DNA of 56,140 nt, from IMG/VR virus record IMGVR_UViG_3300012005_000007, positions 1-56,140 of that record. One strand, given 5' to 3'. Positions 1 through 56,140 of this stretch are shown in pieces. Source of the stretch: a virus. A program made the translations under genes and the position numbers. The number at the start of each line of letters is the position of its first letter. Positions within the stretch are counted from its first letter, which is position 1. The notes under the pieces were generated by a model that was not told the origin of the DNA, made no database searches, and saw nothing but the letters and a program-made list of their open reading frames with translations.

Positions 1-261
1 CCAAAAGATAGATTACACAAAGAATTTTGGTGTGAAATACCTTTAGAGGAAACTGAATACTACTTACATTATGGTATAGAATATGAACTCTATATCTGTA
101 ATCTAAAAAATAATGAAGAAGTAGATATTTTAAGAAGTATAAGATTTCAGAAGAAAAAAGATAGTAAAACCCGTAGAAATATATCTTTTTATGGTTATAC
201 TTATAAATATTTTGATGAAACAGATGAAATTTATCTAGTTAAAACTGAAATTGAGATATGA
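1..261 (+). CDS. Unknown protein, C-terminal fragment
   Basis: Open from the first base of the window in frame 1 to a TGA at 259-261, giving the last 86 residues of a protein whose start lies outside. The fragment is rich in charged residues and Tyr (segments such as YGIEYELYICNLKN and FYGYTYKYFDETDEIY) and looks like a small soluble beta-rich domain. I recognise no motif. It overlaps the next gene by four bases (ATGA), which suggests translational coupling with the nucleotidyltransferase. Confidence 0.7.
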   Translation, partial: PKDRLHKEFWCEIPLEETEYYLHYGIEYELYICNLKNNEEVDILRSIRFQKKKDSKTRRNISFYGYTYKYFDETDEIYLVKTEIEI

Positions 262-1049
262 ACCTACACATAAATAAAGAGGAATTTGACTTCCTAATGT
301 CGGCTCCAAAGTTTGGAATTTTTGAGGTAGGGAGTAAACTGTACGGTTTAAATGATGCAGAAAGTGATACTGATTACCTGATAATACTTTATCCATTAAA
401 ATCTAATTGTTTCTCAAACCACCATAAATTTCAATATAAAGACATAGAGAACAATATTGATTACAACTTTACTGACTTAACTAATTTTGTCTCAAATATA
501 GTTAAAGGAGATGATTTAACTGGTTTTGAACTCATCCATTCTCATGAATTTCAATTGTCTACACTTGGTTGGTTATCAGATTTTAGATATGAGTTCTATA
601 CTTATAACATCATAAAAGCATATCTTGGAGTAGTTGATAGAGATATCCGCCACTTTTCAAAAAGAGTAGGGAGAGATATAGTTTCTGGAATGTTACATAT
701 AACTCGAGGATATGAGTTTGCAAAAACTCTACTTAAGGGTCATGAATTAAAGTTAGTAGACCAGGAGCTAATTAAATACAAAAAAATATTAACTGAAGCT
801 GATAATTTTAGAAACAGTTTTATACAAAATCTACCAACAAAAAGAGAAGAGGTAAAAGAATTTAGAAATAAAGTCTTTAACAAAAAATTTGAACAAGGAA
901 AATTAGTAAGATATCTTAAACCTGAAGTTCAAAAAGAAATACAAAAAATGGTAAATTGGCAATCATTTGAATATATAGATTTACCAGATTCTTTATTGAT
1001 GAAAATTTATAACTCAAATGAACAAATAGAAATTAAATATGATGTATGA
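258..1049 (+). CDS. RlaP-like nucleotidyltransferase (RNA-repair type)
   Basis: 263 residues. The N-terminus carries the polymerase-beta nucleotidyltransferase signature: G25-S26 followed by LYG, then S36-D37-T38-D39-Y, the GS...DxD metal and nucleotide site. The spacing and the LYGL...SDTDY string resemble the RlaP family (predicted nucleotidyltransferases linked to RNA repair). The remainder is helical and Lys-rich. It lies two genes upstream of a PseT-type polynucleotide kinase/phosphatase, with an HNH gene between, which fits an RNA end-repair role. The substrate is not evident. It begins in a four-base overlap with the preceding gene. A general minimal nucleotidyltransferase with another target is the main alternative. 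Confidence 0.7.
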   Translation: MNLHINKEEFDFLMSAPKFGIFEVGSKLYGLNDAESDTDYLIILYPLKSNCFSNHHKFQYKDIENNIDYNFTDLTNFVSNIVKGDDLTGFELIHSHEFQLSTLGWLSDFRYEFYTYNIIKAYLGVVDRDIRHFSKRVGRDIVSGMLHITRGYEFAKTLLKGHELKLVDQELIKYKKILTEADNFRNSFIQNLPTKREEVKEFRNKVFNKKFEQGKLVRYLKPEVQKEIQKMVNWQSFEYIDLPDSLLMKIYNSNEQIEIKYDV

Positions 1050-1100
1050 AAGATGAGTGGTAAATAGTGAGTAGTTTTATTTAAGAAAGTTTAATTTAAT

Positions 1101-1126
1101 ATCTTTAGTATTAAAATACCAAAGAT
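1101..1126 (+). promoter_or_regulatory. Hairpin covering the HNH gene start codon
   Basis: ATCTTTAGTATT (1101-1112) can pair with AATACCAAAGAT (1115-1126) at 11 of 12 positions. The tight apical turn means the top pair or two must open. The A and T of the ATG at 1125 lie in the distal arm, so the start would be occluded in the folded transcript. T4 homing endonuclease genes are known to use hairpins that hide their ribosome binding sites in read-through transcripts, and the same logic is inferred here. Confidence 0.5.
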
Positions 1127-1904
1127 GTTAGAAAAGAAATATAAAAGGAACTGTCCTAAATGTCAAAGAGAAGTATACCATACTGATAAATATAATAGAA
1201 ATTCAGCAGAAAGAAAAGGTAATTTATGTAAAACTTGTATTTCAGATACTTTAAGGTCTCCAACTTCAGACTTAAAAAGGAAGTGTCCTAGATGTAAAAA
1301 AGAGTTAAAATATACCTCTACAGGAAACTGTAGAGATGCTGAAAAGAAGGGGACTTGTTGTAAAAAATGTTTAAGTAATAGTGGTGAGGAATTTAAACAA
1401 AATTGTAGAACTTGTAACAGTATTATAATTTATAAAAGAGAATCAGATTATAAAAAAACATTAAAAAAGAAACCTAACTGTAATAAATGTAACACTAGGA
1501 TTTGGGCAGAAAATAACATTGAAAAATGTCGGGTAAGTTCAAAAAAATGGAGTAAAGAAAAAGAATCTGAATATGTTAAAAATAAAAAAAATACGGATTC
1601 TAGTTATAAAATCCTGTGTAATCTAAGAAGTAGGGTTTCAGGATTAATTAAAGAAAATACTAAAACTGGTAGTACTATTGATTTACTTGGTTGTAGTATA
1701 GAGGATTTTAAAAACTATTTAAGTAATAAATTTGATGAAAAAATGAGTTGGGATAATTATACAATTTATTGGGAAATTGACCATATAAAACCTTGTGCTT
1801 GGTTTGATTTTTCTTTAGAAGAACATCAAAAAGAGTGTTTTCATTATTCTAATATGAGACCTCTTGATATAAAAACAAATAGAGGAAGAGGAGTTAAAAA
1901 ATGA
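1125..1904 (+). CDS. HNH homing endonuclease with zinc-finger repeats
   Basis: 259 residues. Three N-terminal modules of the form CPxCxxE...CKxC (about residues 10-38, 54-83 and 94-122) look like tandem zinc-binding DNA-recognition units. The C-terminal nuclease has D219-H220 in WEIDHIKP and N243 in HYSNMRPLD, the usual HNH catalytic set. It is very Lys-rich. It sits between the nucleotidyltransferase and the kinase/phosphatase genes and overlaps the latter by four bases (ATGA), as expected of a free-standing homing gene in an operon. The start is fixed by the ATG at 1125, inside a hairpin. Confidence 0.85.
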   Translation: MLEKKYKRNCPKCQREVYHTDKYNRNSAERKGNLCKTCISDTLRSPTSDLKRKCPRCKKELKYTSTGNCRDAEKKGTCCKKCLSNSGEEFKQNCRTCNSIIIYKRESDYKKTLKKKPNCNKCNTRIWAENNIEKCRVSSKKWSKEKESEYVKNKKNTDSSYKILCNLRSRVSGLIKENTKTGSTIDLLGCSIEDFKNYLSNKFDEKMSWDNYTIYWEIDHIKPCAWFDFSLEEHQKECFHYSNMRPLDIKTNRGRGVKK

Positions 1905-2785
1905 AGACAATTTTTACAAGAGGACTACCCGGCGCTGGAAAAAGTTTCTGGGCAAAAGAATTCGTAACTAAAAATCAATCAAACTGGGTTCTCGTGAATA
2001 GGGACAGCTTAAGACACATGAGGGGAACTTACTGGGTACCAAAACAAGAAGAACTAATAACTCAATGGGAGAGGTCAACTACACTAATTGCACTTCAAAA
2101 CGGTTTTAATGTTATTATTGATGCAACAAATTTAAACCCCGATTATATTAAGTCTTTTAAACAATTTTTAAAAGAAAACGTAGTTGGAGAAATTATCTTT
2201 GAAACCAAAGATTTTACTCATATTTCAATAGATGAGTGTATAGAGAATGATTTAAAACGACCAAATTCGGTTGGTGAGAAGGTAATACGGGATATGTATA
2301 ATAAATACCTTGCACCGCCTAAAACTGAATTGGTACAAGATGAAAATCTACCAAAGTGCATAATCGCAGACCTTGACGGAACTTTGACCGATAAGAATAA
2401 TAGATCTCCTTTTGATTGGAAAAAAGTTGGAGAAGATACTCCTCGTAAAAATATTATTTCAATAACTCAAACTTTATACCAAAATTATGAAATTATTTTT
2501 ATGAGTGGACGAGATGAATGTTGTTATGAAGAAACTTATAACTGGTTATGTGAACATTTTTTTGGAAGATCAGTTGAAGAAATAAAAAATGGAGAGTATT
2601 TAAAACTTTACATGAGACCAAAAGATGATATGCGTAAAGACGTAATTGTCAAAAAAGAACTGTATGAAAAGTATGTAGAGGGGAAGTATTATGTAGTAGG
2701 AGTTCTAGATGATAGAAATCAAACCATAGACGGATGGCGTGAAATAGGACTAGATGCGTTACAAGTCGCCCCTGGAAATTTTTAG
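1901..2785 (+). CDS. pseT: Polynucleotide 5'-kinase / 3'-phosphatase (T4 PseT type)
   Basis: 294 residues against 301 in T4. The N-terminal kinase has the P-loop GLPGAGKS (residues 8-15) and D35/R38 in NRDSLR, matching T4 K15, S16, D35 and R38 almost position for position. The C-terminal HAD phosphatase has D157-x-D159 in ADLDGTLTD (T4 D165/D167) and a late VLDDR acid motif. The enzyme phosphorylates 5'-OH and removes 3'-phosphate from nicked nucleic acid; in T4 it repairs tRNA cut by host anticodon nuclease. No RNA ligase is visible in this window, so a partner would lie elsewhere. It starts in an ATGA overlap with the HNH gene. Confidence 0.92.
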   Translation: MKTIFTRGLPGAGKSFWAKEFVTKNQSNWVLVNRDSLRHMRGTYWVPKQEELITQWERSTTLIALQNGFNVIIDATNLNPDYIKSFKQFLKENVVGEIIFETKDFTHISIDECIENDLKRPNSVGEKVIRDMYNKYLAPPKTELVQDENLPKCIIADLDGTLTDKNNRSPFDWKKVGEDTPRKNIISITQTLYQNYEIIFMSGRDECCYEETYNWLCEHFFGRSVEEIKNGEYLKLYMRPKDDMRKDVIVKKELYEKYVEGKYYVVGVLDDRNQTIDGWREIGLDALQVAPGNF

Positions 2786-2811
2786 TAAAATTTAAAAATA
2801 ATATATAAAAA

Positions 2812-3231
2812 ATGGAAAATCAAGAAGAAGAGTATCTATCAATCAGATACAACAGTTTAAAACTATTAACAGCGTACAATGAGGACATTAAGTCAAAACG
2901 AGCAAAGAAACCAGACATCATTAGAATACTTGTTTTTCAAGTTGATGAGGAGTTTGTTATTCATGTACCGGAGTACGCTTTTTTAGACTACCAAGGCAAA
3001 GTTTTTGAAAGTAAGGTAAACTACAATCATTTTTCTGAAGGTTGGTATGCAGGTATTGATTGGTTAACTTTATCAAAAGAGGAAGAGGAATATTCTGACT
3101 CAGGTACCTGGGAATTATCAGTAGGGTTTGATGGAGAAAGTGAGAATGAGGATGATTGGAAATATATTAAGAAAACAGTTCCTTGTTATTTTGTTTATAC
3201 AATGGAAGAAGTTGGATTTGAACATGGTTGA
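2812..3231 (+). CDS. Hypothetical acidic protein
   Basis: 139 residues, strongly acidic (DEEF, KEEEEY and ESENEDDW runs) with several aromatic residues. There is no signal peptide, membrane segment or motif I can name. It starts at the ATG after an A-rich leader, 26 bases after the kinase/phosphatase, so it is probably in the same transcription unit, which ends at the terminator at 3388. Function unknown. Confidence 0.6.
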   Translation: MENQEEEYLSIRYNSLKLLTAYNEDIKSKRAKKPDIIRILVFQVDEEFVIHVPEYAFLDYQGKVFESKVNYNHFSEGWYAGIDWLTLSKEEEEYSDSGTWELSVGFDGESENEDDWKYIKKTVPCYFVYTMEEVGFEHG

Positions 3232-3287
3232 AAAATAGTTTGTAATACCATTTCCTTTAATTACATTCAGTAACCAATTATAAGAAA

Positions 3288-3380
3288 ATGTTTTTAGAAG
3301 TAGTTTGTATTATCTTAGTAGTAGTCAATTCGGCTTATTTAGGTTGTAAATACCTACAATACCGGTCAAAAAGAGTTTAG
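3288..3380 (+). CDS. 30-residue single-pass membrane peptide
   Basis: ATG at 3288 after TAAGAAA, stop TAG at 3378-3380. The product is one hydrophobic helix of about 18 residues (LEVVCIILVVVNSAYLG) followed by a basic tail ending QYRSKRV. It is the last gene before the terminator at 3388. A membrane segment plus a positive tail is typical of small phage membrane proteins, but no function can be assigned, and a spurious ORF cannot be excluded at this length. Confidence 0.4.
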   Translation: MFLEVVCIILVVVNSAYLGCKYLQYRSKRV

Positions 3381-3387
3381 AGTATAA

Positions 3388-3418
3388 GGTGAGATTATTA
3401 TTTTCTCACCTTTTTTTT
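3388..3418 (+). terminator. Rho-independent terminator
   Basis: Stem GGTGAGA (3388-3394) / TCTCACC (3404-3410) with a 9-base loop, followed by eight Ts. It closes the left-end operon just before the repeated promoter at 3426. Confidence 0.85.
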
Positions 3419-3425
3419 GAAATTA

Positions 3426-3471
3426 TTTTCAAATAAATTTTAAAAGCTCAGATATTATATTTATATTTACA
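3426..3471 (+). promoter_or_regulatory. Repeated promoter, copy 1
   Basis: A 25-base block at 3426-3450 (begins TTTTCAAATAAA, ends AAAAGCTCA), an 11-base spacer, then TATATTTAC at 3462-3470. Identical blocks with identical spacing occur at 26649 and 45636. The distal box matches the Bacteroidota -7 element (TAnnTTTG-like). It lies between a terminator and the ATG at 3491. The other two copies also head short runs of small accessory genes. Confidence 0.8.
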
Positions 3472-3490
3472 TCAACAAAAAAGAAAGAAA

Positions 3491-3712
3491 ATGATAACTC
3501 AAAAGAAAACCAAAAAACAAGGTACTATTGAAATTGACCTTACTGGTCCCGAAGGTAATGTATTTTACCTTATTGGTTGTGTAAGAAAATATGCAAAACA
3601 ACTAGACCTTGACCCGGTAAAAATCCAATCAGAAATGATGTCATCTGACTACGAAAATGCAGTTAATACATTTGACAGTTATTTTGGTGATTATGTAACC
3701 CTTTTAAGGTAA
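3491..3712 (+). CDS. Small conserved phage-type protein, unknown
   Basis: 73 residues, soluble, with a compact pattern: GTIEIDLTGPEGN, then a helix with YLIGCVRKYAKQL, and FDSYFGDYVTL at the C-terminus. I have the impression that this layout occurs in small hypothetical proteins of several phages, but I can name no function. It is the first gene behind promoter copy 1 and probably co-transcribed with the next four genes, with short gaps throughout. Confidence 0.7.
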   Translation: MITQKKTKKQGTIEIDLTGPEGNVFYLIGCVRKYAKQLDLDPVKIQSEMMSSDYENAVNTFDSYFGDYVTLLR

Positions 3713-3716
3713 AATC

Positions 3717-4244
3717 ATGAAAACTCTATTAATGGAAAACGATGGTATACCAACTCAAAAAACACTTGAGTTTGTACAATCAATTGACCTAGAATTTAAA
3801 GAATATAATACAGGTGTACGTGAATATATGCACAGTGACGAACTTTTTATATTCGGAGAACTAATACAACCAAATCTTGAAAATTTAGTAACTTCATCTG
3901 CATTTGAAAGAAATATGCCACCTGATGCTTATGAGGTTTTTGGTAAAGAATATGACTTTAATAGTTCTAAGTGTAGATTTAAACAAATTGAGTTCTATAC
4001 ATACCTTATTAGAAATGCAGTAAATTTTAGACAAAGATATAATTTACCAGTTTTAAATATTCATATTAACTACCTTTACCCTGATTTTTTATCTGATTTG
4101 AAGGAAGAAATTTTAGGAAAAGATACAACTCTATATTTAAAACTAATGTTACGCCAATGTGAAGGAGCTGTAAAAGTTTATGTATATAACGAATACAAGT
4201 TACAAACAATTTTATTAACAGAAGAAGATTTAAAATTAAATTGA
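3717..4244 (+). CDS. Hypothetical protein
   Basis: 175 residues, mixed alpha/beta, with no membrane segment or recognisable motif. It starts four bases after the previous gene and ends one base before the methyltransferase gene, so it belongs to the accessory operon started at 3426. It contains many Tyr and Leu residues, and a central stretch (QRYNLPVLNIHINYLYPDF) looks like buried strands. Confidence 0.6.
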   Translation: MKTLLMENDGIPTQKTLEFVQSIDLEFKEYNTGVREYMHSDELFIFGELIQPNLENLVTSSAFERNMPPDAYEVFGKEYDFNSSKCRFKQIEFYTYLIRNAVNFRQRYNLPVLNIHINYLYPDFLSDLKEEILGKDTTLYLKLMLRQCEGAVKVYVYNEYKLQTILLTEEDLKLN

Positions 4245-4245
4245 T

Positions 4246-5157
4246 ATGCTTTTAAAATCATTGATGTATTATGAAGAGGATGAAATGCCTGTTTCAGAAT
4301 TTAAAGTTGGAGATAAAGTCACCAATGAATATGGTGAAGAATTGACTGTCTCAAGAGTAACTTTTCAAATGTTAACACGGGTATATATGTACCAATTTGA
4401 AGGCCAAGGTTTTGCCTGTTCTGCACTTGGTATGAGAAAAGTTGGAGATGACCATGTTTATAAAATTGGTGAAATAGTACAACTAAACCGTTCCGCTGAT
4501 AATATACTTGATGAAATGTTACAGTCACAGGGTAAATTAAATGGGACCCGTGATTTTATGGGTAAGGACTACGCTCTTGAATTTTTCCAACCTGATAATA
4601 CTTATGTTGAGTGGATCCGTGACTATGCAAACGGACGGGTTATAATTGATGTAGGTACAGGCTCAGGTAGACTTACCCACTATTTACAGTCAGCAGGTGC
4701 AAGGGTTATAGGTATAGAACCATTTTTTGACATGGATAAATTGAGTGAATATAACAGATGGGCAATTATGAATGAGAGACCAATGGTACAAATATTGGGT
4801 AAAAAAATTGAGGACTGTGGTTCACTAATAAAAGGACAGGGTAATAAAATACTTATTCTTTTCGCCCGTCCTTGTCATTCAGATTTTGTTACTAATACAC
4901 TTAATATGAAGGATTCTGAAACTGAAGTTTTATATATAACTAAACCTGATGTAGTAGCTAATTATTTAGATCTTGGTGGTTATGATGACCAAAAAGTTTT
5001 AATACCCCATAAAGGTTTTTCAGTTGAATCCGAGGTAGTTTATTCAGTTAAAAATAATACTAAAGTTGAGAGTAAATTCAATAAAACTGAAAGGCAACAA
5101 ATAATAGAAAAGGCAGTTAAACTTTCAGAAGAAATACTTAAAAGAGAAGGGAAATGA
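4246..5157 (+). CDS. SAM-dependent class I methyltransferase
   Basis: 303 residues. Motif I is IIDVGTGSGRL with D135, G137 and G139, followed by the acidic ribose-binding end of strand 2 in VIGIEP, so a Rossmann-type SAM fold is likely. The first 90 residues (FKVGDKVTNEYGEELTVSR and VYKIGEIVQLNRS) look like a small beta-barrel binding domain. The expected motif IV of DNA amino-methyltransferases (DPPY) is not seen; LILFARPCHSD stands near that place. The target could be nucleic acid, protein or a small molecule. The gene overlaps the next one by ATGA. Confidence 0.7.
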   Translation: MLLKSLMYYEEDEMPVSEFKVGDKVTNEYGEELTVSRVTFQMLTRVYMYQFEGQGFACSALGMRKVGDDHVYKIGEIVQLNRSADNILDEMLQSQGKLNGTRDFMGKDYALEFFQPDNTYVEWIRDYANGRVIIDVGTGSGRLTHYLQSAGARVIGIEPFFDMDKLSEYNRWAIMNERPMVQILGKKIEDCGSLIKGQGNKILILFARPCHSDFVTNTLNMKDSETEVLYITKPDVVANYLDLGGYDDQKVLIPHKGFSVESEVVYSVKNNTKVESKFNKTERQQIIEKAVKLSEEILKREGK

Positions 5158-5726
5158 AATATAAAGCGATAATAATAGAAAATGAAAGAGACATAGTCGG
5201 TTCATTAAAGGGGTTTTTAAAAGATAATCCTGATCTTTTTTCTGAAACTACATTAGTTTCTCAAGCAAGACACCGTCCTGAGGCAGTTGGAGAAAAACTG
5301 AAAGAAGGGTATAATGCAATAATTGTGTCTTCAACTTTTATTTATAAAGACCAATTAGAAGATAATGTGAAACTGTTTTCTGATCTCAACTTAACATTTT
5401 TTGTAGAACACGCTGTCACTTCGCTAAATGAGTTAATTAGTACCTTTATCGGATTACCTAAACATAGAGATAATTTCAAAGATTATAATACTTTCATTAC
5501 TACTATAATTGAATGGGTTAAAAAGGATTGTGTTTATACTATTACACAAGATTTAACTAAACCTAGTAAAATTTTTGATGAGTACCACGGCTGGTCTACT
5601 TATGAAAGTCAGTGGAGGCAAAAATGGGAATATAAATTAGTTAAGTATTCTTTAAAATATAATATCTTCTATGATGAAGATGAAGAAGATTGTTTATTTC
5701 ACTTAAAATATACACACAAACAATAA
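5154..5726 (+). CDS. Receiver-like protein of unknown function
   Basis: 190 residues. The first 105 residues read like a response-regulator receiver fold: strand KAIIIENE with acidic residues, helix, NAIIVSS strand, then FFVEHAVTSLNELI as last strand and helix. The phospho-acceptor Asp expected after NAIIV is replaced by Ser, so if the fold is right it is a pseudo-receiver. The C-terminal 80 residues are unlike an output domain I know. It starts in an ATGA overlap with the methyltransferase, suggesting linked expression. The fold call is weak. Confidence 0.45.
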   Translation: MKYKAIIIENERDIVGSLKGFLKDNPDLFSETTLVSQARHRPEAVGEKLKEGYNAIIVSSTFIYKDQLEDNVKLFSDLNLTFFVEHAVTSLNELISTFIGLPKHRDNFKDYNTFITTIIEWVKKDCVYTITQDLTKPSKIFDEYHGWSTYESQWRQKWEYKLVKYSLKYNIFYDEDEEDCLFHLKYTHKQ

Positions 5727-5728
5727 TT

Positions 5729-6106
5729 ATGAGACCAATAGTAATACAATTAAGTTCAGAAGAACTACAAAAAACAAAAGAATTAATTGCAAAATTTATG
5801 TGTACCAATACTTATACTGATAACGGTATGTTAGTTTTTAAATTTGAGACTCACCCTTGGTTTTATATTGAAAATGAAGCTTCTATTTCATCTGAAGATT
5901 TATTTTATGATACCCGTTGGGACTGGTTAATTCCGGTTTGTAAAAAATGTTTTGATATTATTCAAACTCAAGAACGACCTACTCAGAACCACTGTAATGA
6001 TTTGGATTGGTTGGAATCAGAAATTTCAATAGCTATGCGTGAATATGATTTTAAACTGGTGTATCAGGAGGTAGTGAAGTTTATTGAAGCTTACAATCAA
6101 AAGTAA
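5729..6106 (+). CDS. Hypothetical protein
   Basis: 125 residues starting at the ATG after CAATAATT; a longer in-frame reading from 5690 would run into the preceding gene and is less likely. It is soluble and acidic, with Trp/Tyr-rich middle strands (HPWFYIENEAS, DTRWDWLIPVC) and no recognised motif. It is the last gene of the accessory operon and lies directly upstream of the 3' side of the TnpB element. Confidence 0.6.
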   Translation: MRPIVIQLSSEELQKTKELIAKFMCTNTYTDNGMLVFKFETHPWFYIENEASISSEDLFYDTRWDWLIPVCKKCFDIIQTQERPTQNHCNDLDWLESEISIAMREYDFKLVYQEVVKFIEAYNQK

Positions 6107-6264
6107 TCAGGTTTCACACGTTTAAACTGTCAGTAGGTTTATTTATTTAAGTACTCTTACCGTTTTTTCATTTTCTGATGTCTTATTACCTTTTTCTCTC
6201 AAACTGCCTTTAGAATTGAGATATAAGATTTTAATATTTTTTTAAAAACTTACTGTACATGAAC
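6107..6264 (-). other. Candidate right end / omega-RNA region of the TnpB element
   Basis: 158 non-coding bases downstream of the tnpB stop codon (tnpB is on the minus strand). In IS200/IS605 elements the right end overlapping and following tnpB encodes the guide (omega) RNA, and the guide is the flanking DNA beyond the element. The stretch contains a short inverted repeat, AAAC/GTTT with TGTCAGTAG between (6124-6140), and runs up to the stop of the neighbouring gene. The exact boundary could not be fixed by eye. Confidence 0.35.
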
Positions 6265-7440
6265 TTAAAGTTCTACTAACTTCTCAGAAACTACCTTTGT
6301 ATTACTACTTTTCGTTTCTCCATTAGTGTTTTCGGATGTACCTTCCGAATATTGTCTTACCCCTTCACTAAGTATATTTTTTGCAGCATTTATATCTCTA
6401 TCAAGAATATGACCATTTTTACAAGTCCAAGTTCTTTCTGAAAGATTTAGATTTTTATGAATATATCCACATTCATTACAAGTTTTTGATGATGGGTAGA
6501 ACCTATCAACTTTAACAAGAATACGGTTATTCCAATCTGCCTTATAAGTAAGTTGTCTAATAAATTCATACCAACTAACATCTTGTATATGTTTAGAAAG
6601 ACTTCTCATCTTCATCATTCCATTAACATTCAGATCTTCAACTGCAATAAATTGGTTTTCTTTAATGAGTTGAGTAGTTACTTTATGGATGTTATCTAAT
6701 CTTGTGTTTACTATTTTTTCATGAATTTTTGCAACTTTAATTTTTTGTTTATTATAACGATTACTTCCTTTAATTTTTTTAGATAAATGTTGTTGAGACC
6801 TTTTTAACTTTTTAGAATATTTTTTAGTAGTTCTAATATTTTCAAACTCATCCTCATCTGAGGTCTTGACAAAGGTTTTGATACCTAAGTCAAGACCTAT
6901 AGTTTTATTAGTTGAAGGTAAAATTTCATGTTCAACTAAACAATTTAAAGAAACAAAATATTTACCTGTTGAAGTTTTAGTTATAGTACAAAACCTTATT
7001 TTACCTTCAATTCCCCTATGGAGGTTAATTTTTATGCCTTCTTTGAATTTATGGATCTTAAGTTTATTACTAATAATTTTAGTATCTTGAAGTATAGTAA
7101 AAGAGTTTTTACCAAATTTAGATTTAAAATTAGGAAATTTTGTTTTCTTTTTAAAAAAACTATTAAACGCTAAGTCTAGATTATTTAAAGAAAACTGAAG
7201 AGATTGAGAACTAACTTCTCTTAACCATTTGAATTCTTCTTGTTTTTTTAATTGTGTAAGTTTTAAACAATCTTTATTACAATTAGATTGTTCTTTATTT
7301 TTTAGATAATTTTGGTTTCTTTCATCTAAAAAATGATTATATACAAACCTATTACACCCAAAATGTTTTTCAAGAAGAATTTCTTGGAACTCAGTTGGGT
7401 AAAGTCTAAACTTATATGCTTTATGAACTTGTTTTTTCAT
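6265..7440 (-). CDS. tnpB: TnpB RNA-guided nuclease (IS200/IS605 OrfB, IS1341-like)
   Basis: 391 residues, the only clear minus-strand gene. The start (KAYKFRLYPTEFQ) is the standard OrfB N-terminus. RuvC-like acids: D184 in IGLDLGIKTF, E268 in FIAVEDLNVNGM, and D347/D349 in LDRDINAAKNI. The zinc site has C321 and C324 (CNEC) and C340, but the usual fourth Cys is missing (TCKNGHILDRD), leaving N342 or H344 as a possible ligand. No TnpA is found nearby, so it is either a solitary TnpB or an element moved in trans. All catalytic residues are present, so the protein may be active. Confidence 0.9.
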   Translation of the reverse strand: MKKQVHKAYKFRLYPTEFQEILLEKHFGCNRFVYNHFLDERNQNYLKNKEQSNCNKDCLKLTQLKKQEEFKWLREVSSQSLQFSLNNLDLAFNSFFKKKTKFPNFKSKFGKNSFTILQDTKIISNKLKIHKFKEGIKINLHRGIEGKIRFCTITKTSTGKYFVSLNCLVEHEILPSTNKTIGLDLGIKTFVKTSDEDEFENIRTTKKYSKKLKRSQQHLSKKIKGSNRYNKQKIKVAKIHEKIVNTRLDNIHKVTTQLIKENQFIAVEDLNVNGMMKMRSLSKHIQDVSWYEFIRQLTYKADWNNRILVKVDRFYPSSKTCNECGYIHKNLNLSERTWTCKNGHILDRDINAAKNILSEGVRQYSEGTSENTNGETKSSNTKVVSEKLVEL

Positions 7441-7834
7441 TTAAGTTCTAAATCTATAAAAAGTTAGATAAAAATCCAAGACTACCTAACTTTTATTTTT
7501 AATCTTTTTCTTTTCTTACTTTTCTTTTTCTTATACTCTTACATGCGTACATACACACATACACGTTAAAATGTAGAGGTTAACCCTCTCTTATCTTTTA
7601 AAGTTTATTCTTTTTGTTAAGTTTTTATTATTATTTTTTTATTATTTAAAAGAGCTTTTTGAAGAAAAGCTAAACGAGGGTACCGAAGTTTCTCTTATAC
7701 CTTCAATTATATTAACAACCAAATATATACGTGTACGTGCGAAGATACTATAAAAAATGAGAAAAAAGAAAAAGAATTAAAATAAATCTGAAAACTTTTT
7801 CTTTTCCAAACTTTCCAGTTCATAATTTTACATC
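7441..7834. other. 394 bp non-coding region between tnpB and the portal block
   Basis: No credible gene. It is pyrimidine-rich on the + strand with runs of T. Structures seen: AAAAGTTAG (7459-7467) paired with CTAACTTTT (7486-7494), near the tnpB start and possibly part of the left end of the element; and a perfect 7-bp hairpin AGCTTTT (7653-7659) / AAAAGCT (7665-7671). Alternating purine/pyrimidine patches occur near 7543-7566 and 7722-7740. It probably also holds the promoter for the genes starting at 7835. Confidence 0.5.
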
Positions 7835-8266
7835 ATGCAAAACGAAGAAACTTTAGTTGAAGAAATTGAAAACTCCGAAAAAACCAAGAGAGAAGAAAAA
7901 ATACCAGTTGAAACTGAAAAACCAAAAACAGATAAAGAGGTAATTGACAGTTTAATGTCAAATCCAGAAGTCAGGACTAAACTTCTCAATATTGCAAACC
8001 AGTTATCTACAATTTTTAAAGACCATTGGTTTACAAGAACCCAGTTATCTAGAAAAACCATTTATAAAAAAGATGACGAGTTAAACCAGATAATCCAGTT
8101 ATTGATTTTTGCAGACCTCCTAGGTACTCGTTCAGACCGTAATATGGTTGAGTTTAAACTTTGTCTTAAAAAGGAAGATAAAGCGAAAATAATCCAGTTA
8201 GAAATTGACCAGTATCAGTACAAAATTAAAATGTTAGAAAAAGAAATTGTCCGTTTATTAGTATAA
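7835..8266 (+). CDS. Hypothetical protein upstream of the portal
   Basis: 143 residues. The first 35 are an acidic, low-complexity tail (EETLVEEIENSEKTK). The middle (WFTRTQLSRKTIYKK) could be a winged-helix element, followed by a C-terminal coiled coil (IIQLEIDQYQYKIKMLEKEIVRLLV). Its place before the portal would suit a small terminase or other packaging factor, but no defining motif is present, so I leave it unassigned. Confidence 0.6.
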   Translation: MQNEETLVEEIENSEKTKREEKIPVETEKPKTDKEVIDSLMSNPEVRTKLLNIANQLSTIFKDHWFTRTQLSRKTIYKKDDELNQIIQLLIFADLLGTRSDRNMVEFKLCLKKEDKAKIIQLEIDQYQYKIKMLEKEIVRLLV

Positions 8267-8350
8267 ATTTTCATAATTAGTTTGTTGTTTTCATGAAAAA
8301 TATCTCGAAAGGGGTATTTTTTTTTTTAGAACTTTTTTTACTTAATTTTA

Positions 8351-8370
8351 GAGAATAACTATATATTCTC
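8351..8370 (+). promoter_or_regulatory. Hairpin just before a start codon
   Basis: Perfect 7-bp stem GAGAATA (8351-8357) / TATTCTC (8364-8370) with loop ACTATA, two bases before the ATG at 8373. Its position would affect ribosome access to that gene. No T-run follows, so it is not a terminator. Confidence 0.45.
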
Positions 8371-8372
8371 AA

Positions 8373-9401
8373 ATGTTACAACATATCATAGACCGCAGGA
8401 ACAATCTCATAAATACCTTAGAAAAGTCTTATTATACACCACAGGAGGTTTTAAAAAAATCAAAAGAGGTATATCAAGAACTTGGAGAAAGTCCTGAATT
8501 CCAATCATTAGAAGATGAAGGTATCATAACAGATTTTGATAGTGATAACAGTAAGAAAGACCAAGAAGAAGGTAAGGATGTAGGGTTAGAAAAAGATGAA
8601 GTAAAAAAATCAATTGACCAACTCAACCATGACCTCATAAAAGCAACAACTTTTGAACAGCGTAAAGCTATACAGATTGAGTTAAAAGACCGTATTGAAA
8701 AAGCAGTAGACCGTGAAATATATGGTCGTTCTATACTTTTTAAATCGGTTGAAGATAATGAGTTTGATGAGATAGTAAAAGGCTTTGAAGATTTAGAAAA
8801 AGGTGGAGTAGGTTCAGGACCTCATAAAGTTGATGGTAAAATAGATTATTCATCTGCAATTCATACTCATTCTAAAGAAATTGCAGAACACGCTGGTATT
8901 TCTCATGATGAGTACCAAAAACTTCATCCAGGTACAAAAGAAGAACTTGCAAGAAATAAATTTGAGAAATCTGAAGACCTTGAAAAAGGACTTGGAAATA
9001 AAATTCATAAATACATCTCAAAAATAGGGAACAGATATATATATGAAAATAAAAATGTAGTTTCCTCACTTAATGATCTACGTGAATACCACAAACAAAA
9101 AACAGGACTTGACTCTATAAAAAGATCACTATCAAAATCACCTGACTCACCTCACTTGAAAGATATACATGAAACTTACAAGAAAAAAGCAACAGACTTC
9201 AAAAAATTATATGGACACGACCATGATTCTGATGAAGCAGATGAAAAGAAAAGACTAACCGTAAACGGAATGTTATCACATATTGAAAACCGTACTTATA
9301 ATAATAAACTTGCACGTCTTGAAAAATCAGATGAGGAAGGACTTATTAAAGAACTGATAGTTAGAAATGAGTTAGTAAAAGGAGAAGTTAATTCTAAATA
9401 A
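8373..9401 (+). CDS. Head-associated protein with many LxK-[G/A/S] sites
   Basis: 342 residues, mostly helical and highly charged, placed directly before the portal gene (two-base gap). It holds DLEKGGVGSGPH at about residue 145, a version of the KGG junction seen in the cargo-like proteins of this phage, followed by a His-rich stretch (HTHSKEIAEHAG). By hand I count about 13 matches to [LIVMF]-x-K-[GAS] in this protein, far above chance, including LEKSYY, LIKATT, IVKGFE, LEKGGV, LEKGLG, LEKSDE and LVKGEV. I infer a prohead core or scaffold-like component cut by the prohead protease. Function is otherwise unknown. Confidence 0.6.
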   Translation: MLQHIIDRRNNLINTLEKSYYTPQEVLKKSKEVYQELGESPEFQSLEDEGIITDFDSDNSKKDQEEGKDVGLEKDEVKKSIDQLNHDLIKATTFEQRKAIQIELKDRIEKAVDREIYGRSILFKSVEDNEFDEIVKGFEDLEKGGVGSGPHKVDGKIDYSSAIHTHSKEIAEHAGISHDEYQKLHPGTKEELARNKFEKSEDLEKGLGNKIHKYISKIGNRYIYENKNVVSSLNDLREYHKQKTGLDSIKRSLSKSPDSPHLKDIHETYKKKATDFKKLYGHDHDSDEADEKKRLTVNGMLSHIENRTYNNKLARLEKSDEEGLIKELIVRNELVKGEVNSK

Positions 9402-9403
9402 TC

Positions 9404-10972
9404 TTGAGCAATTTCTCAGAAAATATTGCCTCAATAGAGGAACAAAAAGCGAAACTTGAGATCCAAAAGGGTCTTGAACTTAAGAAAGCTCTGCAATCAG
9501 ATGATGTAGACACACTTTTTAAAGCCCAACAACTTATCACTTCTGAAAAAGCAGATCCATCCAATGTAAAATCTATCTTAGTTGACCCTAACGACCTTAT
9601 GGTCAATATGGGCTACCGAGATAAACCTTATGCAGTTACTTATGAAATGCTACGAGGAATGGGACGGATACACGTTGTTAAGTCAATTGTAGAAACCCGT
9701 AAGGAACAAGTAGCTTCGTTCTGCCAAGTTCAAAAAGATAAGTACAGTACTGGGTTCGTAATTAAAAAACGTACGCTTCTACCCGGTTCAAAACCTGTTA
9801 AATTATCTAAGCAAGATGAGAAAAAAATTGAGATGATGACCGAATTTCTACTTTTTTGTGGAAATAAAAATCGTCTTTGGAAAGCAGATACATTTGATAC
9901 TTTCACCCGTAAAGTTATACAAGATTCACTTGTACTTGACCAAGCATGTTTTGAAGTTGTAAGGAATAAAAAAGGTGAACTAGATGAAATACTAGCAGTT
10001 GATGCTGCAACTATGAGAATTGCTGATTCTTATGATGATGATGAGTATAAAGGAAAAGAAAGGGTAATGAAAAATAACTGTTATCCAAATACAGTTCAAA
10101 TACTTGACGCCGTTCCTCGTGCCGAATATTATCCTTGGGAATTATGCTTTGGAATACGAAACCCAACAACCGATATTCATAAAAATGGATACGGAAGATC
10201 AGAACTTGAAGATATGGTATTGACCGTAACATCAATTTTAAACGCCGACCAATACAACTCTAACTTTTTTAAAGTAGGAGCTTCACCAAAAGGTATTCTT
10301 TCTTATAGTGGAAATATAAACGAAAACAGTTTACAAGATTTTAAAAGACAATGGATGGCTCAAACATCAGGCGTTGCAAATGCTTGGAAAATGCCAGTCA
10401 TCAATGCCGATAAAATCCAGTTCCAACCAACTCATGTCGCAAGTGCAGATATGGAGTTTTCAAAATTCCAGGAATTTCTTATTAAGATTTGTTGTGCATT
10501 ATACAAAATTGACCCCTCAGAAATTGGTTTCCCAATGTCTGGAAATGCAAGTGGAACCTCAGGGTTAGGTGGAGACTCAACTGCTGAAAAACTTAAATAT
10601 TCTAAAGATAAAGGACTTAAACCACTACTTAAACAATATCAGTATTGGATAAATAAATACATAATTTGGCAAATAGATCCAGATTTTGAGTTTGAATTCC
10701 AAGGAATAGATGGAGAACAAACTTTCCAAGAAGAACTTGATAATGATATAAAGTCAATGGGAAATTTCATGACTATTAATGAAATTCGAGAAAAAAGAGG
10801 AATGAAAAAAGTTCCATGGGGAGATATATCTTGTAACCCAATAGCATATCAAAATTATTCTATGCAACAACAGCAACAAATGCAAGAAGACCAACAGGGT
10901 CAGGACCAAGGTGATGAGGAAGAAAACCCATTTTTGAAATCGCTTAACTTAGATGAAATTTTTAACAACTAA
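9404..10972 (+). CDS. Portal protein
   Basis: 522 residues from a TTG start two bases after the previous stop. The core reads like a phage portal: long helices, WELCFGIRNP and YGRSELEDMVLTV in the stem region, and the tail-proximal LIKICCALYKIDPSEIGFPM typical of HK97/SPP1-type portals, ending in a Gln-rich acidic tail. It forms the dodecameric DNA channel at the head vertex. The first 40 residues hold three [LI]-x-K-[GAS] strings (IQKGLE, LKKALQ, LFKAQQ) and the C-terminus one (FLKSLN), so the ends may be trimmed during maturation. Position before the head genes agrees. Confidence 0.85.
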   Translation: MSNFSENIASIEEQKAKLEIQKGLELKKALQSDDVDTLFKAQQLITSEKADPSNVKSILVDPNDLMVNMGYRDKPYAVTYEMLRGMGRIHVVKSIVETRKEQVASFCQVQKDKYSTGFVIKKRTLLPGSKPVKLSKQDEKKIEMMTEFLLFCGNKNRLWKADTFDTFTRKVIQDSLVLDQACFEVVRNKKGELDEILAVDAATMRIADSYDDDEYKGKERVMKNNCYPNTVQILDAVPRAEYYPWELCFGIRNPTTDIHKNGYGRSELEDMVLTVTSILNADQYNSNFFKVGASPKGILSYSGNINENSLQDFKRQWMAQTSGVANAWKMPVINADKIQFQPTHVASADMEFSKFQEFLIKICCALYKIDPSEIGFPMSGNASGTSGLGGDSTAEKLKYSKDKGLKPLLKQYQYWINKYIIWQIDPDFEFEFQGIDGEQTFQEELDNDIKSMGNFMTINEIREKRGMKKVPWGDISCNPIAYQNYSMQQQQQMQEDQQGQDQGDEEENPFLKSLNLDEIFNN

Positions 10973-11333
10973 TTTTTACAAAGTGACCGTTCAACTTGAC
11001 AAAAAGCAAATTCACCTTGGTTGGGAAACAGCAGGTGCTATCATTTTATTTTTAGTAGTAACAATGTACGGTTTTGGAGCCGTTGTTACAAAATTTTTAG
11101 AAAAGCAGGATAAGATATATACTGTAGTTATAAAACTTGATAGAAAAGATAGTATTCAGGATAATAATATAGCGTTACTTACAACAAATCAAGCGGTTAC
11201 TACCTCAGATATTTCAACTATAAAGAGTGATATAAAGGACTTAAAAGACCAAAAGAATAGAACACAAGTGGTAACTCATTACTATACTGAGAAAAAGAAA
11301 GATAGACACTTATATGTAAACCAGGTTAGGTAG
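10953..11333 (+). CDS. Small protein with one membrane helix
   Basis: 126 residues; the ATG at 10953 lies inside the end of the portal gene (20-base overlap). One membrane segment at about residues 25-47 (GAIILFLVVTMYGFGAVVT), then a soluble Lys/Asp-rich tail with a short coiled coil (ISTIKSDIKDLKDQKN). It lies immediately before the holin-like and spanin genes, so a role in lysis (for example holin partner) is plausible, but I see no family signature. Confidence 0.55.
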   Translation: MKFLTTNFYKVTVQLDKKQIHLGWETAGAIILFLVVTMYGFGAVVTKFLEKQDKIYTVVIKLDRKDSIQDNNIALLTTNQAVTTSDISTIKSDIKDLKDQKNRTQVVTHYYTEKKKDRHLYVNQVR

Positions 11334-11358
11334 TTTATCTTTTCTATAAAAAGGTATA

Positions 11359-11367
11359 TATATTTAC
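11359..11367 (+). promoter_or_regulatory. Probable promoter -7 element of the lysis genes
   Basis: TATATTTAC at 11359-11367, followed by A, 32 bases before the ATG at 11399. It is the same nonamer as in the three repeated promoters, but without their upstream 25-base block. Confidence 0.4.
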
Positions 11368-11398
11368 AAAATTATTAAGAATAATTTAAAGAAAAATC

Positions 11399-11740
11399 AT
11401 GAATAGTTTATTAAAAAACTGGAAAACAACAACTGCAGGTGTATTAGGTATATTAACAATTATACTTAAAGTTATTTTCCCAAATATATTTACACCTGAA
11501 GTATTAACATTAATAGGTTTAGCATTAGGCTCATTAGGACTTGTTGCAGCAAAAGACGGTTCTGTAACTGGAATTGGATCTCAGGCAACAACTGTAATAA
11601 AAGACGCCTTGCCTATTGTAGTTGACTTGACTGCAAACTCAACCAATGCAACAATTAAGGAAATACATACAATTGTAAGTAATATTCAGGCATCTCAAAG
11701 TGTAACACCAGTTGTAGTAAATGTAGAAAAATCTTTATAA
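11399..11740 (+). CDS. Holin-like protein
   Basis: 113 residues. Two hydrophobic segments (about residues 12-30, TAGVLGILTIILKVIFP, and 34-51, EVLTLIGLALGSLGLVAA) are followed by KDGSVTGIG, a layout common in small phage holins with an N-terminal NWKTT cap. The C-terminal half is soluble. It would form membrane lesions that set lysis time. It overlaps the spanin gene by one base (TAATG). The assignment rests on topology and context. Confidence 0.65.
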   Translation: MNSLLKNWKTTTAGVLGILTIILKVIFPNIFTPEVLTLIGLALGSLGLVAAKDGSVTGIGSQATTVIKDALPIVVDLTANSTNATIKEIHTIVSNIQASQSVTPVVVNVEKSL

Positions 11741-12297
11741 TGAAAAGATTAATTGGTTTAATTGTAGTTCTATTTTTAGTTTCTTGTTCTTTACAACAAA
11801 AACAGTTAAAGGATAAAAATAAACTGGATGCACTTTCATTACAATACCCTTCAGAAGCTGCTCGTCTTGCAAATTGGTTATATCCCTGTTTTACAGGAAA
11901 GTCAAAATCTGATACGGTTATTAATACGGTTCATGATACAACTCAAGTACCAGGAAGTCCAATTTTTATAAAGGGGCAAGACGGTAAACCTGATACAGTT
12001 AAAATACCAGGGAAAGTTATCCATATAACAACTATAAAGTCAATCCATGATACGGTTACAAATGATAGAGAAATAGCGTATCTGAAAGTACAACTAACTG
12101 TAAGTAATGATAGTCTAAAAACTGTAAAAGAGGATTTAAAATTAAAAAGTAAAGAATCAACTTCTAAAAACAAATATATCTGGATCTTAATAGGATTAGG
12201 GGTATTAGGATTATTAATTATAGTTTGGAAAGTATATAGTTCTATATATGGTGGAGTTGCAATAAAAGCGGGAAGTTCTATTATTTCTAAACTGTAG
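11740..12297 (+). CDS. Unimolecular spanin (lipoprotein with C-terminal membrane helix)
   Basis: 185 residues. The N-terminus is a lipoprotein signal peptide with lipobox LVSC (C16). The body (about 20-145) is a Thr/Asp/Val-rich periplasmic stretch with repeated HDTxT motifs (TVHDTTQ, SIHDTVT) and a coiled-coil-like segment. A membrane helix follows (146-167, YIWILIGLGVLGLLIIVWKV) with a short tail. An outer-membrane lipid anchor plus an inner-membrane helix in one chain is the definition of a u-spanin, which fuses the two membranes in the last lysis step. Its place after a holin-like gene supports this. Confidence 0.75.
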   Translation: MKRLIGLIVVLFLVSCSLQQKQLKDKNKLDALSLQYPSEAARLANWLYPCFTGKSKSDTVINTVHDTTQVPGSPIFIKGQDGKPDTVKIPGKVIHITTIKSIHDTVTNDREIAYLKVQLTVSNDSLKTVKEDLKLKSKESTSKNKYIWILIGLGVLGLLIIVWKVYSSIYGGVAIKAGSSIISKL

Positions 12298-12305
12298 TTA
12301 TTTTT

Positions 12306-12395
12306 ATGGATCTTTTAGGACCATCAATTTTTATATGTTGGTTAACTTTCTACTTCTTACTCGCAATTTTTATAGGTAGAAAGAAAAAGAGATAA
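12306..12395 (+). CDS. 29-residue membrane peptide
   Basis: ATG at 12306, stop TAA at 12393-12395. One hydrophobic helix (GPSIFICWLTFYFLLAIFI) followed by the basic tail GRKKKR. It comes nine bases after the spanin stop, within the lysis group. It may act in lysis or be a small membrane-active peptide; the short length makes this tentative. Confidence 0.4.
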   Translation: MDLLGPSIFICWLTFYFLLAIFIGRKKKR

Positions 12396-12431
12396 GTAGA
12401 CTTGGATAACTAAATTCTTATTTATACATTT

Positions 12432-12656
12432 ATGGAGATAACAATTGGTAATTTTGATTACTCAGCTATTATTGATGAAAAAGGTAAAACTGACTGGATT
12501 TATAAAGCTAAAGACTTTATTCCTCCAAAAAAAGTAATTAAAGAACCAGTTCAATATAAAATACAAAACGTAATTGAAAGGTCTTTTAAAGATAACTATC
12601 AAAAAACGTTAAAAACAACAGTAAAAGAACTCATTTTATACATAAATGGCATTTAA
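12432..12656 (+). CDS. Hypothetical small protein
   Basis: 74 residues, basic, soluble, no motif (begins MEITIGNFDYSAIIDEKG). It overlaps the following gene by 11 bases, which points to coupled expression with that leader-module protein. The leader TTCTTATTTATACATTTATG holds a possible weak TATACATTT promoter box. Confidence 0.5.
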   Translation: MEITIGNFDYSAIIDEKGKTDWIYKAKDFIPPKKVIKEPVQYKIQNVIERSFKDNYQKTLKTTVKELILYINGI

Positions 12657-13788
12657 AACAGTCACAGACCAGCGTAACGCAATAAACATACTTTCAATGT
12701 ATGGAAAATTACCTGAGAAAAAGGTAGAAACAACTCAATCTGAAACTCTTGTAAAGGCGGTGATTGGTAAAACAAGGTCGGGTAAAGAAGTATACAATAT
12801 GACAGATGAGTCTTATGAAAACTTCACTAAAGTTGACCATAAGTTTGCAACTGAATTGTGTAAAGCACAGAATTTAGTTGAAGAAGTTGAATACCACAAG
12901 GAGCGCTATAATGAGTTACAAAAGTCTGAAGCATATAATGGGTTAAAAGACCAGTTTGATATGTTGATAAAGAGTGAGGTAATTGATGAGTTAGAAAAAG
13001 CAGAAGGAGATCATGGGGGAAAAGTCATTGGTCATACAATTAGTGGAAAGCCTATTTACGAAAACCAATCTGCTCATGATTATGTAGGTTTTTCAAAAGA
13101 AGATCATGAAGGTGGAGCTTTACATCACCAAAGGGAAGCAGATAAACATAATAAAGGTACCAAAAAAAATATTTGGCATGAAGCAAAAGCTCATGGTCAT
13201 AAAGAACGCTATAATGAGTTACAAAAGTCTGAGGCATATAACGGGTTAAAAGACCAGTTTGATATGTTGATAAAGGCAGAAGATGACTTAGAAAAAGGTG
13301 GTGAAGGAAGTAGAGGTGGAAAAGTTATTGGACATACCTCTACAGGTAAACCTATTTATGATAATGCAGATAACCCTGCACATAAAAGTTTTGGTACTAA
13401 TGAACATTTTCAAGCAGCACAACTTCATAAAGACCTTGAGAAACATTGGGATTCTAAAATACCTAAATCAGATGGTACAGGTTTTGGTGATAGGCGAGCA
13501 AGAGCCTCGGTTGCAAATGAAAAAGCAAATCACCATTTTGACCAAGCAAATAAACATGAAGAGTCTATGAGGTCAGTTGCTAATGGTGGTTCAAGAGAAA
13601 TAGGTAAAACTCAATCAGGTAAAAGTATAATGAATGACCCTCATCATGAAGACCATAAAGATTTTACAAAACAAGACCATATAGATGCTACAAAAGTTAA
13701 CAGGGATATAGGTAATAAAGAACGTTCTTCTAAAGCACTTGATAGAGCAGATGCTCATAGGGAACTTGCAAAAACTGCAAAAAATTAA
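12646..13788 (+). CDS. Four-copy VIGHT-SGKPIY module protein (putative virion cargo/core protein)
   Basis: 380 residues. The N-terminus RNAINILSMYG matches the leader shared with four other proteins of the window. Four module copies follow: about residues 38-72 (VIGKTRSGKEVY), 124-160 (KVIGHTISGKPIYE), 222-265 (KVIGHTSTGKPIYD) and 316-352 (EIGKTQSGKSI). Each is followed by a His/Asp-rich F(T/S)xxDHxxA segment. Copies two and three are preceded by an identical 26-residue linker encoded by a 78-bp direct repeat. Nine [LIVM]-x-K-[GAS] strings (such as LIKAED, LEKGGE, LEKAEG) punctuate the linkers. I infer a processed, repeat-built prohead component. No enzymatic domain. Confidence 0.6.
   Translation: MAFKTVTDQRNAINILSMYGKLPEKKVETTQSETLVKAVIGKTRSGKEVYNMTDESYENFTKVDHKFATELCKAQNLVEEVEYHKERYNELQKSEAYNGLKDQFDMLIKSEVIDELEKAEGDHGGKVIGHTISGKPIYENQSAHDYVGFSKEDHEGGALHHQREADKHNKGTKKNIWHEAKAHGHKERYNELQKSEAYNGLKDQFDMLIKAEDDLEKGGEGSRGGKVIGHTSTGKPIYDNADNPAHKSFGTNEHFQAAQLHKDLEKHWDSKIPKSDGTGFGDRRARASVANEKANHHFDQANKHEESMRSVANGGSREIGKTQSGKSIMNDPHHEDHKDFTKQDHIDATKVNRDIGNKERSSKALDRADAHRELAKTAKN
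12895..12972 (+). repeat. 78-bp direct repeat, copy 1
   Basis: Encodes HKERYNELQ...DMLIK, residues 84-109 of the module protein. Copy 2 lies 303 bp downstream. By hand the two copies differ at five positions, all third codon positions and all synonymous. Confidence 0.9.
13198..13275 (+). repeat. 78-bp direct repeat, copy 2
   Basis: Second copy (residues 185-210), with the same protein sequence as copy 1 and five synonymous differences. Indicates an internal duplication followed by selection on the protein. Confidence 0.9.
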
Positions 13789-13800
13789 AAATAGTAAAAT

Positions 13801-13838
13801 AATACACAATTAAAAAAATAATACACAATTAAAAAAAT
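13801..13838 (+). repeat. Two tandem 19-bp units upstream of a start codon
   Basis: AATACACAATTAAAAAAAT at 13801-13819 is repeated exactly at 13820-13838, seven bases before the TTG start at 13845. Could be a slippage product or a spaced regulatory site. Confidence 0.7.
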
Positions 13839-13844
13839 AAAAAG

Positions 13845-14153
13845 TTGAAATCATTAATTTTTAGCGATATAAATAATACGCTCCTGGTTGAATACAAAGT
13901 AGACCTTATAGGTTCTAATTTAGGAAATTTTACAGTTATGCAGATAAAGGGACTTACTGATGTAGATCATAGTTTACTTGCAATGAACTTCAAACAATTA
14001 AACTATGATGTACCTAGTTTTATAACTTTTGCAAATAATAATTTTCTTAAGTTGACTATAACTGACCAATCTAAAGGAACCTCTTCAGTTTTAGTTGATG
14101 CCACGCCTTTAAGTTCAGGCGGAGGATTTCCGATTGGTAAAGACTTGTTATAA
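13845..14153 (+). CDS. Hypothetical protein, possibly structural
   Basis: 102 residues from a TTG start (the ATGs in the frame are too far in). It is beta-rich (FTVMQIKGLTDVDH, FLKLTITDQSKG), ends in a Gly-rich SSGGGFPIGKDLL, and resembles small virion decoration or adaptor proteins only in composition. Followed by a strong terminator at 14176. Confidence 0.5.
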   Translation: MKSLIFSDINNTLLVEYKVDLIGSNLGNFTVMQIKGLTDVDHSLLAMNFKQLNYDVPSFITFANNNFLKLTITDQSKGTSSVLVDATPLSSGGGFPIGKDLL

Positions 14154-14175
14154 CTTAAATTCTTTTCAAAAAAAT

Positions 14176-14220
14176 AAAAACCTTATTTTTACTTTTAATT
14201 AAGTAGATAAGGTTTTTTTT
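14176..14220 (+). terminator. Rho-independent terminator
   Basis: 10-bp stem AAAAACCTTA (14176-14185) / TAAGGTTTTT (14208-14217), with an inner TACTT/AAGTA pairing and a T-run. Separates the lysis/module block from the glycosyltransferase gene that starts eight bases later. Confidence 0.85.
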
Positions 14221-14227
14221 ATTATAT

Positions 14228-15631
14228 ATGATACGTAAAGCGGTATACTCACTTTGGCAACCTGGAGGGATTGCAGTAAATGGAGGGTTCTTAAAAAATC
14301 GCCATTTAGGACAAACACTTGCACTTTCACTTGAATACTCCAAAAAACAATTTGAAACAGTTGAACTTGTAACTAATAAGGCAGGGTATGAACTACTGAT
14401 TAAGAAATATGACTTACCTTTCGATACCGTAAAATTTTTCCCAACAGAATTTGATACTCTAAATCCAGATTTCTGGGCATATGCTAAAATTTATGCATAT
14501 TCAATCCAAGAGGAACCATTTATTCACATTGACAATGATGTGATAGTTTTCAACAAAATTCCACAAGAAAAACTTGAGGCACCACTATTATTTCAGAATA
14601 AAGAATATTTTAAAGAACATACAGGGTATACTCGTTTAATAGACGAGGCATTAACTTTTCCAAAACTTGATTTTAGTCTGTTTAAAAACCTACCTCAGTT
14701 TGCATATAATTGTGGGGTGGTAGGCTGTAATTCACTAGAATTTATAGTTGAATGGAAAAAAATTGTAGATGAGTATTTATTTAACCCTCGTAATAAAAAT
14801 ACTTGGGATGGAATAAAAGACAAACATTCTCATAACCACTTATATGAGCAATTTTTTTCTTCTAGTTTAATTAGTAGAGATAACATAAAGGCACAAACCT
14901 TACTTGCAGATGATTTTTATGTATCAACATACAGGGATAAAGTAGGACTTGTACATCTTTGGGGAGCTTCAAAGCGTGATTTAGATACCATGGAACGTGT
15001 TAAACAGCGTTTACTACATGAATTTCCAAAATATAAAGATATATTTGATGTAGAAGAAACTCATAGTGAGATTTTTAGCGATATAATTCGTAGTGAAAAA
15101 TGGGGTAAAGGACAAGGGTCAGGAGGAGGTTCATCAATTGAAATAACTAAAGGGTATAGAGAATTCTTACAAAAATTTCTTAAAGACAAAAATATTAAAA
15201 CCTGCCTGGACTTTGGTTGTGGAGATTGGCAGTTTTCAAAACTAATAAATTGGTCAGGGATAAAATACTTAGGTCTTGATTGTGTACAAAAAATTGTAGA
15301 AGAAAACAATGAACTATATTCAGAAGATAATATAAAATTCCAATACCAATCAGATAATATACTTCTTCATAATAATTATGACCTGTTAATAGTTAAAGAT
15401 GTACTAATCCACTGGTCAAACAGTGAAATAAATGAATTCTTAAAACTTGTAAGAGAACTTGACTTTAAATATATATTAATTACGACACAAGTTGAAGTCG
15501 TTAATAACTACGAAATAAAAACAGGAGAATACCATCCAGTTAATTTAAATGAAAGTCCATTTAATTGTAATTGTGAAGAAATTTTTAAATGGTCTTCGGA
15601 TAATAAAATTACGTACCTTTTAACCAAATGA
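14228..15631 (+). CDS. Glycosyltransferase-methyltransferase fusion
   Basis: 467 residues. The N-terminal part (1-275) reads like a GT-A sugar transferase: RHLGQTLALSLEYSKKQF opening and the D102-N103-D104 metal motif in FIHIDNDVIVF, then a Trp/His-rich acceptor region (GLVHLWGASKRDLDTM). After a Gly/Ser linker (GSGGGSS) the C-terminal part is a SAM methyltransferase with motif I D328-FGCGDW and YLGLDCV. The natural reading is an enzyme that adds and caps a sugar, on a virion protein, the host surface or DNA. It overlaps the minor head gene by ATGA, so it is made together with head proteins. Substrate unknown. Confidence 0.75.
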   Translation: MIRKAVYSLWQPGGIAVNGGFLKNRHLGQTLALSLEYSKKQFETVELVTNKAGYELLIKKYDLPFDTVKFFPTEFDTLNPDFWAYAKIYAYSIQEEPFIHIDNDVIVFNKIPQEKLEAPLLFQNKEYFKEHTGYTRLIDEALTFPKLDFSLFKNLPQFAYNCGVVGCNSLEFIVEWKKIVDEYLFNPRNKNTWDGIKDKHSHNHLYEQFFSSSLISRDNIKAQTLLADDFYVSTYRDKVGLVHLWGASKRDLDTMERVKQRLLHEFPKYKDIFDVEETHSEIFSDIIRSEKWGKGQGSGGGSSIEITKGYREFLQKFLKDKNIKTCLDFGCGDWQFSKLINWSGIKYLGLDCVQKIVEENNELYSEDNIKFQYQSDNILLHNNYDLLIVKDVLIHWSNSEINEFLKLVRELDFKYILITTQVEVVNNYEIKTGEYHPVNLNESPFNCNCEEIFKWSSDNKITYLLTK

Positions 15632-16545
15632 TACTAACCCCAAACCAAGTAGAGGAACTACTCAAAATTATAGACCACAACCACTTGGTCTTCATTGGAG
15701 AAAATCTGGGGATAGAATATTTATCAACCTCAGATAAAGAAGTATTAACAAATTCCGGAATAGACATCAATGACCTTTACCTACCAGAAAATGATGCACT
15801 ACTAACAAGTTTTCATCTTGGACTGTTATCCGATGCACTGCGAGACAATATAAACACACTTTCCTTTGATGACTTAAAAAACTATGTAAAGAAAGGTCAT
15901 TATATACCACTTACTCAAACAGAAAAATATACACTTAATATCATAAAAAACCAGGCATTAAAAGATATAAAAACGTTAAAGGGAAATATATTTAACGATG
16001 TTAACCAAATATTGGTTGATAAAAGTTTAGAAGGACAGAGAAAATTTTTGAGAGAAGAACAAACAAAAGGACTATACGACAAAAAAACAGTAAAACAAAT
16101 CGCCAATGATATTGCAAGAAAAACCGGTGATTGGACAAGAAACTTTGACCGAATAGTAGAATACAATTGTCAATCAGCATTTGAAGGAGGAAAGGCGGAA
16201 TATATCGCAAATACTTACGGAGAAGACTCATTAGTGTACAAGTCTGTTTTTGAAGGTGCTTGTAAACATTGTGTAAGTCTTTATTTGACAAAAGGGGTAG
16301 GAAGTGAACCAAGGATATTTAAATTGTCTGAACTTATAGCGAACGGTACAAATATTGGTAGGAAAACAGCTGAATGGAAACCGACAATTTCGCCCCTACA
16401 TCCTTTTTGCAGGTGTATGTTATTCTATACACAAAAGGGGAATAAATGGAATCCTGGTTCAAAATCTTTTGATATAACTACTCCTTCAAAAAGAATACGA
16501 CCAAAAGTTGAACTAACAATTGGTGACAAAAAATATTGGGTTTAA
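15628..16545 (+). CDS. Minor head protein, Mu gpF / SPP1 gp7 family
   Basis: 305 residues. The C-terminal half carries the family hallmarks: the helix TRNFDRIVEYNCQSAFEGG, C212-x-x-C215 in ACKHCVSLY, and H258-x-x-C261-x-C263 in PLHPFCRCM, a likely metal site. Proteins of this family are few-copy head components associated with the portal and needed for DNA-filled heads. The N-terminal half is less conserved. Coupled by ATGA overlap with the glycosyltransferase-methyltransferase. Confidence 0.85.
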   Translation: MILTPNQVEELLKIIDHNHLVFIGENLGIEYLSTSDKEVLTNSGIDINDLYLPENDALLTSFHLGLLSDALRDNINTLSFDDLKNYVKKGHYIPLTQTEKYTLNIIKNQALKDIKTLKGNIFNDVNQILVDKSLEGQRKFLREEQTKGLYDKKTVKQIANDIARKTGDWTRNFDRIVEYNCQSAFEGGKAEYIANTYGEDSLVYKSVFEGACKHCVSLYLTKGVGSEPRIFKLSELIANGTNIGRKTAEWKPTISPLHPFCRCMLFYTQKGNKWNPGSKSFDITTPSKRIRPKVELTIGDKKYWV

Positions 16546-16790
16546 AATAATGAAGCAGGAGAAAAAGCTGGATAGCCTTTAATTAGGTAGGCGTTTTAAC
16601 TGGACAGTCTCATTATTTTAAAAAATCCAACGAAATACACAAAACCCTATTTGCTGTCAAATGTTGGGAAACTAACTACCCCTATTCTGTTACAAAAAAT
16701 CTATAGAACTACCCTCATTCTGTAACATTTAAAGTACTTTATAATTTTTAAAAAATTTTCATTACCTTTAACCCTTATTATAAGTAAAAT
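16546..16790 (+). other. Structured intergenic region with paired direct repeats
   Basis: 245 bases without a gene. An 11-bp perfect stem TAAAATAATGA (16543-16553) / TCATTATTTTA (16610-16620) closes a 56-base interior with further short pairings (GCCT/AGGC). This is followed by CCAAC/GTTGG and two 20-base direct repeats (16675-16694 ACTACCCCTATTCTGTTACA; 16708-16727, 17 of 20 identical). I cannot match it to a known RNA family. It probably carries the promoter or operator for the ATPase gene at 16791. Confidence 0.45.
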
Positions 16791-18566
16791 ATGGACAAAC
16801 TTCCTATAGACATACGTAAAGCACAAATTTTATCAATGTATGAACCTGACTTAGAAAAAGGTGGGGTAGGCTCAGGGAGAGTAATAGGACATACAAAATT
16901 AGGTTCTAAAGTATACGAAAACTATAACCACCCCTCTCACAAAGATTTTACTTCCTCTGAACATCTTGAAGCAAGTAATATTCATGCTGATTTAAATAAC
17001 CCAAAGTCTACTTTAACCCATACTCAATCAGATGAAGCTTCTGCACATCATTTTAGAGAACATGAAAAAAGAGAAAAAGCTGAAGAGGGTTTAATAAATG
17101 AATTTAGAAAAAAAGATCCTACATTTTTAGGACAAAATAAAATACAAAAAAGTGAAGAAGAAACTATCTCACAACTCAAAAAATCCATAGAAGATAAAAA
17201 CAATTTAAATAAAGCCTTTGATATCTTAAACGACAAAGATATGTTATGTAAAGCAATCGGACGGACAGGACTTACTCCAAAAAAAGTCACCGTAACAATG
17301 AAAAACGGACAAACTCATCAAGCAATCAGGTGGGTAAATGAACATGATGAAGCACCAAGTCTAAAACATGTATATAAAAATGTAGGAGAAGACGTAACGG
17401 GTGATAATTCAGAACAACGAATCCACAACATTGTTAATCATGACTCTATGTCTCCTGACCTAAAAGTCAAAAATCTTGCACATGAAGGCATCTATGACAA
17501 AGATACACTTTCTAACCTTACTGGTGCAGCACCTCAAAAAGCATACGATATACTCTACAATGCGGGCGTTAAACATAAAGAATTCCGAGATGACCACAAA
17601 GCATTATTAGGAGGTTCAGAAATTTTACCGAAAGATCCAGTGACAGGAGTACAGGTTCCGGTGTCGATGGCGATACATGAGGCGAAGGAGGCACTTAAAA
17701 CTAATGATTTTGAAAAATACCGTGTAGAAAAACAAAGAGAACTTGCTGCAAAATATGGTGTATCAATGGATAACCGTTGGGAGGCATATAATAGAAAACT
17801 AAGAGATACAATACAAGTTGGTTACCCAAGATCATTAATTGCATTTGGGCTCGGCGGGTTGGGTAAAACGTATGATTTTGAACAAATTGCACAAGAATTA
17901 GAGTTAAGACAATACGATGATGACCCTGAGTTGGGTGGTATGGATAATGAAGACGAATATGATTATGTTCTTTTGTCAGGGTCACTTAGTAAAACTGATA
18001 TGTGGAGGCAATTATGCCAACATAAAAATAAATTAATTGTATTTGATGACTTAGATTCTATTTGGGATACTACAGGGGGAGATGATATGGTTAATTGGCT
18101 TAAGAAAATTTGTGATACTACAGGAGATGGGGTAGTACGTAATGGTAATGGTGATAAAGTAAAAGATATCAATGGTGAGCCTTGTCCTAGAATGTGTAAG
18201 TTTAGAGGACGTATTATAAGTATAACTAATCTTAAAGCTTCTGATTTACCTCAACCACTTATAGACTCAAGATCAGGTTCTATTGATTTAACAATGAATA
18301 TGGACCAAACATTAGAAAAAATTGATAAAATCAAGTATAAAATAAAACTAAAAGATGATAAGGGGGAAGAAATAACTGCTTCAAAAGAAGATAGGGAATT
18401 AATGGTAGATTTTTTAAAGGAATTTAAAGACTACCTTAGAATTGAGCAAGTTAACGGTAGAACTGCTGGTCAGATTATAGGAGATGCACAATCTTTAAGG
18501 AGATTAGGTAAATTTTCTAAAGAAGAATTTTATAAAGCTGCATTAATTTCTTTAAGAATTGTATAA
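16791..18566 (+). CDS. AAA+ ATPase with virion leader and VIGHT module
   Basis: 591 residues. Residues 1-25 form the shared leader (RKAQILSMYEPDLEKGG) and 24-66 one module copy (RVIGHTKLGSKVYE, then FTSSEHLEA). A Lys-rich linker with LxK-[AS] strings (IQKSEE, LKKSIE, LNKAFD, LCKAIG) leads to a P-loop ATPase: Walker A G353-LGGLGKT, Walker B D419-D420 in LIVFDDLDS, and a sensor-like RIISITN. ATP hydrolysis could drive remodelling or DNA work, but the substrate is unknown. The leader suggests it enters the prohead or associates with it, unusual for an AAA+ protein. Neighbours are head genes. Confidence 0.75.
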   Translation: MDKLPIDIRKAQILSMYEPDLEKGGVGSGRVIGHTKLGSKVYENYNHPSHKDFTSSEHLEASNIHADLNNPKSTLTHTQSDEASAHHFREHEKREKAEEGLINEFRKKDPTFLGQNKIQKSEEETISQLKKSIEDKNNLNKAFDILNDKDMLCKAIGRTGLTPKKVTVTMKNGQTHQAIRWVNEHDEAPSLKHVYKNVGEDVTGDNSEQRIHNIVNHDSMSPDLKVKNLAHEGIYDKDTLSNLTGAAPQKAYDILYNAGVKHKEFRDDHKALLGGSEILPKDPVTGVQVPVSMAIHEAKEALKTNDFEKYRVEKQRELAAKYGVSMDNRWEAYNRKLRDTIQVGYPRSLIAFGLGGLGKTYDFEQIAQELELRQYDDDPELGGMDNEDEYDYVLLSGSLSKTDMWRQLCQHKNKLIVFDDLDSIWDTTGGDDMVNWLKKICDTTGDGVVRNGNGDKVKDINGEPCPRMCKFRGRIISITNLKASDLPQPLIDSRSGSIDLTMNMDQTLEKIDKIKYKIKLKDDKGEEITASKEDRELMVDFLKEFKDYLRIEQVNGRTAGQIIGDAQSLRRLGKFSKEEFYKAALISLRIV

Positions 18567-18583
18567 ATATTAGTAATAAAAAA

Positions 18584-18742
18584 ATGGATACTAAAGAAAT
18601 ATACTCACAATATACTACTGATGAACTAACTAAACTAATGATTACTTTTCTTACTCTTGAAAATGGAGGGGAAATTAGCCAATCTACAGTTACATTATTA
18701 GCTGAATTAGAAAGAAGGAAAAAATTAGAAGAAATTAAATAA
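18584..18742 (+). CDS. Small hypothetical protein
   Basis: 52 residues, ATG at 18584 after an A-rich leader, stop TAA at 18740. Soluble and helical (TDELTKLMITFLTLENG, then LLAELERRKKLEEIK). No motif. It follows the ATPase by 17 bases and precedes the GIY-YIG gene. Confidence 0.5.
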   Translation: MDTKEIYSQYTTDELTKLMITFLTLENGGEISQSTVTLLAELERRKKLEEIK

Positions 18743-18750
18743 TTTCTTTG

Positions 18751-18759
18751 TATATTTGG
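18751..18759 (+). promoter_or_regulatory. Probable promoter -7 box of the GIY-YIG gene
   Basis: TATATTTGG at 18751-18759, a near-perfect Bacteroidota -7 element, only three bases before the ATG at 18763. The transcript would be almost leaderless. Confidence 0.45.
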
Positions 18760-18762
18760 TTA

Positions 18763-20013
18763 ATGAAAAAAAGATTACCTACTAGTACAGATTTAATTTG
18801 TGGAACGCATTGTGTTTATAGACATATTCGACCAGATATTAATCAACCCTTTTATGTAGGTATAGGAAAAGATTCTTGGAGACCTTATGCAAAAAGTAAA
18901 GGTGAAAGAAATGAAGATTGGTATAAAATTGTTGATGAACTTAAAGAAAAAGGATTAGAACCTATAATTGAGATTCTTTTTGAATACCTTACTTTAGAAC
19001 AAGCATGTGAAAAAGAGATAGAATTCATTTCTTTACACGGGAGGGTAGATAAAGGTACAGGGATTCTATGTAATTGGACAGATGGTGGTCTAGGTTTTAA
19101 TGGTATTGTTTACCATGAAAAAAGAATTGAAAAAATGAAATTAATCAGGAGTAGTCCTGAGTATAAAGAAAATCTTGCAAAACAAGTAAGTGAAAGACAT
19201 AAAATAAATCCTAATAATTATAAACCTACTTTAGAGCAAAGGCAAGCTGCAAGTGATAGGAATAAAAATAGAGAAAAATTTCCTTGCAAATATTGTCAAA
19301 AGTTATGTGATAAACAAAGTATTGACAGGTGGCATAATGAAAATTGTAAAAAAAGTCCAACTTATATAACTAAAATAAGTGAAAAAGTTATTTGCAATTT
19401 TTGTCAAAAGGAAGTTATTAAAGGTAAATATCAAAATACCTATCATTTTGAAAATTGTAAAAAAAATCCAGATAATATAAATCTTAAAAAAGGTGATAAA
19501 GAAATCCAATGTCCTTGGTGTTTAAAAGATGGTAAAAGAAAAAGTGGTATGGGCTTTCATATTAAAACCTGTAAAGAAAATCCTGAAAGAATTATAGTAG
19601 AAGTAAAAACCGTTACTTGTCCTTGGTGTAATAAATCAGGTAAAGCTACAGGGATGCATACTACTCATTTTGACTATTGTAAAGAAAACCCTAATAGAAT
19701 TAATAAAGATAAAACTTGTATTCATTGTAATTATAATGGTAATTCAGGAACAATTAAAAAATATCATAATGAAAACTGTAAATTATTAGGTGATAAAAGA
19801 GAAAAAATTTATAATACCCCTCACCACCAAAAAGAAATACTTAGGATAGCTAATACTGGTAGAAAAAAATCAGAAGAAACATTAAAGTTACTTTCTTTAA
19901 ATGGTTATTTTACTAAAATAGCAAAAGAAAAAGAAACCTGCCCCCACTGCGACTTTATCAGTAACAAAGGTAATGTAGTAAAACATATAAAGAGAAATCA
20001 TCCAAATGTCTGA
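18763..20013 (+). CDS. GIY-YIG homing endonuclease with tandem zinc fingers
   Basis: 416 residues from the ATG at 18763 (an upstream in-frame TTG at 18748 lies at the promoter box and is unlikely). The N-terminal GIY-YIG nuclease has CVYRHI, FYVGIG, an Arg in SWRPYAK, a Glu in ACEKEIEFI and Asn in CNWTDGG. The C-terminal 240 residues are about six CxxC...HxxxC fingers (CKYC...HNENC, CNFC...HFENC, CPWC...HIKTC, CPWC...HFDYC, CIHC...HNENC, CPHC...HIKRNH), a long DNA-recognition array. It lies between the ATPase and metallopeptidase genes and overlaps the latter by eight bases. A mobile gene that homes into sister phages. Confidence 0.85.
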   Translation: MKKRLPTSTDLICGTHCVYRHIRPDINQPFYVGIGKDSWRPYAKSKGERNEDWYKIVDELKEKGLEPIIEILFEYLTLEQACEKEIEFISLHGRVDKGTGILCNWTDGGLGFNGIVYHEKRIEKMKLIRSSPEYKENLAKQVSERHKINPNNYKPTLEQRQAASDRNKNREKFPCKYCQKLCDKQSIDRWHNENCKKSPTYITKISEKVICNFCQKEVIKGKYQNTYHFENCKKNPDNINLKKGDKEIQCPWCLKDGKRKSGMGFHIKTCKENPERIIVEVKTVTCPWCNKSGKATGMHTTHFDYCKENPNRINKDKTCIHCNYNGNSGTIKKYHNENCKLLGDKREKIYNTPHHQKEILRIANTGRKKSEETLKLLSLNGYFTKIAKEKETCPHCDFISNKGNVVKHIKRNHPNV

Positions 20014-22345
20014 AACTAAAAGACCTCGTAAGTGCCCAGTGGGAGCTTGTCGTGTATGGCTTTCGGGTCCTGTTATCAAATTCATGGATAATAATTTATG
20101 GAATGATGGTTGGATGCCTTTACCTACCCCTCCAAAATATATTTCTGATGCAATAGATACTCTTGACAGGCTTGCTAAAAGGATAAAATCTTATTCAGAT
20201 CCTGTTGATGGTGGACTTTGGCTTGACAAGGAAATTTCAGAATTTCGTCCCTCTTCAGGTTCTATATACTCACCAAAAGATTTCAAACAATACTCAGGCT
20301 TCTACGGAATAGAAGGATATAGTTTCCTTTCTGAATTTTCCAAACGTTATAACAGTGATAAAATTGATTTAAAGGCAGCAATTACTCAGGCGGTTCTTGA
20401 TGAAAACAGTAATGAAAAATTAGTTCTCTCAAAAGAAAGAATAGAGGACATAAAAGACGAAGTTAAATCAAATTACAAGAATAATTCAAGTTTTAACCCC
20501 AAAGATATCACCGAACTAAAAGATGTCCTTGAACGGGTTAATAAATACCTAGAACAAGGAGAAAACTTTGAAGATCCAATACAACTTGAAACTTACGCTC
20601 GTAACAAAAAGCTACTACAGTCATTTGGAGATACTTACGAAAAACTTCCCATCAAACGGGCATTAAGAGATAAAATGTTATCTGAGATGGATAACGCTTT
20701 TCAGGATAATTGGGGAGTACGTGAATCTTTCCGTAAAAAATTAGAAGATACATATTCTGCATACATCAAGAAAAATATAGAGAGAATAAAGAAAGATGAA
20801 GTTGAAGATTTTGAGAAAGAGATAGGTTGTAAAATAAATGTACCGACCAAAGAATTTTATGAGAAGTTAGATAATAGTTCTATAGTAAAAGATAAAGAAA
20901 TTAATCTAACTGATTTTATAGGGAAGAAGGTACCTGATTTTAATAATAAATATGAAGATGTAACTCTTCTCAGAATTTCTTCAGATGGTGATGTAATAGT
21001 AAGAAGTAAAGATGGTCATGAAAAAAATTATATTAGTCCTTATACTAACTTAAATGAAGCTGACGAACTTAAAAAGAAATTATTAGCGAGAGAATCAACC
21101 GACCTTTCAATAATTTTTCAACTTCGTTTCCAAGAACTCTATAATAAGAATTTAGAGGGTAACTGGGATGTTGCAGACATACCGGCACTTCATACTTTTG
21201 AAAAAATAATACATTACCTTCCACCAGGACATTGTTTAAATAATAATCTTCTGCGAAAAATTGAGAAAGACACTGCGTATTCAGATAAAGGAAACTATGC
21301 ACATTATTCACCAGGCGATAATTCTATATACCTTTCAAACAGTGCAATGTCCTCCACCGACAAATTTTCTGAACTAAACAGTGGAAATGAGTTTGTATCT
21401 GTATTAATTCATGAGATTGGTCATGCAGTATCAGAAAAATTTCATAGAGCACAAAAAACCAAATACCGAGATTTTTCAAGACAATGCGGATGGGGTTGGG
21501 ATTATCTTGATAAAGATGAACTTGGAACTTATCATGCAACCGGTGGTGATAAAGACATAAAACGGACAGGGTTAAATAATAATGTTAATCTAATAACAGC
21601 GTACGCTCATAAAAGTCCGGAAGAGGCATTTGCAGAATATTATTCTTTTTACAATCAGTACAAAACTGAGATTAATAATCTTCTCGATAAAAATGCAGTA
21701 GAAGGATTACACCGAGATAGTTCTGAAATAATTAATCCACATTATGGTAAGACAGTTACAGTTGAGAATATTATTAACACTAACATTGACCCAATTCTCC
21801 GACAAAATATTGATAAAGAACTATTCAGTCAACAGCGTAATGTACAGGATAATATAAAACTTCAGTTTGAGTCCCCTTGGAAATTAAGTCATCAAACAAT
21901 AAGGGAGGATGGGGTAGATAAAAAACAACTGCGTAATTATATTAATTTTGTCAAAGGTGAAGACCATAAACCATTGCTCGCAATTGAATATCCAGATGGA
22001 CGTAAAAAATTAATAGGAGATGAAGGAAGTGTATATCTAAATAGTGCAAACAAAATTGCTAAAAAGATAACACCAATATGTACAGTTTCTGAGGAATTCC
22101 ATACTAATCTTAAAGCGAAGGGATTCTTAGACCAAGAAATTGCAGATTATGCTTTCTTTTCAATTAAAGATTGTAAGTACCCTCTTTCTAAAAAAACTGA
22201 ATGGGAGAAGAAAACAGTATCAGGATTAAGATACGGATCAAACGGAATTATACCAGTTGAAAAAATAATAGGTAGTAAGGAAATATTTAGAAAAATGCGG
22301 ACAATTTATTATAGTGATGAACTTAAAAAAGCGTTAGAAAATTAA
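20006..22345 (+). CDS. Zinc metallopeptidase with large unknown N-terminal region
   Basis: 779 residues. The catalytic motif is H469-E-I-G-H473 (LIHEIGHAVSEKF); a downstream SPEEAFAEYYSFY (537-549) supplies a likely Glu third ligand (E540 or E544), as in gluzincins. About 460 residues of charged, helical sequence precede it; the N-terminus (KRPRKCPVGACRVW) has two Cys. There is no signal peptide, so it acts in the cell or travels in the virion. It follows the GIY-YIG gene and precedes module proteins. A role in processing the module proteins or attacking host proteins after injection is possible; neither is shown. Related peptidase domains occur in phage toxin-like proteins. Confidence 0.7.
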   Translation: MSETKRPRKCPVGACRVWLSGPVIKFMDNNLWNDGWMPLPTPPKYISDAIDTLDRLAKRIKSYSDPVDGGLWLDKEISEFRPSSGSIYSPKDFKQYSGFYGIEGYSFLSEFSKRYNSDKIDLKAAITQAVLDENSNEKLVLSKERIEDIKDEVKSNYKNNSSFNPKDITELKDVLERVNKYLEQGENFEDPIQLETYARNKKLLQSFGDTYEKLPIKRALRDKMLSEMDNAFQDNWGVRESFRKKLEDTYSAYIKKNIERIKKDEVEDFEKEIGCKINVPTKEFYEKLDNSSIVKDKEINLTDFIGKKVPDFNNKYEDVTLLRISSDGDVIVRSKDGHEKNYISPYTNLNEADELKKKLLARESTDLSIIFQLRFQELYNKNLEGNWDVADIPALHTFEKIIHYLPPGHCLNNNLLRKIEKDTAYSDKGNYAHYSPGDNSIYLSNSAMSSTDKFSELNSGNEFVSVLIHEIGHAVSEKFHRAQKTKYRDFSRQCGWGWDYLDKDELGTYHATGGDKDIKRTGLNNNVNLITAYAHKSPEEAFAEYYSFYNQYKTEINNLLDKNAVEGLHRDSSEIINPHYGKTVTVENIINTNIDPILRQNIDKELFSQQRNVQDNIKLQFESPWKLSHQTIREDGVDKKQLRNYINFVKGEDHKPLLAIEYPDGRKKLIGDEGSVYLNSANKIAKKITPICTVSEEFHTNLKAKGFLDQEIADYAFFSIKDCKYPLSKKTEWEKKTVSGLRYGSNGIIPVEKIIGSKEIFRKMRTIYYSDELKKALEN

Positions 22346-22349
22346 TATT

Positions 22350-22739
22350 ATGATAAACGAATTTAATAAAGGTAATGCGAGTAGAATATTAGCTTGTTAT
22401 TCCAATGCAGATGAACTTTTAAAAGGTGGTGAGGGTAGTAAGGGAGGAAAAGTTATAGGACATACCAAATCTGGAAAACCTATTTACGAAAGAAGTAAAG
22501 AAGTAATGAGTAAGTACTCTGATTTTTCAAAAGAAGACCACCAAGATGCTCAAAAAGAACATATTAAACATGCTGAAAAATATGCAGATGAAGAACAAAA
22601 AAACTTATCTGCATCAAATAAAGATTATTTAGAAGGTAAAGATAACTCTAAAAACCATGATAAATATTCTCATTCTAAAATTAAAAAAGAAGAACATATT
22701 GACCATGGTTCTTGGCATAGAGAAAGATCTAATGATTAA
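22350..22739 (+). CDS. Leader plus single VIGHT module protein
   Basis: 129 residues. This is close to the minimal form of the family: leader (NASRILACYSNADELLKGG, ending at residue 27), then one module (GGKVIGHTKSGKPIYE) and its FSKEDHQDAQKEH follow-up, then a Lys/His-rich tail. No enzymatic domain. The existence of a stand-alone form suggests the leader and module act as a unit. It overlaps the next small gene. Confidence 0.65.
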   Translation: MINEFNKGNASRILACYSNADELLKGGEGSKGGKVIGHTKSGKPIYERSKEVMSKYSDFSKEDHQDAQKEHIKHAEKYADEEQKNLSASNKDYLEGKDNSKNHDKYSHSKIKKEEHIDHGSWHRERSND

Positions 22740-22908
22740 ACATACCCCAACAACTAAAAAGACAGTTTTATTAAAAACTAATAGTCTAAATGCCTATAAA
22801 GCACTTATAATTACAGGAACTATATCACATTATTATTTATATGACTTTTATAATAACCAAATTGGTGGTGCGATAATGGGAAGTATTGATAAAGATTTAA
22901 TAAATTAA
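22732..22908 (+). CDS. Small hypothetical protein
   Basis: 58 residues from the ATG at 22732, overlapping the end of the previous gene by eight bases. A longer reading from 22657 lies wholly inside that gene and is less likely. One moderately hydrophobic stretch (NAYKALIITGTISHYYLYDFY) may touch a membrane. It ends two bases before the Nudix gene. Unknown function. Confidence 0.5.
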   Translation: MIKHTPTTKKTVLLKTNSLNAYKALIITGTISHYYLYDFYNNQIGGAIMGSIDKDLIN

Positions 22909-22910
22909 AA

Positions 22911-25900
22911 ATGGAAGATTTAATTGAAATACCAGGGGGATTATTATCAAAATCTTATCTTGGAGAATTATATAATAAATACATTGTAAGCCCCTTTCAA
23001 GATACTTTTGGTCTTAAAAAATCAAAAGAGAAAACTGTTTACTGTGATGCAATAGTACTAAATTATTTAGGACAGTTACTTATCTTACAACGTTCTTATA
23101 ACGCCTCATTTGGACCAGGAAAATGGTCATTACCAGGCGGGCATCTTGATCCAGGAGAAACAATACAACAAGGTGCAGAACGTGAACTTGATGAAGAAAC
23201 AGATATAATTGCAGACCTTGAATTTTTACAAACTATAGAAAAAGAAGATTGTACAATTCATTACTTTACAGGAAATGTAACAGATCCACAACTCATTTTG
23301 GATAATGAAGAACATTACAGATTTGAATGGATAGACACATCTGAGATACCTGAATACGATTTCTTACTAGATCTTGGTACTACACTTTCAAATTTATTTC
23401 CAAATTTTGTAGAAGAACCAATTGAAAATAATGAGGAACCAAATCTTAATTTAGCTGATGAACTAGATAAAAACTATGAAATAGTAAAAGTCGAATTTGA
23501 GAAGGGTAATGTAGATCTTGATACATTTTTAGATTATACACTTAAATATAATATTCTAAAAAAATCAGAAGGCTCCCGTGGAGGTCATATTATTGGACAT
23601 ACGAAAAGTGGAAAACCCATTTATGAAGACCACAACCATCCCTCACACCAAAACTTTACCCATCAAGACCATGAGGATGCAGAAACAGCTCATGCTAATA
23701 TTGGTAATACTTTAAAGAGAAATTCTTCAGATTGGAAACACCATTGGAATGAAGGAGGAAAACATTATGATAGTTCTAAAAATAAAATGGTAGAAGAACC
23801 AACTTTTAAAATAGACAAAGAAGATAAAGATGGTTTTTCAGCTGTACATTATTCTGACCAACCAGATTTTGAAAAAGGTGGAGAAGGCTCTCGTGGAGGT
23901 AAAATAGTTGGACATGATAAAAATGGTAAAGCGATATATAACTCAGGTGAATTAGTTGGTAATAACCAAATTCCTTACCATAGATCTCAATCAGTAACTT
24001 ACCATAGAGATTACGAATTTGGTAAAACAGGAACTGAAACTGCAAAAGTAGTTAGTGTAAACCCACATTCTGGTCATGTATTACTGGATAATGGACATGA
24101 TCTTCACCATATAGAACTCCAAAAAAGAGAAGGACGTGGAAGTAAAATAGTAAAGAGTGAGATAACTGATGAAGAAATAGATGAACTCATCAAAGGTGCC
24201 CGTGCCCAAATTGGAGAGGTACGTACATGGGGTAAAGAAAAATGGGTAAAACACATTGATGGATGGGTACACGTTTCAGACAAAGGTAAACATATACTTG
24301 AACGCCCAGGAGGTAAACGTGAAGTTGCAAGTGAAAGTCATGTAGAACATGCTAAAAAGTATTTAGAAAATAAATTACCATCAGGTTCAACTACTGAAGA
24401 AAGAGAAAAGTTTAGAGAGGAAAATAAACCAGAGGAAATTGATAACTTTTCAGAATTTAAAGATATAGTAAATACCTCCTCTTCACTTGAAGAAGCATTT
24501 AATAAAGTAAAAAACAAAAAAGATGTACCAAATCAAACTGCAAGAGAATTTAGAGATAGGTTCGACCCTGATAATGAATTAACACCACTTCAGGCATTTA
24601 CAAAATTTTATGATGAGGTAAAGAAAGTAGATAAACCTGGAGAGTGGGTAATGGGGTATACAAAAAGTGGTAAACCAATTCATTCAGGTTTTGAACATCC
24701 TGACCATAAAAATTTCACAAAAGAAGACCATAAGGATGCAGCTGAACTAATTGGTCAAAACCAAACTATATTCCAGAAGTTCAATAGAAGTTCTACTGAC
24801 CCTGAGGAAAATGATAAGATGATTAAAATGGGTGAACAGAAACTTAAACATATTGAGAGTAGTAAAGATGAGTTTGAATGGAAGAAAAATAACTTTGGAC
24901 ATGATTTATACCATAATGGTGAAAATACAACTTTAGGTGCAAAAAAAGAAAGTGATAAAAAAGGTGTAGAGGAACTTTATAGAAATTCTCCTAATTATAA
25001 AATTTCAAACAACACTAAAAAGAATGTAAAAGAAGGTAAAGTAGACTTAGGCATAGAAGGTATTAGTTTTAATTATAAAATTAATAATGAGGGTTTTTAT
25101 GATATATACGAGGATAAAACTGAAACCAAAATACCAGTTATGTCACCAACATATACTTTATCTGAGGCAAAAACCGATGCAATTAGCTATATAAAAAATG
25201 ATATAGGTTTAGAAAAGTTTAAATCTTTGGTTGAAAACTTTAAGAAACCAGTTGAAACTGAAATAGAAAAGAAAGAAAAAACAACTGACTTACACCGTGA
25301 AGAACATAACCAATTAGTAAACTCAAGAGATAGATCTTTAAGTAGATTATCTGAAACTCGTAAAAAATATGGTTCAGGTTATGGTAAAATGGAACCATGG
25401 AAACGTGCAGCATTAAAAAGAGATGAACATGAAGTTGATAAGTCAAATAAAAAAATTGACCAATTTAAATATAACCATACTGAAGTTCGTAAAGCATTAA
25501 AAGAAGTTGGTATTTCTGCATCTACAACTCAAACAACTGCAATCAGAGGTTTTACTAATGAGTCTAAAGGTTATAATTTAAATGAAGGTGGTTATAATCC
25601 AGATCTTTTAAGTTTAAACCATATATCACTTGAAAAATTTGAAGAAGTAAAATCTGCACTTGAAAAAAGAGGTTTTGAAATAATATCCTCTTCACCACCT
25701 TCTAAAATAATTGCAGGAGGTTCATCTGCAAGTATAAAGTTTGAACCATATCATAAAGATGAAGATTTAAAATTAAAAAAGATCCAAAAGGCAGATGATG
25801 ACTTAATAAACGCACTAATCAAAGCAAAAGAAGTTAAAAAACCTGAAGATAAAGACAAAGAACCAACCGAAGATGAACAACGCCTAGGTACTGCAGATCC

Positions 25901-26645
25901 TCATTCAGATTACAAACTTAAAAAACATGCTCGTAGTGCCTCAGAAGAAAGTTTAAATAAAACAATCAAAGGATCAGGTGATGAAAAACTACGAAAAATT
26001 GCACATAAAGAACTTGACCGTAGAAAGAAAGAAGAACACATCAAAGATGAAAAAGAAAAAGCAGCAATTGCAGCTGCAAAGAAACCACTAAAAAAAGGTG
26101 AAGAAAACTTCTTTGAAACTACCGCTAAGGAGTTTGAAAAAATTTTAGATAAGGCAGTAGGTGATGAAAATACACCAGTTGAAACTAAACCTAATGAAAT
26201 AAAAACTGATAATCATGTGGTAAGTACAGACAAAGATCTTGAAGTAACTGCAGAGGTTGGTCCTGATAAAATGGAGAAGGGAACTTATGTTGATAATTAT
26301 GAAAACAGACATGAAGGAATAGTGGGACAAGAATATCACCATACAGAAAAAATTGAAGATGATAGACCTGCAAATATTAAACTTGAACATAATATAAATA
26401 CCACACTTGGTAATATGATGAAAGGTATATATTATGAAGATGGTTTAAATGACCAACAGTTATATAGTCTTGACCTTCTTGCAGAAAATTGGAGTATAGA
26501 TCCACTTCACTATATTTCAGACATAACTAAATCTGACTTACCAAACCAAACACATACAGTTAAAATAATTGACCAACGTAATAACCAAACACTGGTAACT
26601 GCGGATATTGACAGTGCAGGGAAGTTGTCAAATGTAGTTTTATAA
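22911..26645 (+). CDS. 1244-residue Nudix hydrolase fused to virion modules
   Basis: Residues 40-160 are a Nudix domain with the full box: G77-x5-E83-x7-R91-E-L-D-E95-E96 (GGHLDPGE...RELDEET), so pyrophosphohydrolase activity on a nucleotide or capped RNA substrate is likely. Then come module copies at about 221-262 (HIIGHTKSGKPIYE), 323-346 (KIVGHDKNGKAIY), 430-485 (RAQIGEVRTWG...DGWVHV) and 577-615 (VMGYTKSGKPIH). After these are a Lys-rich helical region and a folded-looking C-terminus (LYSLDLLAENWSIDP). About 16 LxK-[GAS]-type strings separate the parts, so it may be cut into pieces. Enzyme plus virion modules suggests an injected or internal protein. Confidence 0.75.
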   Translation: MEDLIEIPGGLLSKSYLGELYNKYIVSPFQDTFGLKKSKEKTVYCDAIVLNYLGQLLILQRSYNASFGPGKWSLPGGHLDPGETIQQGAERELDEETDIIADLEFLQTIEKEDCTIHYFTGNVTDPQLILDNEEHYRFEWIDTSEIPEYDFLLDLGTTLSNLFPNFVEEPIENNEEPNLNLADELDKNYEIVKVEFEKGNVDLDTFLDYTLKYNILKKSEGSRGGHIIGHTKSGKPIYEDHNHPSHQNFTHQDHEDAETAHANIGNTLKRNSSDWKHHWNEGGKHYDSSKNKMVEEPTFKIDKEDKDGFSAVHYSDQPDFEKGGEGSRGGKIVGHDKNGKAIYNSGELVGNNQIPYHRSQSVTYHRDYEFGKTGTETAKVVSVNPHSGHVLLDNGHDLHHIELQKREGRGSKIVKSEITDEEIDELIKGARAQIGEVRTWGKEKWVKHIDGWVHVSDKGKHILERPGGKREVASESHVEHAKKYLENKLPSGSTTEEREKFREENKPEEIDNFSEFKDIVNTSSSLEEAFNKVKNKKDVPNQTAREFRDRFDPDNELTPLQAFTKFYDEVKKVDKPGEWVMGYTKSGKPIHSGFEHPDHKNFTKEDHKDAAELIGQNQTIFQKFNRSSTDPEENDKMIKMGEQKLKHIESSKDEFEWKKNNFGHDLYHNGENTTLGAKKESDKKGVEELYRNSPNYKISNNTKKNVKEGKVDLGIEGISFNYKINNEGFYDIYEDKTETKIPVMSPTYTLSEAKTDAISYIKNDIGLEKFKSLVENFKKPVETEIEKKEKTTDLHREEHNQLVNSRDRSLSRLSETRKKYGSGYGKMEPWKRAALKRDEHEVDKSNKKIDQFKYNHTEVRKALKEVGISASTTQTTAIRGFTNESKGYNLNEGGYNPDLLSLNHISLEKFEEVKSALEKRGFEIISSSPPSKIIAGGSSASIKFEPYHKDEDLKLKKIQKADDDLINALIKAKEVKKPEDKDKEPTEDEQRLGTADPHSDYKLKKHARSASEESLNKTIKGSGDEKLRKIAHKELDRRKKEEHIKDEKEKAAIAAAKKPLKKGEENFFETTAKEFEKILDKAVGDENTPVETKPNEIKTDNHVVSTDKDLEVTAEVGPDKMEKGTYVDNYENRHEGIVGQEYHHTEKIEDDRPANIKLEHNINTTLGNMMKGIYYEDGLNDQQLYSLDLLAENWSIDPLHYISDITKSDLPNQTHTVKIIDQRNNQTLVTADIDSAGKLSNVVL

Positions 26646-26648
26646 AAG

Positions 26649-26694
26649 TTTTCAAATAAATTTTAAAAGCTCAATTCTTATTGTTATATTTACA
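26649..26694 (+). promoter_or_regulatory. Repeated promoter, copy 2
   Basis: The 25-base block at 26649-26673 is identical to that at 3426, with the same 11-base spacer and TATATTTAC at 26685-26693. It starts only four bases after the Nudix gene, with no clear terminator between, and drives the small-gene island at 26718-27864. Confidence 0.8.
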
Positions 26695-26717
26695 ATATCA
26701 AACAAAAAGAAAAAATT

Positions 26718-27269
26718 ATGAAAACTTTACCATCATTTGATGAGCTTAAAAATTACACAATTGAAAACTGTAAAAGATTAAGTGCTTGTCAACCAGAATT
26801 TAAAAGAATTCTTTCTTCTTCTAACTCAGAGGAACTACTACAAGTTATTAAAGATAACATTCATTGGGTTATTACTAATAAATTATTTACTACTGATGAT
26901 ATACAAGACTGGTTTGGTAAAGATTTATTAAACAAGTCAGGTATTTATGTTTCTGAAATTGTTAGTTTAGAAGTTAAGAATTCAGTTAGTTTAGTCTTTT
27001 TGGGTAGTTCTTCAGCAACAATCAAAACCTTGGGTAGTTCTTCAGCAACAATCAAAACCTTGGGTAGTTCTTCAGCAACAATTGAAACCTTGGGTAGTTC
27101 TTCAGCAACAATCAAAACCTGGGATAGTTCTTCAGCAACAATTGAAACCTGGGATAGTTCTTCAGCAAATTATGAACTAAAAAGTACTTCTTTTGGGACT
27201 ATAAAAGATTTAACTAAAAAGAAATTGATAGTTTATAAATCAGCTTTTGAAATTATTGAAATAATGTAA
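26718..27269 (+). CDS. Decapeptide-repeat protein
   Basis: 183 residues. An N-terminal helical domain (1-90, LLQVIKDNIHWVITNKLFTTDDIQDWFG) is followed by five to six perfect-register ten-residue repeats of type GSSSATIKTL / DSSSATIETW, then a short C-terminal cap. Such regular Ala/Thr/Ile repeats usually form a right-handed beta-helix. The repeats are near-identical at DNA level (30-bp units). First gene of the second accessory island. Function unknown; a small binding or decoy protein is possible. Confidence 0.65.
   Translation: MKTLPSFDELKNYTIENCKRLSACQPEFKRILSSSNSEELLQVIKDNIHWVITNKLFTTDDIQDWFGKDLLNKSGIYVSEIVSLEVKNSVSLVFLGSSSATIKTLGSSSATIKTLGSSSATIETLGSSSATIKTWDSSSATIETWDSSSANYELKSTSFGTIKDLTKKKLIVYKSAFEIIEIM
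27001..27170 (+). repeat. 30-bp tandem repeat array within a coding region
   Basis: Units start at 27001, 27031, 27061, 27091 and 27121, with a partial sixth at 27151. Units 1, 2 and 4 are identical; the others differ at a few bases. In frame with the gene; no spacers. Confidence 0.92.
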
Positions 27270-27274
27270 CAAAA

Positions 27275-27649
27275 ATGGAAAGCGTACAAGAAAAAATTAG
27301 AGAAGGGTATTATGAAAATAAACTTACTTACCCAGGTCATCCAACCTACAAACCAGGTGAAGATGAGGAACTTCAAAACTTTGTAGGGACATATAAAGAA
27401 TTAAAAGAGTTTGAAAAGTCACAATCTGAAAAATTTAATGAAAACCTTAAAAAATTACAGATTGAATACGGTAATGAAAATGCCCGTTTAGGTGATGAGT
27501 TTATAAAAGACTTGGAAGAAGAATTTGGTGTAACAGGACATCCAAAAGCTGGTAAACTTTATTCAATCGCATATAGTCACGGACACTCATCTGGGTACAG
27601 TGAAGTATATAACTACTATTCTGAATTTGTAGAACTTATAATAGATTAA
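27275..27649 (+). CDS. Hypothetical protein
   Basis: 124 residues. N-terminal LTYPGHPTYKPGEDEEL, a central coiled-coil helix (EFEKSQSEKFNENLKKLQIEYG), then FGVTGHPKAGKLYSIAYSHGHSSGYSEV. The last part is typical of small phage proteins of unknown role. Five bases after the repeat protein, same island. Confidence 0.6.
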   Translation: MESVQEKIREGYYENKLTYPGHPTYKPGEDEELQNFVGTYKELKEFEKSQSEKFNENLKKLQIEYGNENARLGDEFIKDLEEEFGVTGHPKAGKLYSIAYSHGHSSGYSEVYNYYSEFVELIID

Positions 27650-27651
27650 TT

Positions 27652-27864
27652 ATGAAAACTTCACCTAAAATAGAACTTGCATTAAATATAATTGGTATAA
27701 ATAAGTGTACTCAAGATCTTATTGATATTATCAAAAATAATAACAAAAAATACTCAATTGATTGCATAGTAGAATTTTTAAATGACTATGACCATAACAG
27801 AGATTTAGGTGAAAATTTATTTTGGGTTGCAGGTAAAGTTTATACTTATCTTAAAAACTTATAA
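27652..27864 (+). CDS. Small hypothetical protein
   Basis: 70 residues, helical, no motif (ALNIIGINKCTQDLIDIIK). Two bases after the previous gene; last gene of the promoter-driven island before the head genes resume. Confidence 0.55.
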   Translation: MKTSPKIELALNIIGINKCTQDLIDIIKNNNKKYSIDCIVEFLNDYDHNRDLGENLFWVAGKVYTYLKNL

Positions 27865-27878
27865 AAACCAATTTAACC

Positions 27879-29390
27879 ATGACTCCACAAGATAAACAAA
27901 ACTCAGAAAGAATTCTTGATATGTACACTTCAGACCTTGAAAAAGGTGGAAAACGTGCAGAAATTGGTGAAGTAAGAACTTGGGCAGGACAAAAATGGGT
28001 AAAACATACAGATGGTTGGGTACATATATCCGAAAAAACTGGAAAACACCTTCTTGAATTACCAGGTGGTAAAAGAGTATCTGCCGAACCCCACCATATT
28101 GAACATGCTAAAAAATACTTGAGTAGTAATAAGGAAGTTGGAAGTCTTAAAAAACTAAATAATGGAAATATAAAAACCTTAATAAATGGTAAGGAATATA
28201 TATTTGGTTTTAATGCAGATGAAAGTGGTATATATGGAATAGTTCTACCAGGGGAAGAAACTTTTAGTAATATAAATAAAGGTGAAGCAAAAAAAATATA
28301 TGAAAAGTATAGTGAAGAAATCTTAAAATTTTCAAAAGAAAAACTTTCAACCAACAGTAATATTGTTGATTATGCAGCACGTATGTTTGGAACAGCCGAA
28401 TATCCAGTCATAAATAAAATACTGATTGAAGTTCAACCAAAACTTGATGCAGTAGTTGAGGCGACACGTAAATTTTGTGAAAACCATGAACCAAATCCTT
28501 TAAAATTTGATGAGCGTGATAAAGAATATTGTGAAATAGAAACAATAGGCAAACTTTTAAGTTCACTAGGAAAATATATTAAGAAAACAGATAAAATTTC
28601 AGAGCGTTACCCAATGACTTTTTCTAATACTGCAAAAGGGGTAGAAATAAAATCTCAAATTGAACGAGAAGGAAAAGTATATAATTTTGATACAGATTGT
28701 ATAACCGCAGGTGGATATAATATTCAGGCATGGCATTATCGTTATTTAATCAAAACAGACTTACCCGCAATTCATAACCCTTTCACCGCAAAAATTGAAA
28801 ACCGGGTGAAGGCAATGAAGAAAGAAGATAAACTGGTTGAAGAAATAAAAAGAACAGAAGGGTACCTTGAACGTACAAAATCTGAATACGAAAAAATTAA
28901 AGATATAACCAAAGAAATTTCAGATAAAGAATGGGAAGATAAATACTCTTATCCTAAAACTTATGAAGAAACAAATGAAGGGTCTCATTTAAGAAATCAA
29001 GGACCTGAAAAATTTTATGACTACATAGCTCAAGAAAAAGCAAGGCATTACGAAAGAATTCAAGAACAAGTTAAATATCTACCAAAACAAATCAAACAAC
29101 AAGAAAAAGAAGTTCAAAAGTATAAAGACAAACTAGAAGAAACCATTAAAAATAAATGGAACGAAATTGAAGAACCAGCCGAAGGTGATTTTAAAATAAT
29201 TCGTGACCGTCAAAATTATGGACGTCAACCAGGAATCCATTTACACAAATTTGAAAACGGAAATTATAAACGGTTAGTTACTACTTATGGTAAAAATGTA
29301 CGATCTGCAGGGTTTGACCCGTACAAGGATGAAGACATAATAAAATATTATAACTGGAAGAAAGAAAATCCAGATAAACCAAAAGACTAG
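27879..29390 (+). CDS. Leader plus RAEIGEVRTW-module protein with coiled-coil C-terminus
   Basis: 503 residues. Leader SERILDMYTSDLEKGG (residues 9-24) is followed directly by the second module type, residues 26-80 (RAEIGEVRTWAGQKW, TDGWVHI, LPGGKR, IEHAKKYL), nearly the same as that inside the Nudix protein. The next 220 residues look globular but unrecognised (FSNTAKGVEIKSQIEREGKVY). Then come coiled coil (RTEGYLERTKSEYEKIKD) and a short C-terminal domain with GIHLHKFENGNYKRL. The leader joined to a different module shows that the two module types are interchangeable. Confidence 0.65.
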   Translation: MTPQDKQNSERILDMYTSDLEKGGKRAEIGEVRTWAGQKWVKHTDGWVHISEKTGKHLLELPGGKRVSAEPHHIEHAKKYLSSNKEVGSLKKLNNGNIKTLINGKEYIFGFNADESGIYGIVLPGEETFSNINKGEAKKIYEKYSEEILKFSKEKLSTNSNIVDYAARMFGTAEYPVINKILIEVQPKLDAVVEATRKFCENHEPNPLKFDERDKEYCEIETIGKLLSSLGKYIKKTDKISERYPMTFSNTAKGVEIKSQIEREGKVYNFDTDCITAGGYNIQAWHYRYLIKTDLPAIHNPFTAKIENRVKAMKKEDKLVEEIKRTEGYLERTKSEYEKIKDITKEISDKEWEDKYSYPKTYEETNEGSHLRNQGPEKFYDYIAQEKARHYERIQEQVKYLPKQIKQQEKEVQKYKDKLEETIKNKWNEIEEPAEGDFKIIRDRQNYGRQPGIHLHKFENGNYKRLVTTYGKNVRSAGFDPYKDEDIIKYYNWKKENPDKPKD

Positions 29391-29418
29391 AATCTAAATT
29401 CTTTTTTCTTTTTTTGTT

Positions 29419-29451
29419 ACCCTAATTGTCAAAAGGCAGTTAGGGTTTTTT
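29419..29451 (+). terminator. Rho-independent terminator
   Basis: Stem ACCCTAATTG (29419-29428) / CAGTTAGGGT (29437-29446) with one G-T pair, 8-base loop and a T-run. Ends the module-gene operon before the GIY-YIG gene. Confidence 0.88.
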
Positions 29452-29487
29452 GCGTTTTGAGGAGTTTATTACCTATATTTAAGTATA

Positions 29488-30582
29488 ATGCCTACAGAAC
29501 TAGAACTAAAAACTGAAGAGGAAACACAAATAATCTTAAGAACAGATTACTATAATTATATATTATGTGATCCAAGAAAAGAAAAATATATAATTAAACT
29601 AATCAATGTATTGTTACCTGGTGAACCATTTTATGTGGGACGGGGTTGTGACTGTAGGAAAACTGAACATTTAAGAGAAGTAAGAAACAATTTAGAAGAT
29701 GAAGGTTTTTATGAATGTGGAAATAAAGAGAAGAAAAAGAAAATAAGAGAAATTATTAAAAGTGGTCATTTACCAATTATTTTTCTTGTTAAACAAAATA
29801 TAAGTTTTCAAGAATCAGTTTTTTCTGAAAGATTTTTAATACGAGTAATTGGTTGTGCAGATAAAAAGAAGGGACCTTTAACAAACTTAACAGACGGTGG
29901 TGAAGGAACTGAAGGGTATAGGCATACTCCTGAAACTAAAGAAAAATTTTCTCTTCAAAAGAAAGGTAAGAAAAGGCGTCCTGGAACTTATAATTATCTT
30001 TTCCAAAGTACTTATCAACTTTCATTATCTGGTGAAGTGATTGAACACTTTGAATCTTTAACAGCTGCAATGGTTAAAACAGGTATTGATAAATCTTCTA
30101 TTATGAATATTTGTAAAAAGAAAGGAGAATCCAAAACTGCAGGCGGATTTTGTTGGTGTTATGTAGAAGATTTAGAACAAAGACAAAAGGGGTTAAGTCA
30201 ATTCACCTTAGATGGTGAATTTATAAAAGAATGGGATGATAGTATTCAAATTACTAAAGAATTAAAAATAGATGGATCTTTAATTAGTCCTGTATGTACT
30301 GGAAGAACAAAAACTTGTGCTGGTTTTGGTTGGTGTTATCTAAATGATAAAGAAATCTATCAAGAGAAATTAAAGAAAAATCCATTAAAAGTAATATTTA
30401 AAAAACTTAAAGTTAAACAATTTGATATAAACCATAATTTTATTTCAGAATATAATTCTTTAGAAGAAACCTCAAGAAATACTAATATAAGTGTTGATAG
30501 AATTAGAGCTTGTTGTAAAGGGATTAAAATGGATGGTAAAGCTGGTGGATTTTTCTTTGAGTATTCAGACAAAGTAGGGTAG
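29488..30582 (+). CDS. GIY-YIG homing endonuclease with NUMOD1-type repeats
   Basis: 364 residues. The N-terminal nuclease has FYVGRGCDCRKTEH (YVG and Arg), ESVFSERFLIRVIGC (Glu) and NLTDGGEG. A NUMOD3-like HTPETKEKFSLQKKGKKR linker follows. Three DNA-binding repeats of the NUMOD1/IENR1 kind come last (SLTAAMVKTGIDKSSIMNIC, QITKELKIDGSLISPVC, SLEETSRNTNISVDRIRACC), each ending in K(T/G)AGGF.W or similar. It has its own likely promoter (TATATTTAAG at 29474) after a terminator and lies just before the prohead protease gene. Confidence 0.85.
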   Translation: MPTELELKTEEETQIILRTDYYNYILCDPRKEKYIIKLINVLLPGEPFYVGRGCDCRKTEHLREVRNNLEDEGFYECGNKEKKKKIREIIKSGHLPIIFLVKQNISFQESVFSERFLIRVIGCADKKKGPLTNLTDGGEGTEGYRHTPETKEKFSLQKKGKKRRPGTYNYLFQSTYQLSLSGEVIEHFESLTAAMVKTGIDKSSIMNICKKKGESKTAGGFCWCYVEDLEQRQKGLSQFTLDGEFIKEWDDSIQITKELKIDGSLISPVCTGRTKTCAGFGWCYLNDKEIYQEKLKKNPLKVIFKKLKVKQFDINHNFISEYNSLEETSRNTNISVDRIRACCKGIKMDGKAGGFFFEYSDKVG

Positions 30583-30634
30583 TTTTTGATTTAGAACTTT
30601 TAATCCATAATTTTAAAGAATATATCAAAACTAA

Positions 30635-32347
30635 ATGTCCAAAAAAGTACAAAATAAATTCAATTTTCAAATACCAATGCAAAAAATAGAGAAATCTAAA
30701 GGTGCAGACGGTAAGGAAATAATGAAATTTAAAGGTATATGTTCTTCTAAAACTGAAGATTCTGATGGTGAAACTTTACATCCAGATGGATTTGACTTTC
30801 AGCCTTTAATGGAGAAAGGTTTTATTAACTATAATCACCAAGCAGGGAAATCCTCAGGAACTATAGTTGGTCGTCCAACTAAATGTGAAGTTATAAACGG
30901 GGGAGACGCTCTATATCTAGAGGGTATTTTGTACCCGGAAGTTGATGAGGCACAAAAAATCTATAAACTTGCAAAAGCATTAGAAAATGACCCTACAGGG
31001 CGCCACTTATCGTTCAGTATAGAAGGCAATGCTACACAGAGAGACCCTTTTAACCCTAAGAAAGTTTTAAAGGCAACTATTACTGACGTGGCGATATGCC
31101 ATAAACCTAAAAACTCTAATACCTTCATGCAAATTATGAAAGGTGAACAAGAACAAGATTTTGTAACAACCAACGGTGAAGATGAAGAATCAGGCGAAAT
31201 AAACCAACCAATAGAAGGAGAAGATGAAACTGAAAAAGCCTTAACCGCAGAAACCGTAACCAATACTTTTGGAGTACCAGATATTGAAGGAACACCAAAA
31301 AAACTTTTAGCGAAAAGCGAAATATACAAATCATTAATATCTAAATATGATATTGATAATATTGAAAAAGCAAAAGAAATTTATACATTCATTGATACAG
31401 TAAACACAAAATTATATAACAACATGGAAGGAATTACTTCTGAGGCTCTAGTAAAAGCATTTGAGTTTCTAGATACACAAATAACTAAAAGTGAAGAAGT
31501 CGAAATAGTTAAAGCCGAAGGCGGAGTACAAGATGATAACCAAGGCACTGAAGACGAAATAGAAGCTTCAAAGAAAAAAGAAGAAATGGAAAAATCAAAA
31601 GAATTTGCAGTTGAAAACCTTAAAAAAGGTATGTCAAAAGATGAAAATATTGAAGACTGTATCCGTAAAGGAATCTCATTATCAGAATCACAAACAGCTG
31701 TAGAAAGCGCAATTTCAGAATATGAAGCTGGTGAAAAAGAAGGTGGTACAATAACCGCAGTCGTAGATCCAACAATATCATTACAATTAGCGGAAGTATC
31801 AAAAACAGTTGCAGAGTTAACAAAAGCAATTGAAGCACTAACAACCAAAGACACTTTACAAAAGGCAGAAGGCGAAGAAGTAGAAAATACGTTAACAACA
31901 TTATTAAAAGCCCAAAATGATGGACTTAATGACAGGTTTAGTTCAATGGGTGTAATATTAAAAAGCGTTTTTGAAAACTCTGAACTTTTAAAAGCATCAG
32001 TTGAAGAATTAACTGCAGAAAACGAAGAATTAAAAACTACGGTAAATGCAATTGCAAAAAGTTCAGATGGTCCAAAATCTGTACAACGAGTGACAGCGAA
32101 ACCGGTTGATAGATTTATGAAGAGTGAAGGTTCTGGACAAGAAGGTTCAATGACTTACCAATTATCAGACAAAGCGTCTTGTGGTGCATTAACAGATAGA
32201 TTGTTTGCAGATTATACTCTACAGAAGTCTAAGGGTATAGATGACAGTGAGTTGAAGAAGGGTATTGAAAATATAGAATTTACAAAAACATTAACTCCAG
32301 CATTTCAGGCACGTCTTGAGAAGCAAGGTATTAACGTAGTAAGATAA
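30635..32347 (+). CDS. Prohead protease fused to scaffold
   Basis: 570 residues. The first 165 form the protease: ICSSKTEDSDGETLHPDGF opening, H68 in INYNHQAGK, a serine in RHLSFSIEG (S126 or S128), and a D151/H156 region (TDVAICHKPKN), the layout of HK97/T4-type assemblin-like proteases. The rest is a helical, acidic/Lys scaffold. By hand about 19 strings fit [LIVMF]-x-K-[GAS], one exactly at the domain border (IMK169-G170), with others such as IVKAEG, LQKAEG, LLKAQN, FMKSEG. These are likely self-cleavage sites used when the core is cleared before DNA packaging. Directly precedes the capsid gene. Confidence 0.85.
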   Translation: MSKKVQNKFNFQIPMQKIEKSKGADGKEIMKFKGICSSKTEDSDGETLHPDGFDFQPLMEKGFINYNHQAGKSSGTIVGRPTKCEVINGGDALYLEGILYPEVDEAQKIYKLAKALENDPTGRHLSFSIEGNATQRDPFNPKKVLKATITDVAICHKPKNSNTFMQIMKGEQEQDFVTTNGEDEESGEINQPIEGEDETEKALTAETVTNTFGVPDIEGTPKKLLAKSEIYKSLISKYDIDNIEKAKEIYTFIDTVNTKLYNNMEGITSEALVKAFEFLDTQITKSEEVEIVKAEGGVQDDNQGTEDEIEASKKKEEMEKSKEFAVENLKKGMSKDENIEDCIRKGISLSESQTAVESAISEYEAGEKEGGTITAVVDPTISLQLAEVSKTVAELTKAIEALTTKDTLQKAEGEEVENTLTTLLKAQNDGLNDRFSSMGVILKSVFENSELLKASVEELTAENEELKTTVNAIAKSSDGPKSVQRVTAKPVDRFMKSEGSGQEGSMTYQLSDKASCGALTDRLFADYTLQKSKGIDDSELKKGIENIEFTKTLTPAFQARLEKQGINVVR

Positions 32348-32384
32348 CGAATTTAGTAATAAATTCAAAAGATAATAAACAAAA

Positions 32385-32403
32385 CGAATTTTTTATAAAA
32401 ATT
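32385..32403 (+). promoter_or_regulatory. Hairpin in the leader of the capsid gene
   Basis: GAATTTTT (32385-32392) / AAAAATTC (32396-32403), perfect 8-bp stem with a 3-base loop, about 73 bases before the capsid start. No T-run, so more likely an mRNA stabiliser or processing site than a terminator. Confidence 0.4.
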
Positions 32404-32476
32404 CTTATAAATCGGTTAAAATCGCATCTTTTAAAAATTGGTATACATCGTAAATAATGAAAAAATTTTTATATAA

Positions 32477-33946
32477 ATGATTAGTTTAGCTGATTACCAA
32501 GATGGATTTCTTGGTACAGAACAAGAAGGTCTGCAAGAGTTGCAAAAAGCAATGGTTGCGGGCGAAATTACAGGTAGGGATATAACCAACTTACCTTTAA
32601 CTCAAGAACCACTTAAAGTGGAATCACTTGAAAAAACACTTAAATTATTGGATTATCGTCCAAGTGATATTAAGTTATGGGGTGCAGTTCCTAAAATGGT
32701 TGCATATAATACAGTAGAAGAATTCTTGCAATTGCAATCTTATGGTTCTGATGCAAACTTTTATGATGAAGGTGAGTTATCTGATGTAAGTGACTCTACT
32801 TATGTAAGACGTGCAACTTATGTTAAATACATACAACAAACTGGTGAAGTTACAATTCAAGCTCAAATGGTTAAGTCGTATGTTGAGGCCTATGGTCAAG
32901 AATGTAAGAATAAATTAATGAATGTGTTACGTTCTGCAGATAAGTATTTAACTAATGCAGATAGTGATATAATTCCTCAACAATTTGACTCTTTCTACAA
33001 ACAACATGCTTCTATTGGTGGTACACCAGAGTATCTATATCCAAACTTTGAAGCTTATTATAATTCAGGAGTCGTAGTTGATATGCGTGGAAAGTCAATT
33101 AAACAAATTGATATTGAAAGTGCTGCTGTAAATGTGGATAGCCATTATGGTACTGCTAACGTACTATTTGGTCCAACTTCAGTTATCTCAACTATATCTC
33201 AGGATTATTTTGAGACACAACGTATTATGTACGGTGGTGGAGTTAACGCAGCTGTAACCGGAGTAGGTGTAAATATCCAGGAAATTTCCACAACTATGGG
33301 CCCAATTAAGTTAATGGGTGATAAGTTTATGAAAGCAGACCCTGCTCATTTACTTACCGATGCAGCCACCAATGCAAAAGCACCAGCTGCACCAGCAACT
33401 GTAACTGCTACTTTGGCCGCAGATAGTATGTGTCATTATTTGACAGCTGAAATAGGTAATGTTTATTATGCAGTAGCAGCTATTAATCGTTATGGTCAAT
33501 CTAACTTAACTCCTATTGGTTCTGCAATAGCAATAACTGTAGGTGATAGAGTTGATCTGGCAATAACCGCAGGTACTGGTGCAAATGCAGCTTCAGGTTA
33601 TTATATCTACCGTACAGCAGTAACAACTGCAGGTTCATCTACTGGTTTAACTTTTTACCCACTGTTTAAAGTTTCAGCTACACAGTTGACTAATGGTTAT
33701 AACAATGCAGCTGCTGGTCATATTGGTGACTTAGGTTACTTCTTACCAAATACAGAAGGGGCGTTTGTAACACAGATGGATGATGAAGTAATGGCTATTA
33801 AGCAACTTGCTCCTCCATCAAAACTTGATTTGGCAGTAATTTCAATGAGCCGTAGGTTTATCGTGTTCTCATTTTTATCGTGTGTCTTGAGCGCACCTCA
33901 AAAATTTGTGAGATTCATAAATGTGGGCAGGACACACACAGTTTAA
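32477..33946 (+). CDS. Major capsid protein with Ig-like insertion
   Basis: 489 residues. The N-terminal arm has LQK24-AMVAGE, a possible maturation cut. The core follows (DIKLWGAVPKMVAYNTVEEF, spine helix NKLMNVLRSADKYL, GTANVLFGPTSVIS), with the closing FVRFINVG typical of HK97-fold capsids of contractile-tailed phages. Between about residues 302 and 410 a Thr/Ala-rich beta domain is inserted (APAAPATVTATLAAD, YYAVAAINRYGQSNL, GYYIYRTAVTT), an Ig/FN3-like surface domain. Follows the protease/scaffold gene after a 129-base leader and is followed by a terminator. Confidence 0.9.
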   Translation: MISLADYQDGFLGTEQEGLQELQKAMVAGEITGRDITNLPLTQEPLKVESLEKTLKLLDYRPSDIKLWGAVPKMVAYNTVEEFLQLQSYGSDANFYDEGELSDVSDSTYVRRATYVKYIQQTGEVTIQAQMVKSYVEAYGQECKNKLMNVLRSADKYLTNADSDIIPQQFDSFYKQHASIGGTPEYLYPNFEAYYNSGVVVDMRGKSIKQIDIESAAVNVDSHYGTANVLFGPTSVISTISQDYFETQRIMYGGGVNAAVTGVGVNIQEISTTMGPIKLMGDKFMKADPAHLLTDAATNAKAPAAPATVTATLAADSMCHYLTAEIGNVYYAVAAINRYGQSNLTPIGSAIAITVGDRVDLAITAGTGANAASGYYIYRTAVTTAGSSTGLTFYPLFKVSATQLTNGYNNAAAGHIGDLGYFLPNTEGAFVTQMDDEVMAIKQLAPPSKLDLAVISMSRRFIVFSFLSCVLSAPQKFVRFINVGRTHTV

Positions 33947-33970
33947 GGTATTAATTAATAATTAATATTA

Positions 33971-33998
33971 AGGAGTAGAAATTTTCTACTCCTTTTTT
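33971..33998 (+). terminator. Rho-independent terminator after the capsid gene
   Basis: Stem AGGAGTAGAAA (33971-33981) / TTTCTACTCCT (33983-33993). The innermost pairs must open to form a loop; T-run to 33998. Confidence 0.85.
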
Positions 33999-34041
33999 AA
34001 AAGAAATAAAGTATTTTGATTTATAACAGGTATTTTTAAAA

Positions 34042-35031
34042 ATGGAAATAGATATACAATACAGGTTTTTACCAGGAGTTTATAAAATAATTAACACTAT
34101 AACAAATAAACCATACATTGGTTCTACAGTTGATTTATATGAAAGACTTTCTTGGCAACATTTAAGAGAATTAAGGCTAGGTATTCATATAAATAACCAT
34201 TTACAAAATAGTTGGAAATGCTATGGAGAGGAAGTATTTATTTATGAAATAGTAGAAATAGTTGATTTTATAGAAGATGAAATTGAATTAAATAATTTTT
34301 TACTTGAGCTAGAACAATACTATTTAGACACTGAACTTTTTGCACAAGAATACATTCGTGGTGAAGATAAAAGATTTCTTGAGTATGGGTATAATTTAAC
34401 ACCTACCGCAGGTAAAACAATAGGTTGGAAGGTAAATGAAGAACAAATAGAAAGAAATAGAACTACAATGATTGAGTGTTGGAAAGATCCAGAATATAGA
34501 AGAAAAAGAGAGGAATATTATAAAAATAGAGAACCAATAAGTAAACCTCATTCTGAAGAAACAAAAGAGAAAATAAGGCAAAAAGCAATTTTAAAATATA
34601 GTGATCCAATAAGGAAAGCTGAATTAACTGCATACCAACAAACTGGAGAGTATAAACAAAAAATTTCAGTAAAATCAAAGGCTAATTGGCAGAAACCTGA
34701 ATATGTTGAAAAATTAAAAAATAGTCCATTTTTTACTGGTAGAAAAGAAAGAACTTTAAAAAATTGGCAAAACCCTGAATACAATGAAAAACGTTTAAAA
34801 ACCTGGAATGAAACTAAATCAAATCCAAATTATTTAAACCCTAACTCTCAACCAGTAGAATTAATACATACAGTTACCAAGGAATCTTTAAAGTTTAAAG
34901 ATGTAAAAAGTTGTAAAGATTGGATACTTGAAAAATTTGGTAATAAACCTCAATTAATAGATTACTGTAATGGTAAAAAATTATTTAAAGGTTATGAAGT
35001 AATTTATCACCCAAAACCAAATAGTTTATAA
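34042..35031 (+). CDS. GIY-YIG homing endonuclease with NUMOD3 region
   Basis: 329 residues. Classic nuclease N-terminus: GVYKIINTITNKPYIGSTVD with Arg and His in YERLSWQHL, and a Glu in LLELEQYYLDT. Then NUMOD3-like SKPHSEETKEKIRQKAI, a Lys/Trp-rich linker with repeated KNWQNPEY/ANWQKPEY units, and a C-terminal NUMOD1-like recognition motif (KSCKDWILEKFG...YCNGKK). It lies directly after the capsid gene and its terminator, a common refuge next to an essential gene. All catalytic residues appear present. Confidence 0.9.
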   Translation: MEIDIQYRFLPGVYKIINTITNKPYIGSTVDLYERLSWQHLRELRLGIHINNHLQNSWKCYGEEVFIYEIVEIVDFIEDEIELNNFLLELEQYYLDTELFAQEYIRGEDKRFLEYGYNLTPTAGKTIGWKVNEEQIERNRTTMIECWKDPEYRRKREEYYKNREPISKPHSEETKEKIRQKAILKYSDPIRKAELTAYQQTGEYKQKISVKSKANWQKPEYVEKLKNSPFFTGRKERTLKNWQNPEYNEKRLKTWNETKSNPNYLNPNSQPVELIHTVTKESLKFKDVKSCKDWILEKFGNKPQLIDYCNGKKLFKGYEVIYHPKPNSL

Positions 35032-35063
35032 TGTGTAGTTTCTTTTCTCACTCAACTTCTTTT

Positions 35064-35072
35064 TATATTTAC
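35064..35072 (+). promoter_or_regulatory. Probable promoter -7 element
   Basis: TATATTTAC at 35064-35072, 21 bases before the ATG at 35093, same nonamer as the repeated promoters. It would restart transcription of the neck and tail genes after the endonuclease gene. Confidence 0.45.
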
Positions 35073-35092
35073 ACTTCACCAAAAATATTAAA

Positions 35093-35851
35093 ATGCAAAC
35101 CGATAAATTGATAGTTATTACAACAGACGAGTATAAAAGAGGACAGACAAACACGGTTCCTTTCTTAGGAACTATAGACATCGACCACGAAGGAAAGACT
35201 TACTTAGACCCCTCATTACTTGAGAAAGCACAGGCATTAGAAGGTCGTAATATTAACTTCTTTGTATATAAAGAAGGAACTGATTACTCTCCAAAAAAAG
35301 TGGAAGTAAAAAGAAAAACAGTTGTTCAAGATATTCAAAAAATACCAGAAGAACATCTTGAAAAACTTGTTAATCATCCAGATATCATAAAGTACTTTAC
35401 AGATCTTTATGCCTCTAAATTTATAGAACTTCAAGACCAAGTAGAAAATTTTAAAGACGAAAAAGAACAATACATACAGTTCACTCAAGAATTACAGCGT
35501 GAGATTGAGAAAAAAGATTTAGAAATTAGTTTTTTAAAGGAAAAATCAGAAGGTGACCAAATTAAACCTCAAGTTCAAGAAGACGAAGATCTATCTAAGA
35601 AAAAAACTGAAGGAGATCCAATAAAACCCCAAACCGAAGAATCTGAAATACTTTCAGTAGACCAATTCTTAAAAGATAAAGTTGAAGCAGGATATACAGC
35701 CGAACAGCAGAAAATGGTTAACGTTATTAATTCTAAATCAGTTGAAGACCTTAGAAAGAAATTCTGTAGTGTTTATCCATTAAAAGAATGGAAAGACCTG
35801 AAAGGTAAACAAGTAAAAGATTACCTTATTGGTAAACTTAAAAAAGCGTAA
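35093..35851 (+). CDS. Hypothetical head/neck protein
   Basis: 252 residues. A beta-rich N-terminus (LIVITTDEYKRGQTN, GTIDIDHEGKTYLD) is followed by a long coiled coil (FIELQDQVENFKDEKEQYIQF). Two near-duplicate linkers follow (EGDQIKPQVQEDEDLSKKKT and EGDPIKPQTEESE), then a C-terminal helical domain (VEDLRKKFCSVYPLKEWKDLK). Position between capsid and connector suggests a small virion or assembly factor; no family recognised. Confidence 0.6.
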   Translation: MQTDKLIVITTDEYKRGQTNTVPFLGTIDIDHEGKTYLDPSLLEKAQALEGRNINFFVYKEGTDYSPKKVEVKRKTVVQDIQKIPEEHLEKLVNHPDIIKYFTDLYASKFIELQDQVENFKDEKEQYIQFTQELQREIEKKDLEISFLKEKSEGDQIKPQVQEDEDLSKKKTEGDPIKPQTEESEILSVDQFLKDKVEAGYTAEQQKMVNVINSKSVEDLRKKFCSVYPLKEWKDLKGKQVKDYLIGKLKKA

Positions 35852-35869
35852 ACACATTATTATATTAAA

Positions 35870-36658
35870 GTGCCTTCTATAAATTTTGTTGCAAAGTACA
35901 CAGTCGACTTAATGTCGGTCCTTTCACCCTCAGATCTCCGTGATAAATATCTTTTTGGTATAGATTTATCAAAAAATGGTCAAGTGGTAGATGATACGTT
36001 GTTATCTTATTATATAAATGCAGCGACCGAATCTATAGAAAGAGAACTTAATATAAAACTTTCAAAAACAGTCATTGATGAACGTAAAGATTTTTACGGA
36101 GATGATTGGAAGACATGGGGGTACATGAAGGGTTCTTACCCAATTGTTTGTCCACTTGGATTAAATGGTTATCTTGGAACAGTTAAACAAGTACAATACC
36201 CATTAAGTTGGTTATCAAGTCGTAAAACTTCTGATGGTAAATTATATTCTAGACTGATGTATATGGTACCAAATACCGGTGCATCATATTCTGAAGTTGT
36301 AGTATTTACAGGACTTGTACCACTTACTAATGGATATGGACAATCAACTCAGATACCTAATTATTGGCAATTACAATACATAACAGGTTTTGATATAATT
36401 CCAAGGGATATACTAAATGCAGTAGGGAAATTGGCAACTATAAATGTATTGATGGTTGCAAGTGATTTTTTATTACGCTCCCCAGGTGTTTCTTCTCAAT
36501 CAGTTTCTATAGATGGACTATCTCAATCAACCTCAAGTTTTGTAAATGGAACTACTGGTTTATTTGGGTCAAGGGTTAAACAGTATACAGACGAATTAAC
36601 CAAGGAGATTGCAAACTTACGTAATTACTATAGTGATATACTAATGGTTACCTGCTAA
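35870..36658 (+). CDS. Head-tail connector (adaptor) protein
   Basis: 262 residues from a GTG start. The N-terminal helices ISYY-like (LLSYYINAATESIERELNIKL) and the following ERKDFYGDDWKTWGYMKG / YPIVCPLG match the pattern of phage head-tail connectors, which form the ring below the portal. The C-terminal PRDILNAVGKLATINVLMVASDFLLRSPG is a helix seen in the same class. Located between capsid and neck genes. Confidence 0.7.
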   Translation: MPSINFVAKYTVDLMSVLSPSDLRDKYLFGIDLSKNGQVVDDTLLSYYINAATESIERELNIKLSKTVIDERKDFYGDDWKTWGYMKGSYPIVCPLGLNGYLGTVKQVQYPLSWLSSRKTSDGKLYSRLMYMVPNTGASYSEVVVFTGLVPLTNGYGQSTQIPNYWQLQYITGFDIIPRDILNAVGKLATINVLMVASDFLLRSPGVSSQSVSIDGLSQSTSSFVNGTTGLFGSRVKQYTDELTKEIANLRNYYSDILMVTC

Positions 36659-36689
36659 ATTTTTAGATAAGTTTTTTTCAAAAAATTAT

Positions 36690-37535
36690 ATGTACCCACA
36701 ACCTTCTACAAATATTCAACCCTCACTTAACTACCCAGTAAATACTCCGGATAGAGTAGACTTTGATAAAGATAACTTTGATACACTAGTTGGACAAAAG
36801 GGGAGATCTGTTAAACTTGAACGTTCTTTATTATGTCCATGTAAAGGTGTTTCTTCAAACCAGCAATCAAGTTGTAAAAATTGTGGAGGAAGTGGATATA
36901 TATACTATAACCCTATAACTACTAAAATGGTTATACAAGGTATGGATAAGAGTGTTGATTGGAAACCATGGTCAGAAGAATCCGCAGGGGTAATTAATAT
37001 AACCTCATTTGAAGAAGACCAGATTGCAGTTTTTGATAAAGTTACAGTACTTGAGGCAAATAGTATTTTTTCAGAAGCTCTTAACTTTAAGTATTCATCT
37101 GCACTTTCTCAATATTTTTCTTATACCACTTACCCTATAAAAAAAATGTTGTATAGTGGTTTATTTATAGATGTAAATACGGTACTTACAAGATTGACTG
37201 AAGGTACTGACTTTTCTTATAACGGAGACCGGATATTACTAAATAATTCGTACTATAACCCGACATCCTTACCAAAAACAATTACAGTTAAATATGTTCA
37301 TGCACCAGTATATCTCATTATGGTGATGAAACGTGACTCTATGGAATCTTACGATTATGAAACCGGTGATAAATTAATAAGGTTACCAGTATCTGCAATG
37401 GCAAAACGACTTGCCTATAATATAGTCAAAGAAAATTTATCTGGAGATAGGCTACTTAATAATTCCTTCATAGATACTTGTACAAGCTATACACCACAAG
37501 ATTCTGAGTATGTAAATTATCCACAAGGTACTTAG
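36690..37535 (+). CDS. Neck protein with four-cysteine zinc motif
   Basis: 281 residues. C49-P-C51 and C62-x-x-C65 (CPCKG...SCKNCGGSGY) form a rubredoxin/DnaJ-like knuckle, and the rest is beta-rich. Proteins with this knuckle appear in the neck region of contractile-tailed phages, after the connector. It ends in a stop codon that is also part of the terminator stem at 37533. Confidence 0.65.
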   Translation: MYPQPSTNIQPSLNYPVNTPDRVDFDKDNFDTLVGQKGRSVKLERSLLCPCKGVSSNQQSSCKNCGGSGYIYYNPITTKMVIQGMDKSVDWKPWSEESAGVINITSFEEDQIAVFDKVTVLEANSIFSEALNFKYSSALSQYFSYTTYPIKKMLYSGLFIDVNTVLTRLTEGTDFSYNGDRILLNNSYYNPTSLPKTITVKYVHAPVYLIMVMKRDSMESYDYETGDKLIRLPVSAMAKRLAYNIVKENLSGDRLLNNSFIDTCTSYTPQDSEYVNYPQGT

Positions 37536-37562
37536 GTAGTTTTTATTTCTACCTATTTTTTA
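37533..37562 (+). terminator. Terminator overlapping a stop codon
   Basis: TAGGTAG (37533-37539) / CTACCTA (37549-37555) followed by a T-run; the first TAG is the stop of the neck gene. Confidence 0.7.
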
Positions 37563-37587
37563 ACTATTTTTACAAAAAATTATAAAG

Positions 37588-38034
37588 TTGAGTACCCTTC
37601 AAATTATTAATCTTGGAACAGTAAAGGCAATTATATCCGGAACTACCCCACCGGTTAATACTCAACTAATATGGTATGATACCACAGTTAATGCTCATAA
37701 AGCTTATAATATTGGTACAGCCTCATGGGTATTATTAGGTTCAGGCGGGTCTTCTGGTTCCCAATTTGATATATTAACATATAATAGTAGTACACTCGGA
37801 CCACCTGAAATAACCTCTTACCAGTCTACATACGCTACACTACTTGGTAATTACCCTACAGTACTGGTTCAGATAAATAAAGGCTCAGGGGTTTATGATG
37901 ATATATACCCACCTATTACTAAAATTTATTCAGGAGTAGGAGATACATTACTTGATACTATTATTATAAACGTAGATCTTGATGGTTCAGGAAATTTGTT
38001 AGATAATATAAGGGTAATATTAATAAAAAACTAA
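37588..38034 (+). CDS. Fibre-associated hypothetical protein
   Basis: 148 residues from a TTG start. The sequence LIWYDTTVNAHKAYNIGTASWVLLG is the short WYDT...W motif common near the start of phage fibre and appendage proteins. The remainder is beta-rich and Ser/Gly-rich. It lies just before the large fibre gene and probably forms its base or a collar fibre. Confidence 0.55.
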   Translation: MSTLQIINLGTVKAIISGTTPPVNTQLIWYDTTVNAHKAYNIGTASWVLLGSGGSSGSQFDILTYNSSTLGPPEITSYQSTYATLLGNYPTVLVQINKGSGVYDDIYPPITKIYSGVGDTLLDTIIINVDLDGSGNLLDNIRVILIKN

Positions 38035-38054
38035 CAATTTTTTAAAGAAAATTT

Positions 38055-40208
38055 ATGAGAAAAATATTATTTATACTATTATTTATACCTTTTATACTAA
38101 AGGCACAAAATACTATAACATTACCTGGTGGTACAATACCATCTACTCCAACTTTTAGGTTACTAAACCCTACAGATACACTCAGTAGACAACTCTGGTT
38201 AAATTTCGGAACTACTTATGGTTACCAATGGTTTTATAGTGGAACAGTTATTCAACAAAAACTAAATTTAAAGATAAATAAATCAGATACCACTTCTTTA
38301 TTTGTACCATTTTTAAGAAAAAGTAACAACCTTTCAGACGTAGCTAATGCCGCAACAGCATTAAGTAACCTAAATGGAGTGTCATTGTTGGGTAGTTATT
38401 CTAACCCTGCATGGATAACCGCTTTAGCATGGAGTAAAATAACCAGCATCCCTACAACAGTTGCGGGATATGGTATTACAGATGTTTATACTAAAATACA
38501 ATCAGATGGATTATATGTACCCTACACTGGTGCAACAACAGATGTTGATTTAGGAATTAATGGTTTTTATGCAGGTAGTTCATCTATAGGCGGAAGCTGG
38601 GGAGGTTTAGCATCAGCAGGTTTATTTTATAATACTAATTCAGCAGGTACAGGATTAGACATTACAGGCGGTAGTGCTTCAACTTTTGCATTAAGGGTTC
38701 GTAACTACAATAATACAACTACCGCCATGAACCTACTTGGAAATGGTAATGTAATTTTTGGTGGTACACTAATAAGTCAAACACCATTAGGTACAGCAGG
38801 TACAGATAGTTTAGTTGTTAAGGTAGGAAGCACTAAAAAATATGGTGCTATTTCGGCTAATTACTATTACCCCCGTACCCACATCGATAGCGTTGTAGCG
38901 GGGTTGATACCGATTGCGCTTATTAATGGAATCACAAAGAATTATTACGACCCAACAAGTAGCATACAGGGGCAGTTGAATTACAAACTTAACATCAACG
39001 GCTCAAACGCTAATCAGGATGTTAATATTTATAATAATTCTTATAAAACTACAAAAGGTATCTTAATGGACACTACTTTTGTAGATGGCAGTAATGCCTA
39101 TCTTGAAGCCAATAAAACTGACTTTCTATACGATTTATTTAAACCGAGTACGTATGATATGAGTATGTATCTTACCCATAACTCGGTAAATATGAGTTAT
39201 ACTGAAACTATCGGAGCAAATACATTCGCTTATAATCTAAATGCTCAAAACCATAGGGTAGCTTTAGATTATAATAAGAATAGTCTGTATTCATACTTTT
39301 CTATTGATACACTAGGGCTGCACGTAAAAGATACAACGTATCAGAGAGGCCCGGTAGGCACTGCTTACTATGGCGCAAACTATACCGATAATACCTATGT
39401 GCAAAAGAAATATGTAGTAGATAATTTCCCTCATTCTGTATTTATGACTCCCGCATCTGGCGACTTGTTAAAGTTCAATGGCACCAATTGGGTGAATTAT
39501 GCTTTTACAGCTAATTCACCACTTACGTATAATTCGGGTTTAGCTACTGTAGCTATTCAAATGGCCGGAGCAAGTCAGCCAGGGTATATATCGACAGTTG
39601 ATTGGAATACTTTTAATGGGAAATTATCAACAACGGGTAATGGCAGCGGGTTAACTAATTTAACAGCTGCTAATATAAGTGCAGGTACTGCTGGAATTAA
39701 TATTACGGGTAATGCAGCAACAGCTAGTAATTCTATTAATTCAAATGCTTTAAATGGATTTTCAGCTAATTTTCAGGCAACTACTTCTTCACCAGATTTT
39801 TTAGTTACAAGAACAGGTGGTTCAAGTGGTAGTTTAAGTTTAGTAAGTTCTGCCACTGTTCAGACTTGGTTAGGTTTAGGCTCTAATGCTTATACATCAA
39901 CTGCTTATTTGCCATCAAGTGGCTTTACCACATCTGCAATAAATACGCTTTATGGTTATACACCTGCTAATAGTGCTTATGTACCTATTCATGGTAATTA
40001 TACCAATACGCTAACGGGAGCAACGGTAATAAATGTAACCATAGGAAGTACAATGGGCAATTCAAGTTATTATACTAGTATAACCCCCAGAGATTTGATT
40101 ACTGCTGTTAATTATTATATATCAGCCCAAACAACAACATCATTTGCGGTAACATTTATAAGTGCGTTGACTGGAAGTGTAAGCTTTGATTGGAACGTAA
40201 TACCATAG
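38055..40208 (+). CDS. Tail/neck fibre with N-terminal signal-like sequence
   Basis: 717 residues. It begins MRKILFILLFIPFILKAQ, a textbook Sec signal peptide ending in KAQ as in Bacteroidota exported proteins. This is odd for a virion fibre. The body is Ser/Thr/Gly/Asn-rich with repeats typical of fibres (NNLSDVANAATALSNLNG, TPLGTAGTDSLVVKVG, LSTTGNGSGLTNLTAANIS). From about 38860 the DNA becomes visibly richer in G and C (for example CCCCGTACCCACATCGAT), suggesting that the distal part came from another source. It should bind the host surface. A host-derived exported protein is the alternative. Confidence 0.65.
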   Translation: MRKILFILLFIPFILKAQNTITLPGGTIPSTPTFRLLNPTDTLSRQLWLNFGTTYGYQWFYSGTVIQQKLNLKINKSDTTSLFVPFLRKSNNLSDVANAATALSNLNGVSLLGSYSNPAWITALAWSKITSIPTTVAGYGITDVYTKIQSDGLYVPYTGATTDVDLGINGFYAGSSSIGGSWGGLASAGLFYNTNSAGTGLDITGGSASTFALRVRNYNNTTTAMNLLGNGNVIFGGTLISQTPLGTAGTDSLVVKVGSTKKYGAISANYYYPRTHIDSVVAGLIPIALINGITKNYYDPTSSIQGQLNYKLNINGSNANQDVNIYNNSYKTTKGILMDTTFVDGSNAYLEANKTDFLYDLFKPSTYDMSMYLTHNSVNMSYTETIGANTFAYNLNAQNHRVALDYNKNSLYSYFSIDTLGLHVKDTTYQRGPVGTAYYGANYTDNTYVQKKYVVDNFPHSVFMTPASGDLLKFNGTNWVNYAFTANSPLTYNSGLATVAIQMAGASQPGYISTVDWNTFNGKLSTTGNGSGLTNLTAANISAGTAGINITGNAATASNSINSNALNGFSANFQATTSSPDFLVTRTGGSSGSLSLVSSATVQTWLGLGSNAYTSTAYLPSSGFTTSAINTLYGYTPANSAYVPIHGNYTNTLTGATVINVTIGSTMGNSSYYTSITPRDLITAVNYYISAQTTTSFAVTFISALTGSVSFDWNVIP

Positions 40209-40211
40209 CTT

Positions 40212-40370
40212 ATGGAACGCCTAGCCGCAATCGAAGAATTGGAAGTTAAAATATCCAGATTGCGATTGGAGTTGGCTATAGCAGAAAATGAGGTAGTGAT
40301 GTTAAAGTTAAGCACAGAAGAAATACCAAAAAGCGTCATAATGGGGTGGCGAATAATAAATAATAAATGA
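40212..40370 (+). CDS. Small coiled-coil protein after the fibre gene
   Basis: 52 residues, ATG at 40212, stop TGA at 40368. It is a single amphipathic helix (AIEELEVKISRLRLELAIAENEV) with a short tail, three bases after the fibre stop, in the same GC-richer DNA as the distal fibre. It may help the fibre fold or trimerise and seems to have moved together with it. Confidence 0.5.
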   Translation: MERLAAIEELEVKISRLRLELAIAENEVVMLKLSTEEIPKSVIMGWRIINNK

Positions 40371-40441
40371 CTTGCAAAATAGAAAATACTGAAAGTTTTT
40401 AAGAAATACTTTTTTATATAAAAAATATTATATATTTATCC

Positions 40442-41212
40442 ATGCTTGTACCTTTTACTATTAATGTATCACCACTAGTTCAACAATATTCACTTTCTCG
40501 TGAACAAGTTGATACTATACTTGATAATGTAGTAAAGGGTGTTACCGCTCGTTATGCACAAGCTCTTGAAATAAATGTACAGAATAACTTACATTCCACT
40601 CGCCAAATTTTTTGTAATGCGATAAAAGTTATAGATTCAGGAAGGTTAATGGGTAGAGTAATGATTGATTATTCCAACAAGTTAGTTGAAAAATTGGAGG
40701 AAGGTTCAGGACCTTACGATTTAAAAGAATCCTTACTTTCTTCTCCAAAAGCAAAAATGTCAAAAGACGGAACTCGTTATATAACCGTTCCATTCCGTCA
40801 AGGAGTACCTGGAACAATTGGTGACTCAACTGCATTTTCTGGTACTATGCCTGAGGATATTTATGCAGTTGCAAAAAAAATGCAATCAAAACAATCATTG
40901 TCTTTTAATGATCTACCAAAAGATTACCAGCAATTACAGTCAAGAGAAAAAATAGTTAGTGGAGATACCGTATTTGAAAAATATGTACACCAATCACCTA
41001 TTTACCAAGGGTTAACAAAAACAACTGACCCTGTTACTTCTCAAAATAGTTATCATACATTTAGAAGAATATCAGATAAATCAAATCCAAATGCCTTTAT
41101 ACATCCAGGGTTTCAAGCACATGACTTTATGGGAAAAACATTACAGAGCTTTAGAATAGATGAAGTTGCAGGAAACTTAATAGATGCACAACTTGACCAA
41201 TTAGGACTATGA
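40442..41212 (+). CDS. Tail completion / neck protein (HK97 gp10-like)
   Basis: 256 residues. The N-terminal helix QVDTILDNVVKGVTARYAQAL and the closing SNPNAFIHPGFQAHDFMGK are the signature of neck proteins in the HK97 gp10-like class, in which the HPG motif sits near the C-terminus. It joins head connector and tail. It overlaps the next gene by ATGA. Confidence 0.65.
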   Translation: MLVPFTINVSPLVQQYSLSREQVDTILDNVVKGVTARYAQALEINVQNNLHSTRQIFCNAIKVIDSGRLMGRVMIDYSNKLVEKLEEGSGPYDLKESLLSSPKAKMSKDGTRYITVPFRQGVPGTIGDSTAFSGTMPEDIYAVAKKMQSKQSLSFNDLPKDYQQLQSREKIVSGDTVFEKYVHQSPIYQGLTKTTDPVTSQNSYHTFRRISDKSNPNAFIHPGFQAHDFMGKTLQSFRIDEVAGNLIDAQLDQLGL

Positions 41213-41877
41213 GTTTGATAAAAATTCCAGAATACATATTACTTTCTACGGTCCGTATTATACTTAACTTTATTGCCTCTGATTATAACGGTGTTACTGA
41301 TAAAACACAGTCAGTTCTTTACCAATTAATAGGTGGACTACAAGTTGATAAATATGTATCTTTTGACCAAGCAGTTGCAATTTTTATAACAGCACAAACA
41401 GGACCAAGGGAAATAAATACAAATTTAATCTATAATATGGAACTAAACTCTGTTCCGTCTATTTATATTTCACTACCTTCAGAATCTTCTGGTCAAAATT
41501 CAATAGGAAATTCAGAAGGGTTCCAACCAAATATTTTAAACCAAGGTAATTATCAATCTGTATATACCCGCCGTTTTCAACCATCTTACCAAATTGTAAT
41601 TACTTCTGATAATTCAAACGAAGTAGTTATAATATACCACGTATTAAGAGCATTTTTAATATCACTAACTGCACAACTTGAATTCTTAGGACTACAAAAT
41701 TTGCAACTAAGTGGAAATGATATAGGACAAAATGGACAATTATCCCCTAACAGTTATTATAAAGGAATAAACTTATCATTCTTTTATGATACGTCTTCAA
41801 TGTCGCTTTATAAATATCCAATAATTACAGATATACTTGCAATTGGTACACCACTACCTGATCCACCAATAGTTTAA
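41209..41877 (+). CDS. Tail terminator-like protein
   Basis: 222 residues. It sits between the gp10-like neck gene and the sheath gene, where the tail terminator is normally encoded. The YQIVITSDNSNEVVIIYHVLRAFLISL stretch (strand, then long helix) fits that fold. No clear sequence motif. Confidence 0.5.
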   Translation: MSLIKIPEYILLSTVRIILNFIASDYNGVTDKTQSVLYQLIGGLQVDKYVSFDQAVAIFITAQTGPREINTNLIYNMELNSVPSIYISLPSESSGQNSIGNSEGFQPNILNQGNYQSVYTRRFQPSYQIVITSDNSNEVVIIYHVLRAFLISLTAQLEFLGLQNLQLSGNDIGQNGQLSPNSYYKGINLSFFYDTSSMSLYKYPIITDILAIGTPLPDPPIV

Positions 41878-41958
41878 GGGTATGGGGAACCACTAGGGTT
41901 ATATCATTTATAGAAAATTTTGGTACAAAATTTAAAAAAATTATAAACAACAAAATAT

Positions 41959-42657
41959 ATGGAAGACATTTTAAAAAAGGGTAGAGGACACCGTGCAGAA
42001 ATTGGTGAAACTCGTATTCATGCAAACGGAAAATGGAAAAAAACAGGACCAGGTTCAAACGGTTGGACCCTCCTAAAAGATATTCACCGAGCAAAATCTG
42101 ATGGTCATGAAGCACACGTCCATACCGTAACTCCAGAAAAAGTTTACTTCCATGTTCATGATAAAGATGGAAATAAAGTTGCAAACGGAAAATTAAAACA
42201 TGAAGATTTTAGAGAAAACTATACACCTGTTCTAATTAATCATCCAACTATTGGTTCTGACTCTCATGTTCAAACCTACTTTATGGGACAAGATAACTTA
42301 CCAGTAGATACCTCAATTACTGAAGATGAGGACGAGGAAGGAGTATCTGATAATATCCGTCCACTTATTAATGATGATGACTTAGATGAGGTATTAGAAG
42401 ATGATCTGCCTGAAATAATTACAGATGAAGCTGATGAAGACGAATTAGAAGATGAGGCAATAAGTCCTTATAAATTAAATCTACAAACTGATACACTGGG
42501 ACGAGTAACCGGTTATACAATTGGATCACTAGTTCAATTTTTAACAGATGGTCGTAAAAAAGAAGGAAGGGTTGAAGATATTGCAGATAATGGAATATTA
42601 ACAGTGAGTACAGGAAATACAAACCATTACATATCCCCAATGAGGTTAGTAGGATAA
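41959..42657 (+). CDS. RAEIGETR-module protein with acidic linker
   Basis: 232 residues. Short leader MEDILKKGRG, then a divergent second-type module (residues 11-40: HRAEIGETRIHANGKWKK, SNGWTLL), His-rich strands (HEAHVHTVTPEKVYFHVHD), a long Asp/Glu linker (about 110-170) and a C-terminal beta domain (GSLVQFLTDGRKKEGRVEDI). It resembles the other module proteins in layout but is placed among tail genes. No enzyme motif. Confidence 0.6.
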   Translation: MEDILKKGRGHRAEIGETRIHANGKWKKTGPGSNGWTLLKDIHRAKSDGHEAHVHTVTPEKVYFHVHDKDGNKVANGKLKHEDFRENYTPVLINHPTIGSDSHVQTYFMGQDNLPVDTSITEDEDEEGVSDNIRPLINDDDLDEVLEDDLPEIITDEADEDELEDEAISPYKLNLQTDTLGRVTGYTIGSLVQFLTDGRKKEGRVEDIADNGILTVSTGNTNHYISPMRLVG

Positions 42658-42668
42658 TAATAAAAATT

Positions 42669-42980
42669 ATGGAAGAAAATGATAAACCAGTTGAAAAAAC
42701 TGAAGAAGTAAAACCAGAAATACAAACAGATGAACAGATAAAGTCTGAGGTAGTAGAAGAAATAAAAAACTTACCAATTAAAGAGATTAAAAAGGTAGAA
42801 AAAATTATAAAAGAGGAAAAAATAATTACTGTAGTTATAACTCCTGAACCAGTTTATGATTTATTAACATATTTAGATCTTAAAAAAGTTCCAAAGAGTT
42901 CAAGATTATACTATTTCAAAAAATTTGGACAAAGAAGTAATCTAAACACTATTGATGAGTGGGATAAAATTACCTCATAA
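42669..42980 (+). CDS. Hypothetical charged protein
   Basis: 103 residues. The first 60 are a Glu/Lys-rich low-complexity helix (EKTEEVKPEIQTDEQIK), the last 40 a small folded segment (YLDLKKVPKSSRLYYFKKFG). Lies before the sheath gene; function unknown. Confidence 0.55.
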   Translation: MEENDKPVEKTEEVKPEIQTDEQIKSEVVEEIKNLPIKEIKKVEKIIKEEKIITVVITPEPVYDLLTYLDLKKVPKSSRLYYFKKFGQRSNLNTIDEWDKITS

Positions 42981-43004
42981 TTAGGGTAGTTTTGGTTTCC
43001 AGGT

Positions 43005-43048
43005 CAACTTTTCATAATTTTATCATTATTAAAATCTAAGAAAAGTTG
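43005..43048 (+). promoter_or_regulatory. Inverted repeat enclosing the sheath start codon
   Basis: CAACTTTTC (43005-43013) and GAAAAGTTG (43040-43048) form a perfect 9-bp stem with a 26-base loop. The last three bases are the TTG start codon of the sheath gene, so folding would block initiation. No T-run, so it is not a terminator. Confidence 0.5.
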
Positions 43049-45001
43049 GCACAAAAAATTAATATAAACGGAACACTAATCAGTAAGCCCGGCGTTTACA
43101 GTTTAATAAAATCTGGAGTTAAAAATCCTTCAACTGCCTTACCTTATGGTAACTTATGTATAATTGATACAGGTTTTGGTACAGGTTGGGGTGGTGGATC
43201 AGGTATTAACGGTCAATTATCTCAAGGGTTAAACTCAATTTATAAACTTCAAACTCCTCAAGATTATTCTGCTTTTGTAAAGGGTGGAGAGTTGTGGAAT
43301 TTCACAAAACCACTTTGGACTCCATTTCAAAACCAACCAGGGGTAAACCAAATATATTTTATAAAGGCAGCAACAACTACTGCTGCAACTAAAACACTTA
43401 CTCTTTCTAATGGTACACTTGTTTTTACTGTACTTGATGAAGGCACAGTAGGTAATGGTGTACTAACATCTTCTAACCTAACAAACGGTTATGCAGTAAA
43501 ATTAACTGCAGGGGTAATTGATCCAACAAAATTCATAGTTACAATGTACCTTGGTACTTACCGTGGTTTTGACTCTACAAACGGTGTAGATTATTCGTCT
43601 TCCCCTGCAAATTCTGTACCACAGACTATTGTTACATCACCAGAATTTGCGACAATTGCAGATTTTAATACATGGGCACAGGTAACAAGTTCATTCTTAG
43701 ACTTATTTACACTTTCTGTAACTACCTCATCACTTACAACACCAACAGGACTAGTACTAACAGGTTCAGCAACTGGTGGAACACTTGCAGCTGCAACTTA
43801 TTATATAAAAATAACAGCACTGAATGAAAATGGTGAAACACTTGGTTCTACAGAATCAAACTATGTAGCATCTGGAACAACAAGTTCTATAGGGATTACC
43901 TGGACTGCAGTTGCAGGGGCAGCTTCTTATAATGTATATTATGGTACAGCGGCCGCAGGTGAAGACAAATATTATACGGTTACAACTAATAGTTATACAT
44001 TAGTAGACACAGCTGGTGGGGTATCAGGTACTGTACCAGTCGCAAATACAGCCACAGGAGGATCCTTCTCAACTGCAGATTTAACAACTGTTGCCGGTTA
44101 CAATTTATTTGCAGGTGGTACTGAAACTTATGGTGCTCAGGATCTTACTGATGCACTAAATTCTTGTGGTAATCTTGACAACCAATTTTTCTTAAGTTTA
44201 GAATCAGGTTCTGAAGCAACAAGTGCAAATAATTTTGCAATACTTGATTTTATAAATACAAACTTTACAAAGCTTGAACGCCAACTTGTAATTGCAGGTG
44301 GTTATAATAAATCAACCTTCACAGGAGTTAATAGTTCAATACTTGCAGCACAAACCTTTGACAGTCAGGATGTTATAATTGTCCATGGGGGTGTAAAAGT
44401 TACAAAAAAAGTTACCTCTGGCTACTATACATACTCACAATTATATAAAGCTGCAAATGTTATAGGAAGGATATGTGGACTGTTGCCTCAAAATCCCGTG
44501 ACCTTTAAGCAGCTTGGTTATAACGCAGAAATTCATAATTTGACAGATTTTGGGGTAGGATCTGAGGTTGAACAAGCACTTTCTGCAGGCGTATTAGTTA
44601 CAGGATTTGATTATGACTTAGGTTACATATCAGTAATATTAGGTTGTAATACATTACAAGAAAATAGTTTTCCTGTAAATGACTCGGGTACCTCATATCT
44701 TATACAAATAAGAAGGATCTGTTCATTCTTAAATAAGTCATTAGTAGTTTATTTAAAAGCTAAATTCTTTAGTGACCAATCACAAGGACCAAACAGGTCT
44801 ACTGTAAGTTCACCTGACTTAATTGATGCAGCAACTTCCTTTTTAGCAAGTAACGTTAGTTCAATATTAAATCCAGGTTTGATACAGTCATATAGTAATA
44901 TACAAGCTTCACTTCAAGGAACTGCATATTATTTATCTTATGACTTTACCCCAGATCAAGAAATTGATTTCGTGATTTCTACGGGGACTTTAGTAGAATA
45001 A
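43046..45001 (+). CDS. Tail sheath protein with FN3-like insertion
   Basis: 651 residues from a TTG start. The opening (GTLISKPGVYSLIKSGVKN) and the C-terminal half (GVLVTGFDYDLGYISVILG, RRICSFLNKSLVVYLKAKFF, TPDQEIDFVISTGTL) match contractile tail sheaths. At about residues 230-335 an extra beta-domain is inserted (PTGLVLTGSATGGTL, YYIKITALNENGETLG, AASYNVYYGTAA), a clear fibronectin/Ig-like pattern. The sheath drives contraction; the insertion should be displayed on the tail surface. Followed by the tube gene, the normal order. Confidence 0.92.
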   Translation: MAQKININGTLISKPGVYSLIKSGVKNPSTALPYGNLCIIDTGFGTGWGGGSGINGQLSQGLNSIYKLQTPQDYSAFVKGGELWNFTKPLWTPFQNQPGVNQIYFIKAATTTAATKTLTLSNGTLVFTVLDEGTVGNGVLTSSNLTNGYAVKLTAGVIDPTKFIVTMYLGTYRGFDSTNGVDYSSSPANSVPQTIVTSPEFATIADFNTWAQVTSSFLDLFTLSVTTSSLTTPTGLVLTGSATGGTLAAATYYIKITALNENGETLGSTESNYVASGTTSSIGITWTAVAGAASYNVYYGTAAAGEDKYYTVTTNSYTLVDTAGGVSGTVPVANTATGGSFSTADLTTVAGYNLFAGGTETYGAQDLTDALNSCGNLDNQFFLSLESGSEATSANNFAILDFINTNFTKLERQLVIAGGYNKSTFTGVNSSILAAQTFDSQDVIIVHGGVKVTKKVTSGYYTYSQLYKAANVIGRICGLLPQNPVTFKQLGYNAEIHNLTDFGVGSEVEQALSAGVLVTGFDYDLGYISVILGCNTLQENSFPVNDSGTSYLIQIRRICSFLNKSLVVYLKAKFFSDQSQGPNRSTVSSPDLIDAATSFLASNVSSILNPGLIQSYSNIQASLQGTAYYLSYDFTPDQEIDFVISTGTLVE

Positions 45002-45052
45002 TTAAAAAAATTAAATACAAACTGAAAAAACAAAAATTTTAAATATATAAAA

Positions 45053-45562
45053 ATGTCAACACCAAATAGTGTAACCACCGGTGCGGTGGCCTTAATTAAA
45101 GTTAATGGACGTGCGTGTGGGCTCGCAAAAAATGTCCGCATCCAGGAACAATTTTCTAGGGCTCAGGTGACCGGACTTGGGACAATAATTGCAAAAGAGG
45201 TTCCGGTAACAGCATTTAGTGGTTCACTTTCTTGTGATTACTACTTAATTGATTTCCAAAATGATGCCTTCCCTGAATCTATCAACAGAAAATTTAATAA
45301 TGTTGCATCTCAAGCATTAACAGGTGGTACTTCATTTGAAGACCAAATGGTCTTGCAAACAATAGGGTTTGACTTTGTAGTGTTCAGGCGCTTGCAAGAT
45401 TTAGTAGATCCTACAACCGGAGTCATAACTCCAAAAGTATCACCAATCTGTACTGCTCGTAATTGCTTTATAGAAAGTGATAGTTTAGATATATCAGAAG
45501 GCTCAATATCTGGTCGTTCCCAATCATTTAAATACCTTACCCCTATTACATATTCAGTTTAA
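45053..45562 (+). CDS. Tail tube protein
   Basis: 169 residues. Beta-rich, with VRIQEQFSRAQVTGLGTIIAKEVPV near the N-terminus and GSISGRSQSFKYLTPI at the end, the usual pattern of tube subunits in contractile tails. Located directly after the sheath and before a strong terminator. Confidence 0.85.
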   Translation: MSTPNSVTTGAVALIKVNGRACGLAKNVRIQEQFSRAQVTGLGTIIAKEVPVTAFSGSLSCDYYLIDFQNDAFPESINRKFNNVASQALTGGTSFEDQMVLQTIGFDFVVFRRLQDLVDPTTGVITPKVSPICTARNCFIESDSLDISEGSISGRSQSFKYLTPITYSV

Positions 45563-45595
45563 TATAATTTTTCTTTTGTTTTCATGGTTTGTTTG

Positions 45596-45629
45596 GTCGA
45601 GTATTTTAAAAAGATACTCGACTTTTTTT
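45596..45629 (+). terminator. Rho-independent terminator after the tube gene
   Basis: GTCGAGTAT (45596-45604) / ATACTCGAC (45614-45622), perfect 9-bp stem, 9-base loop, seven Ts. Confidence 0.9.
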
Positions 45630-45635
45630 AAATTA

Positions 45636-45681
45636 TTTTCAAATAAATTTTAAAAGCTCAATTTTTCTTTGTATATTTACA
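45636..45681 (+). promoter_or_regulatory. Repeated promoter, copy 3
   Basis: 25-base block at 45636-45660, identical to those at 3426 and 26649, an 11-base spacer and TATATTTAC at 45672-45680. Drives the third accessory island. Confidence 0.82.
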
Positions 45682-45698
45682 TAAACAAAAAAGAAATC

Positions 45699-45863
45699 AT
45701 GGAAACTGTAACTTTTAAAAACAAAAAAGAATTTACTTCTTTTCAATATGAAAACATGGTATTTATACCAGGTAGGAAAACAACAAAAATTTTATTTCCC
45801 TTAACAATGAACCGTAAAAAAGGTGAAATGTGGAAAGTACCAAGTGAGAATCTTGTTCATTAA
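45699..45863 (+). CDS. Small hypothetical protein
   Basis: 54 residues from the ATG at 45699; a longer reading from a TTG at 45669 would begin inside the promoter box. Basic, beta-like (FKNKKEFTSFQYENMVFIPG). First gene behind promoter copy 3. Confidence 0.55.
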   Translation: METVTFKNKKEFTSFQYENMVFIPGRKTTKILFPLTMNRKKGEMWKVPSENLVH

Positions 45864-45875
45864 CTTATAACTAAC

Positions 45876-46211
45876 ATGAAAACTCTTAAACGTGGTTCAA
45901 TCTGTTGGTTACACTTTCACAACATGGCTAAACCTGGTCATACACATTGTGGAGACTATGGTTACATTCAAGGTAATGTACCAGAACATTCTAAAAAAAT
46001 TGAGGATGGAGAATTATATGTAAAAGTTGCGATAAAAGATATATTTTATAGAGAAATAAATAATCATTCTTCTTTTACTTTTTCTATGGAAGTTATGAAT
46101 AAAGATAATACCTGTAGTTATGGAATTACAGTAACAGAACCTGAAAGATTAACAGAAATAACTTGGGAATATCCAGATAAAATTATGTGGTCTGTAAAAC
46201 AAAATTACTAA
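45876..46211 (+). CDS. Hypothetical protein
   Basis: 111 residues, soluble, beta-rich, with RGSICWLHFHNMAKPGHTHCGDYGYIQG near the start containing two Cys and four His, possibly a metal site. No family recognised. Second gene of the island. Confidence 0.55.
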   Translation: MKTLKRGSICWLHFHNMAKPGHTHCGDYGYIQGNVPEHSKKIEDGELYVKVAIKDIFYREINNHSSFTFSMEVMNKDNTCSYGITVTEPERLTEITWEYPDKIMWSVKQNY

Positions 46212-46212
46212 T

Positions 46213-46422
46213 ATGAAATACTGCTGGTTAGATTTAAATACAGGTGAGTTTTCAGGTTCTTGGACTCAAGAAACTCAAGATGAGTATATAAATGAGGTAA
46301 TTAAAGATAAGACCTCTGAAAGAAACTGGAAACTTATTCAGTTTAATTGTTTAAATGATGAAAATTTTGAGTTCCAAAATATTATGAAAATTGTTACTAA
46401 TACTAAAAATCTAAAAAAATGA
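46213..46422 (+). CDS. Small hypothetical protein
   Basis: 69 residues, begins MKYCWLDLNTGEFSGSW; soluble, no motif. One base after the preceding gene and overlapping the next reading frame by ATGA. Confidence 0.55.
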   Translation: MKYCWLDLNTGEFSGSWTQETQDEYINEVIKDKTSERNWKLIQFNCLNDENFEFQNIMKIVTNTKNLKK

Positions 46423-46676
46423 AAATACTTGAAACAGAAAACCTCAGAAAAACCGCAATGACAAGTTACTGAGTAATAATTATTAGTGGAGTAATTTCAG
46501 TAGTATTTGCATTTGAGAAAGATATATTTGGATATACTTTCTTAATTTTTATACCACTTTCTTTACTTGGAGGTATCGGAATAGTAACTTCTATGACCAA
46601 ACAGTTTAAAGAAGAAAAACAAAAAGCTATAAAAAAATTAGGTAAAAATACATTTGATAAACTAAATAAATTTTAA
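46419..46676 (+). pseudogene. Membrane protein gene interrupted by an in-frame TGA
   Basis: ATG at 46419 (ATGA overlap with the previous gene), in-frame TGA at 46470-46472, then an uninterrupted frame to TAA at 46674. The downstream part encodes two membrane segments (VIIISGVISVVFAF and YTFLIFIPLSLLGGIGIV) and a Lys-rich tail. The codon before the stop is TAC (Tyr), and a single change TGG to TGA (Trp to stop) explains the break. Other genes here end with TGA, so this is a nonsense mutation rather than a recoded phage. Confidence 0.65.
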
Positions 46677-46700
46677 AAATCTTTTTTCTTTTTTTTGTTA

Positions 46701-46736
46701 ACCCAACTACTTTTAACCAGGTAGTTGGGTTTTTTG
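46701..46736 (+). terminator. Rho-independent terminator
   Basis: ACCCAACTAC (46701-46710) / GTAGTTGGGT (46721-46730), perfect 10-bp stem with a 10-base loop and a T-run. Closes the third accessory island. Confidence 0.9.
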
Positions 46737-46787
46737 TTTTCTAAAACTTTTTATACTTATTTTTACATTTCACAAAAAACCGATAAA

Positions 46788-47165
46788 ATGTCAAAAAAAG
46801 AAACCGAAAAACCGTTACCACAAAGTGAATTAGAGATCTCTTTTAAAGATCACAAGTACACTATAAAATTTCCAAACAGTGGACAATTTATAGACATCGA
46901 ATTATTGAAAAGTAATTTATCAGGAGGTTCTTATAAAAACCTGTTTGGATCAACAATCAGTGCACAATGGGCAAGATACTACATTGATACCGTTGCAACT
47001 TTTAATATCCTTGTACCCAATTTAATTGAGGATCTGAATACAGATTCTATACTTAATCTATCAATGACTGATTCCATACCACTTGTTAAGGAATTTAAAG
47101 ATAAATTTTTACCTTGGTACAATGAATGGCTTACTTTATTGACAGGACTTGGTGAGGAGGAGTAA
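46788..47165 (+). CDS. Tail assembly chaperone-like protein
   Basis: 125 residues from the ATG at 46788; an in-frame TTG at 46725 lies inside the terminator and is rejected. Small acidic protein with ELEISFKDHKYTIKFPNSGQF at the start and a helical C-terminus, located exactly where the G/GT-type tail chaperones are encoded, before the tape measure gene. The function is inferred from place and size. Confidence 0.55.
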   Translation: MSKKETEKPLPQSELEISFKDHKYTIKFPNSGQFIDIELLKSNLSGGSYKNLFGSTISAQWARYYIDTVATFNILVPNLIEDLNTDSILNLSMTDSIPLVKEFKDKFLPWYNEWLTLLTGLGEEE

Positions 47166-47168
47166 AGT

Positions 47169-47492
47169 GTGCTCTACCATAAAAATTTTAAGAGTCTAGT
47201 AATTTGGTGGAACAATACTTTCCCAGCTGATAAATGGTGGAGAGAAAAACATAATATTGCTTTTAATAGTCCACAGCACCGTGGAACCTCACAAATTGAT
47301 GTTTATTTTGAGTATATAGAATTCATAACATTTGAAAAATACTATGAAGACCAAAAGGTAAAGAAAATTGAGGAAGAGGAATTTAAAAAGGGTAATATAA
47401 TGAAGGAACAAATTGTTGATGATAGTAATATAGAGGAACTGTTTAAAAAAGCAGATTTCTCCTTCGTAAATTCAGGTATAAATATAGAGTAA
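47169..47492 (+). CDS. Second tail chaperone-like protein
   Basis: 107 residues from a GTG start. It lies in the same reading frame as the preceding gene, separated by TAA and one codon (AGT), so it cannot be joined by a frameshift; it is either translated separately or joined by stop read-through. The GAGGAGGAG before the stop could act as a ribosome site. Charged C-terminal half (KKIEEEEFKKGN). Abuts the tape measure gene. Confidence 0.55.
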   Translation: MLYHKNFKSLVIWWNNTFPADKWWREKHNIAFNSPQHRGTSQIDVYFEYIEFITFEKYYEDQKVKKIEEEEFKKGNIMKEQIVDDSNIEELFKKADFSFVNSGINIE

Positions 47493-49583
47493 GTGTCAAA
47501 AACAGTTGATTTTAATGTAAATGCGAATGAAATTTACAATGTCTTTGATAAAGTTAAACAGAAGTCAAAAGCAATGTTTGACAATGAAGTTGAACAGGCA
47601 CAAAAGTACTCTAAAAATCTAAAAGAACAACTTAAATTACTTGAAGAAAAAGCAAGGCTTCTTGATAAATCAGCGAGAGGTTCTTCAAATAACATCACCA
47701 ATTTTACTGATACTTTCCACTCTACCAAACAATCCAAACTTTCCTCAATAGATAACGAATTAGCTGAAATAAAACAATCTCGTGCAAGTCTAAAGGAAAG
47801 TTTAAGAAAAAAAGAAATAACGGGAGCTCAATTCATTAGAGACCGTGATGAACTTGGAATAGAAGAAAAAGGTTTAATAGGACAAAGAAAATCAATATCT
47901 GGTTCTTCTGCACGAAATACAGATGAATACAAATCTCTAAAAGAAATTGAAAAAGCCTCAAAACTTACAGCATCTTCTTTTCGTGAAAATATTGACTTAA
48001 CCCGTACCTCAGGTAAAGATCTTGCAAAAGCAATTGTAATAGGAGATAAAGATGTTGCAGATGAAATACGAGAATCAGCACCATCAAGAACTTTAACTGA
48101 ACAACTTGCACAAAGTGAAATTGAAGATAAAAAGAAGCGTGAGGGATCAGGTGAAAAAGAAAAGGGTGGTGGAGTAGGGTCACTTGTTTCTCAAATAATG
48201 TCCTTCCAAGGATTAAGTAGACTTATAGGTACAGTTTCTAGTTTTAGTAATACTAAAAATGGTTTTGACCAGATAGCAAATGTAAGGAAAACAGAAGGTG
48301 AAGTAGGTGGTGCAGTTGTTGGTACAATAATTGGGTCTATATTAGAGGGTCCTGTAGGTGCTGGTATATTTGCTGATATGTTTTCTAATATTGCAGGCCA
48401 AATAATGGGGACTTCTGGTAAATTAGAACAACAAGGTAAGATAGGGACTCAACAGTTAGAAAAATCTTATTATACACGTAAAGCATTAACAGGCCAAGAT
48501 TATACAGTAGGCTCAAGATCTGATGTAGGCTTAAATCCAATGGAAGTTTTAAGTCTACAAATGGGAACTGCTCGTTCTATGGGAACTTCTAAAGACGTAG
48601 AACGTCAGACAGATCTTTCAGTTTTTTATGAAAAAGGTTTTGGTGTACAACAATCAACTTCTCAAACACTTGAGGAGTTATTAAGGTCTTCAAAGGAAGG
48701 TGATAAAGATATTGGTAATTTATTAGGAGGGATCTTAAAAGAAGGGCAAGGTAGTTTATTTAAAAATGGTGATAGAACTTTTCTTAATGAATTTTTACAG
48801 AAAAATTATACAACTCTACAACGTGAACTATTAAGAGGTCAGAATTCACCCTCTTCTGGTACCACAGCTGATATATTAATGAAATTTAACTCACTTGGAG
48901 GACCTTTTGCTGCAAAAGATTCTAGGTCAATGGGTTTAATAAGTCAGATTGATAATTCGTTAATTAATTCAAGTGATGAGGTTTCAAAACAGCGTAATCT
49001 CCAAGTTTTAAGAAGACTACATCCTAACTTTAATATAGAACAATTAAAGGAGGAGATGGATAAGGGTATTGGGGCAGATGGTTATTTCCAAGGAGTTATG
49101 GATGATGTTAGGAGTACAGGAGGCCCTAGATCTTCTCAAATACTAAACTTATCAGGAAGAACTGGTATAAAGGCATTTGAAGCAAGGCAATTATTAGAGG
49201 GTGGAGTAAGTTTTAAAAATCTTTCACAAAAATATCTTAAAACAGATAAAACTGATGGTTTTCTCAAAGAAAATGCAAGTAGTCTTACAAATGAAATGGA
49301 TAGGTCAGCTGCAAAAATAGAAGAAAGTCTTATTCAAGGAGGGTGGAAGGCAGCTCAAAAAATTTATGATGAAATAACAAGGGCATTAGATGGGGCAACT
49401 GTTACTGTAGTGGGAGATAAATTTGTTATAAATTCAAATACAAATATTAAAGAAAACTTAACTAGAAGTTCTAATGGTGTAGATATACTTAAAACTCCTA
49501 AGAGAGTAATAGTATCTTATAAAGATGCAAATGATGAAATGAACAACCGTATGTACACAGAAAGACCTTCTTGGGCTAAATAA
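47493..49583 (+). CDS. Tape measure protein
   Basis: 696 residues from a GTG start one base after the previous stop. A long coiled-coil N-terminal third (ELAEIKQSRASLKESLRKKEITG) is followed by a glycine-rich membrane-like segment (VGGAVVGTIIGSILEGPVGAG) and further helix. The order chaperones, this gene, hub is the standard tail layout. It sets tail length and helps open the inner membrane; the moderate size implies a fairly short tail. Confidence 0.75.
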   Translation: MSKTVDFNVNANEIYNVFDKVKQKSKAMFDNEVEQAQKYSKNLKEQLKLLEEKARLLDKSARGSSNNITNFTDTFHSTKQSKLSSIDNELAEIKQSRASLKESLRKKEITGAQFIRDRDELGIEEKGLIGQRKSISGSSARNTDEYKSLKEIEKASKLTASSFRENIDLTRTSGKDLAKAIVIGDKDVADEIRESAPSRTLTEQLAQSEIEDKKKREGSGEKEKGGGVGSLVSQIMSFQGLSRLIGTVSSFSNTKNGFDQIANVRKTEGEVGGAVVGTIIGSILEGPVGAGIFADMFSNIAGQIMGTSGKLEQQGKIGTQQLEKSYYTRKALTGQDYTVGSRSDVGLNPMEVLSLQMGTARSMGTSKDVERQTDLSVFYEKGFGVQQSTSQTLEELLRSSKEGDKDIGNLLGGILKEGQGSLFKNGDRTFLNEFLQKNYTTLQRELLRGQNSPSSGTTADILMKFNSLGGPFAAKDSRSMGLISQIDNSLINSSDEVSKQRNLQVLRRLHPNFNIEQLKEEMDKGIGADGYFQGVMDDVRSTGGPRSSQILNLSGRTGIKAFEARQLLEGGVSFKNLSQKYLKTDKTDGFLKENASSLTNEMDRSAAKIEESLIQGGWKAAQKIYDEITRALDGATVTVVGDKFVINSNTNIKENLTRSSNGVDILKTPKRVIVSYKDANDEMNNRMYTERPSWAK

Positions 49584-49587
49584 ATAT

Positions 49588-52500
49588 ATGGACTTCTACA
49601 CCGTAACTTTCTCCTCTTCTGAATTAAAAACTGTGGGTGACTATTTAACCTCAGATGTTTGTCCTATAGAATTACCTGATGATAATTATAATCCTGTTAC
49701 CCTTTATTCTCATGCAAAAGATTTTTTAAGTTGGACAGATGATAAAATTACTAATCTTGATAGAATACTTGCATCTTATACACCTTCAGAATTAGCTGCA
49801 TATAATTCTTCTCCAAACCCTACCTTTTCTCCAGTTCTAACTTCCCCCTTAATAGTTAAACTTAAAACTGGTGTTAAATTCGTAATACCTCAAGACAAAG
49901 TCAATAGATACGGAATTGTAAACCAAGGACTTCAAATTGTTTCAACTGATGAACCAACTTTTAAAGCACATGAACTTGTAAAACTAGAATCAGATAGAGG
50001 TTATAACCATACTGATGGACCGATACCAAGTTCAGTTGAAAATGGTATAGTAAGACAATATTATCCAAATATAACTATATGGGTTTGGTGCCGGGCACTT
50101 TCTGAAAATAATCCAATACCTCAAACAAGTGGTTCTTTTATTAATAATTTAAAAGGACAAATATTTGACCTTTCCCCTTTTATTATACGTTCACAAACAT
50201 CTGTTGGTAAAAATGGAGGAAATTTTGATATAACACTACCACCACTTGTTTGTGAATTTGAAGGGGGTCATTGGGTTGTTAAAAAAAATTCTATAAAAAG
50301 TACTATTTCAAAAATAACGGGTAATAACGAATATTTATCTCAAGAATCCTTTTCAAAAATTAATACATCAACTAGTTCTCTTGAGCGTAACCAATTCTTA
50401 TTCCATAATATACTATCTACCAATGATTTGGTTTTTATACGCTTTGAGACACTCAATATGGAGTCAGAACAAAGGTATAGCGATGCGACCAATTTCTTTT
50501 TGAATAAAGATAGACTTGGGGGTCGTATTTATGATATGATAGGACTTATTGACTCTAATTCATTTTCATATAATCCAGAAACAAACGATGTAAGTATTCA
50601 GGTATCAGGACGAGATCTTTCAAAACTTTTTATAGATGATGGTGCATATTTTTACGCACTAGAATTATCACAAGGTAAAGCAAATTTTGCAAGTTCACAG
50701 GCAAAAAATGTACTAACACAGCGTGTTTTCTTTGATAATGCACGGGGATTTCAAAATTTGTACTATAATAATTCTATTGAAAACGTATTTAGATTTGTTA
50801 TACAACAGTTATCAACAATTGGGGTAGTACCAGATGATTTATTTACCTCCTATGTTGATAAGTCAAAAAGTGATGGTTCAACTTTTGGTCAAACAGGTCC
50901 TTTAGGACTTTTAGGTATTATAAAGAAACATGATAATGACAGACGAAATTACCAATATCAACCATCAGGTCAATCTCAAAATGAACAACAAAAATCAATA
51001 TCAATAACTGATGGTTATATAACAAAGGCAAAAAATGAACTTTCAAGGTTAAGAAAATTATATGGGTACCAGTATATGGATACAGGACAGAATGTTGTTA
51101 ATCAAAAAGGGGAAGAAGATGAAATAAATACTACCTATAATCTTCTTTATGATTTTATATCTTTTTTAAGAGAACCTGATAACCAAAAAACTACAGTAAG
51201 ACAAGTAACAGGTAATACAACAAGTGGGTGGAAACCAGTTTTTTATAACTCTACAAACTTACAGTCTAACCAATTTCCTACAGACTTTAATATATTTCCT
51301 AATCAATTTACACAACCAATAAATGGAAATACATACCTTTCTTCAGCTGTTTCTCAATTAATTAGTTATATTGATAACGTTATAGATTCACAAAAATCTT
51401 CAGATTATCAAGAAATACCTGTAGAAAAACTATCAACTGGTATTTGGCAAATAATTGATTTAGTACTGGATAGTTCAATTGCAGCAAGAAGACTTGTTGA
51501 TAGTTCAATTTCATCTTCTCAGGGTTCTCTACTTAATTTTTTCAGAAAAGCATGCCAAGATCCATTTGTTGAGTATTTTTCTGATACTTATTCTGATAAA
51601 TTTGTTTTAACTATTCGTAGACCACCTTATAATGCAGAGGGAGTAAAAACATTACTTAATGGTAAAGTAAAAACTGAAATTACAAGTCAAGCGGTAACCG
51701 GTTCAACAATAACAATTAATGAACATAATGTACTTCAAGAATCATTATCTTTTGATGATACAGAAGTATATTCATGGTATAACCTTAAACCAATTGCTTC
51801 AATGAGTGCAGGGGCAGCGAATTTTGCAACTGCTTATTTACCTGCAATTTATTTACCTGAATATGCAGAAATTTGGGGATCAAGACCCTATGAGGCAGTT
51901 TCAAATTATATACCATATTTACCACTTGATAATAAAAATGTAAAAATATCTACTGAATTAAAACAATGTTATATAGACCTTGCATATTTAGTTGAGTCTC
52001 ATGCACATTTACCTTTTACTCGTAAAGGAACATTGGTCTTAAATGGGGATAGACGTATAAAAATAGGAAACCTGATACGATATGAACCAACTGGTGAAAT
52101 ATTTTTAGTAGATGCAGTTTCTCAAACTTATATGATAAATGAAGGTAAAGTTGATAGAACAACAACGGTACAGGTAAGTCGTGGAATGATTGAACAACTT
52201 ATATATGGGGTTGATATTCAATTTGGTTCACATACTAAAAAGGTAAGTTATTTTAATATTGTTAATACAGACCTTAATTTTAATTTAACTAAAACAATTG
52301 TTGTAACTACACCAAAAACTGTTAATAATCCAAACTATTCACCAACTTCAGATTCTACTGATAATTCAGGTGATCCATTAAAAACACCAGAGACATTACA
52401 ACAAACTATATTATCTTCTTTTCAAAAAATTACCAATCCATTAATATTATCAGGTTATAATCTATGGTATATACAAAAACTAGATATATCTGTTCAATCT

Positions 52501-53007
52501 AAGTTTACCTCATTTTTACAACAAGCTCAAAAACTTGGTTGGAATCCAATAATTAAAGATGGTAAACGTAGTTATGCACAGCAATTAGAATACTATAAAA
52601 AAACTCCTGAACTTTATAATAATATACCTCCAACCACAACCGCCCCTCATGTTGCAGGTTTTGCAATTGATGTAAACTTTGTTAATAGTTCAGGTACAAA
52701 TTTAGGACAGAAAACTCCAAAATCTGAGTGGGAATTAAGTGGTATTACAAAAATTGCAGATTCACTTGGTTTAAGGTGGGGTGGAACATTTACTGGTGGT
52801 ACTGATAATAATCATTTTGATTATAAAGGTAATTCAAACCAAAATAGTCAACCACAACAAATTACGGAAAATACTTATACAACTCAAGAGGTACCTGATG
52901 AAACCAAATTATTACAAAATTTTGTAGTAGATAGAGACATATTTGGATTCTTTTTACGTAAACAGCAGATACAGTATGCAAATACCGAATTTATAAATAG
53001 GACTTAA
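49588..53007 (+). CDS. Baseplate hub protein with M15 peptidase domain
   Basis: 1139 residues. The N-terminal 900 residues are beta-rich and hub-like (SFSYNPETNDVSIQVSGRDL, KIGNLIRYEPTGEIFLVDAV). After a linker the C-terminus (about 960-1085) is a D-Ala-D-Ala carboxypeptidase-type fold: SYAQQLEYYKKTPELYNN, H1021-x6-D1028 in PHVAGFAIDVN, and H1076 in DNNHFDY, the M15 zinc ligands. It should cut the host peptidoglycan during injection. No separate endolysin is seen in this window. Only about three LxK-[GAS] strings in the whole protein, unlike head proteins. Confidence 0.85.
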   Translation: MDFYTVTFSSSELKTVGDYLTSDVCPIELPDDNYNPVTLYSHAKDFLSWTDDKITNLDRILASYTPSELAAYNSSPNPTFSPVLTSPLIVKLKTGVKFVIPQDKVNRYGIVNQGLQIVSTDEPTFKAHELVKLESDRGYNHTDGPIPSSVENGIVRQYYPNITIWVWCRALSENNPIPQTSGSFINNLKGQIFDLSPFIIRSQTSVGKNGGNFDITLPPLVCEFEGGHWVVKKNSIKSTISKITGNNEYLSQESFSKINTSTSSLERNQFLFHNILSTNDLVFIRFETLNMESEQRYSDATNFFLNKDRLGGRIYDMIGLIDSNSFSYNPETNDVSIQVSGRDLSKLFIDDGAYFYALELSQGKANFASSQAKNVLTQRVFFDNARGFQNLYYNNSIENVFRFVIQQLSTIGVVPDDLFTSYVDKSKSDGSTFGQTGPLGLLGIIKKHDNDRRNYQYQPSGQSQNEQQKSISITDGYITKAKNELSRLRKLYGYQYMDTGQNVVNQKGEEDEINTTYNLLYDFISFLREPDNQKTTVRQVTGNTTSGWKPVFYNSTNLQSNQFPTDFNIFPNQFTQPINGNTYLSSAVSQLISYIDNVIDSQKSSDYQEIPVEKLSTGIWQIIDLVLDSSIAARRLVDSSISSSQGSLLNFFRKACQDPFVEYFSDTYSDKFVLTIRRPPYNAEGVKTLLNGKVKTEITSQAVTGSTITINEHNVLQESLSFDDTEVYSWYNLKPIASMSAGAANFATAYLPAIYLPEYAEIWGSRPYEAVSNYIPYLPLDNKNVKISTELKQCYIDLAYLVESHAHLPFTRKGTLVLNGDRRIKIGNLIRYEPTGEIFLVDAVSQTYMINEGKVDRTTTVQVSRGMIEQLIYGVDIQFGSHTKKVSYFNIVNTDLNFNLTKTIVVTTPKTVNNPNYSPTSDSTDNSGDPLKTPETLQQTILSSFQKITNPLILSGYNLWYIQKLDISVQSKFTSFLQQAQKLGWNPIIKDGKRSYAQQLEYYKKTPELYNNIPPTTTAPHVAGFAIDVNFVNSSGTNLGQKTPKSEWELSGITKIADSLGLRWGGTFTGGTDNNHFDYKGNSNQNSQPQQITENTYTTQEVPDETKLLQNFVVDRDIFGFFLRKQQIQYANTEFINRT

Positions 53008-53054
53008 TTTTGTTTTTAAATAATATATACATATTTTTATAAAAATTTTAAAAA

Positions 53055-53492
53055 ATGGTTAATAATCTAAATAAAGGTAGAGCTGCAACAATATTATCTT
53101 GTTACTCAAATGTGGATACAATTTTGAAATCTGAAGATAAAGGTGACCTAGAAAAAGGTGGAGAGGGGAGTCGAGGTGGAAAGGTTATCGGACACACTCA
53201 AAGTGGAAAACCTATTTATGAAACTTCAGAACATACTAAAAAAGTCCTAAAAACCTTAGATAAGCATGTTTCAGTGAACCATACTCCTGATGAAAATGGT
53301 CATCATGAAATTACTTATGCTCGAGAAGAGTTAGGCAGGTATGAACCTGAAAATAAAAGAGTTGTACTAACAAATAATATTGGTTATTATCAAGATGGAA
53401 GATATAATGTAGAATTAGGTCCTCATCAAGGACGTTTTGAAAGAGATTTAGAGAACCATGAGGTACATGTACATGATGAAGATTATGAATAA
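53055..53492 (+). CDS. Leader plus VIGHT module protein (tail region)
   Basis: 145 residues. Leader RAATILSCYSNVDTILK, then DLEKGGEGS (from residue 31) and the module (KVIGHTQSGKPIYE). The first 20 residues are close to those of the protein at 22350 (NNLNKGRAATILSCYSN against NEFNKGNASRILACYSN). The rest is His/Glu-rich with no known domain. It sits between the hub and spike genes, showing that the leader family is spread over the virion region, perhaps by duplication. Confidence 0.65.
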   Translation: MVNNLNKGRAATILSCYSNVDTILKSEDKGDLEKGGEGSRGGKVIGHTQSGKPIYETSEHTKKVLKTLDKHVSVNHTPDENGHHEITYAREELGRYEPENKRVVLTNNIGYYQDGRYNVELGPHQGRFERDLENHEVHVHDEDYE

Positions 53493-53532
53493 AGATAAGA
53501 AAATTTCGCAAAAATAAAAATTATGAGTGATG

Positions 53533-53562
53533 AACCTTCAAATTAATTTTTGAGGGTTTTTT
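53533..53562 (+). terminator. Terminator before the spike gene
   Basis: AACCTTCAAA (53533-53542) / TTTGAGGGTT (53549-53558) with one G-T pair, a 6-base loop and a T-run. Confidence 0.8.
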
Positions 53563-53589
53563 ATTTTCTCAACATTCTTATTCTTAAAT

Positions 53590-54417
53590 TTGGATGTGAC
53601 TAATCCTGTAGGTACAACTCAACTCGCAACCACTAATTTTAATGGGGGATTAGGGTACGTATGTATCCCAAATGATATATCAAGGGATAAGTATATTAAA
53701 CTTTGTTATCTTCAAAATAGGGTTACCATAAAAACTGAGGACGGGGGGTTTTTCAATCGAGTTATGATTGACCCGATGGTTCTTAACTTTATAGAATTCC
53801 CACTTGATAATACAACACTTGGAAGTCAAGTTATTTGGATTAATTTACCTCCAAATAATATCCCGGTAATTGTGGGGAGAGTACCAAAAAATGACCACTT
53901 ATCAGGACTAGGAGAACATAAATTTAAAATTAATAGATTATTTGGAGATAACTTCGTAGAATTTTCAGGAGACCCTAAAAACTCAATACTTGGGATAACA
54001 GTAAGTGGAACTTCAGGTGGTGAAATTGATATAAATATTATCAACAGTGATAATAAAGGACAACTAAAGCTAAATATACAGGGGAACATAATAGTTGATA
54101 GTCAAAACGTAGCTTTAAACCAATCAGTATCTGCCTCAATAACAACCACAGATAATGATAGTGGTGACAGTTCAACATTTGTACAAACAACTGAAGAAAA
54201 CCATTTTAATAACAATAAATTTTCAATAAACCAAGGTACTGAACCTATAACACTTGGAAATCAGGCAAAGGAAATATTTAATAAACTCTTTGATATATTA
54301 GGACAAACAACTACTACTACTGCACTTGGGCAGATGCCAATACTAACAGCTCAGCAAATAGTAGACTTAAAAGATTCTACTGATAAAATATTGTCACAAA
54401 TTGCATTTACAGATTAA
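53590..54417 (+). CDS. Baseplate spike / gpV-like protein
   Basis: 275 residues from a TTG start. An OB-fold-like N-terminus (FFNRVMIDPMVLNFIEFPLD, VIWINLPPNNIPVIVGRV) is followed by beta-strand repeats (FVEFSGDPKNSILGITVSG, GQLKLNIQGNIIVDSQ), then a Thr/Ser linker and a helical end. This is the layout of gpV/gp5-type spike proteins, which cap the tail tube and pierce the outer membrane. Follows the hub gene. Confidence 0.7.
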   Translation: MDVTNPVGTTQLATTNFNGGLGYVCIPNDISRDKYIKLCYLQNRVTIKTEDGGFFNRVMIDPMVLNFIEFPLDNTTLGSQVIWINLPPNNIPVIVGRVPKNDHLSGLGEHKFKINRLFGDNFVEFSGDPKNSILGITVSGTSGGEIDINIINSDNKGQLKLNIQGNIIVDSQNVALNQSVSASITTTDNDSGDSSTFVQTTEENHFNNNKFSINQGTEPITLGNQAKEIFNKLFDILGQTTTTTALGQMPILTAQQIVDLKDSTDKILSQIAFTD

Positions 54418-54429
54418 GATAATTTATAT

Positions 54430-54669
54430 ATGCTAGTACAAGGAGAATTTTCACAAGCTCTTAATACATTTATTACAAATGTAAATAAAGTAGCTGTAGA
54501 TGACCAGGAAACTGCAATAACTAATTATTGTAACATGATTGAGGAGCTTGTTTATAACGCTATAAAGTCTGCAACAATTACAATATTACCAGGTAAAATA
54601 ATAACTGTAGGGTCACCAACAACTCAAACAAACGTAAGTCCAATAATTTTAGAAACAAGTATAGAGTAA
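54430..54669 (+). CDS. Small baseplate-region protein
   Basis: 79 residues, helical first half, then a Thr/Pro-rich end (GKIITVGSPTTQTNVSP). No motif. Overlaps the next gene by one base. May be the spike tip or an assembly factor. Confidence 0.5.
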   Translation: MLVQGEFSQALNTFITNVNKVAVDDQETAITNYCNMIEELVYNAIKSATITILPGKIITVGSPTTQTNVSPIILETSIE

Positions 54670-55388
54670 TGGGGATTGGAATAACTGATGCAATAACAAA
54701 AAGAAATGCACTACTTGGACAAGGTGGTCAAATAGGACTTAATCTTGCATATCCAGATGAGTTTGAACTCTATGTATTTGCACTTGAGGTAGTTGATAAG
54801 AATTTTACAACAACTGATTATTTTATTTTTCCTATTAATCCCTCAAATTTTTCAGAACAAAAACAAGAAATAACAAATATTAAAAAAACAAGTGGTGGTA
54901 TAACAGTATTAACTAATCCAAACTTTGTACCAATTGATATAACAATGTCTGGAAATTTTGGAGGAAAGGCATTTAAAGTATTAATAGGGGACTCAACCCA
55001 AAACTTAATAGGTGCATTTATAACAGATACCTCAGTTACACAAGCTGTTTTTGATAATGATGTAAAAACTGGGTACGGACTAACAAAAATACTTGAAAAA
55101 CTGATTAGTAAATTAAAAAAAACAGATCAAAACGGTCCTTATAAGCTAATTTTTTATAATCTTTCAAGAGGAACCACTTATTTTGTAGTACCTATGTCTT
55201 TAAATTTTTCTCAATCACAAGAATCTAATATGATATGGAACTATTCTTTACAGCTAAAGGCAGTTGCAGATGCAAAAAATTTGGTAGGAGCTGATAAACT
55301 AAAAGATGACAAACAATTAGTACTTGATAGTTATACACAAAAACAAGTACAGTCACTTTTAACCGCAATTGATAAAATAAGAATATAA
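54669..55388 (+). CDS. Baseplate protein (hub-binding type)
   Basis: 239 residues. The string IFPINPSNFSEQKQEITNIKKTSGGITV is typical of baseplate proteins of contractile tails that contain a LysM-like or gp53-type domain (PINP...F near the N-terminus). No LysM repeat can be clearly picked out. Coupled to the preceding gene; probably links hub and wedges. Confidence 0.6.
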   Translation: MGIGITDAITKRNALLGQGGQIGLNLAYPDEFELYVFALEVVDKNFTTTDYFIFPINPSNFSEQKQEITNIKKTSGGITVLTNPNFVPIDITMSGNFGGKAFKVLIGDSTQNLIGAFITDTSVTQAVFDNDVKTGYGLTKILEKLISKLKKTDQNGPYKLIFYNLSRGTTYFVVPMSLNFSQSQESNMIWNYSLQLKAVADAKNLVGADKLKDDKQLVLDSYTQKQVQSLLTAIDKIRI

Positions 55389-55406
55389 TTTTAGAATAAA
55401 ATTTGA

Positions 55407-56140
55407 TGAGTATAATTGATGACTTCAAGAAAAAAACAGGGGTAGATTTAAATAACTTCTTCTCATCTGTTACTTCATTTTTTAATACTGACTACCAAAC
55501 CTTAGTCCAATATTATACAGGACAATCTAAAACTATAAGTTCCGTTCCTTACCAAAACCTTCAGTCACTTCAATCACAATTAAGTTCAATTTTTTCTACA
55601 TTTCAAAATTTTAAAAATTCATTAGGAGAATATAAATACTACGAATTATTAGATATAATCGAACAAATAGATAGCCGTGTACAAACCACTCAAAATATAA
55701 ACCGCTGGAGCCGTTCATCTGCAACAACGGTCGCTTATGCACCGGTTCAAGAACTTAACTATACACTTTCTGAATACGAATCTTTAGAAAAGGTTGCACA
55801 AAATATACTAAATTCCCAAAATCCGGAAGACGATTGGTATGGTATAGCATTAAGAAATAATTTAGAAGAAGAAGATTATACATCTGAAGGAGGTACAAAT
55901 ATCCAAGTACCAGGAAATAAACAATCAGTTTACGCCTTTCCATTAAACTCGGTGGTCGATGTAATAAATGGTAAATCAGTTTACGGTAAAGATATACAAA
56001 AAGAACTAACCATCGACCCCGTAACTCAAGATATTGTAGTACTCGGTTATGATGATACGATAAACCAAGCATGTGAAATCTTAGGGGGATTAAAAAAGAA
56101 CTCAAATCCAGATTTCAGAAATAGTGGACTCCAAAAAAGT
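55407..56140 (+). CDS. Baseplate protein, partial (3' end outside window)
   Basis: Starts ATG at 55407 and stays open to the end of the window (244 codons). Begins MSIIDDFKKKTGVDLNNFFSSV; contains repeated Gln/Ser helix (YQNLQSLQSQLSSIFSTFQNF), then IDSRVQTTQNINRWSRSS and a beta-rich part (YAFPLNSVVDVINGKSVYG). Position fits a baseplate component, perhaps a wedge protein, but no family is certain. Confidence 0.6.

Follow-up and report, generated by a model that had tools for sequence, protein, structure and literature searches.

A predicted lysine-specific cleavage code of a phage head-maturation protease, with candidate cargo leaders and modules

The window analyzed here is the whole 56,140-nt stretch of IMG/VR virus record IMGVR_UViG_3300012005_000007. 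At 30635..32347 (ATG at 30635, stop at 32347) it carries a gene for a 570-residue protein in which a head-maturation protease is fused to a scaffold; this gene is on the plus strand, as are all head and cargo genes described below. Residues 3-163 match phrog_1028, head maturation protease (E 1.7e-32). We divide the protein into an N-terminal propeptide (residues 1-20, 30635..30694), which ends at IEK20/S21 (a slash marks a predicted or known cut) and is supported by conservation in 47 relatives and 8 lineages; a protease domain (residues 21-169, 30695..31141), which ends at IMK169/G170 and, according to an AF2 model and the relatives, has a herpesvirus-assemblin/T4 gp21-like fold; and a scaffold part (residues 170-570, 31142..32344), which bears most of the Lys sites discussed here. 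The gene directly precedes that of the major capsid protein (32477..33946; phrog_752, E 4e-63), as in the case of the HK97-type prohead protease. The portal protein is encoded at 9404..10972 (phrog_12, E 7e-49), preceded by a gene for a 342-residue protein (8373..9401) with no match in Pfam or PHROG. In addition, GIY-YIG homing-endonuclease genes were recognized by Pfam directly before the protease gene (29488-30582) and directly after the capsid gene (34042-35031); the gene at 18748-20013 resembles them by eye and has no Pfam match. An IS605 OrfB/TnpB-type gene (6265-7440), located upstream of the head genes, is the only clear minus-strand gene, and the product of 26718-27269 contains tandem GSSSATIKTL-like repeats with no Pfam match.

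The sequence-only reading of this locus had proposed [LIVMF]-x-K followed by G, A or S as the cleavage code of the prohead protease, with about 19 matches counted by eye in the protease-scaffold protein. The reading frame and coordinates were right and the number was low: the exact count is 23, compared with 3.2 expected from composition shuffles, which agrees with its rough estimate of about three (p<0.0005; 0 of 2000 shuffles reach 23). These shuffles, 2000 per protein, keep the Lys content. A stricter, dipeptide-preserving set of 1000 per protein holds the K-G, K-A and K-S counts fixed; here the expectation is 8.2 and again no shuffle reaches 23, so that the enrichment persists under both schemes. 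The outcome that the sequence-only reading had named as refuting its proposal, a loss of enrichment in shuffles of unchanged Lys content, was not observed. The remaining counts by eye were accurate, namely 13 sites in the protein before the portal (1.8 expected from composition, 3.7 with dipeptides kept), nine in the protein at 12646-13788 (1.8 and 3.0), and three in the tail hub (49588-53007), which is at chance (3.3 in composition shuffles). The first two of these counts, as well as the 16 sites of 22911-26645 (5.5 and 5.7), lie beyond all 1000 dipeptide-preserving shuffles. Composition shuffles also indicated enrichment in 16791-18566 (7 vs 2.8, p 0.02) and 53055-53492 (3 vs 0.4, p 0.003). 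The 8373-9401 protein is predicted to be a precursor that would be cut to pieces.

To characterize the motif, all 20 residues were tried at P1 with a hydrophobic P3 and a small P1' held fixed. Lys alone is enriched in four window proteins (61 vs 12.4). Among 54 non-redundant environmental relatives it reaches 923 vs 161 and is the top residue in 54/54; for the other residues, the ratio of observed to expected sites ranges from 0 to 1.2. Arg was ruled out as an alternative at P1 (0.98x in the 54 relatives), and so was a T4-like Glu code, the pattern h-x-E-[GAS] (h, hydrophobic) occurring 2 times vs 3.5 expected in the protease-scaffold protein. Scanning of offsets around Lys revealed a single peak, with a hydrophobic residue at -2 and Gly/Ala/Ser at +1 (5.8x; second-best 2.9x). 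The preference at P3 follows the order I > L > F > M, V; the proposed set [LIVMF] is right in that I, L and F lead, and too even in that V and M are weaker. P1' is A, G or S, and P2 disfavours Pro, Gly, Asp and His in the offset-scan data. Over the 54 relatives, site density is 0.040 per residue past position 175 vs 0.016 within the folded catalytic domain, a 2.5-fold depletion in the latter. Three code sites of the window protein (61, 114 and 146) fall within its protease domain.

The same scan was applied to other phages. In the core, protease and scaffold proteins of T4 it picks Glu (19 vs 5.2), in agreement with the known T4 P1 residue, and in T4 sheath and terminase neither Glu nor Lys is prominent. 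The Glu enrichment of phiKZ gp175-177 was missed by this simple scan, the phiKZ code being looser; thus, the scan is able to overlook a code. In protease plus scaffold, Lys ranks first at P1 in 19/19 phages drawn from several Herelleviridae subfamilies and genera and from Bacteroides phages, with SPO1, P100 and a Kayvirus among them; the weakest enrichment in this set is that of P100, a near twin of A511 (7 vs 2.6). No clear code was found in the capsid N-domain of the distant S78 phages Javan411 and MamaPearl.

It could be argued that composition, or coiled-coil or amphipathic-helix periodicity in Lys-/Glu-rich scaffold and linkers, produces the enrichment and that no cutting is involved. The scaffold and cargo proteins are Lys-rich and helical, and preserving dipeptides lifts the expectation for the protease-scaffold protein from 3.2 to 8.2. 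However, the same slot shows no enrichment of Arg, Glu or Gln, the offset scan gives one -2/+1 peak with no heptad pattern, P1' is limited to A/G/S, sites are scarcer in the folded domain, Lys sites mark module junctions, and one code site aligns with the place of known capsid processing (the last two points are described below). A composition artefact is ruled out by the shuffles, the P1 scan and the offset scan, and we consider this explanation as a whole extremely improbable.

In the protease itself, both borders of the domain carry the motif. K20 is kept in 46/47 environmental relatives, and in 46/47 position 18 is hydrophobic and position 21 is A, G or S. The site IMK169/G170, which had been placed at the protease-scaffold border by the earlier reading, is present there; Lys occupies position 169 in 37 of the 47 relatives and the adjoining column in the other 10, seemingly through a shift in the alignment. 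In a set of eight diverse proteases, ranging from that of the window to those of SPO1 and P100, the K20 and K169 columns are both invariant (8/8). The probable catalytic residues H68 and S128 are kept in 47/47 relatives, and N65 and D42 are also invariant. The AF2 model of the protease domain (pLDDT 82.5, pTM 0.74) has T4 gp21 (5jbl) as its best PDB match (E 1.5e-4, probability 1.0); the fold matches that rank next include herpesvirus proteases, at E-values that are not significant, and a PDB sequence search matched no protease. The Peptidase_S78 profile (PF04586) matches 20/46 homologous domains (best E 4.6e-7), and the window protease itself has no PF04586 match at 0.01, nor a Pfam hit of that kind at 0.1. 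We read the 30635-32347 enzyme as a predicted Peptidase_S78 head-maturation protease that would remove scaffold, capsid and portal N-arms, and cargo leaders.

A candidate S1 residue is E130 (31022..31024), within S-I-E-G and two residues past the catalytic Ser. It is E in 46/47 relatives, in 50/52 relatives, and in 19/19 named or related phages. The corresponding residue is Arg in the Glu-cutters T4 gp21 (S140-S-R, R142), phiKZ gp175 (S-V-R) and the SPN3US-type protease (S153-L-R, S153 having been shown to be catalytic in SPN3US; PMC7411985), and Gly in HK97. From these few lineages, we infer that E130 reads the P1 Lys.

In the major capsid protein, residues 1-24 are predicted to be removed at ELQK24/AMVAGEITG, and LQK24/A25 is found in the N-arm as the sequence-only reading had it. 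This site aligns in MA9V-3, DAC19, SPO1 and others. When Ala is allowed at P3, a Lys site occurs in the first 60 residues of the capsid protein in 84/84 relatives, a conservation that is biased for the 80 loci of the capsid alignment, as these were found partly with the pattern ELQKAMxA; ELQKAM is absent from 74/84 capsids, and all 74 nonetheless have the Lys site. The A511 capsid record X91069 annotates a mature peptide that begins at residue 24, after DALK23/SFTTGYG. Lys23 corresponds to LQK24/A of the window, the two having been matched via the conserved TG-ITP/AG-ITG segment downstream, as the N-arm is gappy and its automatic alignment loose. The P3 residue of the A511 site is Ala, outside the stated P3 set, and other phages have Lys before Ser, Ala or Gly (Thr in phiAGATE). 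The experimental basis of the A511 mature start is reportedly the work of Loessner and Scherer (1995). A peptide of phage K also begins exactly after the aligned Lys, but it is trypsin-derived (PMC5258805), so cuts by trypsin and by the phage protease are indistinguishable there.

The portal has Lys sites at 22, 28 and 40, plus one at 512 of 522 near the C-terminus, as had been noted for its ends. Its total is weak (6 vs 2.3, p 0.03; 6 vs 3.8 with dipeptides kept, p 0.14), and the signal is the position of sites at the termini rather than their total. A Lys site lies within the first 56 residues in 13/13 portals, vs 2.7 in shuffles (maximum 7).

Lys at P1 is also the signature of trypsin, and the cuts could thus be attributed to a host trypsin-like or Lys-specific protease acting after lysis or at injection. 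This would not account for the missing Arg enrichment or for the strict requirement at P3 and P1'; moreover, the code accompanies the phage protease across hosts, from Firmicutes to Bacteroidota, and the protease's own borders bear it. We regard the probability of a host enzyme as close to nil, and continue with the phage's own protease.

Several proteins of the window combine Lys sites with a small recurrent module, here called KVIGHT. The 380-residue protein at 12646..13788 contains three KVIGHT-type modules with Lys-site linkers between them. The candidate cargo proteins are of varied architecture. That at 16791..18566 has a leader with two Lys sites, a KVIGHT-type module and a C-terminal AAA-like domain (phrog_1250). 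The product of 22350..22739 begins with the leader MINEFNK/GNASRILACYSNADELLK/GG, with a KVIGHT module next, and that of 22911..26645 (1244 residues, 16 sites) comprises a Nudix domain (NUDIX, E 1.2e-16) and several modules, with Lys sites between. At 27879..29390, a leader ending in ERILDMYTSDLEK/GG is followed by an IGE-GW type module and a C-terminal part of unknown type; at 41959..42657, MEDILKK/GRGHRAEIGETR... is combined with an IGE-type module; and at 53055..53492, a leader with Lys sites 7, 25 and 34 has a KVIGHT module after it.

The leaders LEK/GG and LLK/GG, previously noticed by eye, are present, and one or the other occurs within the first 60 residues of four window proteins vs 0.3 expected. 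One leader sequence is MNEFQKAQSERILGCYGESSETLLEK, and the fullest form of the leader with IL-x-[MC]-Y, NEFQK/AQSERILGCYGESSETLLEK/GGEG, has two Lys sites. The module that follows reads GGEGSRGG-KVIGHTKSGKPIY..., or is of the second type, IGE..T..G..Y.K...GW. An IL-x-[MC]-Y leader was found in 9/1486 ORFs, which come from three genomes (a duplicate contig aside), with a Lys site after it in 9/9 compared with a background of 32%. Like the capsid-targeting leaders of T4, these are short, conserved N-terminal leaders on dissimilar proteins and end at a protease site. By this analogy, the Lys-site leaders may target cargo to the prohead.

Repetition of the motif in leaders ahead of cargo also fits the view that it is a docking or encapsidation signal for the protease or the shell, the actual cuts lying nearby, and T4 leaders do serve both targeting and cutting (PMC5694885). 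On the other hand, the deposited A511 start and HK97 K103/S104 lie exactly after Lys, a small P1' is typical of a scissile bond, and the form is that of the T4 code with Lys replacing Glu. A docking signal with cuts elsewhere is very unlikely, and we continue to treat the Lys sites as the predicted cleavage sites.

The KVIGHT module, with the pattern GGEGSRGGKVIGHTKSGKPIY...FT..DH.DA...H, is widespread in viral contigs (window 22350-22739, 53055-53492 and 12646-13788; loci L108-L181). A search with the module alone, independent of the protease, gave 74 loci. A Lys site is located <=12 residues upstream of the module in 78 of 84 distinct copies, vs 10.4 in shuffles, and 36 ORFs near these loci are rich in the Lys code at p<0.001, compared with a single ORF for a Glu code and none for Arg or Gln codes. 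The modeled module is small and confident (pLDDT 86), consisting of a beta hairpin and a helical hairpin. Its fold matches nothing in PDB or BFVD, and it has no entry in Pfam or PHROG; a literature search with the module strings returned no match, and searches of named phages for the module proteins also found none.

By analogy with the internal proteins of T4, the Nudix, AAA-like or unknown-domain proteins may be packaged, trimmed and possibly injected. The AAA-like phrog_1250 protein has the Lys code and a module both in the window (16791-18566) and in MA9V-3 (L006:38189-39826), which suggests a packaged ATPase. Several of these phages have, in the vicinity of the protease gene, a Nudix-like gene that contains Lys-code sites and is sometimes fused to modules (window 22911-26645; L006:28497-29204, L002:6509-7786 and L009:16334-18337); the window Nudix domain was identified by Pfam and the others were judged by eye.

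Proposed from the letters alone, the reading as a cleavage code has gained support from a P1 position restricted to Lys, the single -2/+1 peak, the conserved protease borders and the aligned capsid N-terminus of A511, and the pattern recurs both among relatives and at loci identified independently of the protease. We therefore predict that [I/L/F/M/V]-x-Lys followed by Gly/Ala/Ser is very probably the code at which the head-maturation serine protease encoded by the phage cuts, and that the code sites of the window phage are probably cut.

The processing could proceed in an order modeled on T4 and HK97. The protease would be made fused to the scaffold and enclosed within the prohead; the protease-scaffold would assemble inside the shell, and cargo would come in via leaders or modules. 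At completion, the protease would release itself at IEK20/S and IMK169/G and then shred the scaffold at its many code copies, the dense sites giving small peptides able to exit the shell. The capsid N-arm would be removed at ELQK24/A, the portal termini trimmed and the cargo leaders removed, with cargo released at K/GG. The outcome would be a shell emptied of scaffold and filled with mature cargo.

A broader proposal can be made tentatively, at somewhat less than even confidence for all its parts together. A large phage group, probably with many members on Bacteroidota, may load varied cargo (Nudix, AAA ATPase and unknown domains) into the head by means of a two-site leader plus a KVIGHT or IGE-GW module, with the Lys-specific protease cutting polyproteins at all module junctions. 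This would be an as yet unnamed system for intravirion delivery, with members recognizable from sequence alone, and in which a Glu/Arg charge swap beside the catalytic Ser would set Lys vs Glu specificity.

Individual sites with Lys at P1 were known before, in HK97 and in A511, and the HK97 protease is of the same family. What appear to be new are the dense family-wide code at protease, capsid, portal and cargo, the two-site cargo leader and the KVIGHT module system. No description of a family-wide Lys code with a leader/module system was found in the open-access literature searched. Prohead protease codes have been measured in few phages only. Cuts at the code are hidden in standard trypsin proteomics, as trypsin cleaves after these very lysines; this could be why the code went unnoticed. 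With a code legible in the sequence itself, processed head and portal proteins and packaged cargo could be listed for thousands of phages, among them therapeutic phages of staphylococci and Listeria, and candidates for injection together with the phage DNA would be flagged. Furthermore, the Glu/Arg difference beside the catalytic Ser offers a direct handle on how specificity is set in an old protease fold that herpesviruses also possess.

Compared with known systems, the closest precedent for the P1 residue is HK97, whose capsid is cut at K103/S104 (PMC10275583). The sequence-only reading had called cutting after Lys a distinct specificity; it does differ from the Glu of T4, phiKZ and phage P1, but in view of this HK97 site it is not new. 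The HK97 site, FNK/S, fits the code, and the gp5 delta domain has 4 code sites vs 0.8 expected. The gp4 protease of HK97 is a Peptidase_S78 in Pfam, the profile also matched by relatives of the window protease, and differs in having Gly where the window family has Glu. The HK97 scaffold is the N-domain of the capsid protein, without a separate scaffold gene, whereas that of the window is fused to the protease. To our knowledge, HK97 has no cargo leaders.

Herelleviridae (SPO1 gp3.2/gp6.1, A511/P100 and the Staphylococcus phage K group) possess a homologous protease and capsid protein and the same code, the protease homology resting on tblastn with 590 phage records. The phrog_1028 protease and phrog_752 capsid genes are both present and adjacent in the window, as in the Herelleviridae head module; the window phage is a relative, not a filed member of that family. 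In SPO1, P100 and DAC19, protease and scaffold are separate genes, with the scaffold between protease and capsid, whereas the fusion is found in the window, MA9V-3 and most environmental relatives. Directly past the C-border Lys site, Herelleviridae proteases carry a segment that closely resembles the N-arm of the mature capsid protein (L007:5158-5928, L010:9931-10725, L012, L013 and L017-L023); in P100, for example, the protease has MK/SWTTGHGTTPDTQVNAGALRRESL and the capsid LK/SFTTGYGITPDTQTDAGALRREFL. This near copy may serve as a shell anchor for the protease. The window protease-scaffold, unlike those of Herelleviridae, has no clear copy of this kind.

T4 gp21 is the nearest solved fold (5jbl), with no sequence-level match found between it and the window family. 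The T4 scaffold gp22 also has many degenerate sites, short leaders are cut off T4 internal proteins, and the code has a like form, as in ITE-6 and LTE-619 of Alt (PMC5694885), with Glu at P1 where the window family has Lys. In phiKZ and SPN3US, the prohead proteases gp175 and gp245 act on many head and ejection proteins, whose propeptides contain multi-copy motifs (PMC5694885); there P1 is Glu, P3 is S/A/G, and Arg stands two residues past the catalytic Ser. As the proteases of T4, phiKZ, SPN3US and P1 all cleave after Glu (PMC5694885, PMC9024508), Lys specificity might be seen as a recent invention of the window lineage from a Glu-cutting ancestor. However, all sampled Herelleviridae lineages have Lys as their leading P1 residue, HK97 of the same Pfam family cleaves after Lys, and Lys sites are present, weakly, in a T5-like phage. 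A recent origin is thus unlikely, and Lys specificity looks old in the S78 branch.
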